A DNA stretch of 64,000 nucleotides from Chrysopilus asiliformis (lineage: Eukaryota; Arthropoda; Insecta; Diptera; Rhagionidae), in assembly GCA_964034945.1 (NCBI GenBank), contig OZ035962.1:46904386-46968385 (forward strand), given 5' to 3'. Made by a program: the position numbers and the translations under genes. This document shows positions 1 through 64,000 of the stretch, one piece after another. Every line of letters starts with the position of its first letter. Position 1 is the first letter of the stretch. The notes under the pieces are model-generated. The model made no database searches, had not been told where the DNA came from, and saw nothing but the letters and a program-made list of their open reading frames with translations.

Positions 1-1040
1 GTGTGGACCAGAGTGCGCATGGCTGTCTCTACGGACCTACCTTTGCAGTATGGGTGTTGTGATGTAAATAACCTATTTGTGTCAATTTGTTTACGTGTAT
101 AACTATCCTTCAGGACAAAAGATGAGAGGCGAGCTATGTGAATTCCCGCGTTGGGAATGAAGATGACGTTGATCTCCGTCCATTTTAGGGGGATGTAGAC
201 TAAATTGATAGAAGCTTGATAAATGCTAAATCAGAAACCTTTTGAATTTCAGCTGGAGTGATACCGTCTAATCCAGGTAACTTAAACGGTTTAAAGCTTT
301 TGATTTCTCACGTAATTTTGGTTTTGCTCAGAAGCTGTTGCTGTAAAGCCTGTTATTCCCTCTGTTTAAAGGAGTCCCCCTTTCAGGTGGGACGTGAGTG
401 TCCATTAGTGGTTCTAGGGTTTTCCGACTAGAATATGTCCACGTTTTGTCAGCTTTTCTCAAATAGCTGGGTATACTCGGGCTGGTTGAGAGGATTTTTC
501 GAAGCCTAGCTACTTGTCACAGAAAAGTTCCCCTGACTTACGCTGGGCCTTTCTCACCTGTTTCTTAAAGATTCTCAGTATCGCCTTGTTGCATTTTTGT
601 ACTTTTAGTTTTGTCGGAGAACTTACGACTTTTCTTTCACATAATCATAAGCTCGGAGGATCACCAAGCCGATCTCTTTTTGCCTCTGAGTTTGCTTTCT
701 GTGCAGGCTAGTTCCATCGTCCCGTTAAAATCTTTTGTGAGGTCATTGAGTCCGTTTCCTGAACTGTGGTAGGAGGCTTCGGAAAGCCAGTAAGCAGCAA
801 TTCGTTAAACGTATCCTTATAAAAACCCCAATTTGTCATTCTGCGATTTTTAAAATTCGATGGAGTAGGGGTTTGTGTGTCAGGGCCGTATTGAATATAA
901 CTGTGATTTGAGAAAGAGTGTGCATTTGAAATCCTTCAGTCCTGAACGATATGAGAAATGAAGTCAGAAGCTAGAGTGATGTCTAGGACCTCTTGTCTGT
1001 TAGCAGTGAAGAAGGTGGATTGATTACCAACGTTACAGTG
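1..1040 (-). pseudogene. Decayed LINE ORF2 (endonuclease end and start of reverse transcriptase)
   Basis: Minus-strand translation shows pieces of a non-LTR retrotransposon ORF2. From about 1040 down to 939 it reads NVGNQSTFFTANRQEVLDIT followed by LASDFISHIVQD, the typical C-terminal end of an apurinic-like endonuclease domain, ending in TGA where a Trp is usual. Between about 330 and 1, in shifting frames, come FKPFKLPGLDGITPAEIQ, an IPNAGI-like step and a GRSVETAM segment, which match the opening blocks of a LINE reverse transcriptase. The intervening linker has several stops and frame changes. The first half of the endonuclease is missing. The RT continues beyond the left edge, so its catalytic block is not visible. 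The style suits the Jockey/LOA/R1 group, but the clade is an inference. Confidence 0.7.
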
Positions 1041-1805
1041 GTTCACTACTGGCCTCAGACTTCTCCACCACGGTGATATCAGCGTCTTCATCTGACTCCA
1101 TCTCCAACGGATGAAGACCCCAGAGACCCTCAGCCATTCCCGAGCCCAATGACAAGTAGGCATTTTCTAGCTGGAATGAGTTGAGGCTCGAGGTATCAGA
1201 AGCCGTGTATGCTTTTTCGGACAAGTCTTCCACTTTGTCCTTCTGGTATACCTTCGGGGTGATCGACGATATGCGTTAATATCACCTCCGGTGTCCGCCA
1301 GAGGAGTCAAGGACTCCTTATTCACCACAATAGTAGCTTGTCGGAAGTCACCATTTGGCTCTTCCAGCTTCACCACCTTCCAGTAGTCGGTAGGCAGAGG
1401 AGAGAAGCTGATCTTCACAGTCTCAATATTTGTAACAGGGCCAGAAGATTCAGCAGAAATCGGGGCACGTGTCTTTACCCTGCTCGGGATTTGATAACTT
1501 GCGACGACTTCCAGACTCGTCGAGTCTGGATACTGCAGTCTGTAGGAGCCAGCAGATCTTGGATCTGCACAAGCTGCAAGTTTGACCTTGGTGATAACCG
1601 CCATCGCAACATCAGGACGCGGACCTAGAGTTTTCCATGAGAACCGCGAGGAAATTTGTGACCAGCGTGATTTCAACTTTCCTCCACTGGACAGCAGAGA
1701 TAAAGCCATCATTATGACTTTTGTGCTATCACCAGCTGATTTTTTTTCTCGATTTTCCCTTTTTAAGCTCCAATTCGCGCATGCGCTGTAATGCAAAATT
1801 TGCAT
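1033..1805 (-). pseudogene. LINE ORF1-like remnant, possibly DUF4780-type
   Basis: An open stretch of 212 codons on the minus strand (1805-1167) contains PLPTDYWKVVKLEEPNGDFR and then QATIVVNKESLTPLADTGG. I associate this pattern with insect DUF4780-like proteins, which often accompany LINEs; that assignment is from memory. A frameshift near 1245 moves the frame to the one encoding KVEDLSEKAYTASDTSSLNS, which ends at 1033 with an acidic tail. It lies directly upstream, in the minus direction, of the endonuclease remnant, as ORF1 would. The two parts nearly touch although half the endonuclease is absent, so an internal deletion probably joined them. It could instead be an unrelated decayed host gene. 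Confidence 0.45.
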
Positions 1806-1958
1806 TAGAGCTTCACTACTAATATGAACATTTGTTTTTTTTTTAACAGCTTTACTATTATTTTATACTATACCTAGCCTAGTCATAAATACAGATACAT
1901 AACTAAATGGATGGTGAATGAAGTATTAAACGAATCCATTTCATGTTAACCGTAACTA

Positions 1959-2232
1959 GGTACCCCCCCCCCTAATGGTCCATTTTGCCCATTAACGAAC
2001 TTAGCCTTACATTTTACGAAAAACGAATCTGCGGAAAATTTTAATCCGTGCGCGAACGGGCCGACGGACAGACGGACCGACAGACTGACGGACGGACGGA
2101 CATGCAAAATTCAATTTTTTTTTCATTCTAAACATACTGGTGTAATTCATTTTTGTGTGTGATGACGGGACCTTAGTGTTACAAACGGTAAGGCGAATTT
2201 AATATACCCTTTGGTTTCACCATACGGGTATA
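1959..2232 (+). mobile_element. DINE-1-like element, truncated copy
   Basis: Carries the GGTACCCCC block, the GACGGACA-type microsatellite (about 2060-2102), the CACTGGTGTAATTCATTTTT-like segment in diverged form and the terminal CACCATACGGGTATA. About half of the family consensus is missing at the left. The family is described in full at 49534-50709 and in Findings. Confidence 0.85.
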
Positions 2233-2634
2233 AAAAAGGCGATATCTTTCGGACCTTGTGACAGATTATTTTGAGTATGGTACTGTGAAGTTATTCATGG
2301 GCACCGGTCGAATACGAGACCGCCAAGGATCCGACCGTCCACGCACTGTGCGGGCTCTGCGTGCGATCAAAGTCGTGCAAGCCCGAATCAGACGAAAACC
2401 GCTGGCGAAATAGAAAATATTTCAAGTTGGCGAATTTTTCAATAAAAAGAATGATTGAGTATATGCTCGGTCATCAAAAGATGCGTCAGAACACATTCCG
2501 AGGGTCATCACGCATTTGTAATGATATGGTGGGGAGTGAGTTATGATGGCGTTACAGACCTACATTTTTGTGAGAAAGCAGTGCAAATTTCGGAGGAAAT
2601 TTATGAAAAAAACTGTTTTGGAAGACGTTGTAAA

Positions 2635-3873
2635 GGCTGCGTTCATAATTGCAGATCTAACGCAGTTCTAAAGCAGCGCGTTCATCATCATATCTGCGCA
2701 GTATGCAGTGCGTTCATGAAACAAGGCTGCAGAAAATTTTCGGCAGCAACTGCGCAGCAAGCGCAGGAAAGAAATTTAGCTGACGATAAAACAGCAGAAA
2801 GTGACATTTGTGAAAAAATGGCAGACAGCGATAGCGAGATGTAAGTACTCGTAAATAACATTAATAAAATGTGAAATATTACGTTATAATTTTTAGTTTT
2901 AATGAGTTGCGGGATGACAAAAAATGGACATCATCAACTTCAAAGCTTTTGATTGTTGAACGACTTAAATTAGAACGAATGTTCAATTCCGGGGAGCGAA
3001 AGAAATCTGCTTTGTGGAAAATGGTTATACGTAATATCAAAGAAATTAAGGCCGATTTTCCGTTCTCGCAAGACGATATCAAAAAGAAATTTGGTAATTT
3101 GCTTGCAGCGTATAACCGAATCAAAAAGAGGAATAGTGCAAGTGGACGAAATTCAACCATATGGGAGTTTTATTCCTTGTTCGATGAAGAATACGGCACT
3201 ACTCACTGCAGAGTCCCTCCCAAGAATAATTTGGGGAGCAGTTTATCTGATTCGTCAACAAATTCTTGTTCAGAACCTACCACTTCATCAACCGAAGAAA
3301 CAATCGACAATGATGAAAACTGTCCACCGAAAAAACGGAAGACAAAAAATGAGTTACTGGCGTTTCTGCAAGAGGAAGCTAAAAAAGATGACCACAGACT
3401 GAATGAGATAATAGAGCTGGAAAAATCTCTTCTCGCCGCTTAACAGAGTAAGGTCCAAGCGCTGAATGAACTGAAAGCCATTCTCCGGATGATAAATTAA
3501 TATGCTAAAGGAGCTAAAAACATTTAAAAAACTTAATTTGTGAATACAACACCATTGAAGTACAAAATGAATTGTGATTTTAATTTTCTAATCGAATAAA
3601 AATAATTTTTGTTTAAATTTTATGACTTTACAATTTATTACACAAATTAAATAACATTGAATTGCTCATTTCATTGGAGACAACGAAAATAATCGTGTAC
3701 TATCAAAAAAGAAAACTGACAGATTCTCTATTTGTTTCTTTACTCAGCCAACCAGGTTATGAACGCACTGCAGCAGCTAAAGCAGTCCAAAAGTCTGCCG
3801 CAGCGCAGACTGTCTGCGCGCAGCTGACTTTTGCGCAGTACTGCGATAGATTTCTGCAATTATGAACGCAGCC
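2635..3873 (+). mobile_element. Harbinger-type non-autonomous element
   Basis: A 1,239-bp element bounded by perfect 21-bp inverted repeats starting GGCTGCGTTCATAATTGCAG. It is flanked by a 3-bp duplication AAA (2632-2634 and 3874-3876), the length expected for PIF/Harbinger. It carries one gene, a Myb/SANT-like protein, which is the accessory DNA-binding protein of that superfamily. No DDE nuclease is present. Subterminal DNA is rich in GCGCAG/CTGCGC motifs near both ends (about 2660-2770 and 3755-3850), plausible binding sites. It sits inside the mariner-type pseudogene, so it is the younger insertion. Confidence 0.8.
2818..3443 (+). CDS. Myb/SANT-like DNA-binding protein of a Harbinger-type element (two exons)
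   Basis: Exon 1 is 2818-2840 and encodes MADSDSE plus two bases. The intron is 2841-2896 (56 bp, GTAAGT to TTTTAG). Exon 2 is 2897-3443. Splicing is exactly in frame and gives 189 residues without a stop. Residues about 15-108 form a Myb/trihelix-like domain with spaced tryptophans at about 18, 48 and 97 and the block FPFSQDDIKKKFGNLLAAYN. A Ser/Thr-rich linker follows, then a basic PPKKRK signal near residue 150 and an acidic/helical tail. In PIF/Harbinger elements a protein of this kind binds the element ends and helps bring the transposase to DNA in the nucleus. The start was chosen because the ATG leads straight into a consensus splice donor. The intact frame in a nuclease-less element is notable. 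A host-derived Myb gene is less likely given the flanking inverted repeats. Confidence 0.75.
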
Positions 3874-4237
3874 AAAGCCTCTTAACTGAGCAATTCTCGC
3901 AGACAATTCAGCAAGATTTTGCTCCAGCTCTCAATGCAAAAATCACGCAACAGTGTCTCAAACAAAATGTACCAAACTTCATTGCATTACATGCATAAGG
4001 TGGGTGCTGCGATTGATGATTGAGCAAGAGTCTCAGATTATGCTGGAAGACAAATGGCGGTTATTTCGAATAAAGTGTTCTACGATTTGTAGCTATTGTG
4101 TAGGCCAATAAATAGAAAAAAAAAGTTTTGAAAAATATTAACTTGTTTTCATTTGACATCAATTTGCCCTTGTATCAGTCTGTATGACTAGACTAGGTAG
4201 TAAGATATTCTAGACATCTATTTCAGGGAATATGTTG

Positions 4238-4535
4238 AGATGCTGCTTGCATGTGAATGAAAAACAGTGGATTTTGACGAACAATGCTATTTATAAAATA
4301 AATAGTTTTTGAAATGTTGTAAAGCGACATAAGAAATGTTTCTCGCGCAGGACAATTATTTATTTGCTCTGCATTTCATACTAGGGCAATACATACTTGC
4401 CCTGCATAAAATCACCTGCTAACACTAGAATGGCAACGGAAATGTAAAACTGATAGCGAAATACGCTCATTTCCATTGCCATGTTGTTTCAAAAACTCCT
4501 AATGTCCGAGAAAATTCTCAGATTTTCATACGCAG
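4238..4535 (+). repeat. Decayed relative of one end of the 36184-39542 palindrome
   Basis: This stretch follows the outer roughly 340 bases of the palindrome arm in order: ATGCTGCTTGCATGT, AACAGTGGATTTTGA, a TTTTTGAAAT block, AATTATTTATTTGC, CCTGCATTTCATAC, AAATCACCTGCTAA, and CATTTCCATTGCCATGTTG. It has many substitutions and indels. Only one arm is present, and the extreme terminus is not clear. Confidence 0.7.
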
Positions 4536-5176
4536 CGCAAATTTCTGGGCATTTCATATGCCACGCAAAATCATCTCTAATGTCAATAGGCCAAAAATAA
4601 CTTTTTCTCAACAAAGCTATTTTCACAGCTGTTGTGGTCCGAGTTACTGGGGAGGATATTTTAGGGGAGCAAAAATAACAATGTTACTAGTTTAATTATA
4701 CTTTATTCAGTCAGAATTGACCGACCGCTTCAACCATTTGAACAAGACTCCCTTCAAACTTACTGCTAGCTTAATTCTAGCTGGTGAGGAATGTCGAGTC
4801 CGCACTTTTAATATCTCACGGTGTACGTCTTCAGATCTATCTTTTACCGTGAGTCTTTGATGTCACGTTGTTTTGTCATATGTCGAGTCAGTACTTTTTG
4901 TATCTCATGGTCTGAATCTTCGTATCTAATTACCGTACGTGCTTTCGATCACGTTGTGTTACCTATATGTCGAGTCAGCGGTTTCGCTGTCGCGCCGTGT
5001 TTATGAAAAGGATCGGATATCTGTCCTGTAGAGACTAGATATCCATCCCATGAGATATTTCCGCTGGCCTCGACACAGCCCTGCTATGTCAGGCACTGCT
5101 AGATTTAAAAAAAAAAGTGAAACGAACTTACTATGGATAGAAATTAGAATGAAGCAAAAAATTCTTTTATAAGAGA
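4536..5176. other. No gene recognised
   Basis: No coding similarity was seen. A motif resembling TATGTCGAGTCAG recurs three times (about 4790, 4878 and 4966) at roughly 88-bp spacing, which suggests a short, diverged tandem repeat, possibly part of an LTR or element tail. Confidence 0.4.
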
Positions 5177-5785
5177 CTAGTAGACCGTTCGTTGGCAGCT
5201 AAAAGTTTTTTGTATAAATTTTAGAATGCCAAAAAACCATAAAAACCTTGAAAAGTTTTGGGAAAAAATGTTATCCTTACAGGACCTTCCGTTTCGAATT
5301 TGGAAATTCCAACTCTAGATTCGTGATAAGCAAGCCTGAAAAGCCTGTATTTGCGAGAAAAATTGGAAAAAGGACATTTCCGTTATCCTTACAGGACCTC
5401 CCGTTTGGAATTTGAAAAATCGAACACCGGATTCGCGATCCGCGACCTAGAAAACCCCTAGTGTCAATTGTTTCAATAAAAATTAGAAAAAGGACATTTG
5501 CGTTATCCTTACAGGATTTTTCGGTTAAAATTTTGAAATTCCAACACCGGATTCGTGATCAGCGACCCCAAAAACCATATAATGCAAATTTTTCCGGGGA
5601 AGAATGGGAAAAAGGATGTTTTCGTTAGCCTTACAGGACCTTCTGTTTTGAATTTTGAAAATCTAACATAGCTAAAAACCTGCTCCTGGCAATGCAGATC
5701 ATTTTGCAAACAACTGCGTAAAAATCGGTGCAGTAGTTTTTGAGTTTTGTAATTTCAAACCAACCAACAGACAATCTTCCATTTT
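5177..5785 (-). mobile_element. Helitron, short non-autonomous copy
   Basis: In the minus direction it begins near 5785 with a diverged version of the Helitron 5' segment (AAAACTCAAAAACTACTG, about 5740). It continues through three to four units of the roughly 110-bp CCTTACAGGACCTTCCG minisatellite and ends at CTAG (5177-5180) followed by T, which fits a CTRR terminus at an A/T target. The hairpin before the terminus is poorly conserved. The right end abuts a DINE-like fragment. Confidence 0.6.
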
Positions 5786-6050
5786 TATACCCGTATGGTG
5801 AAACCAAAGGGTATATAAGATTTGCCTTACCGTTTGTAACGCCAAGATCCCGTTATCACACACAAAAATGAAGTACACCAGTGTGTTTAGAATGATAAAC
5901 ATAACAAAAGTTATAATTGCTAATCTGGCAATTATGGAAAACCCGTATGGTGATATTCGTATCAAAATTCGAACAGTTGTACCAAAATTCCACTTTGAAG
6001 TCAAACTTTCCAATAAGATTTTTTTAAATTTATTCCAATCGGTTTTGACG
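5786..6050. mobile_element. DINE-1-like chimera: two end fragments joined
   Basis: 5786-5897 is the TATACCCGTATGGTGAAACC end in minus orientation. 5898-6050 is the opposite end in plus orientation (ATAACAAAAG...). They are fused with loss of both middles, so the order of segments is not that of any single copy. Confidence 0.75.
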
Positions 6051-6836
6051 TGGATACGTCTTGGATTCTGGTTATGGGGGTACAAATTAGAAAATCGGCT
6101 TGCTGCCATGATAACAAATTTGCAATCGATGATACTCGATAGTTTGTGGTGACATCCGAACAGAAACTGTGTTATAAGATGAGGCCTACATTAAAGCATT
6201 GTTTAGGGTATTTTGTTATGTTAAACTATGTTCAATTATTTTTTTAAAGATCAAAATCAAAATTTTTACTGCCGCTGCTATGCTGTGTTTGCTGCTTGTG
6301 GTAGAGAATTTTGACATTTATACTCTTTTTATGCTCCTCCTTTGTGTGTATTGAATCTGATGTATTGAATGTCATGTTATTTCGTTCTTTTCGCTCTTAA
6401 CGGCAAAAGCGTTTGCTGTGGTTCCGACTCTTGTTCTTGGGAACGAAAATGATTTCTATTTAAGGTTTTGCTTCTTGTTCAAAGCGGTTTGTGGGTCTCG
6501 CATAAAAATGAATGAAAGCCTTGAGCGATGGCTTTTGGGTATGATGCACAACATATATAAGTATGTATTTCATTAGTAAGAGAGCGATATTTCGCTCCCA
6601 GCATTAAAGTTCTGTTCAGGGTTGTGACTTTTAATTTTCGAAATCGTAGTAAATCGGCCGAAAAATAGTAGTAGAATCGATGAAATAGTAATAAATTTAT
6701 GTAAAACCTTCGTCATTATATATATATATATATATAACTAATTTGAACGAAAGACTAGAAATGGGAGCGTTTTGAACACTGTATGTATGATATTTATTTC
6801 ATACTTCTCTTATCATAAACCAATTATAAATAAAAA
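6051..6836. other. No gene recognised; short TA microsatellite
   Basis: AT-rich DNA without a supportable reading frame. A (TA)n run lies at about 6718-6736. CAGGGTTGTGAC at about 6617 resembles a hAT-type end, but no partner end was found. Confidence 0.4.
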
Positions 6837-7366
6837 CATAACAAAAGCTATAATTGCCAATCTGGCAATTATTGAAAACCCGTATGGTGATATTCGTATC
6901 AAAATTCGAACAGTTGTACCAAAATTCCACTTTGAAATCATACTTTCCAATCAGATTTTTTAAAATTTATTCCAATCGGATTTTGATGTATGGGAGTTTT
7001 ATGTAGAATCATGTCCTAAATAACTTTTGTTCTTGGACTTTCTTGATAAGATGCACCGTTTTTGAGATATTTACAAAAAACATTTTCATTCGTATGGGGG
7101 GTACCCCCCCTAATGGTCCATTTTTGCTCATGAACGAACTTAGCCTTGCATTTTACGAAAAACGAATCTGCACGAAATTTCAAGTCCGCGCCACAGACGG
7201 ACGGACGGACGGACGGACGGACAGACGGACGGACATGCAGAATTCAATTTTTTTTATCATTCTAAACACACTGGTGTAATTTATTTTTTTTTGTGATGAC
7301 GGGATCTTTGTGTTACAAACGGTAAGGCAAAGTTAGTATACCCTTTGGTTTCACCATACGGGTATA
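6837..7366 (+). mobile_element. DINE-1-like element, near full length
   Basis: Runs from CATAACAAAAGCTATAATTG through the small dyad AATTGCCAATCTGGCAATT, the CGTATGGTGATATTCG block, a GACGGACG microsatellite at about 7195-7235, and the CACCATACGGGTATA end. It is followed after a few bases by an inverted partial copy. Confidence 0.9.
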
Positions 7367-7371
7367 ATTAT

Positions 7372-7624
7372 TATACCCGTATGGTGAAACCGAATAGCTC
7401 AAAAACGATGCATCTTATCAAAAACGTGCTAGAACAAAAGTTATTTAGGACATGATTCTACATAAAACTCCCATACATCAAAATCCGATTGAATAAATTT
7501 TAAAAAAATCTAATTAGAAAGTTTGACTTCAAACTGGAATTTTGATACAACTGTTCACCGTTCACTTAAATCACCATATGGATTTTCAATAATTGCTAGA
7601 TTGGCAATTATAGCTTTTGTCATG
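7372..7624 (-). mobile_element. DINE-1-like element, internally deleted
   Basis: Starts TATACCCGTATGGTGAAACC and jumps directly to the AAACGATGCATCTTATC block, so the microsatellite half is deleted. It ends TTTTGTCATG. It lies tail-to-tail with 6837-7366. Confidence 0.85.
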
Positions 7625-7739
7625 TTTTAAATAAAAATTTGTTTCCTTAATTTCCTTTTCACTAAAATTTCTAACTTAAATATCTATTGGCGATCGTTGT
7701 AGGCGGATCCACGTCTTCTGGCCGTCTCTACGAGACAGA

Positions 7740-8125
7740 CACCTGCTTTTTTTTGTATAAAGTTTAGAATGCCAAAAAACCATAAATAACTTAAAAAGTT
7801 TTTGGAAAAAATGTTATCCTTACAGGACCTTCCGTTTAGCATTTGAAAAATCGAACACCGGATTTGCGATCAGCGACCTCGAAAACCCCTTAGTGTCAAT
7901 TGTTTCAAGAAAATTGGAAAAAGGACATTTGCGTTATCCTTTTCGGTTAGAATTCAGGACCTTTCGTTTCGAATTTTGAAAATCTAATATCGGATTCGTG
8001 ATCAGCGATTCCACACATAATGCCAATATTCCCGCGGAATAATGGGAAAAAGGATATTTGCGTTATCCTTTCAGGAACTTCCGCGTCAGTTTTGCAAATC
8101 TAATACCGGATTCGTGATCACATTA
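7740..8125 (-). mobile_element. Helitron minisatellite fragment
   Basis: Two to three diverged units of the CCTTACAGGACCTTCCG / GGATTCGTGATCAGCGA repeat, after the same TTTTTTGTATAAAGTTTAGAATGCC-type lead-in seen at 5215. Both true ends are missing or unrecognisable. Confidence 0.6.
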
Positions 8126-8696
8126 TGCTAACAAATCCATAAAATTCACCCAATTTTTACCTATAACGTTTCTTCGAAATTAAGCGAAGTTATATGTGGA
8201 GAAAGTGATTTCATAACACGAAATTTTTGAAAATTAGTTATCGTTAATTTAAAGATCTATAATTATTTGGCACTTTTCATATGCGATCGTTAGATTAATA
8301 TTTATTTATTTGTTATTTTTTTGTAATTCTAGAATCAATTAAGATGATTATAAGCAAATTTAAAATGATCTGCTGAGCGTTTTTTTTGGTGGTGGATGGA
8401 TGTCGTGTAAGGTGGACAGACGCGTCATCTTTAGGATGACACACGAAAGCATAAATGATGCTTCACGAAATGTAGCATAAAAAGATTTCTGGTTGGTAAA
8501 TTTCCCTTCCCGATCCCTTTAACGTAACTTAAAAAGATGAGAGAGTATGTGTGTGTAGGTACACTATTTGTGATGACCATTTCTGCAATTCAGGGAAAGA
8601 ACCCCCCCCACATCCGGCGAGCTAAGCCCCAAAAGTATGCCGTACCTACACCCCTGTTATTGTAGAAGCTATTGTCACCTTTGGTCCATTACAAAT
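8126..8696. other. Upstream flank or LTR of gypsy-1, boundary not found
   Basis: No gene. It directly precedes a primer-binding-site-like sequence, so part of it should be the 5' LTR of gypsy-1. No 3' LTR copy survives in the window for comparison, so the LTR start is unknown. Confidence 0.4.
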
Positions 8697-8709
8697 TGGC
8701 GCCCAAAGG
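8697..8709 (+). promoter_or_regulatory. Retrotransposon primer binding site (gypsy-1)
   Basis: TGGCGCCCAAAGG begins a few bases after an ATTACA that could end the 5' LTR. The TGGCGCC core matches primer binding sites that pair with the 3' end of a tRNA (lysine-tRNA type in elements I know). Confidence 0.6.
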
Positions 8710-9551
8710 TAAGGCTAAGTGAAGCTACGTCAACCAACGTTAACCCACATTTAGCTGACGTAAAGATATATGCTAAGCCCTAATAACATCAAGTGGCAAA
8801 ATAATATCCTTGTCCATTTTCATATTTTCCTCACTATTTTTAAATAGGTATCAAATTTTTTTGCGATAGTAAATTTTTTCTCCTCCGATTGTTTATTCGA
8901 ACATACTCTCAATTCTATGCGTCAGCTTGGGATGAAATTTATTTAGAGGCTCCATGAGTCCCGAGACATGCAGTTTCCGAACAGGATGTACTCGCGTTTG
9001 CCGCGGAAGTCGCTAAATTTAGGACAAACCAAGCTATATTGTTTTCTTCATGGCTGTTTGAATGGGTCGAATGTAAATGTCCCGATTTTTAAAAGAATTT
9101 TAAGTCGCGTTTGCGTTGCATTCAAAGTCCCATATAAAGAAGTTTAAAGTATTGGTAAACTAGGAACTTTTCCTATTGATCTAGAGAATTTTGTTTGAAC
9201 TTCGTGTCCCGATGTATAAAGCCTTTGGGCAAAATACATCGCGTTTGCCGAATGTTTGAAGGGAAATTCTTAACGATAAGCAGTCAATTTCGCGAATTAA
9301 TATGTGAGTCCCGTAGCTGTGCAATATGGTACGAGTTGCCGCGTATGATTCGACGAAGAAGTAAAAACAAAATTTTAGTTTGCATTTTCGTTTAAATTTT
9401 TTTTGAATTCATTATCAACCAGAATTTTTCTTAGTAATTTGTCAACCCGTAGCGTCATCCACCACCACATTTAATGATATTGAGGTACAAAAAAAGGGAA
9501 AATCTAAAAGTATTTAGTTTTTAGTAATAGTTAGTTGTGTGTAAGTGTGTT

Positions 9552-10984
9552 ATGGTAAGGGCGAGTCAATCTAACAAGAGTACTAAGAAAATACAAAACC
9601 CAACTGGTCAAATAGTTACCAGAAGTCAGTCGAAATTCACTCCAGGTTCTAGGGCTCCTAAAATGTTTTATACCCCTAATAAAAATATAGATAAACAACC
9701 TAATCAACCGTCTAATAAACCCGAATCGATGCCAGCAACATCTGCAGGTGCAGCGATAGTCGATAATTTAAATATTCAAGGTCGTAATCTGGAATACAGG
9801 ATATCGATAATTCTAATTCCGGAGCACCCTCAGTGGTCGCACAAAATGTTGACAGGGCAAATTCCGTCCTTTTTTTATCCGATTTTTCAAATTTTTCGAA
9901 TTTTCCAAGTTTTTACGAAAAACAATATCCGGTTTCTACTTATACATCGAAATTTCAAGGTAGTCTTCCAGCTAACTTCCAGGCACAAAATCAACCCAGC
10001 TTAACTAATTTTCTAGGACAACAACCAAATTTTGCAAACTATCCATTTGTTGCATCACAAAATTTTTCTCAGACACCGCAGAGTTTTATCCAGCCACCAC
10101 CTGGTTGGGGAAGTGTAGGATCAAACAACGTTCCATCTTTTGGTCAAAGACAACCCTTCGGTCAAGGTCCAATGCACAAAATGATCCTTGATAAGTGGGG
10201 CATCGTTTTCGATGGAGATCCTCATGGCATGTCTGTAGAGGACTTTGTATTTCAAGTGGAATTTCTTCAGAACAGCAATGCTACTCCTTGGGTAGACGTT
10301 TTGAAGAACTTTCACTTGTTATTGAAAGGTTCGGCTCGTGAATGGTTTTGGCAGAATATGAGGTTGCAGCAAAAACTTAATTGGCCAGATTTAAGAGATG
10401 CACTGTATAGGCAATTCAAAACGGTAGAAACAGATGCAGAAATTATAAGAAAGTTAATTGATCGACAGCAGCAAGTTCAAGAACCTTTTGAGAAATTTTA
10501 TACCGCCATTATAAATCTCCGAAACAGAATGCGAGTGCCATTACCAGATTTTGAATTAATTACGATCATAAAAAGGAATTTGAAGCCGTGGTTAACCCGT
10601 TATATTTATCCGATGACCATATACACTTTAGACCAGCTTCGTGATGCATGTCGAACCACGGAAAATGCTTTTCCTCATTTCGACAAATCTATTCCTTCTC
10701 GTCGAATTAATTAATTAGATCTTTCACAACAAAATTTCGAACCAGAAGCTTTTCCTGTAGATGCGCTAAATCCCCCTTACAATCGCGATAGAATTACCTG
10801 CTGGAATTGTAAGCAAAAGGGACATATCTTTATGGATTGTTCTGCCCCAAGGAACAAATTTTGTTACACTTGTGGAGCAGACAATATTTATACGATCGAA
10901 TGCAGGAAATGTCGTCCAGAAATTTTTCGTCAGAACGTGACCAACCCGGGTCCGTCACGTCCTGCCCCATCTCGCCCGGAGTAG
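9552..10984 (+). pseudogene. gag: gypsy-1 gag (capsid and nucleocapsid), disrupted
   Basis: ATG at 9552 begins a basic N-terminal region (ending VTRSQSKFTPGSRAPK-like) in one frame. Around 9800-9830 the frame shifts. The capsid-like core runs to 10711, with SVEDFVFQVEFLQ, LLLKGSAREWFWQNM and ITIIKRNLKPWL, the pattern of Ty3/gypsy Gag. A TAA at 10712-10714 interrupts the same frame. Beyond it lie the nucleocapsid zinc knuckles: CWNCKQKGHIFMDC is a standard CCHC, and CYTCGADNIYTIEC is a second with His replaced. The frame ends at 10982-10984. Gag packages element RNA into cytoplasmic particles. One frameshift and one nonsense codon make this copy unlikely to give full-length Gag. Confidence 0.85.
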
Positions 10985-13668
10985 ATCTTAACGTTCTTTC
11001 AGATTCTACCCCGATCCCCGTTAAACTTAGCGATAAGCCCATTAACATTTTGTCCCCAGTTTATTCAAGTGAAGAATTAAAACCGAATAAGCCCTATCAT
11101 GTCAGATTAAAGGAATACCAAGAAATCCGAAACAAAATATTCAGCGATACCCAAGATTTTACTCGAACCATTATCTATCCACATCCGTTAACTCGAAAAG
11201 CGTCTAATGCTCGACTTAGATATATTTTTCGAAAGACTGCACGTCACAGTATTGCTAATTGTGTTCTAGAAACCGTTTCTGACTTTAGACCTTATGCTAA
11301 AGTCAAATTAGCGAACATTGAATTAAACGGTTTGCTAGACAGTGGCGCTAGCATTACGTGCCTGGGTAAGGGATGTTTGAATTTGACGAAAAAGCTCAAC
11401 TTAACAATCTTTAAATTTCCATCTCATGTTAAAACCGCCGATGGTAAAGGCCATGCGATTTTTGGAAAAATTCGAGTACCAGTGTCTTATAAAACTCGCA
11501 CAGAAAGTTTAAATATTATTCTAGTACCTGGTTTGGAGCAATGTTTATATTTAGGTGTAGATTTTTGGCGCAAGTTTCAAATTGCACCCCATATTATCAG
11601 TGGTTTGAGCTCCGATATGCCAAAAATCGAAGACCCACAAATGCATGTATTAACTCCGGAACAGGAAGATCGACTTGATTTAGTAAGAGCGAAGTTCCTG
11701 TGTTCCACGAAGTTCGGGTTAGGTCGCACTACCTTAGAGGAGCATAAGATAGATGTCGGAGACGCGGTCCCAGTAAAACAAAAGCATTACCCTGTTTCTC
11801 CGGCGGTGCAAGCTCTTCTATATTAGGAGGTGGATAGGATGCTTCAGTTGGGAGTCATAGAGGAAAGTAACAGCCCCTGGAGTAGTCCAGTGATACTTGT
11901 ACGGAAACTCGGCAAGAACAGGCTGTGCCTCGACTCCCGGAAAGTTAACTCGTTAACTCTGAAGGATGCCTATCCCCTTCCTCATATAGAAGGGCTGATG
12001 AGCCGACTCCAAGACACGTTTTTCATTTCGTCAATCGATTTAAAAGACGCTTTCTGGCAGATCCCTCTGGAAAAAGAGAGTAGAGCTATAACGGCTTTTA
12101 CTGTACCAGGACGGCCGCTTTATCAATTTTCCGTCATGTGTTTTGGGTTGTGTAATGCACCCCAAAGGATGTGCCGGCTTATTGATAAAGTGATTCCGTC
12201 AAGGCTTAAAGAACGAGTCTTCGTCTATCTTGACGATCTCCTCGTGGTATCCCCTAACTTTGAGACACACATCAAGCTACTAGACGAAGTCGCAGCATGT
12301 TTACGAAAGGCCAACCTTACCATCAACGTCAAAAAGTCTCGCTTTTGTGCAAAAGAGCTTCGTTACCTCGGATTTATTGTTGGTGGGGGTAAATTAAAAA
12401 CAGATCCTGAAAAAGTGTCAGCGATAAATGAGTTTCCGGTGCCAAAGACGATTCGCCAGGTTCGAAGGTTCTTGGGAATGGCCGGTTGGGACCGAAAATT
12501 CATCAAAAACTTCGCTACAATAACCGCTCCGATTACTGATACTTTGAAATCCCCGAGAAAATTTATCTTTACACCCGAAGCAAAACTAGCGTTTGAAGAC
12601 TTGAAATTGGCATTGGTTACATCTCCTATGCTAACTCACCCCGACTTTTCCAAGGAGTTTTATATTCAATGCGATGCGTCGTCTGTTGGTATTGGTGGTG
12701 TGTTGTATCAGCTCGATAACGACAACCAAGAGCGAGTAATTGCATACATTTCCAAGAAGTTGAGTAAACCCCAAATAAACTACACAGTCACTGAAAAAGA
12801 GTGCTTGGCAGCGATCACATCGATACATAAATTTCGCCCGTATGTCGAGGGAATGTCTTTTATGGTGATAACCGATCATGCGAGCTTGAAGTGGCTTATG
12901 AGCGTGAAGGATCTTAGTGGACGGTTAGCACGGTGGAGCTTGAAACTCCAGGGTTACGATTTCAAGATTGTCCACAGAAAAGGTACTCAAAATGTTGTAG
13001 CCGATACATTGTCGAGAGGTTTAATGGAGGAAATCAGTTTGGAACATCCAACTATTACCATCGATCTAGACTCAGACGATTTCAAGTCGGATGAATATCT
13101 TGATTTAATCAACTCAATTGAGGGTAATCAAGACCATCTTCCGGACTTGAAAATCGTTGACGGTTATGTTTATAAAAGAACCTTGCCTTATACTGGTGAT
13201 GTATTGGAAGAAGAGTACTCCTGGAAGCTTTGGATACCTTCCGGTCTGACCCAAGCTTTGATTTCTCGTGCTCATGAGCCACCTCAAGCTTCGCATAGAG
13301 GCATAGGCAAGACGCTTGCTAGAATTCGCGAATCCTTTTACTGGCCAAACATGGTTGTCCAGGTACGAAATTTCGTTGCTAATTGTGCGACCTGCAAAGA
13401 AACGAAACATTCAAATGTAACATTGCGTCCAGAGATAGGTTTGGAAACCATTGTAGGAAGACCATTCCAGAAAATTTTCGTCGATTTCCTTGGGCCATAT
13501 CCACGGTCAAGAAATGGAAATACGGTCATATTTATCGTTTTAGATTATATGGCGAAATTCGTTTTTCTCAAACCAATGAGACAAGGAACCTCGAAGAATG
13601 TAAATCGATTTCTAGAGGTCGAAATTTTTAACAAATTCGGTGTTCCACAGATTACGGGTTTTCAATAG
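10837..13668 (+). pseudogene. pol: gypsy-1 pol (protease, RT, RNase H, partial integrase)
   Basis: Pol is in the -1 frame relative to the nucleocapsid and overlaps it. The open frame starts at 10837, although the true start is by frameshift. Aspartic protease LLDSGASITCLG lies at about 11330. A TAG at 11824-11826 interrupts just before the RT. The RT carries SIDLKDAFWQIPL, FGLCNAP and the catalytic VYLDDLLVV (about 12220). RNase H has QCDASSVGIGGVLYQ and a C-terminal HRKGTQNVVADTLSR. Integrase has the zinc HHCC (HRGIG through CATCKETKH, about 13300-13400) and the first catalytic Asp in FVDFLGP (about 13480). The alignment ends at VPQIT near 13653. The last residues before the stop at 13666 come from the adjoining DINE-like fragment. 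The second Asp and the Glu of the DDE triad are missing, so integration function is lost. Confidence 0.9.
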
Positions 13669-13700
13669 TTGCCACATTGGCAATTATAGCTTTTGTTCTC
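13654..13700 (-). mobile_element. DINE-1-like terminal fragment
   Basis: ACGGGTTTTCAATAGTTGCC, the small dyad and TAGCTTTTGTT: the hairpin-bearing terminal segment only. It forms the junction at which gypsy-1 is cut off. Confidence 0.75.
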
Positions 13701-13702
13701 TT

Positions 13703-13972
13703 TAAAGTATTTTGAATATAACCAAAAGACCCCATCGCTCAGTTCTCAACACAAAATTTTAACATTTTAAATGTTTCATTTTGCGATATGGATTTTTTTT
13801 TGCTCGTTTATAATTTATGAAAGTAATGACATCTCACTCTCTCTTTTGGCGCTACTAATGTGTCTCGCCAGAGGTCGCTACACAGTCTTATCAATTTATT
13901 TGGGATACCGAATTCTCTCATGGCTTTATAAAGTTCTACCCTGACTATGATATCATTTTAAATTTATGCACT
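13703..13972 (+). repeat. Direct repeat F, copy 1
   Basis: About 268 bases, from TTTAAAGTATTTTGAATATA through CTCTTTTGGCGCTACTAATG to GACTATGATATCAT, nearly identical to 19601-19868. A further inverted piece lies at 16640-16735. No coding content. Confidence 0.8.
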
Positions 13973-13973
13973 T

Positions 13974-14880
13974 ACTAGCTTGCATATCCGCCGTTGTCGG
14001 GTAAAAGTTTTTTGCAAAAATTTTCTTGCGGCCAAAAAAAACAAAGAAATAACTTAAAAACTTTTGAAAAAAATCGTTATACCTACAGGACTTCCAGTTC
14101 CGAATTTTAGAATTCTAACACCAGATTCGTAATCAGCGAGCCCAAAAACCCCTCCCCGCGAAATGGTCAGAAGCGAAGCACGTTCTGGAAAATTCATCAG
14201 ATATTTTTTCCCAAGAAAAAAATTTTCCGAGTTTCAACCAAAGTTTAGTAGTTGTTCTAAAAATGGTCCATGCTAGACTTTGGGCACGAAACTTGACTGA
14301 CGCGTCCTTGTTGTTTCAATTGAATTAATTTAAAATATGCAATCATTCGAAATTCGGTACAATCGTTTGTTTATATAAAAATTTCATTTCAAGAAAAGCA
14401 AATATTTTTTAAATTATTAACCAATAGCTTGCATACCCGTCGTTGCCGGGTTAAGTTTTTTGTATACGTTTTAAAATACGAAGAAACCCGGAAAGAACTT
14501 AAACACTTTTGAGAAAAATCTTATCCAGGACTCTTCGTTTCGAATTAGTCTAACATCAGATTCGTGATCAGCGACCCCGAATACCACAAATGCCATTTTT
14601 CCCCGGAAAAAAATGGAAAAAGGATATTTTCGGAAAAGAAAGGAAAAAGGTTATCCTTACAGGACCTTCCGTTCCGAATTTTGAAAATCTAACACCGGAT
14701 TCGTGATCAGCGACCTCGAAAACCCCCTAATGCCATTTTCCCGGAAAAAATGGGAAAAAGGATATTTGCGTTATCCTTACAGGACCGTCCGTTCCGAATT
14801 TTGAAAATCTAACACCGGATTCATGATCAGCGACCCCGAAAACCCCCAAGTGAAACTCTTTAGTTTCATGGTGAAAAACA
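13974..14880 (-). mobile_element. Helitron remnants, two adjacent 3' ends with minisatellite units
   Basis: ACTAG at 13974-13978 and the hairpin-like CCGCCGTTGTCGGGT mark one Helitron 3' end read on the minus strand. A second end, CATACCCGTCGTTGCCGGGT, lies at about 14431. Between and after them are several units of the roughly 110-bp repeat (GGATTCGTGATCAGCGACC, CCTTACAGGACCTTCCGTTC). There is no coding sequence. Confidence 0.65.
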
Positions 14881-14901
14881 TGGCGAAAAACACACTTTAA
14901 A

Positions 14902-15454
14902 CATAACAAAAGCTATAATTGCTGGCAATTATTGAAACCGGTATGGTGATTAACGGCGAACAGTTGTATCAAAATTTTGTATCAAAAAGTTGTATCAAAA
15001 TTGAAGGCAAACTTTTCAAAAATATTTTTTAAAATTTATTCAAATCGGATTTTGATGTATGGGAGTTTTATGTAGAATCATATAACTAAATAACTTTTGT
15101 TCTTGCACTTTTTTGATAGGATGCATCGTTTTTGAGTAATTCGCAAAAAAAAATTTCGTTCGTATGGGGGGTACCCCCCCCCCCCCCTAATGGTCCATTT
15201 TTGCCCATTAACGAACTTTGTCTTGCATTTTACGAAAAACGAATTTGCGTAAAATTTCAAGTCTCTAGCTCAATCCGGGCGCCCGCAATCCGCGCCACAG
15301 ACAGACGGACGGACGGACATGCAAAAATTAATTATTTTTATCATTCTAAACAAACTGGTGTAATATGTACATTTTTGTGGGTGATAACGGGATCTTGGAG
15401 TTACAAACGGTAAGGCAAATCTAGTATACCCTTTGGTTTCACCATACGGGTATA
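14902..15454 (+). mobile_element. DINE-1-like element, near full length
   Basis: CATAACAAAAGC start with part of the dyad lost, GGGGGGTACCCCC block at about 15167, short GACGGACGGACGGACA tract at about 15304-15319, and the CACCATACGGGTATA end. Confidence 0.9.
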
Positions 15455-16268
15455 AAAACACCCAAACCCCCTTTGCCCCCCGTTTACCCCCTTACGGGTA
15501 AAATTTTGGACAATCCCGCCTTAGTGAGCGCCTACGCGATGGTTGGGACATACTGTGAAAGTTTCAAGTCTCTAGCTTCAGGGGTTTGGGCTGGCCGTTG
15601 ATGAGTCATTCAGTCACTCAGTCAGTCAATCAGGTTAAACGATTTTATAAAAGGTAGATTTGTTGGATGGGGCATTTAAAGGCCGACTGCCACGTGAAGA
15701 TGAACATTTTTTTTGCTGATGATTAGATGCAGTTATATGAAAAGGCCTTGGTTGGATAGAGACAGAACTATCATCTGCAAAAAAATGTTGTCATCTGATG
15801 CTATAATTATTCCATCTGCTTTTATAATTTTGCATCTTGATTATAGGAATAGTTGAATGGGTTCATCTTTTTTATGGTATCTTCATCTTCAAAACCAATC
15901 ATTCAATAATGAAAAACATGCAAACACATATTATATCAATTAAAATTTGTACTTTTTTTCTGTCCATGATGCTTCGAAAATGCTTTTGATTATTCACTTT
16001 TTACTTTCTTCTACAGAGTATAATAAAGTATTGTATTCCTCAAAAAATTTCGACCTCTTAACTTTGCCTAAAAAACATTTCCCGATCACTCCTGAGTCTG
16101 TCAGTCTGTGTACAAGATTTCTCAAAAACTAATAGAGCTAGCGCCATGAAATTTTATAGGCATGATTTTTTATTATTAGGGTTGACTTCAGTAATTTAAA
16201 TATCTCGAAAGTTATGCCCCAAACAGATGAGCCGTCAACGTCGGCGTTCTGACACCAGCATGTGTGTA
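15455..16268. other. No gene; tail-like repeat
   Basis: 15600-15650 has GATGAGTCATTCAGTCACTC, CAGTCAGTCAATCAGGTTAA and AACGATTTTATA, shared with about 26886-26945, so it is the tail of an interspersed element of unknown class. The remainder shows no coding similarity. Confidence 0.45.
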
Positions 16269-16462
16269 TAGAGCCCATAATATAGAGAGTGGACATCCGG
16301 ACTAGAGCGACTAGACATGAGTTTTTTTACTTATATTAACCTATTTCCGTTATTTTGATAATGTGACAAAGAACGACATTTTTAAAGCTTTCCGCGCTCG
16401 TTTTTCAGCTCGGCGGCCATTTGTACAAGTCCGGGTGTCTACTCTCTATATTATAGGCTCTC
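16269..16462. mobile_element. MITE with TA target (family G), 194 bp
   Basis: Inverted ends TAGAGCCCATAATATAGAGA and CTCTATATTATAGGCTCTC, with further matching GGACATCCGGAC / GTCCGGGTGTCTAC, flanked by TA on each side. No coding content. A 379-bp relative lies at 17718-18096, and a lone end at about 16575-16592. Confidence 0.75.
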
Positions 16463-16737
16463 TACACACAGATGGCGTGTCAACAACTACAACTTTCCAA
16501 ATTTTGATATGAGTTTTTTTATTGATATTGACCTGATTTTTCAGCTCGGCGGCCATTTTTACACGACCCATTGTTTATTCTCTAGATTATAGTCCAAATC
16601 CACCAAAATTCAACGACCAATAGGCTTTCCCGACGCACACAAATTTTAATTCGCACAAAAAGACATTTAAAATGTTAAAATTTTGTGTTGAGAACTGAGC
16701 GATGGGGTCTTTTGGTTATATTCAAAATACTTTAATA

Positions 16738-16929
16738 AATAAAAAAAATAAAACCGACTTTAAAAAAAAACTGAAAAGAGAAAAAAGCACTAAAAAGAAA
16801 AAAATAATTTCAAACTATGTCCATTAATAGTATAGTATTAATGGACATAGTTTGAAATTATTTTTTTCTTTTTAGTGCTTTTTTCTCTTTTCAGTTTTTT
16901 TTTTTAAAGTCGGTTTTATTTTTTTTAGA
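16738..16929. repeat. Long hairpin (family H), intact copy
   Basis: Arms of about 90 bases pair almost perfectly around the loop GTATAG (16830-16835). They run outward through CTATGTCCATTAATA, AAAAAGCACTAAAAAG and AATAAAACCGACTTTAAA, differing only in poly-A length. A transcript would fold into one long stem. An opened copy is split between 48840-48942 and 52498-52580. Confidence 0.85.
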
Positions 16930-17067
16930 AATTTTTTTTTTATTTCGAACGTTTTTAGTTTCAATTTTTAATATAGGTAAAATTACAAAGGGTTTGAGGG
17001 GATAAGTCCGCAGATGAGAAATATATAAAAGAATCTTCGAAATATTGTACTGAACACAACATAAAAA

Positions 17068-17368
17068 CATAACAAAAGCTATAATTGCCAATCTGGCAAT
17101 TATTGAAAACCTGATGGTGATATTGGTATCTTAATTTGAGCACTTGTACCAAAATTACACTTTGAAGTCGAACTTTCCAATCAGATTTTTTAAAATTTAT
17201 TCCAATCGGATTTTGATGTATGGGAGTTTTATGTAGAATCATATTCTAAATAACTTTTGTTCTTAGACTTTTTTGATAAGATGCACCGTTTTTGAGAAAT
17301 TCGGAAAAAACGATTTCGTTTGTATGGGGGGTACCCCCCTAATGGTCCATTTTTGCCCATGAATGAAC
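17068..17368 (+). mobile_element. DINE-1-like element, 3' half missing
   Basis: Starts CATAACAAAAGCTATAATTG and continues past the GGGGGGTACCCCCC block to about 17368, where it is joined to repeat D. Confidence 0.85.
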
Positions 17369-17512
17369 CAGGGCCCAACCAGGAACTTTCTCTACAACTT
17401 TCTCTTTGGGATGACCAAAATAGGTCCACCCAGTAAAAAGTTAGGCGTGAACATACATTAAAAAAAAAAATATTCAGGTGGAATTGAGAACCTTTTCCTT
17501 TTTGGAAGTCGG
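17369..17512 (+). repeat. Repeat D, copy 1
   Basis: CCAACCAGGAACTTTCTC, GTAAAAAGTTAGGCGTGAAC and TTTTCCTTTTTGGAAGTCGG. It is the inverted counterpart of 47604-47750, where it borders a 120-bp minisatellite. Class unknown. Confidence 0.7.
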
Positions 17513-17532
17513 TTAAAAAGAGCCATATCCAG

Positions 17533-18732
17533 CAGTGTTGGGCAAAACGGCGTAAAAAACAGTTTTTTACATTTTTCACGTAAAAAACGTAAAAAACTGG
17601 TAAAAAACGTAAAAAAACGTAAAAAACCGTAAAAACGTAAAAAATAGTAAAAAACCTAAAAAATGGGACATCGCATTTCCTACAGTTTGTTTTAAAGTTT
17701 TTCTCAGCATTTGATTAGAGATCCTATAATATAGAGAGTGGACATCAGCACTTAATAGACTGTACTACTAAGTAGGACACTAAGTAGGACTACTAAGTAG
17801 GACAGTCTATTAACTCAAATTAGAACAGTTGTTTGAATGGAATTTTTCCAGTTTTTAGAATTTCTTTTCCTTTTTTCCAGTTTTTTGAATTTCTTTTCCT
17901 TTTTTTAAATTGGACACAACTTTTTAATTTTTTTAAACCCTTCAGTCATGAATATTATACTTTTATTAACCGATTGTAATTATTTTGGTAACTATTTGTG
18001 ACAATGAGTGAATTTTTCGAAATTTTCGCAAAGGTTTTTCAGTTTTTCGACCATTTTGATACGTCCGGATGTCCACTCTCTAGATTATAGGCTCTCTAAT
18101 TCAAAAACTGTAATTACAGCTGTATTTTTTTAGTGATCCTGTTGAAAGACGGGAGGAAACTTGTGGCGTTTTGCAATATAATTTCAGATCTTGTCAAGGC
18201 TCTGCTATACATTTTATGTTTCAATTTCCGGCCTTCGGAATGAGTCTCCTTGTGTTTAAAAACGATTTTTTGATGCAAACTTTAAAATTACGCTTGTTGC
18301 TGCAAGAACTAGTCCAAATATGTTTCTTTAAAATAGCCCATATGTCGCAAATCTCTCCACATTATTCACATTTATTAACGTTAAAATGAGTAGGCGGACG
18401 TGATGTAATGAAAGGATATAAACAGTTTTTGAACTCCGAGTTTAAAATCTTTTTCACTTTCAAGAGTGCAATTTGTAAATGCTTTTGAATACTTTTCTGT
18501 GTTTGCTGAAGACTATTAACCTTTTTATTGTTCTAAGATGATTTTTTTACGAATAATTACTATATTTAGTGAATGGCTACTTATTAAATTTTTTATCATC
18601 AATGTTTTAGGTTTTTTACAGTTTTTTACGTTTTTTACGTTTTTTACGTTAAAATTGAGGTTTTTTAAGCGTAATTTTTTACGCGTAAAAAACTAGGTAA
18701 ATTACTTTACGTAAAAAACCGGCACAACACTG
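17533..18732. mobile_element. hAT-type non-autonomous element, 1.2 kb
   Basis: Ends CAGTGTTGGGC and ACAACACTG, flanked by the 8-bp duplication ATATCCAG (17525-17532 and 18733-18740). Subterminal DNA at both ends is packed with GTAAAAAAC / GTTTTTTAC repeats (17560-17650 and 18605-18720). No transposase. The MITE at 17718-18096 is nested inside. The undisturbed target is visible in the opposite arm of the host element near 19580. Confidence 0.85.
17718..18096. mobile_element. MITE with TA target (family G), 379 bp
   Basis: Inverted ends GAGATCCTATAATATAGAGA and TCTCTAGATTATAGGCTCTC, flanked by TA. Same ends as 16269-16462 but a longer interior, which includes an AGTAGGAC repeat at about 17770-17800. 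Confidence 0.75.
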
Positions 18733-19600
18733 ATATCCAGCCATAAGGGTCAATTGATGACAGTCACTGAGACTTGATTGATCTTATCAATTGCCGTGTG
18801 CCTGACGATTAGATTTGCGCGACTAAAAATATGAGTTTTGTGTACTTAACATTCGTTTTATAAATTTGTACATTTACGAGCCTCAAAGCTTTCAACAATC
18901 CACTCTACAGACTTTTTGGTTTCTTATATGAAGTACGTAGTATCAAAAGTATTGTACAGTACACTCACGATTATATGTACAGGAAATTTTAAGCTTTTTA
19001 TTTAACAGAGTATTTATTCTCAAAAAGTCTAGTTTATCCTTAGATGCTTACGCATCCTTGGACAATTTTTATGTGACAAATTTAAGAAATATTAAGAGGT
19101 ATTCATTTCGAATTGCGGTCAAATTAAAAATGCTTGATTGCATCCTAAAATGTGGCCTTTAGGCAATCGCTATAAAAAAGGCAGATTTATAGGCGTGAGA
19201 AGGAGTGGTCAAATCTAATTAAGTTGGATGGAAGAGTTGTGTAAGAGTTTTTCTAGCATTTATAATTTTTTGACCTACTCACCGTTTTCCAGAGAATCTC
19301 AAAAATATTTTCATTTGAACGAGAGTTTCACCCGGAATCGTACCCCTCAGAAAGCGTAATTAGGTCTCTAGTATATAGATGAACATTTCAACTAACAGTT
19401 GTTTTTGGGTCAAGGAATTGTGAAATGAGTTTTGATTCGGTAATCTTTGTACAAATTTATAAAACGAATGTTAAGTACACAAAACTCATATTTTTAGTTG
19501 CGCAAGTCTAATCGTCAGGCACACGGCAATTGATAAGATCAATCATGTCTCAGTGACTGTCATCAACTGACCCTTATGGCTGGATATGGCTCTTTTTTAT

Positions 19601-19868
19601 TAAAGTATTTTGAATATAACCAAAAGACCCTATCGCTCAGTTCTCAACACAAAATTTTAACATTTTAAATGTTTTTTTGTGCGATATGGATTTTTTTTGC
19701 TCCTTTATAATTTATGAAAGTAATGACATCTCACTCTCTCTTTCGGCGCTACTAATGTCTCTCACCAGAGACAGAGATCCCTACACAGTCTTATCAAAAT
19801 ATTTGGGATACGGAGATCTCTCATGACTTTATAAAGTTCTACCCTGACTAGGCTATCATAGGAGGTTT
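19601..19868 (+). repeat. Direct repeat F, copy 2
   Basis: Nearly identical to 13703-13972 (TTAAAGTATTTTGAATATAA through GACTAGGCTATCAT). It begins right after the family I element, whose TTA target copy overlaps its first bases. Confidence 0.8.
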
Positions 19869-19920
19869 TAAAGTCTATGAATATGTGTTTTACTTACCTC
19901 GCATGCGTAGAGTGCATAGT

Positions 19921-20341
19921 CTATCTGATACAGCTTGAAATCCGATAACAGTAAATAAGAATCGGTTTTATCAACTGCTTATATAAGAGCATCCTTGTCA
20001 TTGGAGAAAGCATGCTTTTCGGGTGCATTAACGAGGCGATAGACATATAAGCTTTATTTGCTTTTCTTAGGGATTCCTTAACATGGTCATTGAACTTTAA
20101 GAGCTTATTAAAATTGACACCCAGATATCTAATCTTATCCTTGGGCCGAAGTTCTCGACCACCCAGAGAGATAGAGAGGTTAGAACATATTTTGGCAGTA
20201 CCCGATGGACCCCTTCCAGACGCGTTTCTAAAGTGAATTAGCTCTGACTTATTACTATTAATTGCAATGCCCCATGAGTCATAATACTCCTTGATCTCAT
20301 CCAGATGGAGCTGCACAAAACGGGCAGCGACTTTTGGATCT
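19921..20341 (-). pseudogene. LINE reverse transcriptase fragment (after the catalytic core)
   Basis: Minus strand, open from about 20341 to 19921: DPKVAARFVQLHLDEIKEYY, then DSWGIAINSNKSELIHFR, IRYLGVNFNKLLKFNDHV and LMHPKSMLSPMTRMLLYKQL. This is the segment downstream of the YADD box in I/Jockey-like LINEs, including the conserved YLGV and the H-V...A thumb pattern. The catalytic core before it and the C-terminal part after it are missing. It is a fragment without its own start codon, carried in repeat DNA. Confidence 0.8.
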
Positions 20342-20639
20342 CTGTTTCACGAAAAAATATCAATTGTTGCCTAATATAGCGTAGAATTGTTGAAATTTTA
20401 TGAGTACCAAACGAATTTAACACTCGTATTTTTTTAGAGTTGTTCAATTTAACATGCTTTTGACTGAAATGTGAGATTCGAACAAAAAATAATTTCTACA
20501 TATTGTTTGGAAATTTCATGGTTATGGTCAGGAAATAAGATTCAAATCCCTATGCTAGTTTTCCTAGAAAAGTACCGTGTCCGCATTCTGTCTTTCCCAC
20601 TGAAAAATAATATATTTGTCTCTTTCTAGTTTTCTGCAA

Positions 20640-20870
20640 AATTTTATGACGTCTGTCACCAAATTTTTTTTCGTGTAAAAATTAGAAGAAAAAGACAACC
20701 ATTTACCATAGAAATTTTTTCCAATAATATTTTTTTTTCCCAATAATACAAATTCTTGATTTCGGAAATCTTATAGCAAATTTTATTAATATTTCTAATA
20801 GCAAATTTTATTATTTCATACAAATGTTTCAAAATTACCCGCTTATAAAATCAAAATTGCATGCCAGACA
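20640..20870 (+). repeat. Direct repeat J, copy 1
   Basis: About 230 bases from TATGACGTCTGTCACCAAAT to GCTTATAAAATCAAAATTGC, nearly identical to 21900-22120. The 1.0 kb between them holds no recognised gene. Confidence 0.8.
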
Positions 20871-21895
20871 CACACATAACATGTCATGCCTTAATAAGAT
20901 TTCACTGGGTTTTTTTTAATAATCAAAAATCTAAGGTTTCACTGGAATCTTAGGAAAAAATCTTGATGAAATCGGGCGAAAAGTGAAATCGGGTTTTCAA
21001 AAGTGGTACTTAGAAAAAGTGTACGCGTTTTAAAAGTGGTTTTTGTGAAAGAAGGGCATTAAAGTAATACCCTCGTGTCATTTTGAAATCGGATTAAAGT
21101 GTTAAACGCAAATAAAGTGCAAAAACGTCCAACGTTTGACGTTTCTCAACTAGTGTTCCACAAAGTAATGCTTGTAGTTTGGTTCTCAACACATGCCAAC
21201 TACCGTCAGCATTGATTTACTGTAATGATTATTTTATCCTTTTTAAAGGATTTTTTTATTCAGGATTTTTTTCAATTTTTAAGGGTTTTTCTTTAGTCAG
21301 GGGTTTTTCAAAATTTTTAATTTGTTTTTTTTTCACTCTTTTTAAAGATAATAGTGAACAAACTTTTTATGTCCGATTGAATTTAAAGTTTTTTAGTACC
21401 CATTTTGTATTGTAATAATTATTTAAAGATCAACAATTTTTTTCAATATCCCTCGAATGCCGAAGCGGGATCGAAAACGGTTCAGGGAATCAAAATACAC
21501 AGGGAGAGAAGAGGTAACGTTAAGGGGAGAGTGAATTATTACACACTAAAATATTCCTCTCTTTATTTCCAACGGAATGGCGAAAGTGGGATCGAAATTG
21601 GTTCAGTGGATCAGAAGATACAAGGAGAGGGGGTTTAAATTGAGGGGGAGGGGTAATTTTTAACCGCAAGAGCCTTGCGGCACCCATATCCAGCCGAATG
21701 CCAAAAACGGGACCGAAATCGGTTGAGGGGTTCAAAAGTTATGAGTTAAGGAAGCACAAACTTCGTGCCAAACGCATATACCATCTCCGTTCCGTCGGGG
21801 GTAAAAAATGAGGAAACAATTACTAGAAATCCATGTACTATATTTTCCCTTAAATTTTTGTGTTTCTTCAGTATCTGATAAACATTCTTTTAAAA
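20871..21895. other. No gene recognised
   Basis: AT-rich. 21440-21740 holds a threefold diverged repeat of the form AATGCCGAAGCGGGATCGAA / AATGGCGAAAGTGGGATCGA, followed each time by GGTTCAG and GGAGAG. No frame matches a known protein. Confidence 0.4.
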
Positions 21896-21899
21896 AAAA

Positions 21900-22120
21900 T
21901 TATGACGTCTGTTACCAAATTTTTTTTCGTGTAAAAATTAGAAGAAAAAAATCAGCCATTTCCCATAGAAATTTTTTCCAATAATAAATCTTTTTCCCAA
22001 AAATACAAATTCTTGATTTCGGAAATCTAATAGCAAATTTTATTAATATTTCTAATAGCAAATTTTATTATTTCATGCAAATGTTTCAAAATTACCCGCC
22101 TATAAAATCAAAATTACCGC
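21900..22120 (+). repeat. Direct repeat J, copy 2
   Basis: Partner of 20640-20870, ending in CCTATAAAATCAAAATTACC. It is followed directly by the hairpin at 22140. Confidence 0.8.
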
Positions 22121-22139
22121 GCCGAAAGAGAGAGAGGCT

Positions 22140-22260
22140 GTAGCGCCGAAAGAGAGAGAGAGAGAATCACACATAAAAGCGAGATAAATCATAAACATAA
22201 AATAAAACAAATATTTATCTCGCTTTTATTTGTGATTCTGTCTCTCTCTTTCGGCGCTAC
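22140..22260. repeat. Hairpin repeat
   Basis: GTAGCGCCGAAAGAGAGAGA pairs with TCTCTCTCTTTCGGCGCTAC, and the inner CATAAAAGCGAGATAAAT pairs with ATTTATCTCGCTTTTATTTG. The inner motif recurs in the 22750-23016 hairpin, and the outer one in repeat F. Confidence 0.75.
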
Positions 22261-22749
22261 AACCAGTTTCCGGTCTTGGCCTGCCGCAATGTCTCTCACC
22301 AGAGGTCCCGGTCGCGTGCCGATATCCTCCAGTTGTGATACACAGCACCCAAAAAAATATTTTTTCCTTTTTAGTGCATTTTTTAGTACATTTTTTTAAA
22401 ATAAAAACTTTTTTTAAAAATTTTTTTTTTTCAATTTTTTTTCTTTGTGGTGTTTTCCGAATTTCCAGAAAAAAATGGGTGTGCCGTATGCAAATAAAGG
22501 TTGCGGAGCACTGCCATAGACAATATGAAGTATTGAACATATTTTCGAAATATCTTAAAATTTAACAGTTGCAATTTAGAAACAAGTTTTCCTGTCTTTT
22601 TTGTCGATCTTTTTTACAGACTATTATTTTTTCAATTTTTCTAATATTCAATAGTATTTTAATTTTTTTTTATTTTCCACAAAAGTCAATTAATCACATA
22701 TTAACAAGTATAGTTCACTATTTTGGGTGAAATCTATATATATATATGA

Positions 22750-23016
22750 AAAAATAAAAAAATAAATTTTAAAAAAGCTTTTATTAAAAAAGAATGCACT
22801 AAAAAGAAAAAAATAATTTTCTGGACGCTGTGTATCACAAATATAAAAGCTTTTAAAAAGCGAGATAAATTTTTATTTTATTGTTTTATGCTTTATCTCG
22901 CTTTTTAAAAGCTTTTATATTTGTGATACACAGCGTCCAGAAAATTATTTTTTTCTTTTTAGTGCATTCTTTTTTAATAAAAGCTTTTTTAAAATTTTTT
23001 ATTTTATTTTTTTTAT
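22750..23016. repeat. Long hairpin (family H relative)
   Basis: Arms of about 110 bases pair almost perfectly. Left: GCACTAAAAAGAAAAAAATA, CTGGACGCTGTGTATCAC and AAAGCTTTTAAAAAGCGAGA. The loop is about 22884-22905, and the right arm is the reverse complement. The AAAGAAAAAAATAATTT and TTTTTAGTGC motifs are shared with 16738-16929. Confidence 0.85.
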
Positions 23017-23039
23017 TTTGTTCTTTTTAGTCTTCGAAT

Positions 23040-23440
23040 ATATATCCTTACATTTGAGATGTCCTTACAGGCTTTTTAACTTGAGAATCGTATTCAGCGA
23101 CCCCAAAAACCCCCAGAATAGATTTTTTTTCCGGAAAATTTGGAGAAAGGGATAATCATGTTATCCTTTCAGGACCTTCCGTTATTCTTACTGACTTTTT
23201 AATGACAGATTCGGATTCAGCGACCCCAAAAACCCCCAGGATAGATTTTTTTCCGGAAAATTTAGAGAAAAGGATAATCACGTTATCCTTACAGGACCTT
23301 CCGTTATCCTTACTGACTTTTTAATGACAGATTCGGATTCAGCGACCCCAAAAACCCCCAGAATAGATTTTTTTTCCGGAAAATTTGGAGAAAAGGATAA
23401 TCACGTTATCCTTACAGGACCTTCCGTTATCCTTACAAGG
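23040..23440 (+). repeat. Helitron-type minisatellite, three units of about 121 bp
   Basis: Units contain AGCGACCCCAAAAACCCCC, TTCCGGAAAATTTGGAGAAA and GTTATCCTTACAGGACCTTC. They are in the opposite orientation to the array at 23740-25010. Confidence 0.8.
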
Positions 23441-23599
23441 ACGAAGTTGTGAAAATATTGTATTGTCATCGGACTTATATAAGTGTGCAAAATTCCAAGT
23501 CAATCGGACAAGTGGAAGTGGGTCAAAATTGGGTTGCAAGATTTGATCTGACAGACAGACAAACAGACACGAAGGCAAGCTAAATAAAAGCTTTTAAAA

Positions 23600-25012
23600 A
23601 TGGATGTTTGTCTGTTGGTTTGTCTGTCCGTTTGAGATTACAAAACTTAAAAACTACTGGAACGATTTTGACGCGGTTTTTTGCAAATGATCTGCGTTGC
23701 CAGGAGCAGGTTTTTAGCTATGTTAGATGTTAGATTTTAATTCGAAACCGAAGGTCCTTTAAGGATAACGGAAGTATCCTGTTTCCCATTTTTCTCCGGA
23801 AAAATTGCCATTATGGGGTTTTTGGTGTCGCTGATCACGAATCCGGTGTTGGAATTTCAAAATTCAAAACGGAAGGTCCTGTAAGGATAACGGAAATATC
23901 CTTTTTCCCATTTTTCCCCGGAAAAATTGCCATTGTGGGGTTTTTGGGGTCGCTGATCACGAATCCGGTATTAGATTTTCAAAATTCGAAACGGAAGGTC
24001 CTGTAAGGATAACGCAAATATCCTTTTTCCAGTTTTTCCTGAGAAAAATTTGCATTATAGGGTTTTTGGGGTCGCTGATCACGAATCCGGTATTAGATTT
24101 TCAAAATTCTAACCGTAAAGTCCTGTAAGGATAACGCAAATGTCCTTTTTCCCATTTTTTCCCGGAAAAATTGCCATTATGGGGTTTTTGGGGTCGCTGA
24201 TCATGAATCCGGTATTAGATTTTCAAAATTCTAACCGTAAAGTCCTGTAAGGATAACGCAAATGTCCTTTTTCAAATTTTCTCCGGAGAGATTGGTATTA
24301 TGGGGTTTTTGGGGTCGCTGATCACGAATCCGGTGTTGGAATTTCAAAATTCGAAACGGAAGGTCCTGTAAGTATAACGCAAATATCCTTTTTCCCATTT
24401 TTCCCCGGGAAAATTGGCATTATGTTTGAGATCGCTTAACACGAATCCGATATTAGATTTTCAAAATTCGACACGAAAGGTTCTGTAAGGATAAATATCC
24501 TTTTTCCCGTTTTTCCCCGGAAAAATCGGCATAAGGGGGTTTTTGGGGTCGCTGATCAGTCCGGTGTTGGAATTTCAAAATTCGAAAGGGAAGGTCCTGT
24601 AAGGATAACGAAAATATCCTTTTTCCCAATTTCTCCCGGGAAAATAGCCATTATGGGGTTTTTGGGGTCGCTGATCACGAATCCGGTGTTGGAATTTCAA
24701 AATTCGAAACGGAAGGTCCTGTAAGGAAAACGCAAATATCCGTTTTCTAATTTTGTCTCCGAAAAACTGGCTGTAGGGTGTTTCCGTGGTCGCTGATCAC
24801 GAGCTGGCTGTTGGAATTTGAAAATTCTAAACGGAAAGTCCTGGAAGGATAACGCAAATCTCCTTTTTCCTATTTTTCCCCGGAAAATTGGCATTATAGG
24901 GTATTTGGGGTCACTAATTACGAATCTGGTGTTGGAATTTCAAAATTCGGAACAGAAGGTCCTGTAAGGTAACGCAAATATCCTTTTTCCCGTTTTTCCC
25001 CGGAAAAATCGT
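23600..25012 (+). mobile_element. Helitron with expanded minisatellite array
   Basis: The start resembles the insect Helitron 5' segment (AATGGATGTTTGTCTG, then TACAAAACTTAAAAACTACT). From about 23740 eleven or so head-to-tail units of 110-120 bp follow, each with GGGTCGCTGATCACGAATCC, GGAAGGTCCTGTAAGGATAA and CCTTTTTCCCATTTTTCCCC. No protein is encoded. The 3' terminus is not recognisable. The array ends at a short perfect hairpin. Confidence 0.7.
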
Positions 25013-25013
25013 C

Positions 25014-25060
25014 ATATACAGTATACTAGCAGACGAAGGGTCTGCTAGTATACTGTATAT
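25014..25060. repeat. Perfect 21-bp hairpin
   Basis: ATATACAGTATACTAGCAGA plus C, loop GAAGG (25035-25039), then its exact reverse complement. It sits at the end of the Helitron array. Confidence 0.9.
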
Positions 25061-25589
25061 CGGAATTCGAATGTTTTTAAAGTAGGGGAGACTGGGGTAT
25101 CCTGGACCACGGGGAATTGCGGACCAGCGTCATTTTTTTTCCCCTAGTAGTGGTTGGTAGCTGCAAATAACTGAAATCAGTTTGCCTCATGTTAAGCTAA
25201 TTTTCCTAACAGTACTCGACTTGTGTATACGCACTATCACCTCGCTTCGATAGCAAATAGAAAAGTGATACTTTGAAATTTTTTTTTTCACTTTGTGTTT
25301 CGCTTAATTTTAACCACATTTTTCGAGAATCAACTCAAGTAAATATATTGATAATATTCGCGGAGCCTTAAGCATTCGACACTGACAAGAAATTTTGCAT
25401 GAAGTTTGCATTGTGTTACTAATAGCTGCCATATTGTAAAAAAGAGCATTCGGGGAATTGTGGACCACTTTTGTCGGGGAATTATGGACCACTCAATTCT
25501 TGACATTTGACAAGCAAACTTCGTGTATTTGATGCATATAAGTGTTATTTCATGCAAAAACACAGCATTAGATTTTCGGCAATCATACT

Positions 25590-25979
25590 AATACATACAT
25601 ATATACAAATGAGTTGGTGTCTGTCTGTCTGTCTGTCTGTTCCTCTTTCACGCGAAAACGGCTGAACCGCTTGACTTGAAATTTGGCATGAGTGTCTGTG
25701 GTAGTTCTGGCTCCAACATAGGCATACGGAAAAGTAGCGCGAGGGGTGGGGGGAGTAAGGGGAGGGGGTAAAGTGATCTCGAAACTTAGCTCTTCCTCTA
25801 TGTTACCCTTTCGCGAGGAAACTACCGAGCCGATTGGCCTGAAATTTGGCATAGATGTTCGTCGTGGATCCAGCCCCAACATAGACCCATTAAAAAGTTT
25901 TTAAGTTCTTTCCGGTTTTCTTCGTATTCTAAAATTTAGACAAAAAGCTTAACCCGGCAACGACGGGTATACAAGCTAG
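25590..25979 (+). mobile_element. Short non-autonomous Helitron
   Basis: Begins in an ATACATATATACAAATGAG stretch followed by (TGTC)n. Two diverged units of CTGAAATTTGGCAT follow. It ends with a hairpin ACCCGGCAACGACGGGT (5-bp stem), then ATACAAG and CTAG (25976-25979) before a T, as expected for a Helitron 3' end. Confidence 0.7.
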
Positions 25980-25981
25980 TT

Positions 25982-26320
25982 TCTAAATCGGCCGTTTTGA
26001 CATCGCCAGAGGATGTAAATGACCTTCGTGAGGAGGCTGATATGAAGCGAAAGAGATTGGAGAGAAAAGGTGATAAACCATAATCGAAAAAGCAAAAAGA
26101 TCGTGTCAAATCGAAGACATCACAGAAGAAACAACCATCTTCAACCTATTGTGAGGTGGAAGAATACATCGATTTCTGCATAATTTGTAAGAAAAATATG
26201 CCAAAAAAAATGAACCGCCAAAATACCATCCATTGCAACGTGTGCGATCGGGCTGTTCACTTGGGATGCTCTGGAATGACTGCAAGTTACTGGACTTGCG
26301 AACATTGCGTTTCGGACTGA
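25982..26320 (+). pseudogene. Pogo-like transposase C-terminal end (C1)
   Basis: Encodes SKSAVLTSPEDVNDLREEAD, a basic Lys/Arg stretch, then a cysteine-rich ending: CIICKKNMPKKM, CNVCDRAVHLGC and WTCEHCVSD, closing at TGA 26318-26320. The Cys/His spacing resembles a PHD-type zinc fold found at the C-terminus of insect pogo/Tigger transposases. One internal TAA lies in the basic stretch, where copy C2 has TTA. The catalytic domain is missing, so only the tail is left. Confidence 0.7.
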
Positions 26321-26654
26321 TTTTCATTGCAATTTTTCACTTAATTTCACTTTGTCTGTTATATAATAAATATATGAATCAAAAAAAAAAGTTTGTCTAT
26401 CACATTTTTCCATTTTTAATCGATTTAAAAAGTGGTCCACAATACCCCGAGATTTTTCAAAATCGCAAAAACGCCATTTTTGCGCCAACTGATAAAACTT
26501 GTATAATTTAATACAATTTGACCGAACTGCTGTGACCCAAAGAGAGGTTATTTATCGTACTACAAATTCAAGCTTTGAAATTTTCAGAAAAAGTTATTTT
26601 TTTGCGAGTTTTTAGCCAAAATGAAAATGCGGTCCAGAACACCCCAGTCTCCCC

Positions 26655-27486
26655 TACATATTTAAGTGCATATTTTGCCACTTTTAGTGCATATTATATG
26701 CGTATATTTCGCCTTTATTAGTGCATATTTTTGGCAGCCCTAGTGATCAGTATGGGGAAAAGGATATTTGCGGTATCCTTACAGGAACTTCCGTTTCTAA
26801 TTCTGAAAATCTAACAGATTCGTGACCAGCGACCCCGAAAACCCCCTTATGCCATTTTCCCCGGGAAAAGCGGGAAAATAGGGTTTTGGATGAGTCAGTC
26901 AGTCAGTCAGTCAGTCAATCAGATAAAACGATTTTATATATATAAATTGTGACGTTTGTTGTGACGTGGTGTGCTATTTTCGAGCGCTAAAACTTAGGAC
27001 CCGAGATTAATGCAGCCGTTAAAAAAAACACTTCGCTGAATTCTAGCATATTCAGCGAAGCTCTTTTTGCGATGTGTTGGTTTGCGTCTATATTCATTGC
27101 ATCTTGCACAGTTCAAGGCAGGCATATACTTCAATTTTAATCCTGGCCGATATTGGATGTTGAGTCACTAGCGTGCGATGCGAGAAACGTATCTTTTCTG
27201 ATCTTTAGTGGCCTTCAATGATGCACAGTCGGTAACAACTTTAAATGATTTTTCCAGAAGATAATATTTGAGTCATTTTACACTTTCAGGTATGAGGACA
27301 GCATGCTCTGATAGTTGATTTCTTAGCTGTTTAACGATTTCTTCTGCTCGATTCCTCAACTAAAGGTGACTTACATTCTCAAAATAATGTTTAGGGGCAA
27401 AGCAATGAGTGTGGAATGCTTTGTAAAACGCCGGAAGTACCTTGTCAGTCCGAGGAACTATTCCATTTCAGCAACCCTGTGGGGAA
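26655..27486. other. Helitron and tail fragments; no gene
   Basis: 26757-26885 is one Helitron minisatellite unit. 26886-26945 is the GAGTCAGTCAGTCAGTC tail also seen near 15600. A small hairpin, CTTCGCTGAAT / ATTCAGCGAAG with an 8-base loop, lies at 27031-27060. The rest is unassigned. Confidence 0.5.
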
Positions 27487-27627
27487 CTGTAGTGTGCTAG
27501 AGGGACAGTCACCCTACTTGGTACGAGGAACAAGCAGCCATGACGATCGTGGTCAAAAACAATGGGTCAAGTTACAATTGTTCGGTATTCAATACCTTTG
27601 ACTTTACCAGTCCTGTTATCGATTAGA
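27487..27627 (+). repeat. Displaced copy of gypsy-2 3' noncoding segment
   Basis: About 140 bases starting CTGTAGTGTGCTAG, matching 28044-28184 with an offset of 557. It is joined at a shared GATTAGA directly to the integrase tail, so this noncoding piece precedes the coding piece it normally follows. Confidence 0.85.
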
Positions 27628-27918
27628 TTAGAAGAAGCTCAACAGCGAAGCCGTCACGCGTACAATCTAAGAGCTCGGAAAATTTCATTCTCTCCCGGAC
27701 AGATGATGTATCGGAGGAACTTCGTACAGAGTGACGCTTCAAAAGGGATTAATTCAAAGTTCGCAAAAAAATATCTTCTTTCGAAAATTGTAAGAAAGGT
27801 GGCCAGAAATATGTATGAAGTTGAAGACAACATCGGTAAATCCCTCGGGATTTACCATGCCAAGAACCTCAAGCCGCAGGCGGTGTTGGATTCAACTCAT
27901 GCACCTTGCCCAGATTAA
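27626..27918 (+). pseudogene. gypsy integrase C-terminal segment (upstream copy)
   Basis: Encodes LEEAQQRSRHAYNLRARK, then FSPGQMMYRRNFVQ and GIYHAKNLKPQAVLDS, ending with a stop at 27916-27918. This is the C-terminal DNA-binding region of a Ty3/gypsy integrase. It is almost identical to 39555-39847, with no indel, at a constant offset of 11,929. Nothing upstream of it is pol, so it is the stump of a second gypsy copy that lay head-to-tail with gypsy-2. Confidence 0.85.
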
Positions 27919-29008
27919 GACCTGATCTCAGGCGTAAACGAGCCCCACGTTATCGTGAATTGCCCCTACTTCAGCAAAAGACCACTAGCTTTCTTTTTCA
28001 TAATCATTTCAAATTTTCCGTGAAAACTTTAAATGAATATGCCCTGTAGTGTGCTAGTGGGACAGTCACCCTACTTGGTACGAGGAACAAGCAGCCATGA
28101 CGATCGTGGTCAAAAACAATGGGTCAAGTTACAATTGTTCGGTATTCAATACCTTTGACTTTACCAGTCCTGTTATCGATTAGAAATCGGTACAGTTCAA
28201 CAGTCTAAAAAAATCCATCAAGTGGCTACACTTTTTTTGATTTTTTTACCCGCCAACCATGTGGGAAACGTTTAATTACATATTTTAATAACGCCTAGTA
28301 GGCTAAATAAATTATATAGTGAACATATTTAAAAATTTAAAACGCACTTTTGCCGGTAGTTTGTTTGAGGAAAATAATACGAGGTAATTCATGCAAAAGT
28401 TTAGAGTAGTTTAGAAGGTTACAAAAAAAATTTAAGTATAGTGTTTCCAATCGATCATCTAAAGATCGAACCGGTGAAAGTGCACACGCTTTTACTTTTA
28501 TTGTTTAAATAAAAGGCGCTGACTCTAAGAGACTCTTAGAAGTCGTGAACGCACAGAAATTTACCTGAGCCACGGAATTCATGGAGTTAATGAAACCTCT
28601 CGGTACCTGAAATTGGACACACAGGATACATACCAGTTGTCAGTATTAGGCAGAGACAAGAGGAGGGATTTTCTTCCAATCCGGAAACCAGAGAAGTTTC
28701 GAAAGGGTATATAGTTGAGGTTATCTGAGCACATGGCGGAAGACCGATCATCGAGGGAGCAAGATTAGGAGTTTTCCCCAGTATTATAAACACAAATAAG
28801 TTTTTAAGGATTCAGATACTCGAAGGGAAGTAAAAATTTCTAATTAACAGACATTAAAGCGGAATTTCCCACATGCATAACTTTTCTTTAAAAATTTTAG
28901 CTAGCCATTACTTCGAGGAGTCAAGGATGTGCACGTCGCTGGCTGCAACGAAGATTTTCATAAACGATCGCGACTCCTAAATAAAAGGTGAACTTTTCAA
29001 AAAAAATA
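27919..29008 (+). other. gypsy-2 family 3' noncoding region (upstream copy)
   Basis: No gene. It follows the integrase stop and matches 39848-40946 almost base for base. It ends in AAAAAGGGG (about 29000-29008), a purine-rich tract that could prime plus-strand synthesis just before an LTR starting TGAGTACC. Confidence 0.65.
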
Positions 29009-29862
29009 GTAAAAAGGGGTGAGTACCTTTTAGGTTTTTTATTAAAGTTGTGCATACAGGAAATTTTAATGAAGAGATTTCGTGGAAATCAATTTCAAAG
29101 ATTTCTATAAATTATTCGAATTAAAGCGAATTTGGTGACCCACTGTGAGAACATGAAAGCTTATTTGTGGTAGATTTCCCATTGGTTCAAGTCTTAGATG
29201 GAGTTCGGTTAGAACATTTGATCTGGAAGGTTATTTTGTGCCTGTGCTTTACAGTCAACTACCTATTTATTAGACATTAAGGCAAACTAAAGAATTTATG
29301 TTAGATTTTAAAGTTAGTAAAGTTTTGTTAACAGTTAAATTGTTAGTGTCGATTTATGTAAACTCAATCAAAATAATAATTAATATAGAGTTTTAAAAAG
29401 AAAATATACAAATAAAAATTTTTGGCTTAAATTTTTGGGCTTTCGATTAAATGGTTTTCATTTTCACGTAACCACGTGTATTATTTAAATTTTATTTCTT
29501 TTGGTGTAAATGGGAGAATCTTGGGTTTCAATTTACGGAATGGAGAGAAACTTCAACAAGTATTAAGGGAAAAGAAAGGGGGCTGAGCGATGAAGGGGTA
29601 AGGAGAGGAGTTGCGATTGTCGGACTAGTCGAGCGTCATCCCGGGTAGTAATTATGGAATTTTGGATTCGTGGTATTTAACGTAGGATGAAATATATTTT
29701 TTTGGCACGTACTGCTGTTAGTGTTCACCATTCCTGTGGATCCAAGAACCCACCCAGGGTCCAGGGTCCAGAGGATGGTCAGGGTCGGGGCACTCCTTTG
29801 AATATAGGACAAGCATGCCCCAATATCCTGTTTGCTGATCTATAAGCAAGGACAACATAACA
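29009..29862 (+). repeat. Probable 5' LTR of gypsy-2 (shared with the upstream copy)
   Basis: Bounded on the left by a purine tract and TGAGTACCTTTTAGG, and on the right by ACAACATAACA two bases before the primer binding site. That gives about 850 bases. The matching 3' LTR retains only its first 86 bases (40947-41032), so the boundaries rest on flanking signals, not on a full LTR pair. Confidence 0.5.
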
Positions 29863-29864
29863 GG

Positions 29865-29877
29865 TGGCGCCCAACGT
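29865..29877 (+). promoter_or_regulatory. Retrotransposon primer binding site (gypsy-2)
   Basis: TGGCGCCCAACGT, identical over this length to lysine-tRNA-type primer binding sites. Confidence 0.65.
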
Positions 29878-30300
29878 ATGCTAGTACTGCTTTTTAATGT
29901 TCGGTTTAATTTTCTATTTTCAAGTTTCAATTACAGTTTATGACAGACTTACAGTAGGGTATCAATTTCTTATCCTGATAATTCGAGCCAGTGAATTGGA
30001 TGATCCGATTACTGTTGTCGAGGAATTGATAATTTACAAATTATAAAATTGATCGGCACTTGGTGGTGAACTCGAGGTTGCGAAAGTGAGCATCGATTGT
30101 CACACAGGAGAGATCAATGTTTATCATGACGGGTATATTTTCAGAAGGCTTGTATGAGAGATTCTCTTAACAATTGCCCAGAAAATTTGCCTGGCTAAAA
30201 TAAATTTACAAGATAGGAGACTATTGCAGATGAAGACGATTCATCTCTATATTGCTGCATCTATAAAGTAACGTAAAAAAAATAATTTTTTTTGTTTATA

Positions 30301-31605
30301 AAGGGTGGTTAAATTTTAAGGGCCGATGTTGATTTTGAATAAAACACGAATTATTTAGGAAATTATTGTCATTTCTTTTTATTATGATAATATTGCTATG
30401 GTTCAATTATGTATGGAACAAAATATCGGCCAAATGGCCGCCGCGACCTCGGCGGCACACCTCCATCCGATGGTCCAAATTTTCGATGACGCTGAGGCAT
30501 AATTGAGGTTCTATGCCGTTAATGTGCCGAATTATCTCATCCTTTAGCTATTGAATTGTTGCTGGCTTATCGACGTACACCTTTTCTTTCAAATAACTCC
30601 AAAGAAAGAAGTCCAACGGTGTCAAATCACATGATCTTGGCGGCCAATTGACATCGCCACCACGTGAGATAACACGGCCATTAAATTTGTCGCGCAAAAG
30701 AGCGATTGTTTCGGTAGCTGTGTGGCAAGTGGCACCGTCCTGTTGAAACCACATATCGTCCACATCCATATCTTCCAATTCGGGCCATAACAAGTTCGTT
30801 ATCATCTCACGATAGCGAACACCATTCACAGTAACTGCCTGACCGGCCTCATTTTGGAAAAAATACGGTCCGATGATGCCGCCAGCCCATAAACCGCACC
30901 AAACAGTCACTCTTTGTGGGTGCATTGGTTTTTCGACAATCACTCTTGGATTATCATTCGCCCAAATGCGGCTGTTCTGCTTATTGACGAATCCACTGAG
31001 GTGAAAATGTGCCTCATCACTGAAGATGATTTTCTTCGAAAATTGATCATCCACTGTTGCCATTTCTTGCCACCATTCTGACCATTGACGATGCTTGAAA
31101 TGGTCAAGAGGCTTTAGTTCTTGAGTCAATTGCACCTTGTAAGCGTGTAAATGCAAGTCTTTATGCATAATGTTCATCAACGACGAGCATGGGAGGTGCA
31201 ATTGTTGGGCACGACGACGAGTTGAGGTGGACGGCTCTTCAGCCACACTATCGCGAACAGCAGCAATATTTTCTGCAGTACGAGCTGTACGAGCATGCAC
31301 TGGTGTTTTCACATCTCCTACAGACCCGGTTTGCTCAAACTTTTGCACGATTTTTCCGATTGTACGCACATTTGGACGATTAAATTGACCGAAAAAATCA
31401 CGAAGTGCACGATATGCATTTTGATTTGAACGCCCATTTTCATAATAAGCCTGAATAACTTTAACGCGTTGCTCGATTGTGTATCTTTCCATGGTTCAAA
31501 TTGAGTTAGTCTGAAATTGAGAAATGTCAAATGAAATGCAGAAAAAAACTTGACGTTTAGGTGTGGTTCACATTCAACATCGGTCCTTAAAATTTAACCA
31601 CCCTT
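30301..31605 (-). mobile_element. Mariner-type element (DD41D), copy 1
   Basis: 1,305 bp with inverted ends AAGGGTGGTTAAATTTTAAG, flanked by TA (30299-30300 and 31606-31607). Same length and about 99% the same sequence as 59352-60656. Inserted in the gypsy-2 leader. Confidence 0.9.
30407..31492 (-). pseudogene. DD41D mariner transposase, one nonsense codon
   Basis: Reads from ATG at 31492 for 314 residues and stops at TAG (30548-30550), where copy 2 has GAG for Glu315. Downstream the frame would continue to 30407. Relative to copy 2 there are five further amino-acid differences (at residues 134, 200, 269, 288 and 299); one of them, Cys288, lies in the block before the third catalytic residue. 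The helix-turn-helix N-terminus and all three catalytic aspartates are upstream of the stop. The lost 47 residues are the C-terminal tail, so activity is doubtful rather than excluded. It encodes an enzyme that cuts and pastes the element at TA sites. Confidence 0.9.
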
Positions 31606-32041
31606 TAGATACATGACGTTCGACGGCCGAGTAGTGATTCTTTTACTTACTATTGTTCAGTCCCCGATTATTATGATAGAAAAAAAATAAGAATATAAAT
31701 ATTGATTTTTCTGAGAAAGAAAAATTTTATATAGTTTATTCGTAAGGTATTTATTTAGTACATTCATATTGGTGTAGCTATAGTTATAGTTTCCTTTTTT
31801 AGAAATAAGAAAATTTATAAATATTTATAGTCGTTAGTTGTTTAAAATTTGTTTGATAAGTCTATATTTTTCTCATAATTATTATTTCAATTTTGTCACT
31901 CCTTGGCGGAGATATTAAAAATTAAGTAGTTTTTGTTGATATCAATCTCAAAAAAAAACGCCAAATAACAGCAAGGATACTGGTGCAGTTGCTAAACCAA
32001 TCATTGACCGTAAAGGAAGTCAAGCGGAAGCATCGTCTGTA

Positions 32042-34240
32042 ATGACGCGATCACAAGCCAAAGGTCGAGGCGGAGCCGTTCCTAAAAATTTATCACATCA
32101 CTATAGTCCTTTTGTTACCCAGAGTCGTATTCTCCGGACACCAGGAAGAGAAAAACAGAGAGAGGCAAGAAAGGAGGCGGCAGATTTAATAAATGAACTA
32201 GATCCCGACTCAATGGTAAATAATTCAAGGATACAGTTTGAAGATAGATCGTCTGAAGCATGGATGAATCCGAGTCTGTTGAATTTAACTGGTCGTACAT
32301 CGTCGATTACCAATCTACTAGATCCTGATTGTCGAAGGAATGATCATACTCAAAAGATAGATCGACGAATGCATGAGTATATAAAGGAAGTTGTGAAAGT
32401 AACGGTGGGAGTAGAACAGGCGGCTGCAATGAGGAATGCTACGGAACAAATGGAGTCGACAATCCGCACACTTTTTGAAGAATTGAGGTCGGAGGTAGTA
32501 GAAATAGGATCCACCTGGAAGACGCAAGTCTCGGCGAAAATCTCAAAGATCAAACAAAGACAATATTCAAGACAGAACGAATACAGGCGAGACTGAGAAG
32601 TTGGAAGGAGCTGTGGGATTTTCAGGACCCAGTCACCGAGTGAATTTAGATGCCATAGAACAACTGAGACAAGAATCCTGGAGAGCCCGGTCTGGGAATA
32701 AGAACTGGAGGTCAAGTTAAAACTACAGGAACCATTCCAAACCCCCGAATAGGCCACCAATCAATTTAGATCAAATTCAGCCTAATCAGATATCTGTGGG
32801 ATTTTCAGGACCCAGTAACCGAGTGAATTTAGATGCTATAGAACAACTGAGACAAGAATCCTGGAGAGCCCGGTCTGGGAATAAGAACTGAAGGTCAAGT
32901 CAAAACTACAGGAACCATTCCAAACCCCCGAATAGGCCACCAATCAATTTAGATCAAATTCAGCCTAATCAGATATCTGTGGGATTTTCAGGACCCAGTA
33001 ACCGAGTGAATTTAGATGCCATAGAACAACTGAGACAAGAATCCTGGAGAGCCCGGTCTGGGAATAAGAACTGGAGGTCAAGTCAAAACTACAGGAACCA
33101 TTCCAAACCCCCGAATAGGCCACCAATCAATTTAGATCAAATTCAGCCTAATCAGATATCGAATGGCAATTCCAGAAGTAATAACCCGAAGGTAAATAAC
33201 GACTTAGTAGTAGAATTCCAGCACTGGAATCTGGAAGGGTCTCAACCGCCACCATATAGATCACCCCTCAGTTCGAACCCTAATCGGTTAGAAAACAGTC
33301 AAAACCAAACAAGATCGAATAACAATTCATTCAATGATTCGGTCACTCATAAGTGTAGACTTGATCGATGGAATCTGAAGTTCGATGGTTCAGCCGAATT
33401 ATCAGTGGACGACTTTATTTACAGGGTTGAACGATTGACGGCTGTCTACGAATACTCAGAAAGACAATTGATGACTAACTTCCATGTCCTACTCAAAGCA
33501 CCGGCACAAGTTTGGTTTTGGGCGTTCATACGTCAACACCCAGAAGCTACGTGGATATCATTGAAGAGCGCAATATCGCTCAATATCGCTCACTCTTGAC
33601 GGATTATGACATTTTGAAAATATTAGTAGAGCGTCGGCAAGGTTTTAATGAATCTTTCGATGAATACTATAACAAGACAACTAAAGATGCAGCCAATCTC
33701 CAGATACCGGAACCAGACCTGATAAATATTATGAAACAGAACATTCAGGACAAACTCGCCATGTTGATTTTTGCTCAGCCGATCAGGACTCTAGAAGAAT
33801 TTAAAGATAGCGCAAGAAGAGCAGAGCTGTTTCTTAACAAGAGATACAGTCGGACCAACCGACCGCCATTCTCGATGCCATATAAACCTGTCCATGAAAT
33901 ATGCCCACTAGATATCTCTGGAGAGATGGACCAAGAAGAGATTTCAGCACGGGAAATTATGGAGATCCGACGACAACAGCAGGGGAACCAACAAATTTAC
34001 AAGTGTTGGAATTGAGGACCAGATGGACATACTTTCTACTATTGTCCTTCTAGAATGCGAAAGTTGTTTTGTTTCTTCTGTGGAAAACCCGAAGTAAATA
34101 CGATTACCTGTAATTGTAAAAAGGGAAACGGGATTCGTGACGAGACGAGGACGGGGGAATTTCGTCACCGAAACTCGAACCCCGATCAACAACAACATAA
34201 ACCTAAAAGAGTACTTACCCGGAATTACAGCTGCTAAAAA
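32042..34240 (+). pseudogene. gag: gypsy-2 gag, disrupted
   Basis: ATG 32042 opens a basic N-terminal region (MTRSQAKGRGGAVPKNL). Frames then change. 32611-33159 is a threefold in-frame repeat, and the capsid-like core starts near 33350 with SVDDFIYRVERL and LLKAPAQVWFWAFIR, matching gypsy-1 Gag. A 10-base tandem duplication (AATATCGCTC twice, near 33585) shifts the frame. The core resumes as YDILKILVERRQGF and IMKQNIQDKLAMLI. The first zinc knuckle has TGA in place of its second cysteine (34013-34015), and a second cysteine cluster, CFFCGKPEVNTITCNC, follows. Repeat units 1 and 2 also carry one stop each. Confidence 0.8.
32611..33159 (+). repeat. Three 183-bp in-frame tandem units inside gag
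   Basis: Units start at 32611, 32794 and 32977, each 61 codons (VGFSGPS-RVNLDAIEQLR... to ...NLDQIQPNQIS). They are almost identical. Unit 1 has TAA where unit 3 has CAA, and unit 2 has TGA where unit 3 has TGG. Unit 3 is open. Confidence 0.95.
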
Positions 34241-34281
34241 GAAACCCAAAGAATGATCATATCGAGCCTGAAAAGAAAACA

Positions 34282-36174
34282 ATGGAAACCAAAAGTCTAC
34301 ACGAAAGGATCAAAGCTTACGAAGAGGTTAGAGCAAGAATATTTGACAAAGTTATTTCCACGCCAGATTCGAAAAAAATTGAGAGAATTAGAGGAGTTAG
34401 GGATAAATTCAGGCTAAAAAGAAAACATTTCGATGAGATATCCGAGACATCACTGTCATTAGTAAATGATAACCGGCCATACGTAAAAATTTTAATTAAA
34501 GGAAAAGAATTTCACGGTCTACTGGACAGTGGAACCTCAATTAGTTGCCTAGGCAGAGATGCGGAAAAACTTCTCAAAGATATGGGACTTTCTTTCCAGA
34601 AATTCACTTCGGAGGTGAAGACTGCTAGCGGAGGAAGCCAAAGAATAATTGGGAAGTTAACGGTGCCAATGACATACAACAATATGATATGAGATATTCT
34701 ATTATTCATTGTGCCTAGTCTGTCACAGACGGTATATCTGGGAGTGAATTTCTGGAAGGAATTCAAGATCGCTCCTAACATAATTTCGGAAATCGAAGAT
34801 AGCGGCTCGACTTTGATCGAGTCAAAAATGCATGAACTGTCAGAGCAAGAGCGTCAAAGAACTACGTGCAGCTATCGAGCTATTCCCAACATATGCGAAG
34901 GACGGGTTGGGAAAGACGAGTCTTGGGGAGCACATTATCGAGGTGCAGGATACACAGCCAATAAAACAGAGGAGTTATCCAGTTTCTCCAGTCGTCGAAA
35001 AACTGATTCATGAGGAAGTGGATAGGATGATCCGACTTGTGTCATCGAGGAGTGCAACAGTGAGTGGTGTTCACCGGTGGTGCTTGTCAAGAAGCCAGGT
35101 AAGAACAGGCTCTGACTGGATTCACGCAAGCTCAACTCGGTCACCAAGAAGGACGCCTATCCATCTCATCATGTAGAGGGTCTCCTGAGCCGTCTTGAAG
35201 ATACACACTACATCTGTAGTGTGGACCTAAAAGACGCGTTCTGGCAGATCCCTCTAGAAAAGAACTCACGCGAATTCACAGCTTTCGCGGTACCGGGGAG
35301 ACCCTTGTACCAATATACCGTGATGCCGTTTGGCCTTTGTAATTCGGCACAAAGGCTTTGCAGATAGATGGACAAGGTTATCCCCCACAAACTCCGTAGA
35401 TTCGTGTTCGTGTACCTGGATGATTTGCTCATCGTGGCGAGGATATTCCAGCGTATGATTGAGTTATTGACAGAAGTGGCTGGCCTACTCAAAACTGGGG
35501 GGCTAACTGTGAACCTGGATAAGTCCAAATTTGCTTACAAGGAGCTTCGATACCTGGGATATGTTGTAGGCAGTGGGTATCTAAAAACAGACCCAGACAA
35601 GGTAGAGGAATTTTCCAGTGCCATCCACAGTAAAACAGACCAGGCGTTTTTTGGGTATGTGTGGGTGGTACAGAAGGTTTATCAAAAATTTTGCCTCACT
35701 GTCAGCACCCATTACAGATTCGCTAAAGAAAGGAAAATTTATATTCTCGGAAGAGGCAAAGAAATCGTTTGAAGCTCTGAAAACTGCACTGACTTCGGCA
35801 CCGATACTCGAACATTCCGACTTCAACAAAGCTTTCATTATACAATGCGACGCTTCAAAGGACGGAGTAGGAGGGGTCCTTTACCAGTTGGTAGAGGAAG
35901 GTACGGAAAAGCCGATCGCATACGGACTATGTTGGAGTGTATAAGACCTTATGTCAAAGACGATCACCGACATTGGGATGAAAATTTAGGTCAAATAGCT
36001 AGCTCTATTCTGAGTTCGTTGCACCAATCTATATCTACAACTCCATACGAAGTAATCTTCGGAATGAAAATGATTACACATGGATCCGAATACGAATTAC
36101 TACGAAGATTACAGTGGAAGATGGAGATATACAAACGGTGTCGTTTTCGGAAAAACGGCAAATATTTCGTGCTA
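34282..36174 (+). pseudogene. pol: gypsy-2 pol (protease, RT, RNase H start, integrase second half)
   Basis: Protease motif LLDSGTSISCLG at about 34520. A TGA at 34690-34692 lies in an otherwise continuous frame. Frameshifts near 34850 and 35030 precede the RT, which shows SVDLKDAFWQIPLEK, FGLCNSAQR, a TAG just after it (about 35366), and the intact catalytic VYLDDLLIV at about 35410. Another frameshift near 35610 leads to RRFLGMCGWYRRFIKNFA. RNase H starts (QCDASKDGVGGVLYQL) but breaks at about 35930. The next residues, YVKDDHRHWDENLGQIASSI, belong to the distal integrase core, so RNase H end, integrase zinc domain and first catalytic residues are deleted. The frame runs to 36174 and resumes at 39552 after the palindrome. 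It also continues into the palindrome as a short hybrid frame of no significance. Confidence 0.85.
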
Positions 36175-36183
36175 ATGTTAGAC

Positions 36184-39100
36184 ACGTCTATTTCATACGC
36201 AGGGCAAGTTTTGCCATGCTGCTTGCATGTCAATCAAAAACAGTGGGTTTTGATGAAAAAATAAGAAACCCGTTGCCCTGCTATTTCTAAAATTAATAGT
36301 TTTTGAAATTTTGCAAAACGGCATAAGAAACGTTTCTTACGCATGGCAATTATTTATTTGCCCTGCATTTCATACGCAGGGCAGTATATACCTGCCCTGC
36401 GTTTCTTAAGCAGGACAAAATCACCTGCTAATACGAGAATGCCAACGGGAATGTAAAATTTATACCGAAATACACTCATTTCCATTGCCATGCTGTTTCA
36501 AAAACTCCTAATTTCCGAGTTTTAGCCTCCCGAAATCTCAGATTTTTGAAAAACGGATTCTAAAAAAATACGATTTGAGCTTTTCTCGAGTGTGGTGTGA
36601 GTCTTGGTTATGGTCTTGGTTCTGGTCTTGGTTATGGTCTTGGTCAAATCAAAGTTTACTTTTTTCCCAAGATGTGAACCTTAATGAAACAATTGATAAA
36701 ATAATTCTAAAAATAACTCAAACCTTTCAACGTCAATTACACACCAAGTATTGAATCTTATTATTTAATTATTTTAAATCACTTGTTCCGGTGGGAAAAT
36801 GAATATAAAGTCAATATTGTTGATTTGTTTCATTTGAAGAAACTCTCGATCAGCTTTTCTTCCATACTGATCGAGTAAAAAAAACTTTTTTTTCAGGTAT
36901 TAAATATGGAATTTTTAAATCAAATTGATATTTCTCGAAAACAAGAAATATCAATAGATTTAAATTTTAACTGTTTGTAGTCACTGCCAAGGGCTTTCTA
37001 TTAGTACCACCCACATATCTGGGTCACTGGGAATAACGGAGAAATTAACCCTTTTGTTTGTTAAAATAATCTTATACCAGAATTTATCGCGTTTATATGT
37101 CGAAACTTTAAAATTACATTTGAGTGATTTAAAATTACATTCGACTGGTTTTGCTTCACATTTGTCGCATGGAATTTAAAACCTTGTGTACAATGCAAAA
37201 GATATTTTTTCGCGCATCAGCATAACAACTACTTGACACCTAAAGAAAGTCCCGCCAAAATGAAAATAAATTAAATTTGCAATATTCCAAATTTTGAAAG
37301 CAGGAAAATGCTTCGTTTTTATGCGTATCTATTTTGTAGGTATTTTGCCGTAAAACAGGTAAAAGATCAGTGAAGAAAACGGCCTGGGAACGACGAAAAT
37401 CAGCGAAAATCTGACGGTGGCCACAGAAGGAGAAATTTCATTTTTCATTTTCCTGTTTTCTTCCCATTTAATGGGTAAAATTACATAATAATTGGCATTT
37501 TCAAAGCGATTTTGCATTTTCACATCAAATCCCACGATTTGAATTAAAAATCTTTAAAAAAACTATAAAAACTCATTGAATGAAATCAAGTATACATTCG
37601 AAGTCCATTTGCTTGTTTTCCCTTGTGAAAATTTTTTCGATTTTTTCAACAAAATTTTTTGATTTTCCAAACGCCTTTAGCTAGAGATCTGAAATTTTGC
37701 ACAAATGCGAGTAACGTAAAGAGAAAGAATTGGTAAAAAATGGGGAAAATCGGATAACTCCTTCTCCCTTTCCCCCTGAAAATTTTCAAAAAAAGGATCA
37801 CGAGAAAAAAATTTCATACAATTTTTTTCAGGACGAGGAAAAGATTCGGTAAATTCGGGAAAACTCCTTTTTTGGTACTTTTTTTAATGAAAATTTTTAA
37901 AAATGTGGTAAACCGTTTTCGAGAAAATCGCCAAAAACTCCATTTTTAAGGGGGAAAGGGAGAAGGAGTTATCCGATTTTCCCCATTTTTTACCAATTCT
38001 TTCTCTTTACGTTACTCGCATTTGTGCAAAATTTCAGATCTCTAGCTAAAGGCGTTTGGAAAATCAAAAAATTTTGTTGAAAAAATCGAAAAAATTTTCA
38101 CAAGGGAAAACAAGCAAATGGACTTCGAATGTATACTTGATTTCATTCAATGAGTTTTTATAGTTTTTTTAAAGATTTTTAATTCAAATCGTGGGATTTG
38201 ATGTGAAAATGCAAAATCGCTTTGAAAATGCCAATTATTATGTAATTTTACCCATTAAATGGGAAGAAAACAGGAAAATGAAAAATGAAATTTCTCCTTC
38301 TGTGGCCACCGTCAGATTTTCGCTGATTTTCGTCGTTCCCAGGCCGTTTTCTTCACTGATCTTTTACCTGTTTTACGGCAAAATACCTACAAAATAGATA
38401 CGCATAAAAACGAAGCATTTTCCTGCTTTCAAAATTTGGAATATTGCAAATTTAATTTATTTTCATTTTGGCGGGACTTTCTTTAGGTGTCAAGTAGTTG
38501 TTATGCTGATGCGCGAAAAAATATCTTTTGCATTGTACACAAGGTTTTAAATTCCATGCGACAAATGTGAAGCAAAACCAGTCGAATGTAATTTTAAATC
38601 ACTCAAATGTAATTTTAAAGTTTCGACATATAAACGCGATAAATTCTGGTATAAGATTATTTTAACAAACAAAAGGGTTAATTTCTCCGTTATTCCCAGT
38701 GACCCAGATATGTGGGTGGTACTAATAGAAAGCCCTTGGCAGTGACTACAAACAGTTAAAATTTAAATCTATTGATATTTCTTGTTTTCGAGAAATATCA
38801 ATTTGATTTAAAAATTCCATATTTAATACCTGAAAAAAAAGTTTTTTTTACTCGATCAGTATGGAAGAAAAGCTGATCGAGAGTTTCTTCAAATGAAACA
38901 AATCAACAATATTGACTTTATATTCATTTTCCCACCGGAACAAGTGATTTAAAATAATTAAATAATAAGATTCAATACTTGGTGTGTAATTGACGTTGAA
39001 AGGTTTGAGTTATTTTTAGAATTATTTTATCAATTGTTTCATTAAGGTTCACATCTTGGGAAAAAAGTAAACTTTGATTTGACCAAGACCATAACCAAGA

Positions 39101-39542
39101 CCAGAACCAAGACCATAACCAAGACTCACACCACACTCGAGAAAAGCTCAAATCGTATTTTTTTAGAATCCGTTTTTCAAAAATCTGAGATTTCGGGAGG
39201 CTAAAACTCGGAAATTAGGAGTTTTTGAAACAGCATGGCAATGGAAATGAGTGTATTTCGGTATAAATTTTACATTCCCGTTGGCATTCTCGTATTAGCA
39301 GGTGATTTTGTCCTGCTTAAGAAACGCAGGGCAGGTATATACTGCCCTGCGTATGAAATGCAGGGCAAATAAATAATTGCCATGCGTAAGAAACGTTTCT
39401 TATGCCGTTTTGCAAAATTTCAAAAACTATTAATTTTAGAAATAGCAGGGCAACGGGTTTCTTATTTTTTCATCAAAACCCACTGTTTTTGATTGACATG
39501 CAAGCAGCATGGCAAAACTTGCCCTGCGTATGAAATAGACGT
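36184..39542. mobile_element. Giant palindromic (fold-back) element, 3,359 bp
   Basis: Left arm 36184-37777 and right arm 37949-39542 are 1,594-bp reverse complements, with no mismatch noticed in the stretches I compared; the spacer is 171 bp (37778-37948). Paired coordinates sum to 75,726 throughout, so there are no net indels. Ends read ACGTCTATTTCATACGCAGG inward. The element is flanked by ATGTTAGAC (36175-36183 and 39543-39551), a 9-bp target duplication, and lies inside the gypsy-2 integrase frame. Each arm holds the same 68-codon frame (37329-37535 minus, 38191-38397 plus), which matches nothing I know and is probably chance. The outer 300 bases carry several inverted GCAGGGCA / TGCCCTGC motifs. 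Nine-base duplications and very long inverted repeats are features of Mutator-like elements, but no transposase is present, so the class is an inference. Confidence 0.9.
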
Positions 39543-39551
39543 ATGTTAGAC

Positions 39552-39847
39552 GCAGATTAGAAGAAGCTCAACAGCGAAGCCGTCACGCGTACAATCTAAG
39601 AGCTCGGGAAATTTTATTCTCTCCCGGACAGATGATGTATCGGAGGAACTTCGTACAGAGTGACGCTTCAAAAGGGATTAATTCAAAGTTCGCAAAAAAA
39701 TATCTTCTTTCGAAAATTGTAAGAAAGGTGGCCAGAAATATGTATGAAGTTGAAGACAACATCGGTAAATCCCTCGGGATTTACCATGCCAAGAACCTCA
39801 AGCCGCAGGCGGTGTTGGATTCAACTCATGCACCTTGCCCAGATTAA
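39552..39847 (+). pseudogene. pol: gypsy-2 integrase C-terminal segment
   Basis: Continuation of the gypsy-2 pol frame beyond the palindrome: LEEAQQRSRHAYNLRAR through GIYHAKNLKPQAVLDS and a stop at 39845-39847. It differs from 27626-27918 by only a few bases near its start (for example CGGGAAATT against CGGAAAATT). No lesion lies within this segment. Confidence 0.9.
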
Positions 39848-41032
39848 GACCTGATCTCAGGCGTAAACGAGCCCCACGTTATCGTGAATTGCCCCTACTT
39901 CAGCAAAAGACCACTAGCTTTCTTTTTCATAATCATTTCAAATTTTCCGTGAAAACTTTAAATGAATATGCCCTGTAGTGTGCTAGTGGGACAGTCACAT
40001 TACTTGGTACGAGGAACAAGCAGCCATGACGATCGTGGTCAAAAACAATGGGTCAAGTTACAATTGTTCGGTATTCAATACCTTTGACTTTACCAGTCCT
40101 GTTATCGATTAGAAATCGGTACAGTTCAACAGTCTAGAAAAATCCATCAAGTGGCTACACTTTTTTTGATTTTTTTACCCGCCAACCATGTGGGAAACGT
40201 TTAATTACATATTTTAATAACGCCTAGTAGGCTAAATAAATTATATAGTGAACATATTTAAAAATTTAAAACGCACTTTTGCCGGTAGTTTGTTTGAGGA
40301 AAATAATACGAGGTAATTCATGCAAAAGTTTAGAGTAGTTTAGAAGGTTACAAAAAAAATTTAAGTATAGTGTTTCCAATCGATCATCTAAAGATCGAAC
40401 CGGTGAAAGTGCACACGCTTTTACTTTTATTGTTTAAATAAAAGGCGCTGACTCTAAGAGACTCTTAGAAGTCGTGAACGCACAGAAATTTACCTGAGCC
40501 ACGGAATTCATGGAGTTAATGAAACCTCTCGGTACCTGAAATTGGACACACAGGATACATACCAGTTGTCAGTATTAGGCAGAGACAAGAGGAGGGATTT
40601 TCTTCCAATCCGGAAACCAGAGAAGTTTCGAAAGGGTATATAGTTGAGGTTATCTAAGCACATGGCGGAGGACCGATCATCGAGGGCGCAAGATTAGGAG
40701 TTTTCCCCAGTATTGTAAACACAAATAAGTTTTTAAGGATTCAGATACTCGAAGGGAAGTAAAAATTTCTAATCAACAGACATTAAAGCGGAATTTCCCA
40801 CATGCATAACTTTTCTTTAAAAATTTTAGCTAGCCATTACTTCGAGGAGTCAAGGATGTGCACGTCGCTGGCTGCAACGAAGATTTTCATAAACGATCGC
40901 GACTCCTAAATAAAAGGTGAACTTTTCAAAAAAATAGTAAAAAGGGGTGAGTACCTTTTAGGTTTTTTATTAAAGTTGTGCATACAGAAAATTTTAATGA
41001 AGAGATTTCGTGGAAATCAATTTCAAAGATTT
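39848..41032 (+). other. gypsy-2 3' noncoding region and 86-bp stump of the 3' LTR
   Basis: Matches 27919-29101 at offset 11,929, then 11,931 to 11,930 after a one-base A-run difference near 40925. The LTR-like start TGAGTACC is at about 40947, and similarity ends abruptly at about 41032, where the LTR is cut off. Confidence 0.75.
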
Positions 41033-41576
41033 CATAGCACAGTATGAAACCGCTATTACAGATTCAAGAGCAAATGCAACGTCACACACTTTATATTTTC
41101 ACAACAACACGCCATTTATAAAAACTTTTTTTTTGAAACTTTAAAACATTTTTTTTGAAACTTTAAACTTGCGACCCCGAAAACCCCCTGATGCCAGTTT
41201 TTGCCGGAAAAATGGGAAAAAGGATATTTGCGTTATTCTTACAGGATATTCCATTATCCTTACAAGGATAGAGTAGTAAAAATATTGAACTGTCACCGGA
41301 ACTACGCAAGGTGACAAAATTTCATCTTTCTAGGTTGAATAGTTTCGGAGATATAAGGTTCCAAAGATTCCAGAGATAGACACATAGCCAGGTAGCCAGC
41401 CAGGTCGCGACAAATCAACTTAATAGAAAGTGTATAAAAAATGCCTACAGTTCGGCCATCCTGGCCAGTAATCGCCTCGACTACTATAAAACATTATACA
41501 CAGTAATTGACGTAACAATCACATTAGAATTGCAAAGAAAACAATAAACACTACTTGCATAAGCGATAATCATTTT
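41033..41576. other. No gene; Helitron minisatellite piece
   Basis: 41165-41275 contains one to two Helitron repeat units (GCGACCCCGAAAACCCCC, CCATTATCCTTACAAGG). The rest is unassigned. A short AGCCAGGTAGCCAGCCAGG run lies at about 41386-41404. Confidence 0.5.
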
Positions 41577-41771
41577 TATACCCGTATGGTGAAACCAAAG
41601 GGTATATTAGATTTGCCTTACCGTTTGTAACGCCAAGATCCCGTTATCACAAACAAAAATGAATTATACCAGTGTGTTTAGAATGATAAAAAAAAAATTG
41701 AATTTTGCATGTCCGTCCGTCCGTCTGTCTGTCCGTCTGTGGCGCGGATTGCGGGTGCACGGATTGAGCTA

Positions 41772-42676
41772 ACACATGGATCAATAAGTCCCGAGACTAA
41801 CCCAGAGATGACGCTCGTAGTAAACCAGTAACCACGTCTTTCTAGAGTACTAACCTTTGCTTGAAACGTGTCAAAATTTTAAGTCGATCGGACCAGAAAC
41901 AGCTGAGTTATCGAGGTTGGAGTAAAGTCGTTTTGTAGTTTGTTTAAAAAATGGAAAAAACCGAGTTTCGTGTTCTGATAAAACATTGTTTTTTAATGGA
42001 TAAAAACACCGTGCAAGCGAAACAATGGATTGAAAAATGTTACCCGGACTCTTGTCCATCAAAAGCAACGATTTGTCGGTGGTTTGCCGAGTTTAAACGT
42101 GGTCGTACCGACACAAATGACGCGGAACGCTCGGGTAGACCTGTGGAAGCCGTTACACCGGAAAATGTGAGTGAAGTGACAAAAATTATAATGAAAGATC
42201 GTAAAGTGAAGCTCCGTGAGATTGCTGAGATAACACAGATATCATATGGAAGTGCATTTACTATCCTTCATGAAAAATTGAGCATGAAAAAGGTTTTTTC
42301 CAAGTGGGTGCCGCGATTGCTTTCGATGAAACAAAAACAGCAACGAGTCGATGATTCAGAAAGCTGTTTATCGCTATTTACTCGCAATAAAAAAGATTTC
42401 TTGCGTCGTTACGTGACCATGGACGAAACATGGATACATCACTACACTCCAGAGTCGAAGCGGCAGTCATCTGAGTGGCGCACAGCTGGCGAAAGCCGTC
42501 CGAAGCGTCCGAAAACGCAGCAGTCAGCTGGCAAAGTCATGGCGTCAGTTTTTTGGGATACGCATGGCGTGACGATTGTATCACCCTAAAAGGTGATTAT
42601 ATTGATGAATAAAAAAAAATTTTGCAAAAAAAATGTTGTTTTCATTGTTAGTCTCGGGACTTATTGATCCATGTGT
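41772..42676 (+). mobile_element. Deleted mariner element, 905 bp
   Basis: Perfect 30-bp inverted ends starting ACACATGGATCAATAAGTCC, flanked by TA (41770-41771 and 42677-42678). An internal deletion has removed the distal part of the transposase gene. Confidence 0.95.
41951..42589 (+). pseudogene. Mariner transposase, internally deleted
   Basis: ATG 41951 begins MEKTEFRVLIKHCFLMDKNT, the N-terminal helix-turn-helix region. The protein continues through DAERSGRPVEAVTPENV, the WVPRLLS linker, VTMDETWIHHY with the first catalytic Asp, and VMASVFWDTHGVTIV, then stops at 42587-42589. In another frame ITLKGDYIDE and TAA follow at once (about 42580-42612), which is the normal C-terminal end of mariner transposases. 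So roughly 130 residues, with the second and third catalytic aspartates, were deleted, with a frame change at the junction. The family is the classic DD34D mariners (mellifera-like by eye). It cannot transpose itself but has ends an active relative could use. Confidence 0.9.
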
Positions 42677-42962
42677 TACAGACTTGAAATTTTGCGCAGA
42701 TCCGGTTTTTGTAAAATGCGAGGCTAAGTTCGTTAATGGGCAAAAATGGACGATTAGGCGGGGTACCCCCCCCTATTATTTAGGATATGATTCTACATAA
42801 AACTCCTATACATCAAAATCCGATTTGAATAAATTTTAAAAAATCTTATTGGAAAGTTTGACTTCAAAGTGGAATTTTGGTATAAGTGTTCGAATTTTGA
42901 TACGAATATCACCATACAGGTTTTCAATAATTGCCAGATTGGTAATTATAGCTTTTGTTATG

Positions 42963-43432
42963 TTTATAAAAAACTTTAAATTTTTAAAATTGAACTCGCT
43001 TCGTATATGAACGCTGTTGCTCATTTTGAAAAACTACATGCTCCAAAAAGGATGTAAGAAAACATTACTCCATCGCCGTCTGCTTTTTAAGATGGGAATC
43101 CACCATTGTCACAATCTCATCAATTTTCGCTGATCTCACAATTTAAAAAAAGTTTGCAGTTGACGCAATCATTCCTTGTCGCATTGTTGCGGCTGATGAC
43201 CCGGTAAAACCATTTCTCACACTCCGCAAGCTCATCGTTTTTAAATTATTTATATCAATATTAAAATGTACCGGTATTTTTGTAGATCCGTTTCCAATTG
43301 TCATCTCAAGTTGTTCCTAAAATACTATTTGAGGCATTAGAGTCTGAAAACATAAAATAAAATAAATATTTAACTCGCTTTTATTTCTGATACATAGCAC
43401 CCAAAAAATTATATTTTCCTTTTAGATTTAAA
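42963..43432. other. No gene recognised
   Basis: AT-rich DNA between a DINE-like copy and element C2. It ends with TTTATTTCTGATACATAGCA, a weak echo of the hairpin at 22750-23016. No coding similarity. Confidence 0.4.
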
Positions 43433-43789
43433 TAGGGGAGACTGGGATATTGTGGACCACGGGGAATTGTGGACCAGCGTCATATTTTTTTCCCTAGTAG
43501 TGGTTGGTAGCTGCAAATAACTGTAATCAGTTTGCCTCATGTTAAGCTAATTTTCCCCACAGTACTCGACTTGTGTATACACACTATCACCTCGCTTCGA
43601 TAGCAAATAGAAAAGTGATACTTCGAAAAAAAAATTTCACTTTGTGTTTCGTTTAATTTGACCAGATTTTTCAAGAACCAACTCAGGTAAATATGTTCAT
43701 AATATTCGCGGAGCCTTAAGCATTCGACACAGACAAGAAATTTTGCATGAAGTTTGCATTGTGTTACTAATAGCTGCCATATTGTAAAA

Positions 43790-44387
43790 CATAACAAAAG
43801 CTATAATTGCCAATCTGGCCATTATTGAAAACCCGTATGGTGATTTAATTGAATGGCGAACAGTTTTATCAAAATTCCACTATGAAGTCAAACTTTCCAA
43901 TAAGATTTTTAAAAATTTGTTCCAATCCGATTTTGATGTATGGGAGTTTTATGTAAAATAATATCCTGAATAACTTTTGTTCTTGGACTTTTTTGATAAA
44001 ATTCACCGTTTTTGAGATATTCGCAAAAAACGATTTCGTTCGTATGGGGGGTACCCCCCCTAATGGTCAATTTTTGCCCATTAACGAACTTAGCCTCGCA
44101 TTTTACGAAAAACGGATCTGCGCAAAATTTCAAGTCTCTAGCTCAATCCGTGCGCCCACAATCCGCGCCACAGACAGACAGACGGACGGACAGACGGACA
44201 GACGGACAGACGGACAGACGGACAGATAGACGGACAGACAGACAGACGGACGGACATGCAGAAATTAATTATTTTTATCATTCTAAACACACTGGTGTAA
44301 TTCATTTTTATGTGTGATGGCGGGATCTTGGCGTTACAAACGGTAAGGCAAAGTTAATATACCCTTTGGTTTCACCATACGGGTATA
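43790..44387 (+). mobile_element. DINE-1-like element, full length, longest microsatellite
   Basis: CATAACAAAAGC to CACCATACGGGTATA, with a GACGGACA/GACA tract at about 44173-44255, the longest in the window. C1 gives the unfilled target at 25436-25445. Confidence 0.95.
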
Positions 44388-44539
44388 AAAAGAGCGTTCG
44401 GGGAATTGTGGACCACTTTTGTCGGGGAATTATGGACCACTCAGTTCTTGACATTTGACAAGCAAACTTCGTGTATTTGATGCATATAAGAGTTTTTTCA
44501 TGCAAAAACACAGCATTAGATTTTCGGCAATCATACTAA

Positions 44540-44891
44540 TATATCCTATAATATAATACGAGGAACGTCCGCCTGTCTGTCTGTCTGTCTGTCTGCACAA
44601 ACGATCTCGAAAACCCGCCTAACGATTTTCACGAAACTTGGGGGTTAGGGATTTTCGGGGACAAGAAATCGATCTAGATAGGTCTCACCCCTGAGAAAAT
44701 TCCCCTTCGACACCCCTCGCCTGTTATCTTCAAAATGGGTGGTCCGATTTTAATGAAACTTTACAGTATTACGAGGGGGCTGAGGGCTTTCGATTTTCCC
44801 ACTACAAACCTGACTTTTCCCTCCCTTCGATATCCCTCGCCTGGTATTTTCGAATTGGGTGGTCCGATCTTAATGAAACTTTACAGTATTA
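44540..44891 (+). repeat. (CTGT)n-headed repeat inside C2
   Basis: Starts near CGTCCGCCTGTCTGTCTGTC and holds two diverged units containing GGTGGTCCGATTTTAATGAA and TTACAGTATTA. It occupies the same place, after CATACTAATA, as the Helitron in C1. Confidence 0.6.
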
Positions 44892-45171
44892 TAAGAAGCG
44901 AAAGAGATTGGAGAAGAAAGGCGGTAAACCATTATCGAAAAAGCAAAAAGATCGTGGCAAATCGAAGACACCACAGAAGAAACAACCATCTTCAACCGAT
45001 TGTGAGGTGGAAGAAGACATCGATTTTTGCATAATTTGTAAGAAATATATGCCAAAAAAAATGAACCGCCGAAATATCATAAATTGCAACGTGTGCGATC
45101 GAGCTGTTCACTTGGGATGCGCCGGAATGACTGCAAGGTACTGGACTTGCGAATATTGCGTTTCGGACTGA
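44892..45171 (+). pseudogene. Pogo-like transposase C-terminal end (C2)
   Basis: Open to TGA 45169-45171: a Lys-rich stretch (PLSKKQKDRGKSKTPQKK), then CIICKKYMPKKMNRRN, CNVCDRAVHLGC and WTCEYCVSD. The Cys/His spacing is the same PHD-like fold as in C1. In C2 the frame is unbroken, but it starts abruptly at the junction with the inserted repeat, so it is only the last 90 or so residues of a transposase. Confidence 0.7.
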
Positions 45172-45500
45172 TTTTCATTGCAATTTTTCACTTTATTTCA
45201 CTTTGTCTCTTATATAATAAATATATGAATTAAAAAAAAAGTTTTTCTATCACATTTTTCCATTTTTAATCGATTTACAAAGTGGTCCATAATACCCCGA
45301 GATTTTTCAAAATCGCAAAAACGCCATTTTTGCACCAACTGATATAACTATAACTTAATACAATTTGACCGAACTGCTGTGACCCAAAGAGAGGTTATTT
45401 ATCGTACTACAAATTCAAGGTTTGAAATTTTCAGAAAATGTTTTTTTGCGAGTTTTTAGCCAAAATGAAAATGCGGTCCAGAACACCCCAGTCTCCCCTA

Positions 45501-45721
45501 CAGTGTGACCTCGGTAATCGCAACTATAGTAGACAGAGCCTGTTGGAACTTTTGTCATCCCTTACTGATAATCGGTTATTTCTTCGAAGAAAATCGTAAG
45601 AACTTACAAGTGTAACGGGTTGTAAAGCATAAAGTTATGTCTCAGGCAGAAAATTGTTATCACTTACGGGATAATCGATGCTTTCGTCGAAGAGAATTGT
45701 AAGTTCTTACAAATGTAATGA
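45501..45721. other. Pogo-like end and host repeat of the hAT element
   Basis: CAGTGTGACCTCGGTAATCG at 45501 resembles a pogo/Tigger terminus. A similar sequence in reverse lies at about 60932-60955. Two diverged units with CTTACAAGTGTAACGGGTTG / CTTACAAATGTAATGAGTTG follow. Confidence 0.45.
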
Positions 45722-46050
45722 GTTGTAAGCAGGGATGGGAAATGTTATCGTAACATAACGAAATAACGAAATAACGAAATGATTTTCGGGCTATTTCTTC
45801 ATAATTACGTTATAACGTTATAGAAATTCAATTCCGTTACAATAACGAAAAACGTAACGAAAAACGAAAAAAAATATTACGTTTTTTCGTTATTTATTAA
45901 TTTTTCCTTGTTTTGTTCAGTATTATATTTTTTTTTGGTGAAATTTTCCACAAAAGTTCATCAAGTATAACCCCACAGACCTGCCACCTGCATAAAATAT
46001 AATTAAAAATATTGGAGTAGTATTTTTAATCGTATTTTGATTCTAATGTA

Positions 46051-46390
46051 GGGGCCACATCTATCAGTTTTCCATCAGTTTTTGGGAAATTGATGGGAAA
46101 CTGATTGGTGTGAACGTTCGCGTTAGTCGCGTCAGTCGTATCGTATTAGAATAGAACCAAATATTATTTTTTGAACTTAATGCAATAATAATGCATGCAC
46201 ATACTCTCTCTTTATTATCCACCGGTATTTTTTGAACTCTACAATCAAAATGAATGGAAAATTTTCACAAAAAACTGTCAGTCGCAACTGACAGATGTGA
46301 ACTGGATGTAAAAAACTGATGGAAAACTGATGGAAAACTGACGAGTTCCGTAACAGTTGCGACTGATGGAAAACTGATAGATGTGGCCCT
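46051..46390. mobile_element. MITE with TA target, 340 bp
   Basis: Ends GGGGCCACATCTATCAGTTT and AAACTGATAGATGTGGCCCT, about 30 bases with one or two mismatches, flanked by TA. ACTGATGGAAA motifs repeat inward. No coding content. Confidence 0.8.
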
Positions 46391-46602
46391 TACATAAATC
46401 GGACTTTGTTTTGGGCCGATTTCCTCTATTTCTGGAGATGCGCAAAAGGAAATCTTTCAAGCAACTTTGTTGGTATCGAAATTTTTTTTTTAGTAATTCC
46501 AGAAGTAGAGTGAATTTCGCGAAAGCTAAGTGCGACTCAGAATCAGCGACGTCAAAATAGCCTAAAATTCTATATCTTTGATATTGACTAAAATGTCGAT
46601 TT

Positions 46603-47163
46603 TATACCCGTATGGTGAAACCAAAGGGTATATTAACTTTGCCTTACCGTTTGTAACGCCAAGATCCCATTATTACACACAAAAATGAATTACACCAGTG
46701 AGTTTAGAATGATTAAAAAAATTGATTTTTGCATGTCCGTCCGTCTGTCTGTCCGTCTGTCCGTCTGTGGCGTGGATTGCGAGCGCACGGATTAAGCGAG
46801 AGACTTGAAATTTTGCGCAGATCCGTTTTTCGTAAAATGCGAGGCTAAGTTCGATAATGCGCAAAAATGAACCATTAGGGGGGGTACCCCACATACGAAC
46901 GAAAACGTTTTTTGCGAATATTTCAAAAACGGTGCATCTTATCAAAAAAGTCCAAGAACAAAAATTATTTAGGATATGATTATACATAAAACTCCCAGAC
47001 ATCAAAATCCGATTGGAAAAAATTTAAAAAAATCTTATTGGAAAGTTTGACTTCAAAGTGGAATTTTGGTACAACTGTTCGAATTTTGATACGAATATCA
47101 CCATACGGGTTTTCAATTGGCAATTTTTGGATTGGCAAATTGGCAATTATAGCTTTTGTTATG
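46603..47163 (-). mobile_element. DINE-1-like element, near full length
   Basis: TATACCCGTATGGTGAAACC to TTTTGTTATG with all family blocks. The dyad near the end is rearranged (GGCAATTTTTGGATTGGCAA). Nested in the hAT element, and flanked by T-runs on both sides. Confidence 0.95.
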
Positions 47164-47603
47164 TTTTTATTCGTATTTTCTTTTTGCTACGTTTTATGAT
47201 TTTTCATAAAATTTATTTTTATAGAAACTGCACTGAATTACTTTGTGACAAACTATTATTAAAGTGCGTTTTTTTGTTTTCAGTTTCCATACAATGTGTA
47301 ACGAAATATAACGTTATAACGTAACGAAATGAAATTTTTTATCGTTACAAAACGAAATAACGTAACGAAATAAAAGTTCAATTTCGTTACGTAACGAAAT
47401 GTATAACGTTACGATTTTTTATTTCGTTTCCCGTCCCTGGTTGTAAGGGAAGAAGTAATGTCTGAAAAGATTCTTATCACTTACCAACGTAATGTGTTGT
47501 ATGGGAAAAAGTAATGCGTTAAAACACTCTACAAAATATTTAAAAATTAAAAATACTAGTCGGGGTCTCAAAAATTGTCAAAATATTCTTTGCATTTTTA
47601 ACC

Positions 47604-47750
47604 GACTTCCAAAAAGGAAAAGGTTCTCAATTCGACCTGAATCTATGTTTTTTTTTTAATGTATGTTCACGCCTAACTTTTTACTGGGTTGACCGATTTT
47701 GGTCGTCCCAAAGAGAAAGTTGTAGAGAAAGTTCCTGGTTGAGCCCCACT
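47604..47750 (-). repeat. Repeat D, copy 2
   Basis: Inverted counterpart of 17369-17512 (CCGACTTCCAAAAAGGAAAA to GAAAGTTCCTGGTTG). Confidence 0.75.
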
Positions 47751-47792
47751 GCAAATTCCCCCCCCCCCACACGTGGCGCAGTGCTTTCATAC

Positions 47793-48310
47793 CCCCTCGC
47801 CTGCTAGATTCTACATCGTTTGAGATATCGAGTTGAAATTTTTTGCGTTGTGTTCAGTACAGCACCAGAAAGGTTATTTTATATATTTTCCCTCTGTTGA
47901 CCTATCCCCTTAAACTCCCTCCCCTGCTAGATTCTACATCGCTTGAGATATCTAGTCGAAATTTTTTGTGTTGTATTCAGTACAGCACCAGGAAGGTTCT
48001 TTTATATATTCCCCCCGTGTTAACCTACCCCCTTAAACCCCCTCTCCTGCTAAATTTTACATTGTTTGAGATATCGAGTGGAAATTTTCGGAGGGGTGTT
48101 CAGCACAATATCTGGGAGATTCTTTTATATATTTCTCCTCTTCGGACTTATTGCTTCAAACCCCCTCCCCTCCTAAATTCTACATCGTTTGAGATATGGA
48201 GTTGATTTGTTTGTGTTACGACACCGCGGAGGTAAATTTTACATATTTATTATCTATGGCGCTTCCCTTCATACCCAGTCCCCTGCTAGATTCTGCATGG
48301 TTAAACATAT
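47793..48310 (+). repeat. Minisatellite, about four units of 112-133 bp
   Basis: Each unit has CCCCTGCTAGATTCTACATC, GTTTGAGATATCGAGT and TTCTTTTATATATT-like segments. The C-rich CTCGCCTGCTA motif recurs in the array at 63794-64000. Confidence 0.8.
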
Positions 48311-48405
48311 AATAGTTAATATTAAAAACTATTAATTCACATTTTTTTTGATACATCCGTTTGTAGTTTTTTGTAGCTTCACCCATATTAAAAATTAAAA
48401 CTTAA

Positions 48406-48826
48406 CATAACAAAAGCTATAATTGGCAATCTGGCAATTATTGAAAACCCGTATGGTGATTTAAGTGAACGCGAACAGTTGTATCAAAGTTCCACTTTGA
48501 AGTCAAATTTTCCAATAAGATTTTTTAAAATTTATTCCAATCGGATTTTGATGTATGGGAGTTTTATGTAGAATCATATCCTAAATAACTTTTGTTCTTG
48601 GACTTTTTTGATAAAATGCACCGTTTTTGAGATATTCACAAAAAACGTTTTCGTTCGTATCCGCGCCACAGACGGACGGACGGACGGACGGACATGCTAA
48701 ATTCAACTTTTTTTTATCATTCTAAACACACTGGTGTAATTCATTTTTCTGTGTGATGATGGGATCTTGGCGTTACAAACGGTAAGGCAAATCTAATATA
48801 CCCTTTGGTTTCACCATACGGGTATA
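48406..48826 (+). mobile_element. DINE-1-like element, internally deleted
   Basis: CATAACAAAAGC to CACCATACGGGTATA. About 150 bases including the GGGGTACCCCC block are deleted at TTCGTTCGTATCCGCGCC. Confidence 0.9.
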
Positions 48827-48944
48827 AAAAAAGTTCGAAATAAAAAAAAAATAAAACCGACTTTAAAAAAATAACTAAAAAGGAAAAAAAGCACTAAAAA
48901 GAAAAAAATAATTTAAATATACGTCCATTAATGGAGTATTTAAA

Positions 48945-49531
48945 CATAACAAAAGCTATAATTGCCAATCTGGCAATTATTGAAAACCCGTATGGTGATT
49001 TAATTGAACGGCGTATCAAAATTTCATTTGAATTCAAATTTTCCAATAAGATTTTTTTAAAACTTGTTCCAATTGGATTTTGATGTATGGGAGTTTTATG
49101 TAGAATCATATCGTAAATAACTTTTGTTCTTGCACTTTTTTGATAAGATGCACAGTTTTTGAGATATTTGCGAAAAACTTTTTCGAGCCTATGGGGGGTA
49201 CCCCCCTAATGGTCCATTTTTGCCCATTAAGGAACTTAGCCTCGCATTTTACGAAAAACGGATCTGCGCAAAATTTTAAGTCTCTAGCTCAATCCATGCG
49301 CCCGCAATCCGCGCCACAGGCAGACGGACAGACAGACGGACAGACAGACGGACAGACAGACGGACAGACGGACAGACAGACGGACAGACGGACGGACACA
49401 TGCAAAATTCAATTTTTCTTATCATTCTAAACACACTGGTGTAATTCATTTTTTTGTGTGATGACGGCATCTTGGCGTTACAAACGGTAAGGCAAAGTTA
49501 ATATACCCTTTGGTTTCACCATACGGGTATA
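48945..49531 (+). mobile_element. DINE-1-like element, full length, first of a tandem pair
   Basis: CATAACAAAAGC to CACCATACGGGTATA. Microsatellite (GACGGACAGACA)n at about 49320-49395. Three A bases separate it from the next copy. Confidence 0.95.
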
Positions 49532-49533
49532 AA

Positions 49534-49970
49534 CATAACAAAAGCTATAATTGCCAATCTGACAATCATTGGAGACCCGTATGGTGATATTCGTATCAAA
49601 ATTCTAACAGTTATACCAAAATTCCACTTTGAAGTCAAACTTTCCAATAAGATTTTTTAAAATTTATTCCAATCGGATTTTGATGTATGGGAGTTTTATG
49701 TAGAATCATATCCTAAATAACTTTTGTTCTTGAACTTTTTTGATAAGATGCTCCGTTTTTGAGATATTCGCAAAAAACTATTTCGTTCGTATGGGGGGTA
49801 CCCCCCCTAATGGTCCATTTTTGCCCATTAACGAACTTAGCCTCGCATTTTACGAAAAACGGATCCACGCAAAATTTTAAGTCTTTAGCTCAATCCGTGC
49901 GCCCGCAATCCGCGCCACAGACAGACTGACGGACAGACAGACGGACGGACATGCAAAATTCAATTTTTTT
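49534..49970 (+). mobile_element. DINE-1-like element, truncated, second of a tandem pair
   Basis: Family order: CATAACAAAAGC, dyad AATTGCC/GGCAATT, CCGTATGGTGATATTCG, A-rich block, GGGGGGTACCCCCC, GCGCCCGCAATCCGCGCC, GACGGACA tract. This copy ends after ATGCAAAATTCAATTTTTTT, without the CACTGGTGTAATT segment or the CACCATACGGGTATA end. Confidence 0.9.
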
Positions 49971-50135
49971 AAGCCACTAAGAACTAAATCGACTTCAAAA
50001 ATTGTTGCCAAATAGATTAACTATAGACACGGCTCATAGAAGCACCAAAGCTAGGTTCTTTTATGCCTTGAATTGGATTCCCTATTTTTAAGCAATCGCT
50101 ACAAAAAAGCCCACTGTCTCATATATTACTATTTT

Positions 50136-50709
50136 TATACCCGTATGGTGAAACCAAAGGGTATATTAACTTTGCTTTACCGTTTGTAACGCCAAGATCC
50201 CGTCATCGCACAAAAAAATGAATTACACCAGTGTGTTTAGAATGATAAAAATAATTAATTTCTGCATGTCCGTCCGTCCGTCCGTCTGTCTGTCCGTCCG
50301 TCCGTCTGTCCGTCTGTCCGTCTGTGGCGCGGATTGCGGGCGCACGGATTGAGCTAGAGACTTGAAATTTGGCCCAGATCCGTTTTTTGTAAAATGCGAG
50401 GCTAAGTTCGTTAATGGGCAAAAATGGACCATTAGGGGGGGTACCCCCCCATACGAACGAAAACGGTTTTTGTGAATATCTCAAAAACGGTGCATCTTAT
50501 CAAAAAAGTGCAAGAACAAAAGTTATTTAGGATATGATTCTACATAAAACTCCCATACATCAAAATCCGATTGGAATAAATTTTAAAAAATCTTATTGGA
50601 AAGTTTGACTTCAAAGTGGAATTTTGGTACAACTGTTCGAATTTTGATACGAATATCACCATACGGGTCTCCAATGATTGCCAGATTGGCAATTATAGCT
50701 TTTGTTATG
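50136..50709 (-). mobile_element. DINE-1-like element, full length (574 bp reference copy)
   Basis: Read on the minus strand it runs from CATAACAAAAGC at 50709 to the CACCATACGGGTATA end at 50136. Inverted subterminal motifs CCGTATGGTGA / TCACCATACGG and a terminal TATACCC...GGGTATA pair are clear. T-runs flank both sides. No open frame of significance. Confidence 0.95.
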
Positions 50710-50967
50710 TTTTTAGATATTCTTTGTCTCCGTATACAAACCGATTTTGTGCGAAACTTGACAGACAACTTAACTCTAATCCGCACACCCGGTGACTTTG
50801 AGTCACCGTTTCAGTTTTGAAAGTGATTGTTACGAATGTTAGAAAAGTTATTGCATTCATGCTCCTTGACTTTGTTTTTTTATGCCAATACTATTTAAAA
50901 ACGAAAAAAAAATTTAAATTTTTTTACTACAACAATAATATTTTGCTTTTATGAAATTTACCCTTAA

Positions 50968-51349
50968 TCCACGCAGGCGGTGACCGTAACGGTTTTACCA
51001 GCAAAGAAAGGTTATTTTGGTATCACTTTGCTTCTGTTTCGCAAAATATCGGACCGTAGTAGGGGATAATAACTGTAGCATTTCCCAAAAGTTGCTTCCT
51101 GTGTCCCCAGTTGCTTCCTGTGTCCCCATTGCTAAGGTCGCTTTGAAGCAAATATGTGCAAATGCAAAAAAAAAATGTTTGTAACGTAAATTTTTGAAAA
51201 TCTATTTTATGCTACAATTATAAAGAGTACGAATGATGTACATAAATAAATATTCTTAACTGAATTAAAAAATGCAAACTTACAAAATTTTTTTTTATTA
51301 AATTATTCTCTTTTTCGGCATGGTGACTGTGAGTCACCGCCTGCGTGGA
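50968..51349. mobile_element. MITE with TTAA target, 382 bp
   Basis: Ends TCCACGCAGGCGGTGAC and GTCACCGCCTGCGTGGA... preceded and followed by TTAA (50964-50967 and 51350-51353). TTAA duplication suggests a piggyBac-mobilised MITE, though the ends do not start with CCC. A related ATCCGCACACCCGGTGAC motif lies at about 50778. Confidence 0.65.
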
Positions 51350-51571
51350 TTAAGGACAAAATTAGCCTGAGCTGATTAGGGTTAATGAAATAAAAAAAAA
51401 CTTAATAAATAATTTCAAGTGAAATCACAACATTTGTGACAGACGAAAGATAAATCGAGATAATAAATAATTTTTTGTTACGCCTTAATATATTTTACAA
51501 CGATTTTATTTAGTGTAAATTTAACGCCACTCCCAAAAAGCTGATTTTTAAATATGCCATTAATGAACGTA

Positions 51572-52497
51572 GGGTAGGAGCGGACATGTTGAATTACTTT
51601 TTAGAATTTAGGTTGTAGCGCGCACATAAAGTCACATATCGCTCCAATGGTTAAGCCATTCGATAGAGTGATACTTTGAGTACATTTCATAGAAGAACTT
51701 TTTTTAAAATGTTTTATTAACTGGCCTTCAGGTCAATTTAAAGGGTGATTCAACATGCCCGCCGATTTACAAGTGGTGCGGGTAAGATGAATAACTGTAA
51801 TTTTCCATACATTTTCCATACTTAAGAATGAAAAAACGTTATTTTTAAGTATTTTATTAAGTAAAAATTTTAAATATACACTACATAATGTAAATATGAA
51901 AAAAACAATGGAATTTACGATTTAGTTAATCGCTTATTTCATTTTTTTTTTTGTTTTCCAATTTTTGATTGTTTTCCTGCTGCGTTTTTATAAAAAATGT
52001 AAAAAATCATCAAGAAACAAACAAAAATTGATAAAAGAACAAGGGAAATGTGAAACAAACGTCAAAAAAAAAAAATACGTGAGAAAAATATGATTCAACT
52101 TGCCCGCCAAGCCGTTATTCAACTTACCCGCAACCCACTTTTTTGATATTTTCTCTTAGAAAAATCACAAAAACAATAAATTTGAATGTCTCACGAGGTT
52201 TTTTTTATTCTAGAGGTGTTGCACAACACTTTTAATACAAAAAATTTCCAGATTGACAAAAATTTGTATGAGAAATGGGTAAATCACCGTATAGTCTAAT
52301 ATTTACTTTTAGAGCCAAAAACACACATATTCCTCTCACTTACGATATAAATAAGATATCGCTTTGAAAATTTTATGGCAAGTAGAGGACATCAGTACTA
52401 ACAACATACTAAAATTTCAAAAAAATTGACTGATTAGTTTTTTTAAATTTTGCAATAATTCAACATGCCCGGTAATTCAACGTGTCCGCTCCTACCC
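51572..52497. mobile_element. Non-autonomous element with TA target, 926 bp
   Basis: Ends GGGTAGGAGCGGACATGTTG and CAACGTGTCCGCTCCTACCC, flanked by TA (51570-51571 and 52498-52499). Interior repeats of ATTCAACATGCCCG / ATTCAACTTACCCGC flavour lie near both ends. No transposase. Confidence 0.8.
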
Positions 52498-52646
52498 TAT
52501 ATTTAAATTATTTTTTTCTTTTTAGTGCTTTTTTTCCTTTTTAGTTATTTTTTTAAAGTCGGTTTTATTTTTTTTTTTAAATTTTTTAATAAGAGCGTTA
52601 AATAAATTCGGGATTTAAACCAAAAGTGGAATATCTTTATTAAATA

Positions 52647-53300
52647 ACTAGCTTGAAAGAACCCGGCGTTGCCCGGGTAGTAATAAATTTTTGAATATGA
52701 AAAAATCCTTTTTTTTTTAAGTATTTTGATGTATAGAAAAATTATGCAGTAATTATATTTCAAACAATTTTCTGTTCATATTTTTTTTGGTTTGACGCAC
52801 TGTTTTCAAGAAAATGGCAAATATTTTTTCCATCTGCTTGGGAGAAAGGGAATAGAGCGAATTCCCTTATTGCCAGACACTTAAGATTTTTGCATTTATG
52901 TTGTAACATATGTTGAACAACCATAAAATAGTTTCAGAGATAGCTGAGGAGGGGATTGGTCGAAAATTTACCCTGACAGATAACCTATCCAACACTAAAA
53001 ATTGTATAAAAATCCGTTCTGTAGTTTAGTAGATAGCAGGAGAGGGGGCTCGCACCATGTAGAGCGGAGTAGTTTGAGTGGATGAAAATTTCTTTTATGA
53101 TTGACCTGCCCAACACTGAAAACCGTATTCAAATCCCTTCAGTTGTTCAGAAGATAACAGGCGAGGGGGTGAAAGGGGAGCCGATACCGCGACCACACCT
53201 AACTATAAATCGTGGTCATGATACATAGTCTATGTTGGTGCAGTAGTTCTTGAGTTTATACGTTACTCCATCTCACAAATCAAAAAAATTTATAACTCTA
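52647..53300 (-). mobile_element. Helitron-like copy, 3' end clear
   Basis: Read on the minus strand, it ends with the hairpin CCCGGGCAACGCCGGG, then TTCTTTCAAG and CTAG (52648-52651) before T. Interior has two diverged units with GATAACAGGCGAGGGGG / GATAGCAGGAGAGGGGG. The 5' end was not identified. Confidence 0.6.
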
Positions 53301-53399
53301 TCTCACAAATCAAAAAAAAACGTTCCGCACCCCAATAAGTTTGTTGCTGCATTCCAGATTGGGGACCTCCACACTATATGTGTATCAAACCAAACCAAT

Positions 53400-54480
53400 C
53401 GCTGGACACAAAAATGAACTACACCAGGGTGTTTGGAATGACAAAAGATTTTAATTTTAGCATGTCCGACCGTCTGTCTGCCCGTCTGTCGTCTGTCCGT
53501 CTATATATCCGTGAATATCATAACTTTCGGAAGGATTGAGCTAGAGATTTGAAATATTTTCAGTTGCGTTTCTCGTAAATGGCAATGATAAGTTCTTGAA
53601 CTGGCAAAATCGGACCATTCCCTTCTCCATATAAATGAAACTTTTTTCGCAATTTTCTCGAAAACGGTGAATCGCATTGACAAATTTATAAAGCTAAAAT
53701 GTTTTTTATACCCGTATGGTGAAACCAAAGGGTATATTAACTTTGCTTTACCGTTTGTAACGGCAAGATCCCGTCATCACACACAAAAATGAATTACACC
53801 AGTGTGTTTAGAATGATAAAAAAAATTGAATTTTGCATGTCCGTCCGTCTGTCCGTCTGTCTGTCTGTCCGTCCGTCTGTCTGTCCGTCTGTCTGTGGCG
53901 CGGATTGCGGGCGCACGGATTGAGCTACAGACTTGAAATTTTGCACAGGTCCGTTTTTCGTAAAATGCAAGGCTAAGTTCGTTAATGGGCAAAAATGGAC
54001 CATTAGGGGGGGTACCCCCTATACGAACGAAACCGATTTTTCCGAATATCTCAAAAACGGTGCATCTTATCAAAAAAGTCCAAGAACAAAAGTTTTTTAC
54101 AATATGATTCTACATAAAACTCCCATACATCAAAATCCGATTGGAATAAATTTTAAAAAATCTTATTGAAAAGTTTTACTTCAAAGAGGAATTTTCATAC
54201 AATTGTTCGAATTTTGATACGAATATCACCATACGGGTCTCCAATGATTGCCAGATTGGCAATTATAGCTTTTGTTATGTTTTGAATATGATTTTACATA
54301 ACTTATCTATACATCAAAATTCAGTTAGACTACCTCTTTCCCCTCCCCGATACCCATTGTATACTTTTTCCTTATTTTCTCGAAAACGGTGCATCGTATC
54401 GAAAAGTTTATAACGACGAAATGTGTTTAGAATATGATTTTATACAACTTATCTATCCAGTTGGACCACTCCTACCTCCC
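53400..54480 (-). repeat. Older DINE-like relative, host of 53707-54279
   Basis: 53400-53700 and 54280-54480 share weak versions of family blocks (ACACCAGGGTGTTTGGAATG, CGTCTGTCTGCCCGTCTGTC, TCGAAAACGGTGAATCGCAT). The younger copy is inserted in a T-run between them. Confidence 0.55.
53707..54279 (-). mobile_element. DINE-1-like element, full length
   Basis: TATACCCGTATGGTGAAACC to TTTTGTTATG with all blocks. Microsatellite at about 53840-53895. Same CGGGTCTCCAATGATTGCCA end variant as 50136-50709, so these two are close sister copies. Confidence 0.95.
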
Positions 54481-55334
54481 TCTCCCATACAAATAGATTT
54501 TTTTAAATAAACGAATTGGTCGGTGACAAAATACATTATTTAAATTCGTTCTCTATAAAATGAATAATTTAAATTATCAAATTGCACAAAAGCAGTGGAT
54601 GAATAAAGGAAATTTGTGTTGATGCAAGTCCAGATTCTATGTGCCGCTAACCTCACTTTTGGAAATCACTATGTTCTGGAAAAAATCACAAAATTCAACA
54701 CCAATCCATTTACGTTCACGTGGTCACTGAGTAAATTCCTTGATTCACTTCGTTGTACACAAAATAAAATACTTTCGACGATTTAAAAGTGGGAAAAACA
54801 GCGATAATTTGCGCACTATATCGATAAACAACCGCTTCGCATCGATCATCAATGAGGAAAGAGCAAATATATTTCTCAGTTGTCAAACGCGAGTCTGAGA
54901 GCGTAACGGGATCTGTTGGCGATAAAATTATTGTGAGGTACAAAATTTTCCGTTTTTCAACTCCAAATACAATATTTTCTCTTTCCATACCAAAATCCCA
55001 TACAAAATGCAAATTTCAATTTTTCCGATATTCCCGTTTTTCCCCAAAATTTTTCTCGACTTTTCCAACAAAACGAAAAAAGATTCGAGATTTTTGATTT
55101 GGAATTACTGAAAGTGCAAACCAGAAAACCGCTCCGTGATAATTCACTGTTACATATGCGTGAATCTTCTTAGAGCGTTCGGAAAAAACTCACGTGCAAT
55201 TGACAATCTGTGTGAATGTCTATCGCACTTACTCCAACACCAAACGTATATAAGTATGTCTTGCTCTAGCAATGTAGAAACGAGACAGCCTTATGCTAAT
55301 TAGGTGTGAGATGAAATGAGACGAATAATGTGAA
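54481..55334. other. No gene or repeat recognised
   Basis: Possibly low-copy sequence. Short open frames (for example 54852-55097 plus) have no recognisable protein motifs. Confidence 0.4.
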
Positions 55335-55398
55335 TATTTTGTTACCAGTAACGCTAAAAGTAACATGTGTTACTTTTAGCGTTACTGGTAACAAAATA
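55335..55398. repeat. Perfect 31-bp palindrome with 2-base centre
   Basis: TATTTTGTTACCAGTAACGC plus TAAAAGTAACA, centre TG, then the exact reverse complement. It contains GTTACCAGTAAC, itself nearly palindromic. Confidence 0.95.
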
Positions 55399-55689
55399 CT
55401 CCGATAATTTTATTTTTATTAAAGTGTTTTCCGAATCCTCATTTCTTGTGTTTTCCGGGTCCTCATTTCGCGAAGCAGGAGCGTTTGCTATTCCCAATGA
55501 AATTTCTGCGGAAGCAACATCGAGTGGAAATTCCACAATTTGAAGACCCGAGTTCAAATTAAGGAATTCCCGAATCATTCGATGTTGCTTTCGCAGATAT
55601 GTCCGCCAGGGGAAGATTTTCGGAAGATTGCATGTGTTGGTGGTGTATGAAAATGTGGCTAGGTTTTACATATGTTGTGTTTTGTTGGT

Positions 55690-55916
55690 AATTTACGCAT
55701 AGGAAAGAAAGAAAAACCGCGTCCACGAGTATATCGATTATCTTTACTCCAACGTAGGTACACGGAAAAATCCCTAGGTTTCCTAACTCTAGTTTAACTA
55801 TGCTAAAATCTTGCTGGGCAGACATATAGACATACATACAGACAGACAGACATACATACAGACAGATAAATAGACAGACATACAGACAGGCAAACGTCAA
55901 TTTTTATATATATAGA
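55690..55916 (-). mobile_element. Helitron 5' end fragment
   Basis: On the minus strand it begins TCTATATATATAAAAATTGA at 55916, preceded by A, then a (TGTC)n tract. The remainder to the left is uncertain. Confidence 0.6.
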
Positions 55917-55917
55917 T

Positions 55918-58900
55918 TGTCCTGCCTGTGTATATTTATTTACCGATGTAAAAATTAACATGGCTCATTTATATGTAATCTAGAATCTATAATTCGTTGT
56001 TGGAAAATGTGGGAGAATGAAAGATGGCTCATACAGATGAGAATCTATTATTTTGATTGGTATAAATTGATGATGAACTTTATACATTTTTTTAAATAAT
56101 TAACTTGAATGAACAATATTTTTTACTATTCCAGACGCTATATAATTGTACCAACTTAAAATAATTTAAACTAATGCTAACATTTAGCGTAACGCGAGAG
56201 GATAACAATATTTTTAGTTTTCTGATTTGGTGCATAGATGTACAGAGTTTTGGCCATGCGAAAAACATGGATTTTCTAAATTTAATGTTGGGGATGTTCG
56301 GGAAAACCTTATTTTCAAGATCTTCAATTGATGACTGAAGTTGACACAAGTTCAGTGGGAACGATATCTCCTGTGTTTCTGGAATAACTGGAAGTTTGTC
56401 GTCGCCATTATCGAAAAGTTGCTTGGCAAATGTTTTTGCAGAAACATCTCCAAATAAATGCACACGCATATTGGTCGACAGTGTAATTTTCTTCACATGT
56501 CGCCAGAGAGCCGAATTCTTCAGACATGCGTTCAGCTCGTCTGCTGGTGTTGATCTTGGAATCACGGGCAAAGTTTGACGGAAATCACCGGCGAGCAATA
56601 TCAGAGCTCCGCCCATTTGACGTTGATCGCTTCGAAAATCTCGCAGAGTACGGTCAAGTGCCTCAAGCCCTTTTTTATGGGCCATGGTACATTCATCCCA
56701 AATAATGATTTGGCATGTTTTCAATACAGTTGCTATCCCAGATGTTTTTCCAATGTTGCAAAGAGGATCTACTGCTAGATTTAAATTCAATGGTAGCTTG
56801 AGAGCCGAATGCGCCGTGCGTCCTCCATCAAGTAACGTTGCTGCAATCCCAGATGATGCCACAGCCAGAGCAATCTCATGCTTCATTCGAATTTCGGTGA
56901 GTATCAAATTGAGAAGAAATGTTTTTCTTGTGCCTCCTGGCGCATCAAGAAAAATAAGTCCACCATTTCCGCCTCGTACATGCTCCATAACTGTGTCGTA
57001 CGCGAGTCGTTGATCGTTTGTTAAGCGCCTTTTCTGAGCCTCAACATAAACTTGTAGCGCATCGACGTCATATTGTTTTTCTCGCAATACGTCTCTATCG
57101 ACAACATCGTTTCTGTCACGTACCGGTGAAAATAGTCCAAGCTGATTGAGGATTTTGTTGTTAATCGACATACACATACCCTCAAGTGATATCAGTGCTC
57201 CATTGAAAATGTCTTCCGAATACTGTACATCCAGACCGGGGTTGTTTCTGCGTGCTCGGAGAAGTATGTCTTTGGTCATACTTTCTTTGTGTTTTTCCCA
57301 TAGATCGTTGGGACCAGAAGGCGCACAGGTTGTCAAAAATATGGAGAACAGAGATCGTATTTGATGGGCATTACGTGTTTCAGATGCTTCTGTCAATGTA
57401 TTGTATGTCCGACACACTTGACCATCAATGGTTTTGATTGCTTGAAACGATGTTGGTCCTTTGACCATGTGAAGCAGCATTCGCAAATAGTAGCATTCAG
57501 CTTTATATGGATTAACAGTATGAATGCCTGGTGCCTCGTTTTCTTCTGCAAAATATCTTCGTCGATTGATTCCAAGTGTAATAGTTGGGAACTTCGTGAT
57601 ACAGCAACGTTTTTGCGAATACGTCAGTTGCACACAATTGGAAAAAAGCGGTCAATGTTGTGTTTGGTGGATCTGCAGCTCTCTCAGGTGCATTCTCTTC
57701 CGTGAAGTAGACTCGTTGACCGTTTTCCAAGTGAACACTGAGATGGATGACAGCAGGAAAGCGTTCATGAATGTCGAAACCAAGGATTCTCCATACAGCT
57801 TCATTACTGCTAATATAATGTCCCATTTGAAATTGTTCGACTTCATTGACGGGTGCGTTGGGATTCGCAAGTCCGAAAACTGCCATATCGCTGCCTTTAT
57901 TAACATATTTACATATGTATTTAATAGATTTAACCGAATTGCAGGCCTCCACGTTAATATGCGCATTGAATGATTTGGAAAGAATAGGAGAGTATGGCAC
58001 AATCCATTGATTATCAATTTCAAAATCAACGTTATTGATTTTTATAGTTGCTGTGTGTCCCCCATCATCTGGTTTTCGTCGTCTGTACAGCGGATAACCA
58101 TCGGCACCAGTTTGCGTTTCTTGGAGCATCTGACGTGGATAATTTTTGGTGCATTTTCCATCTTTCATGCATGGCGAATGAGGGTTGTCTGGTCCACATG
58201 GTCCGTGAATCATATGTTTTTTCACAATTTTAAATAATTCTGGATCTTCTTCTGGATCGGCCAGCTCAGCAGTAATGATATTGTCAATTTGAGTAGGAAG
58301 AATTTTTTCAACCAACCAAATTAAGATATGGGCATGTGGTAAACCTCTTTTCTACCATTCAATCGAATACATCCAGCAGCGAGTTTCTCCGTATATATGG
58401 CTGTTAGTGATGAGATCGATAAAATGTATCAATTTTTGTTTGAAAACTCTCGCTGTGAGGTCATGCCGATTGGATAGTTGCTGGCCAGGCAGAAGTAAAT
58501 CTTTGATTTCGGTCCAAGATGGATTGCATGTGAACGTGATGAAAACATCTGGACGTCCATACTTGCGAACAATGTCAGAGCATCCTGAGCATATTCGTGC
58601 ATGTGTCTTGGACTTCCAGTATACGAAGCCGGAAGTATAACCTTTTGTCCAATGTCAGTAACTGTTCCATCATTTGCAATAGCATCTCGCTAATGAATAT
58701 ACTGTTCGACTCGAAGTTTCGATTGATTGTAACGAATGTAATTCAGTCGTTCGCTTTCGACTTTAGCGTACATATCAACGATGAATTTTGAAAATCTAAT
58801 ACCGGATTCGTGGTCAGCGACCCCAAAAACCCTATAATGCAAATTTTTCCGGGGAAAAATGGGAAAAAGGATATTTTCATTATCCTTACAGGACCTTCCG

Positions 58901-59051
58901 TTTCGAATTTTGAAAATCTACATGGCTAAAAATCTGCTCCTGGCAACACAGATCATTTTGCAAAAAACCGCGTAAAAATCGGTCCAGTAGTTTTTGAGTT
59001 TTGTAATCTCAAACGGACAGACAGACAAACATCCATTTTTATATATATAGA
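55918..59051 (-). mobile_element. Helitron carrying a decayed Rep-helicase gene
   Basis: The 5' end is at 59051 on the minus strand (A then TCTATATATATAAAAATGGA), followed by the same leader as other Helitrons here (AAAACTCAAAAACTACTGGA), one minisatellite unit and, at about 58790, coding sequence in mid Rep domain. The 3' end is missing; another Helitron 5' end lies at 55916, so the left limit is only the nearest boundary. Confidence 0.7.
56092..58790 (-). pseudogene. Helitron Rep-helicase (RepHel), disrupted and truncated
   Basis: Rep region: from about 58640 VILPASYTGSPRHMHEYAQD, then in shifted frames the HUH motif GLPHAHIL (about 58345-58322), with a TAG a few codons before it where Gln is usual. 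The two-tyrosine motif KYICKYVNKG is at about 57905. A frameshift near 57570 passes to a frame open to 56092. That frame holds a Pif1-type helicase: Walker A is APGGTRKT (Arg in place of the usual Gly before Lys), then VASSGIAATLLDGGRTAHS, Walker B IIWDEC, LAGDFRQTLPVIP and LSTNMRV. The last two helicase motifs are missing; after about 56280 similarity ends. RepHel nicks and unwinds the element for rolling-circle transposition. The N-terminus is missing too, because the Rep region begins abruptly after leader DNA. Not functional as it stands. Confidence 0.85.
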
Positions 59052-59351
59052 TCCGAAATTATCAAAAAAAAAGCAATATTATGGATAATAAGAAGTGTAG
59101 CGAAGTGTAGAAGTGTAGTGAAGTGTGTTGGAAGCGCAATCTTAACTTATGATGTCGATTTGGTCCAAGGGAAAGAGGCGTGCAAAAAATGCATTACTAT
59201 CAATGCAGTTCAGTAAGTGTTCCTGTGAAAGTAATTTCGAATTTGTTGAATGGAAAATTTATAATTTTATTTTCAGAAATCCTTTCCACTGATGGGTACA
59301 CGGCAAAAGAGTATGCGACAAGCTTTTAAAAATTTAAATGAGGTTTAACTA

Positions 59352-60656
59352 AAGGGTGGTTAAATTTTAAGGGCCGATGTTGATTTTGAATAAAACACGA
59401 ATTATTTAGGAAATTATTGTCATTTCTTTTTATTATGATAATATTGCTATGGTTCAATTATGTATGGAACAAAATATCGGCCAAATGGCCGCCGCGACCT
59501 CGGCGGCACACCTCCATCCGATGGTCCAAATTTTCGATGACGCTGAGGCATAATTGAGGTTCTATGCCATTAATGTGCCGAATTATCTCATCCTTTAGCT
59601 CTTGAATTGTTGCTGGCTTATCGACGTACACCTTTTCTTTCAAATAACCCCAAAGAAAAAAGTCCAACGGTGTCAAATCAAATGATCTTGGCGGCCAATT
59701 GACATCGCCACCACGTGAGATAACACGGCCATTAAAATTGTCGCGCAAAAGAGCGATTGTTTCGGTAGCTGTGTGGCAAGTGGCACCGTCCTGTTGAAAC
59801 CACATATCGTCCACATCCATATCTTCCAATTCGGGCCATAACAAGTTCGTTATCATCTCACGATAGCGAACACCATTCACAGTAACTGCCTGACCGGCCT
59901 CATTTTGGAAAAAATACGGCCCGATGATGCCGCCAGCCCATAAATCGCACCAAACAGTCACTCTTTGTGGGTGCATTGGTTTTTCGACAATCACTCTTGG
60001 ATTATCATTCGCCCAAATGCGGCTGTTCTGCTTATTGACGAATCCACTGAGGTGAAAATGTGCCTCATCACTGAAGATGATTTTCTTCGAAAATTGATCA
60101 TCCACTGTTGCCATTTCTTGCCACCATTCTGACCATTGACGACGCTTGAAATGGTCAAGAGGCTTTAGTTCTTGAGTCAATTGCACCTTGTAAGCGTGTA
60201 AATGCAAGTCTTTATGCATAATGTTCATCAACGACGAGCATGGGAGGTGCAATTGTTGGGCACGACGACGAGTTGAGGTGGACGGCTCTTCAGCCACACT
60301 ATCGCGAACAGCAGCAATATTTTCTGCAGTACGAGCTGTACGAGCATGCACTGGTGTTTTCACATCTCCTACAGACCCGGTTTGCTCAAACTTTTGCACG
60401 ATTTTTCCGATTGTACGCACATTTGGACGATTAAATTGACCGAAAAAATCACGAAGTGCACGATATGCATTTTGATTTGAACGCCCATTTTCATAATAAG
60501 CCTGAATAACTTTAACGCGTTGCTCGATTGTGTATCTTTCCATGGTTCAAATTGAGTTAGTCTGAAATTGAGAAATGTCAAATGAAATGCAGAAAAAAAC
60601 TTGACGTTTAGGTGTGGTTCACATTCAACATCGGCCCTTAAAATTTAACCACCCTT
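59352..60656 (-). mobile_element. Mariner-type element (DD41D), copy 2, intact
   Basis: 1,305 bp with ends AAGGGTGGTTAAATTTTAAG, flanked by TA (59350-59351 and 60657-60658). The matching unfilled site is in the right arm of the host at about 63222-63224. Confidence 0.95.
59458..60543 (-). CDS. DD41D mariner-type transposase, intact
   Basis: 361 residues, ATG at 60543. Residues 1-110 form paired helix-turn-helix DNA-binding regions (QRVKVIQAYYENGRSNQNAY; RPNVRTIGKIVQKFEQTG). The catalytic core has Asp159 in IIFSDEAHF, Asp252 in WFQQDGATCH, and Asp294 in LTPLDFFLW. Exactly 41 residues separate the last two, so the triad is DD41D rather than the DD34D of classic mariners or DD34E of Tc1. DD41D elements are known as the rosa/visitor type. 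It has no stops or frameshifts, and the inverted ends and TA duplication are intact, so this copy could be active or recently active. The enzyme binds the element ends in the nucleus and moves the element to TA sites. The single stop in copy 1 is absent here. Confidence 0.95.
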   Translation of the reverse strand: MERYTIEQRVKVIQAYYENGRSNQNAYRALRDFFGQFNRPNVRTIGKIVQKFEQTGSVGDVKTPVHARTARTAENIAAVRDSVAEEPSTSTRRRAQQLHLPCSSLMNIMHKDLHLHAYKVQLTQELKPLDHFKRRQWSEWWQEMATVDDQFSKKIIFSDEAHFHLSGFVNKQNSRIWANDNPRVIVEKPMHPQRVTVWCDLWAGGIIGPYFFQNEAGQAVTVNGVRYREMITNLLWPELEDMDVDDMWFQQDGATCHTATETIALLRDNFNGRVISRGGDVNWPPRSFDLTPLDFFLWGYLKEKVYVDKPATIQELKDEIIRHINGIEPQLCLSVIENLDHRMEVCRRGRGGHLADILFHT

Positions 60657-60682
60657 TATTTAAATTATGTTTAGTTTTAAAT

Positions 60683-61158
60683 ACATTACATTTTACCATT
60701 CTTTTACTATTTACCTGTAATTCATTATTTAGGCAATTACGTTTGATACTTGAAGTAAGTGCATACTTGTAATGCATGAAGTAAGTGCTTACATGTAAAG
60801 CTTCTAGTAAGGCTTTACTTTTCGCGGACATTACTAAGTAAAAGTAATCGATGTGGTAACTACACAAGTAATCAATGGTCATTACTTTTTCCGATTACGT
60901 AATTGATTCAGTAAGCTCTAAATTCCCACTGGGCAGTTGCGATAACCGAGTCACAACATTATCTGTCAAAAAGTGAAATAAGTTCTTAAATAATATAACA
61001 GCTCCAAAAATAGGATAAAATCTCTACCATTTGTAACGTCCCATTTTGTATTTGTAACGTATGCATTACAAGTATGCACTTACTTCAAGTATCAAAAGTA
61101 ATTGCCTAAATAATGAATTACAGGTAAATAGTAAAAGGATGGTAAAATGTAAAGAATT
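60683..61158. repeat. Inner inverted repeat of the fold-back element
   Basis: 60683-60777 (ACATTACATTTTACCATTCT, TTTACCTGTAATTCATTATT, ACTTGAAGTAAGTGCATACT) pairs with 61066-61158. The 290 bases between hold no gene; AGTTGCGATAACCGAGTCAC at about 60936 resembles a pogo-like end. Confidence 0.8.
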
Positions 61159-61177
61159 TACTTTTGTTTTAAGTTAA

Positions 61178-63096
61178 CCCATTAACGGCCACTGGTCGAT
61201 TTTTCGACTAGAAAAATTAAGTGGATTTTGAGCTACGATATCTGCATCAAAAATAAACATATCTTCGTGATTTTTTTTTAAACAAATCTACATGCTTTTT
61301 CCTTTTCAAATCAATAAGTCTTTTCCAGATACCTTGGTGAAAACCAATTGTAAATCGCCATTTCCCAAACACCTATTTTTAGGCACTTTTTTAAAGTAAA
61401 ATCAGGAAAACTTGGTAGATAATTTGAATAACGTAATGATGAGGAATGATAGACAAGAGTTCAGAATATTCAAATTAGTCGTTCTTAAAGACATCTGGCG
61501 GCCTTTTCTTAGAGCTAGGTGTTTGCAAAGTTGGGTGGTCGAATAATCGACCATTGGCCAGAACCGATATCATCTGTCAAATAGTTAGTGTTGGCTTATG
61601 ACACATAGAAGTTAAATGGGATTTATAAGGTTTTCTTGGTATTTTCCGACTTTTGTTGTTTAGTTTTGTTATTTTTGAGTTCTTTGTTTGTTGTTGTGCA
61701 TTGTGATATGTGAAAATGGCCAAACAAAAGTGCCTAACTATGCAAGAGTTGCAAGACATTTTGGAAAACTGGAAAGACGACGAGTCCTGAAAATATTATA
61801 TACATCCCACCAGATCAAATAGATTGCGTCTGTGACGAAGAATTGATTGATGATGAAGTAATGGAGGAAAATAACACAAACATCGGTGCATTTGTAGAAA
61901 TCGCAGGAACTATAGAAATCGTAATGAGGCGAATTCGGAGCCAAAAACGTCCACTTCGACTAATCTAGGAAACTCGCGCCTGATGTTTGAAGATTGCAAT
62001 CCGCTGGCGAACTTTGGAAAGGCAAAACGGGTGAAACCAAAAAATATTTCATACGATCGTGAACCTGCAGATTTTTCTTTTGCTGATATTTTGGACAAAA
62101 TTACGGAAAAAATTGGTAAGCTCATTTTACCTCTTGGCTGATTGCATTCCAGATTCTGACAATTTTTCATTTTAGGTGACAAAACGCCTGAACAATATTT
62201 CGAATTATTTATTGATGATGAAATTGTGCAGCAAATCGCTAGCTATAGCAACATCTATGCGAAGCAAAATAATGTCATGGAAGACATTTTCAATTTAGAA
62301 AACACCAAAAGATTTTTTGGAATCCTAGTGCTCTCTGGGTATCATCAACTGCCTTCCGTAAGCTCATACTGGTCTATGGAACCTGATCTAGGTCTTCCGA
62401 TCGTCAAGCAAACGATGTCGTGAAACTCATTTCGTGCTATGAAGCGATATTTCCATTTGTCTGATAATAATGAACTCGACAAAAATGATCGCTTCGCCAA
62501 AGTCCGACCGTTATTGACAACTCTCAACAAACGCTACATGCAATTCGGGATCTTCAGCCAGAATTTGTCTATCGACGAATAAATGGTACCATATTTTGGT
62601 CAGCTTCAATTTCGTTGTGCTGTGACTCGTTAATTGCTGCAATCGTCAGGTTCGGAGACAACATCGGAATCTGAGTATAGTAACCCTCCTCCCCTTGGCT
62701 TGAAAATCATCAATGAGCGGAGACATCTAATACAACGTGCTCCAGATAATAAATATCGTCGTTGTAAACATTGTCACAAACATACGATTCAAATGTGCAG
62801 CCGATGCAATATCTATTTGCATGCCAAATGCTTCAAACTGTACAGTGCACATATCTAAAAAAATCTTTAATTTTTTATAAACATGAATTTGAATTGTGTT
62901 TTATTTAAGAGCTCCAAATATCATAAAATAGAACTCGTTTTCGGCCAATGGTCGATTTTTCGACCACATCCTTCTGTTTAAAGGACAACTCAAAGGTTGG
63001 AAATTTTTCGCATACTGCCTCTCTAGAGCCATAGTAGTCTATCATTAACAGCATTTCATTTTTTGGCAAACAAAAATTCCCTCGGCCGTTAATGGG
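61178..63096 (+). mobile_element. piggyBac-like element, internally deleted
   Basis: 1,919 bp with ends CCCATTAACGGCC and GGCCGTTAATGGG, flanked by TTAA (61174-61177 and 63097-63100). Both termini and CCC start fit piggyBac. TGGTCGATTTTTCGAC occurs subterminally at 61193-61208 and 62949-62964, with a variant GGTGGTCGAATAATCGACC at 61534. Inserted in the fold-back element. Confidence 0.9.
61716..62858 (+). pseudogene. piggyBac-like transposase, decayed
   Basis: ATG 61716 starts MAKQKCLTMQELQDILENW, followed by stops and frameshifts. From about 62060 DFSFADILDKITEKI leads to an intron 62116-62175 (GTAAG to TTTTAG, 60 bp) that splices in frame to GDKTPEQYFELFIDDEIVQQ. The DDE_Tnp_1_7 domain follows: FFGILVLSGYHQLPSVSSYW, SFRAMKRYFHLSDNNELD and LNKRYMQFG, up to LSIDE with the first catalytic Asp (about 62574). 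The domain carries TGA at 62420-62422 and TAA at 62579-62581, each one C-to-T step from the usual Arg and Gln codons. The remaining catalytic part is deleted. It resumes at about 62634 with the C-terminal cysteine-rich end CKHCHKHTIQMCSRCNIYLH / AKCF. It cannot make an active enzyme. Confidence 0.85.
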
Positions 63097-63531
63097 TTAA
63101 TGCTTTTAATTTAAATATGCGTACAAAGTCAATTACAAATCAAAAAAATTATTAAATCAATTAAAATTATATAAATAAAAATGTATTTAAATGTATTTAA
63201 AACTAAACATCATTTAAATAGTTAAACATCATTTAAATTTTTAAAAGCTTGTCGCATACTCTTTTGCCGTTGTACTCTTTTGCCGTGTACACATCAGTGG
63301 AAAGGATTTCTGAAAATAAAATTATAAATTTTCCATTCAACAAATTCGAAATTACTTTCACAGGAACACTTACTGAACTGCATTGATAGTAATGCATTTT
63401 TTGCACGCCTCTTTCCCTTGGACCAAATCGACATCATAAGTTAAGACTGCGCTTCCAACACACTTGACTACACTTCTACACTTCGCTACACTTCTTATTA
63501 TCTATAATATTGCTTTTTTTTGATAATTTCG

Positions 63532-63793
63532 TATTCTATACTAATTATATAAAGAGGTAAAGTTTGTTTGTTTGTTTGTTTGTTTGTTTGTTTGTTTGTT
63601 TGTGCAGGGTCATCTCTGGAACCACTGATCCGATTCTGAAAATTCTTTCACTGATAGAAAGCTACACTATTCCCGAGTGTTATAGGCTACTTTTTATTGA
63701 CCTCCCCCCTCTCCTTTGGTACCCCTTCCCTGATAACTTTCGAACCGTTCAACCGATTGGGGTGCGGCTTTCATTAATATAGAAGTCATTCCT
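63532..63793 (+). other. (GTTT)n tract and element-start-like sequence
   Basis: ACTAATTATATAAAGAGGTA is followed by (GTTT)n at 63563-63603. AGGGTCATCTCTGGAACCAC and GAACCGTTCAACCGATT resemble starts of Helitron-like or LINE-tail repeats of insects. No gene. Confidence 0.5.
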
Positions 63794-64000
63794 CAAGGAA
63801 ATTTTTCGCCCACTAATATCTACCCTCCCTCCTCTCAGTAAACCCCCTCGCCTGCTATCTTCTACAACAATGAGAGATTCGGATTCGGTTTTCTCCTTTA
63901 GGAAGGTCAGCCCTTAGGGAGATTTTTCGCCCACTAATATCTACCCTCCCTCCTCTCAGTAAATCCCCTCGCCTGCTATCTTCTACAACAATGAGAGATT
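63794..64000 (+). repeat. Tandem repeat of about 122 bp reaching the window edge
   Basis: CACTAATATCTACCCTCCCT occurs at 63811 and 63933, each followed by CCCCTCGCCTGCTATCTTCT and ACAACAATGAGAGATT. At least two units; the array continues beyond 64000. Confidence 0.85.

Follow-up and report, generated by a model that had tools for sequence, protein, structure and literature searches.

We found an element of about 3.36 kb inserted into a gypsy retrotransposon in the 64-kb window (the whole stretch of DNA that was analysed), composed of two long arms that are perfect reverse complements of each other around a short non-symmetric spacer and bounded by an exact 9-bp target-site duplication. It is very probably a non-autonomous foldback (long-inverted-repeat) DNA transposon, presumably Mutator-like, which would obtain its transposase from elsewhere, whose arms may have grown by copying and which entered a gypsy copy already resident at this position.

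A perfect palindrome bounded by a target-site duplication

When each position i of the left arm was paired with position 75726-i, no mismatch was observed at any of the 1,594 positions, exactly as the earlier note had claimed in describing two 1,594-bp arms with a coordinate sum of 75,726 and 171 bp between them (Table 1). A repeat finder reported an inverted pair of 1,599 bp with a single mismatch at 37778. Symmetry stops sharply in the spacer, where 59 of 81 mirror positions are mismatched, and is also gone outward of 36184. A palindrome arising by chance or from low complexity is ruled out by the length of the arms, their perfect pairing and the far shorter second-longest inverted pair in the window, 421 bp at 93% (pairs no more than 6 kb apart, among the 25 longest of 159).

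The termini of the element read ACGTCTATTTC, with ACG as the first three bases, and both outer arm ends directly adjoin a copy of ATGTTAGAC. On the + strand of the window this 9-mer is found at 36175 and 39543 and nowhere else, which confirms the exact flanking repeat reported before, and the duplication is neither longer nor shiftable, the adjacent bases being A and T before the two copies and A and G after them. The exactness of the 9-bp duplication, and the empty site restored when the element is removed, give good support to its arrival as a discrete mobile unit.

Table 1. Coordinates of the palindromic element, its solo relative, the X traces and its host in the window
Feature	Position	Strand	Evidence or remark
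Target-site duplication, left copy	36175..36183	.	ATGTTAGAC; exact, adjoins arm
Left arm, 1,594 bp	36184..37777	+	Perfect reverse complement of right arm
Non-symmetric spacer, 171 bp	37778..37948	+	Abrupt loss of symmetry
Right arm, 1,594 bp	37949..39542	-	Perfect reverse complement of left arm
Target-site duplication, right copy	39543..39551	.	Exact, adjoins arm
Element terminus sequence			ACGTCTATTTCATACGCAGGGCA
Outer module of left arm, common to solo relative	36184..36550 (mirror 39176-39542)	+	Match to 4214-4530
Four copies of 16-bp motif TTTCATACGCAGGGCA, left arm	36191, 36333, 36368, 36402 (36191..36417)	+	0, 2, 0 and 3 mismatches
Mirror copies of TTTCATACGCAGGGCA, right arm	39520, 39378, 39343, 39309		
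Degenerate X copy, spacer into right arm	37862..38055	+	30.8 bits versus 12.4 on mirrored left side
Left-arm X counterpart, without spacer-borne part	37671..37748	-	12.4 bits
Older solo relative of outer arm (terminus + about 367 bp)	4214..4530	+	BLAST E about 1e-75; nhmmer 353 bits, with a profile that itself includes this copy
Presumed 5' LTR of host gypsy	28045..29105	+	9 substitutions + 1 indel versus 39974-41033
Decayed gypsy pol (RT, RNase H, end of integrase), insertion host	34306..36114	+	tblastn with homologous Pol proteins
Integrase C-terminal tail past insertion	39545..39802	+	114/120 Pol proteins align
3' LTR of host gypsy (3' edge uncertain)	39974..41033	+	Comparison with 28045-29105

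The insertion site in the host gypsy element

Joining the two flanks with one copy of the 9-bp repeat gives a single open frame through the site. We compared this region by tblastn with the best 120 of 2,216 homologous Pol proteins, 97 of which align just left of the site, 114 just right and 96 both left and right. In every one of these 96 the distance between the two matches departs from that of the empty site by no more than 4 residues, and in 82 the departure is 0 to +1. The earlier claim that an integrase frame is restored on removal of the element is thus upheld by the open frame and by the spacing of the Pol proteins, with the qualification that only the C-terminal tail of the integrase is interrupted, because 334 to 355 residues (median 344; 95 proteins) are missing from this gypsy copy at 35923. 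From the domain order, the missing stretch should take in the zinc-binding and catalytic regions of this protein. Stops and frame changes are also present upstream of the insertion, which thus lies in the tail of an integrase that was, or later became, defective. The region 39539-39844 has no Pfam match.

The two LTR copies were assigned as a 5'/3' pair on their position, one lying upstream of the presumed gag region of the host element and the other at the element end. As to the mobile elements of the window more generally, the nearest named proteins for one belong to the flies Anastrepha ludens (89% identity) and Musca autumnalis (88%), the alignments covering 70% of the query, while spiders and other groups appear among the lower-ranked matches; those for a second are from the flies Episyrphus, Ceratitis and Eupeodes (60-61%) and the moth Eumeta (59%). 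Such matches point to a fly as the likely host, or at any rate an insect, although mobile elements can pass between species; a nematode host, to which the composition had pointed, was discarded because flies predominate among the best named protein matches.

Coding content and repeated motifs of the element

None of nine of the longer ORFs of the element matched a Pfam family above cut-off, in line with the earlier statement that nothing recognisable is encoded; these nine are part of 63 stop-to-stop ORFs of at least 35 aa, a set that includes flanking and mirrored ones. We accordingly reject a hidden transposase or coding remnant among the nine, and take two sub-cut-off matches, PSA_CBD (E 0.0081) and TbpB_C (E 0.0013), as chance. 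The spacer contains two overlapping ORFs, 37758-37946 (+) and 37680-37883 (-), both without a Pfam match, and Rfam at gathering thresholds gave 0 matches in the 64-kb window.

The outer part of each arm carries a repeated 16-bp motif. Allowing up to 3 mismatches, TTTCATACGCAGGGCA has nine matches on both strands of the window, namely four in each arm and a ninth at 4524, at the right edge of the solo relative described below; the copies are probably transposase-binding sites. Tandem repeats with 12-, 24- and 34-bp units were also found in the arms, and arm positions 372-1490 match nothing else in the window at an E value of 1 or below. None of 300 shuffles equalled the imperfect self-inverted stretch at arm positions 42-310, in the outer module, yet 30 of 300 random windows did, and we give it little weight; for the solo relative, 11 of 300 shuffled sequences and 44 of 300 random windows did as well. 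Apparent older palindromes within the inner arm were conspicuous but were ruled out, as 24 of 200 shuffles equal them.

A diverged solo relative in the same window

The sequence at 4214-4530 begins at the same terminus as the palindrome arm and aligns with arm positions 1-367, with identity at 249 of 320 aligned columns in the main block. A diverged solo relative that shares the terminus implies that the family exceeds one insertion and that its termini are old. We looked for a second arm of this relative and did not find one; the 8- to 11-mers beside its left end do not recur in 3500-6000, where a duplication or right end was sought, and there is no second full-length copy of the family in the 64-kb window. 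Patterns from the outer arm (two against viral contigs and one against bacterial and archaeal genome contigs) gave 0 matches, a result uninformative on rarity since these collections are not expected to hold insects.

Direction of arm growth

A dispersed repeat of about 420 bp, here called X, has copies in the window that include 14896-15321, 43787-44192 and 49530-49939, and a degenerate trace of it is present in the palindrome. The trace is colinear through the junction of spacer and right arm, whereas on the left side the arm portion alone is present. The spacer by itself scores 7.5 bits against X, compared with 4.8 for the best of 500 shuffles, and is beaten by 3 of 500 random windows drawn from sequence other than the listed X copies; these three, at 52671, 25587 and 13510, are perhaps further X remnants. 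The one-sided trace therefore provides modest evidence that the right side is original and the inner left arm its inverted copy, and it suggests arm growth through the copying of one side onto the other, a process resembling that described for the 2RT copies of Galileo, in which internal sequence was recruited into longer arms (PMC3573991). An identical asymmetry of X would be expected if an ancestral palindrome had been longer and had since lost a piece of the left centre.

Age and identity of the arms

Because the palindrome is nested in an element with LTRs of its own, arm and LTR divergence can be compared directly. The arms differ at 0 of 1,594 positions and the presumed LTR pair at 9 of 1,060, plus one indel. 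At the LTR divergence, 13.5 arm differences would be expected and none was observed; if both changed at equal rates, all nine differences would be confined to the LTRs with a probability of 2.6e-4, and the ratio of arm to LTR divergence has a 95% upper bound of 0.26. The arms are therefore much younger than the host insertion, or homogenised, on a clock in which the LTRs are paired by inference and may have undergone conversion too. This comparison supports the earlier claim that the palindrome is very recent or gene-converted, youth and conversion being indistinguishable in it.

The insertion could thus be older than it looks, with the identity of its arms kept by ongoing gene conversion (or by hairpin or cruciform repair) and not by youth, which we consider a serious possibility although not the favoured one. 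The arm and LTR counts and the sharp edges of the symmetry count in its favour, recombination between long arms that lie near each other has been proposed for Galileo (PMC3573991), and perfect 1-kb palindromes are described as strongly recombinogenic in yeast (PMC1952172). The organisation of 27488-41033 also bears on this point. Along it stand an LTR stub, an integrase tail, an LTR, the gypsy that carries the palindrome and a further LTR, an arrangement resembling two gypsy copies in tandem, the first of which lost its internal part from LTR base 140 onward. The upstream remnant consists of 140 bp of LTR (27488-27627) joined to an integrase tail and followed by the LTR at 28045; the join shares 3 bases (AGA, 27625-27627), and the tail starts at the base matching 39554-39557, which is 2 to 5 bases beyond the duplication of the palindrome. 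A deletion provoked by the palindrome would stop at this distance past the duplication, as the junction does, and a palindrome that predated the tandem duplication would need its arms homogenised. The two integrase tails differ at 2 of 420 positions, and the chance that both differences fall there at equal rates is 0.04. On the other hand, a young insertion accounts for the arms without any conversion, the junction was noticed post hoc and could quite possibly be a coincidence, and there is a single copy of the palindrome with none other to compare. We take the junction at 27625-27627 as a hint, possibly coincidental, that the palindrome may be older than its arms suggest.

Arm symmetry may even be actively maintained, being re-copied during break repair, so that its perfection would be a by-product of transposition or of palindrome instability. 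If so, the nearby deletion that stops just past the duplication would be a further trace of that instability.

Assignment to a class and a proposed route

Target-site duplications of 9 bp are not exclusive to Mutator-like elements (MULEs). The element has the features of a foldback transposon, with long inverted arms, internal repeated motifs, a short non-coding middle and a target-site duplication that adjoins the arms, and its duplication of exactly 9 bp lies inside the 8-11 bp given for MULEs (PMC6446971). Most arthropod MULEs are described as having conserved G/C within the first three terminal bases (PMC13359780); in the terminal ACG two of the three are G/C and the first is A. The Mutator-like affinity that had been proposed is thus plausible by the length of the duplication and the long arms, while a terminus beginning with A does not agree with it so well. 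That initial A would sit more easily with a foldback element of a non-MULE superfamily, and the foldback form is convergent, Galileo being a P-superfamily member yet built like Foldback (PMC3573991), but 9 bp fits the 8-11 bp of MULEs (PMC6446971) and not the 7 bp of Galileo (PMC3573991), and we hold this assignment to be the less likely one.

For the probably Mutator-like foldback element, we propose the following route. A transposase made by another copy would bind the repeated subterminal motifs and cut at the ACGTCTATTTC termini, with insertion by cut-and-paste through a 9-bp staggered cut. Internal sequence would be copied from side to side in inverted orientation, by repair of excision breaks or by template switching between the arms, turning a short terminal module into a 1.6-kb arm. 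The element would then have entered the already resident gypsy, either recently enough for the arms to remain identical or with enough later arm-to-arm conversion. For replication from a hairpin form, which the earlier note had also offered, we found no supporting evidence here.

Predicted hairpin RNA

The predicted RNA fold of the strand is a full-length hairpin with 1,594 of 1,594 mirror pairs and an energy of -2,822 kcal/mol, so that the claim of a 1.6-kb perfect duplex is borne out as a predicted fold. If transcribed, the element would be a ready source of 1.6-kb double-stranded RNA. Such end-to-end folding is what would be expected of any palindrome of this kind.

Read-through from the host LTR could in principle produce this duplex and, from it, siRNAs that silence the family, in the manner of maize Mu killer or of fly hpRNAs. 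Mu killer forms a perfect 2.4-kb hairpin (PMC2563033) and one fly hpRNA is described as having transposon-derived arms, but any comparable palindrome folds likewise and the host element is decayed, and we find a role as a hairpin-RNA source improbable. It is similarly doubtful that the element is a newly formed natural silencer, in which arm-to-arm copying would have made a perfect 1.6-kb hairpin downstream of an LTR and the resulting double-stranded RNA would act against the family. This putative silencer, if real, would be the equivalent in an animal of maize Mu killer, observed before either arm had acquired a mutation.

The least probable reading, which we give very little credence, is an assembly artefact through an inverted join or through polishing in which one arm was overwritten with the sequence of its partner: perfect identity is expected of a fold-back chimera and of over-polishing alike, and over-polishing could have erased a few arm differences, but a chimera would not end both arms precisely at a 9-bp duplication, the same reading frame and residue count are resumed beyond the element, and the non-symmetric 171-bp spacer carries one-sided repeat homology.

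Comparison with known systems

Tc4 of Caenorhabditis elegans is also of foldback form, its arms long and almost perfect around a short middle; it differs from the element described here in its shorter arms and 3-bp duplication. The closest likeness in a fly is Tetris of Drosophila virilis, for which arms of up to 1,735 bp, 8-10-bp duplications and no conserved ORF are described (PMC4079207). Tetris likewise combines long arms with a variable middle and was placed in Mutator by its authors for the same reasons, whereas its arms hold tandem repeats of about 220 bp (PMC4079207), an array of which none was found in the arms described here. Tm1 of root-knot nematodes is a single family that combines foldback-like arms, 9-bp duplications and a MULE transposase (PMC3169594). 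It resembles our element in the duplication, in composite arms with repeated motifs and in copies that mostly lack a transposase, and differs in its termini (CGGTTAA or CCTACCC followed by GGA, as against ACGTCTATTTC), in its motif and in its size of 0.17-2.5 kb (PMC3169594).

Galileo offers a parallel for arm growth. In D. mojavensis its longest arms measure 1,260 and 1,241 bp with 95.2% identity, and the longest TIRs are described as never occurring in nearly complete copies (PMC3573991). Inverted recruitment that lengthens the arms, longest arms without a transposase ORF and solo-TIR relatives are features common to both elements; Galileo differs in its 7-bp duplications, against 9 bp here, and in its arm identity, against 100% over 1,594 bp here (PMC3573991). 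A narrow search of open-licence papers on homogenisation of Galileo arms, in which every term had to occur, gave 0 papers. Arm lengths of MULEs are given as 13-1,193 bp in arthropods (PMC13359780) and 14-500 bp in wider eukaryotes (PMC6446971), and the 1,594-bp arm exceeds both maxima, in surveys of which the arthropod one covers transposase-coding elements; foldback arms were reported in a 2007 paper to reach at most 1-2 kb (PMC1952172). Mu killer is likewise a transposon-derived, perfect, kilobase-scale inverted duplication; it is transcribed, and it silences the known autonomous element from which it arose (PMC2563033), a role that would be hypothetical for the element described here.

Among the matches listed from open-licence papers, by title and abstract opening, none is a transposon whose arms are as long as these and wholly identical. 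The earlier view that such extreme symmetry without a transposase is unusual holds for the perfect 1.6-kb identity and was overstated for the rest, given that Tetris, Galileo and the shorter Tm1 are published. The foldback kind of element is therefore already known, and the unusual, notable part is that the arms are both 1.6 kb long and identical. It is a clean foldback example, its arms longer than those of most, nested in an element with its own clock, which makes it testable whether foldback arms are alike by youth or by mutual conversion, and the one-sided repeat trace suggests in which direction such arms grow.

Repeats and mobile elements around the palindrome

A gypsy remnant in the window consists of the first 140 bp of an LTR, then an integrase tail and then another LTR copy. 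The 140-bp piece and the integrase tail share three bases (AGA) at their junction, and the tail starts 2-5 bases beyond the end of the palindrome's 9-bp target-site duplication as placed in the other copy. This junction could be either a coincidence or the scar of a deletion provoked by the palindrome, a 3.36-kb foldback element, in a tandem gypsy.

Within the host gypsy element, the decayed gypsy that carries the palindrome, the presumed gag region holds three tandem units of 183 bp that are 98% alike. A SUZ domain (E 2.6e-7) lies ahead of a weak protease match, an unexpected partner in a retrotransposon polyprotein.

The two copies of a DUF4817-coding element share 98.7% identity across ∼1.33 kb. 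The encoded protein has 89% identity with a protein of Anastrepha ludens, and its more distant named matches include transposases named Tc3 and DD41D. Given the near identity of the copies and these transposase matches, the element is likely to be a Tc1/mariner-type relative that was active recently.

A mariner-type transposase fragment with a partial Transposase_1 domain, and with HTH_48 slightly under the cut-off, follows the LTR of the host gypsy element on its downstream side.

Features of the window
Feature	Position	Strand
∼420-bp dispersed repeat (further copies exist)	14896-15321, 43787-44192, 48939-49337, 49530-49939, 50304-50712, 53875-54282, 46746-47166, 6834-7186	
Gypsy remnant	27488-29105	
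Three 183-bp tandem units, presumed gag region	32611-33160	
SUZ domain and weak protease match	34207-34692	
DUF4817 element	30294-31620, 59343-60671	
DUF4817 protein, 362 aa	59458-60546	minus
Mariner-type fragment	41948-42589	
Tandem arrays, 122-123-bp units	23062-23436, 23739-25009	
Stretch related to these arrays	41171-41324	
120-bp array, similar in appearance	5356-5668	
PIF1-type helicase ORF	56092-57651	minus

The tabulated copies of the ∼420-bp repeat show 79-83% identity to the first listed, and several adjoin GACAGACG-type microsatellites. This family may resemble the non-autonomous Helentron-type elements of flies.
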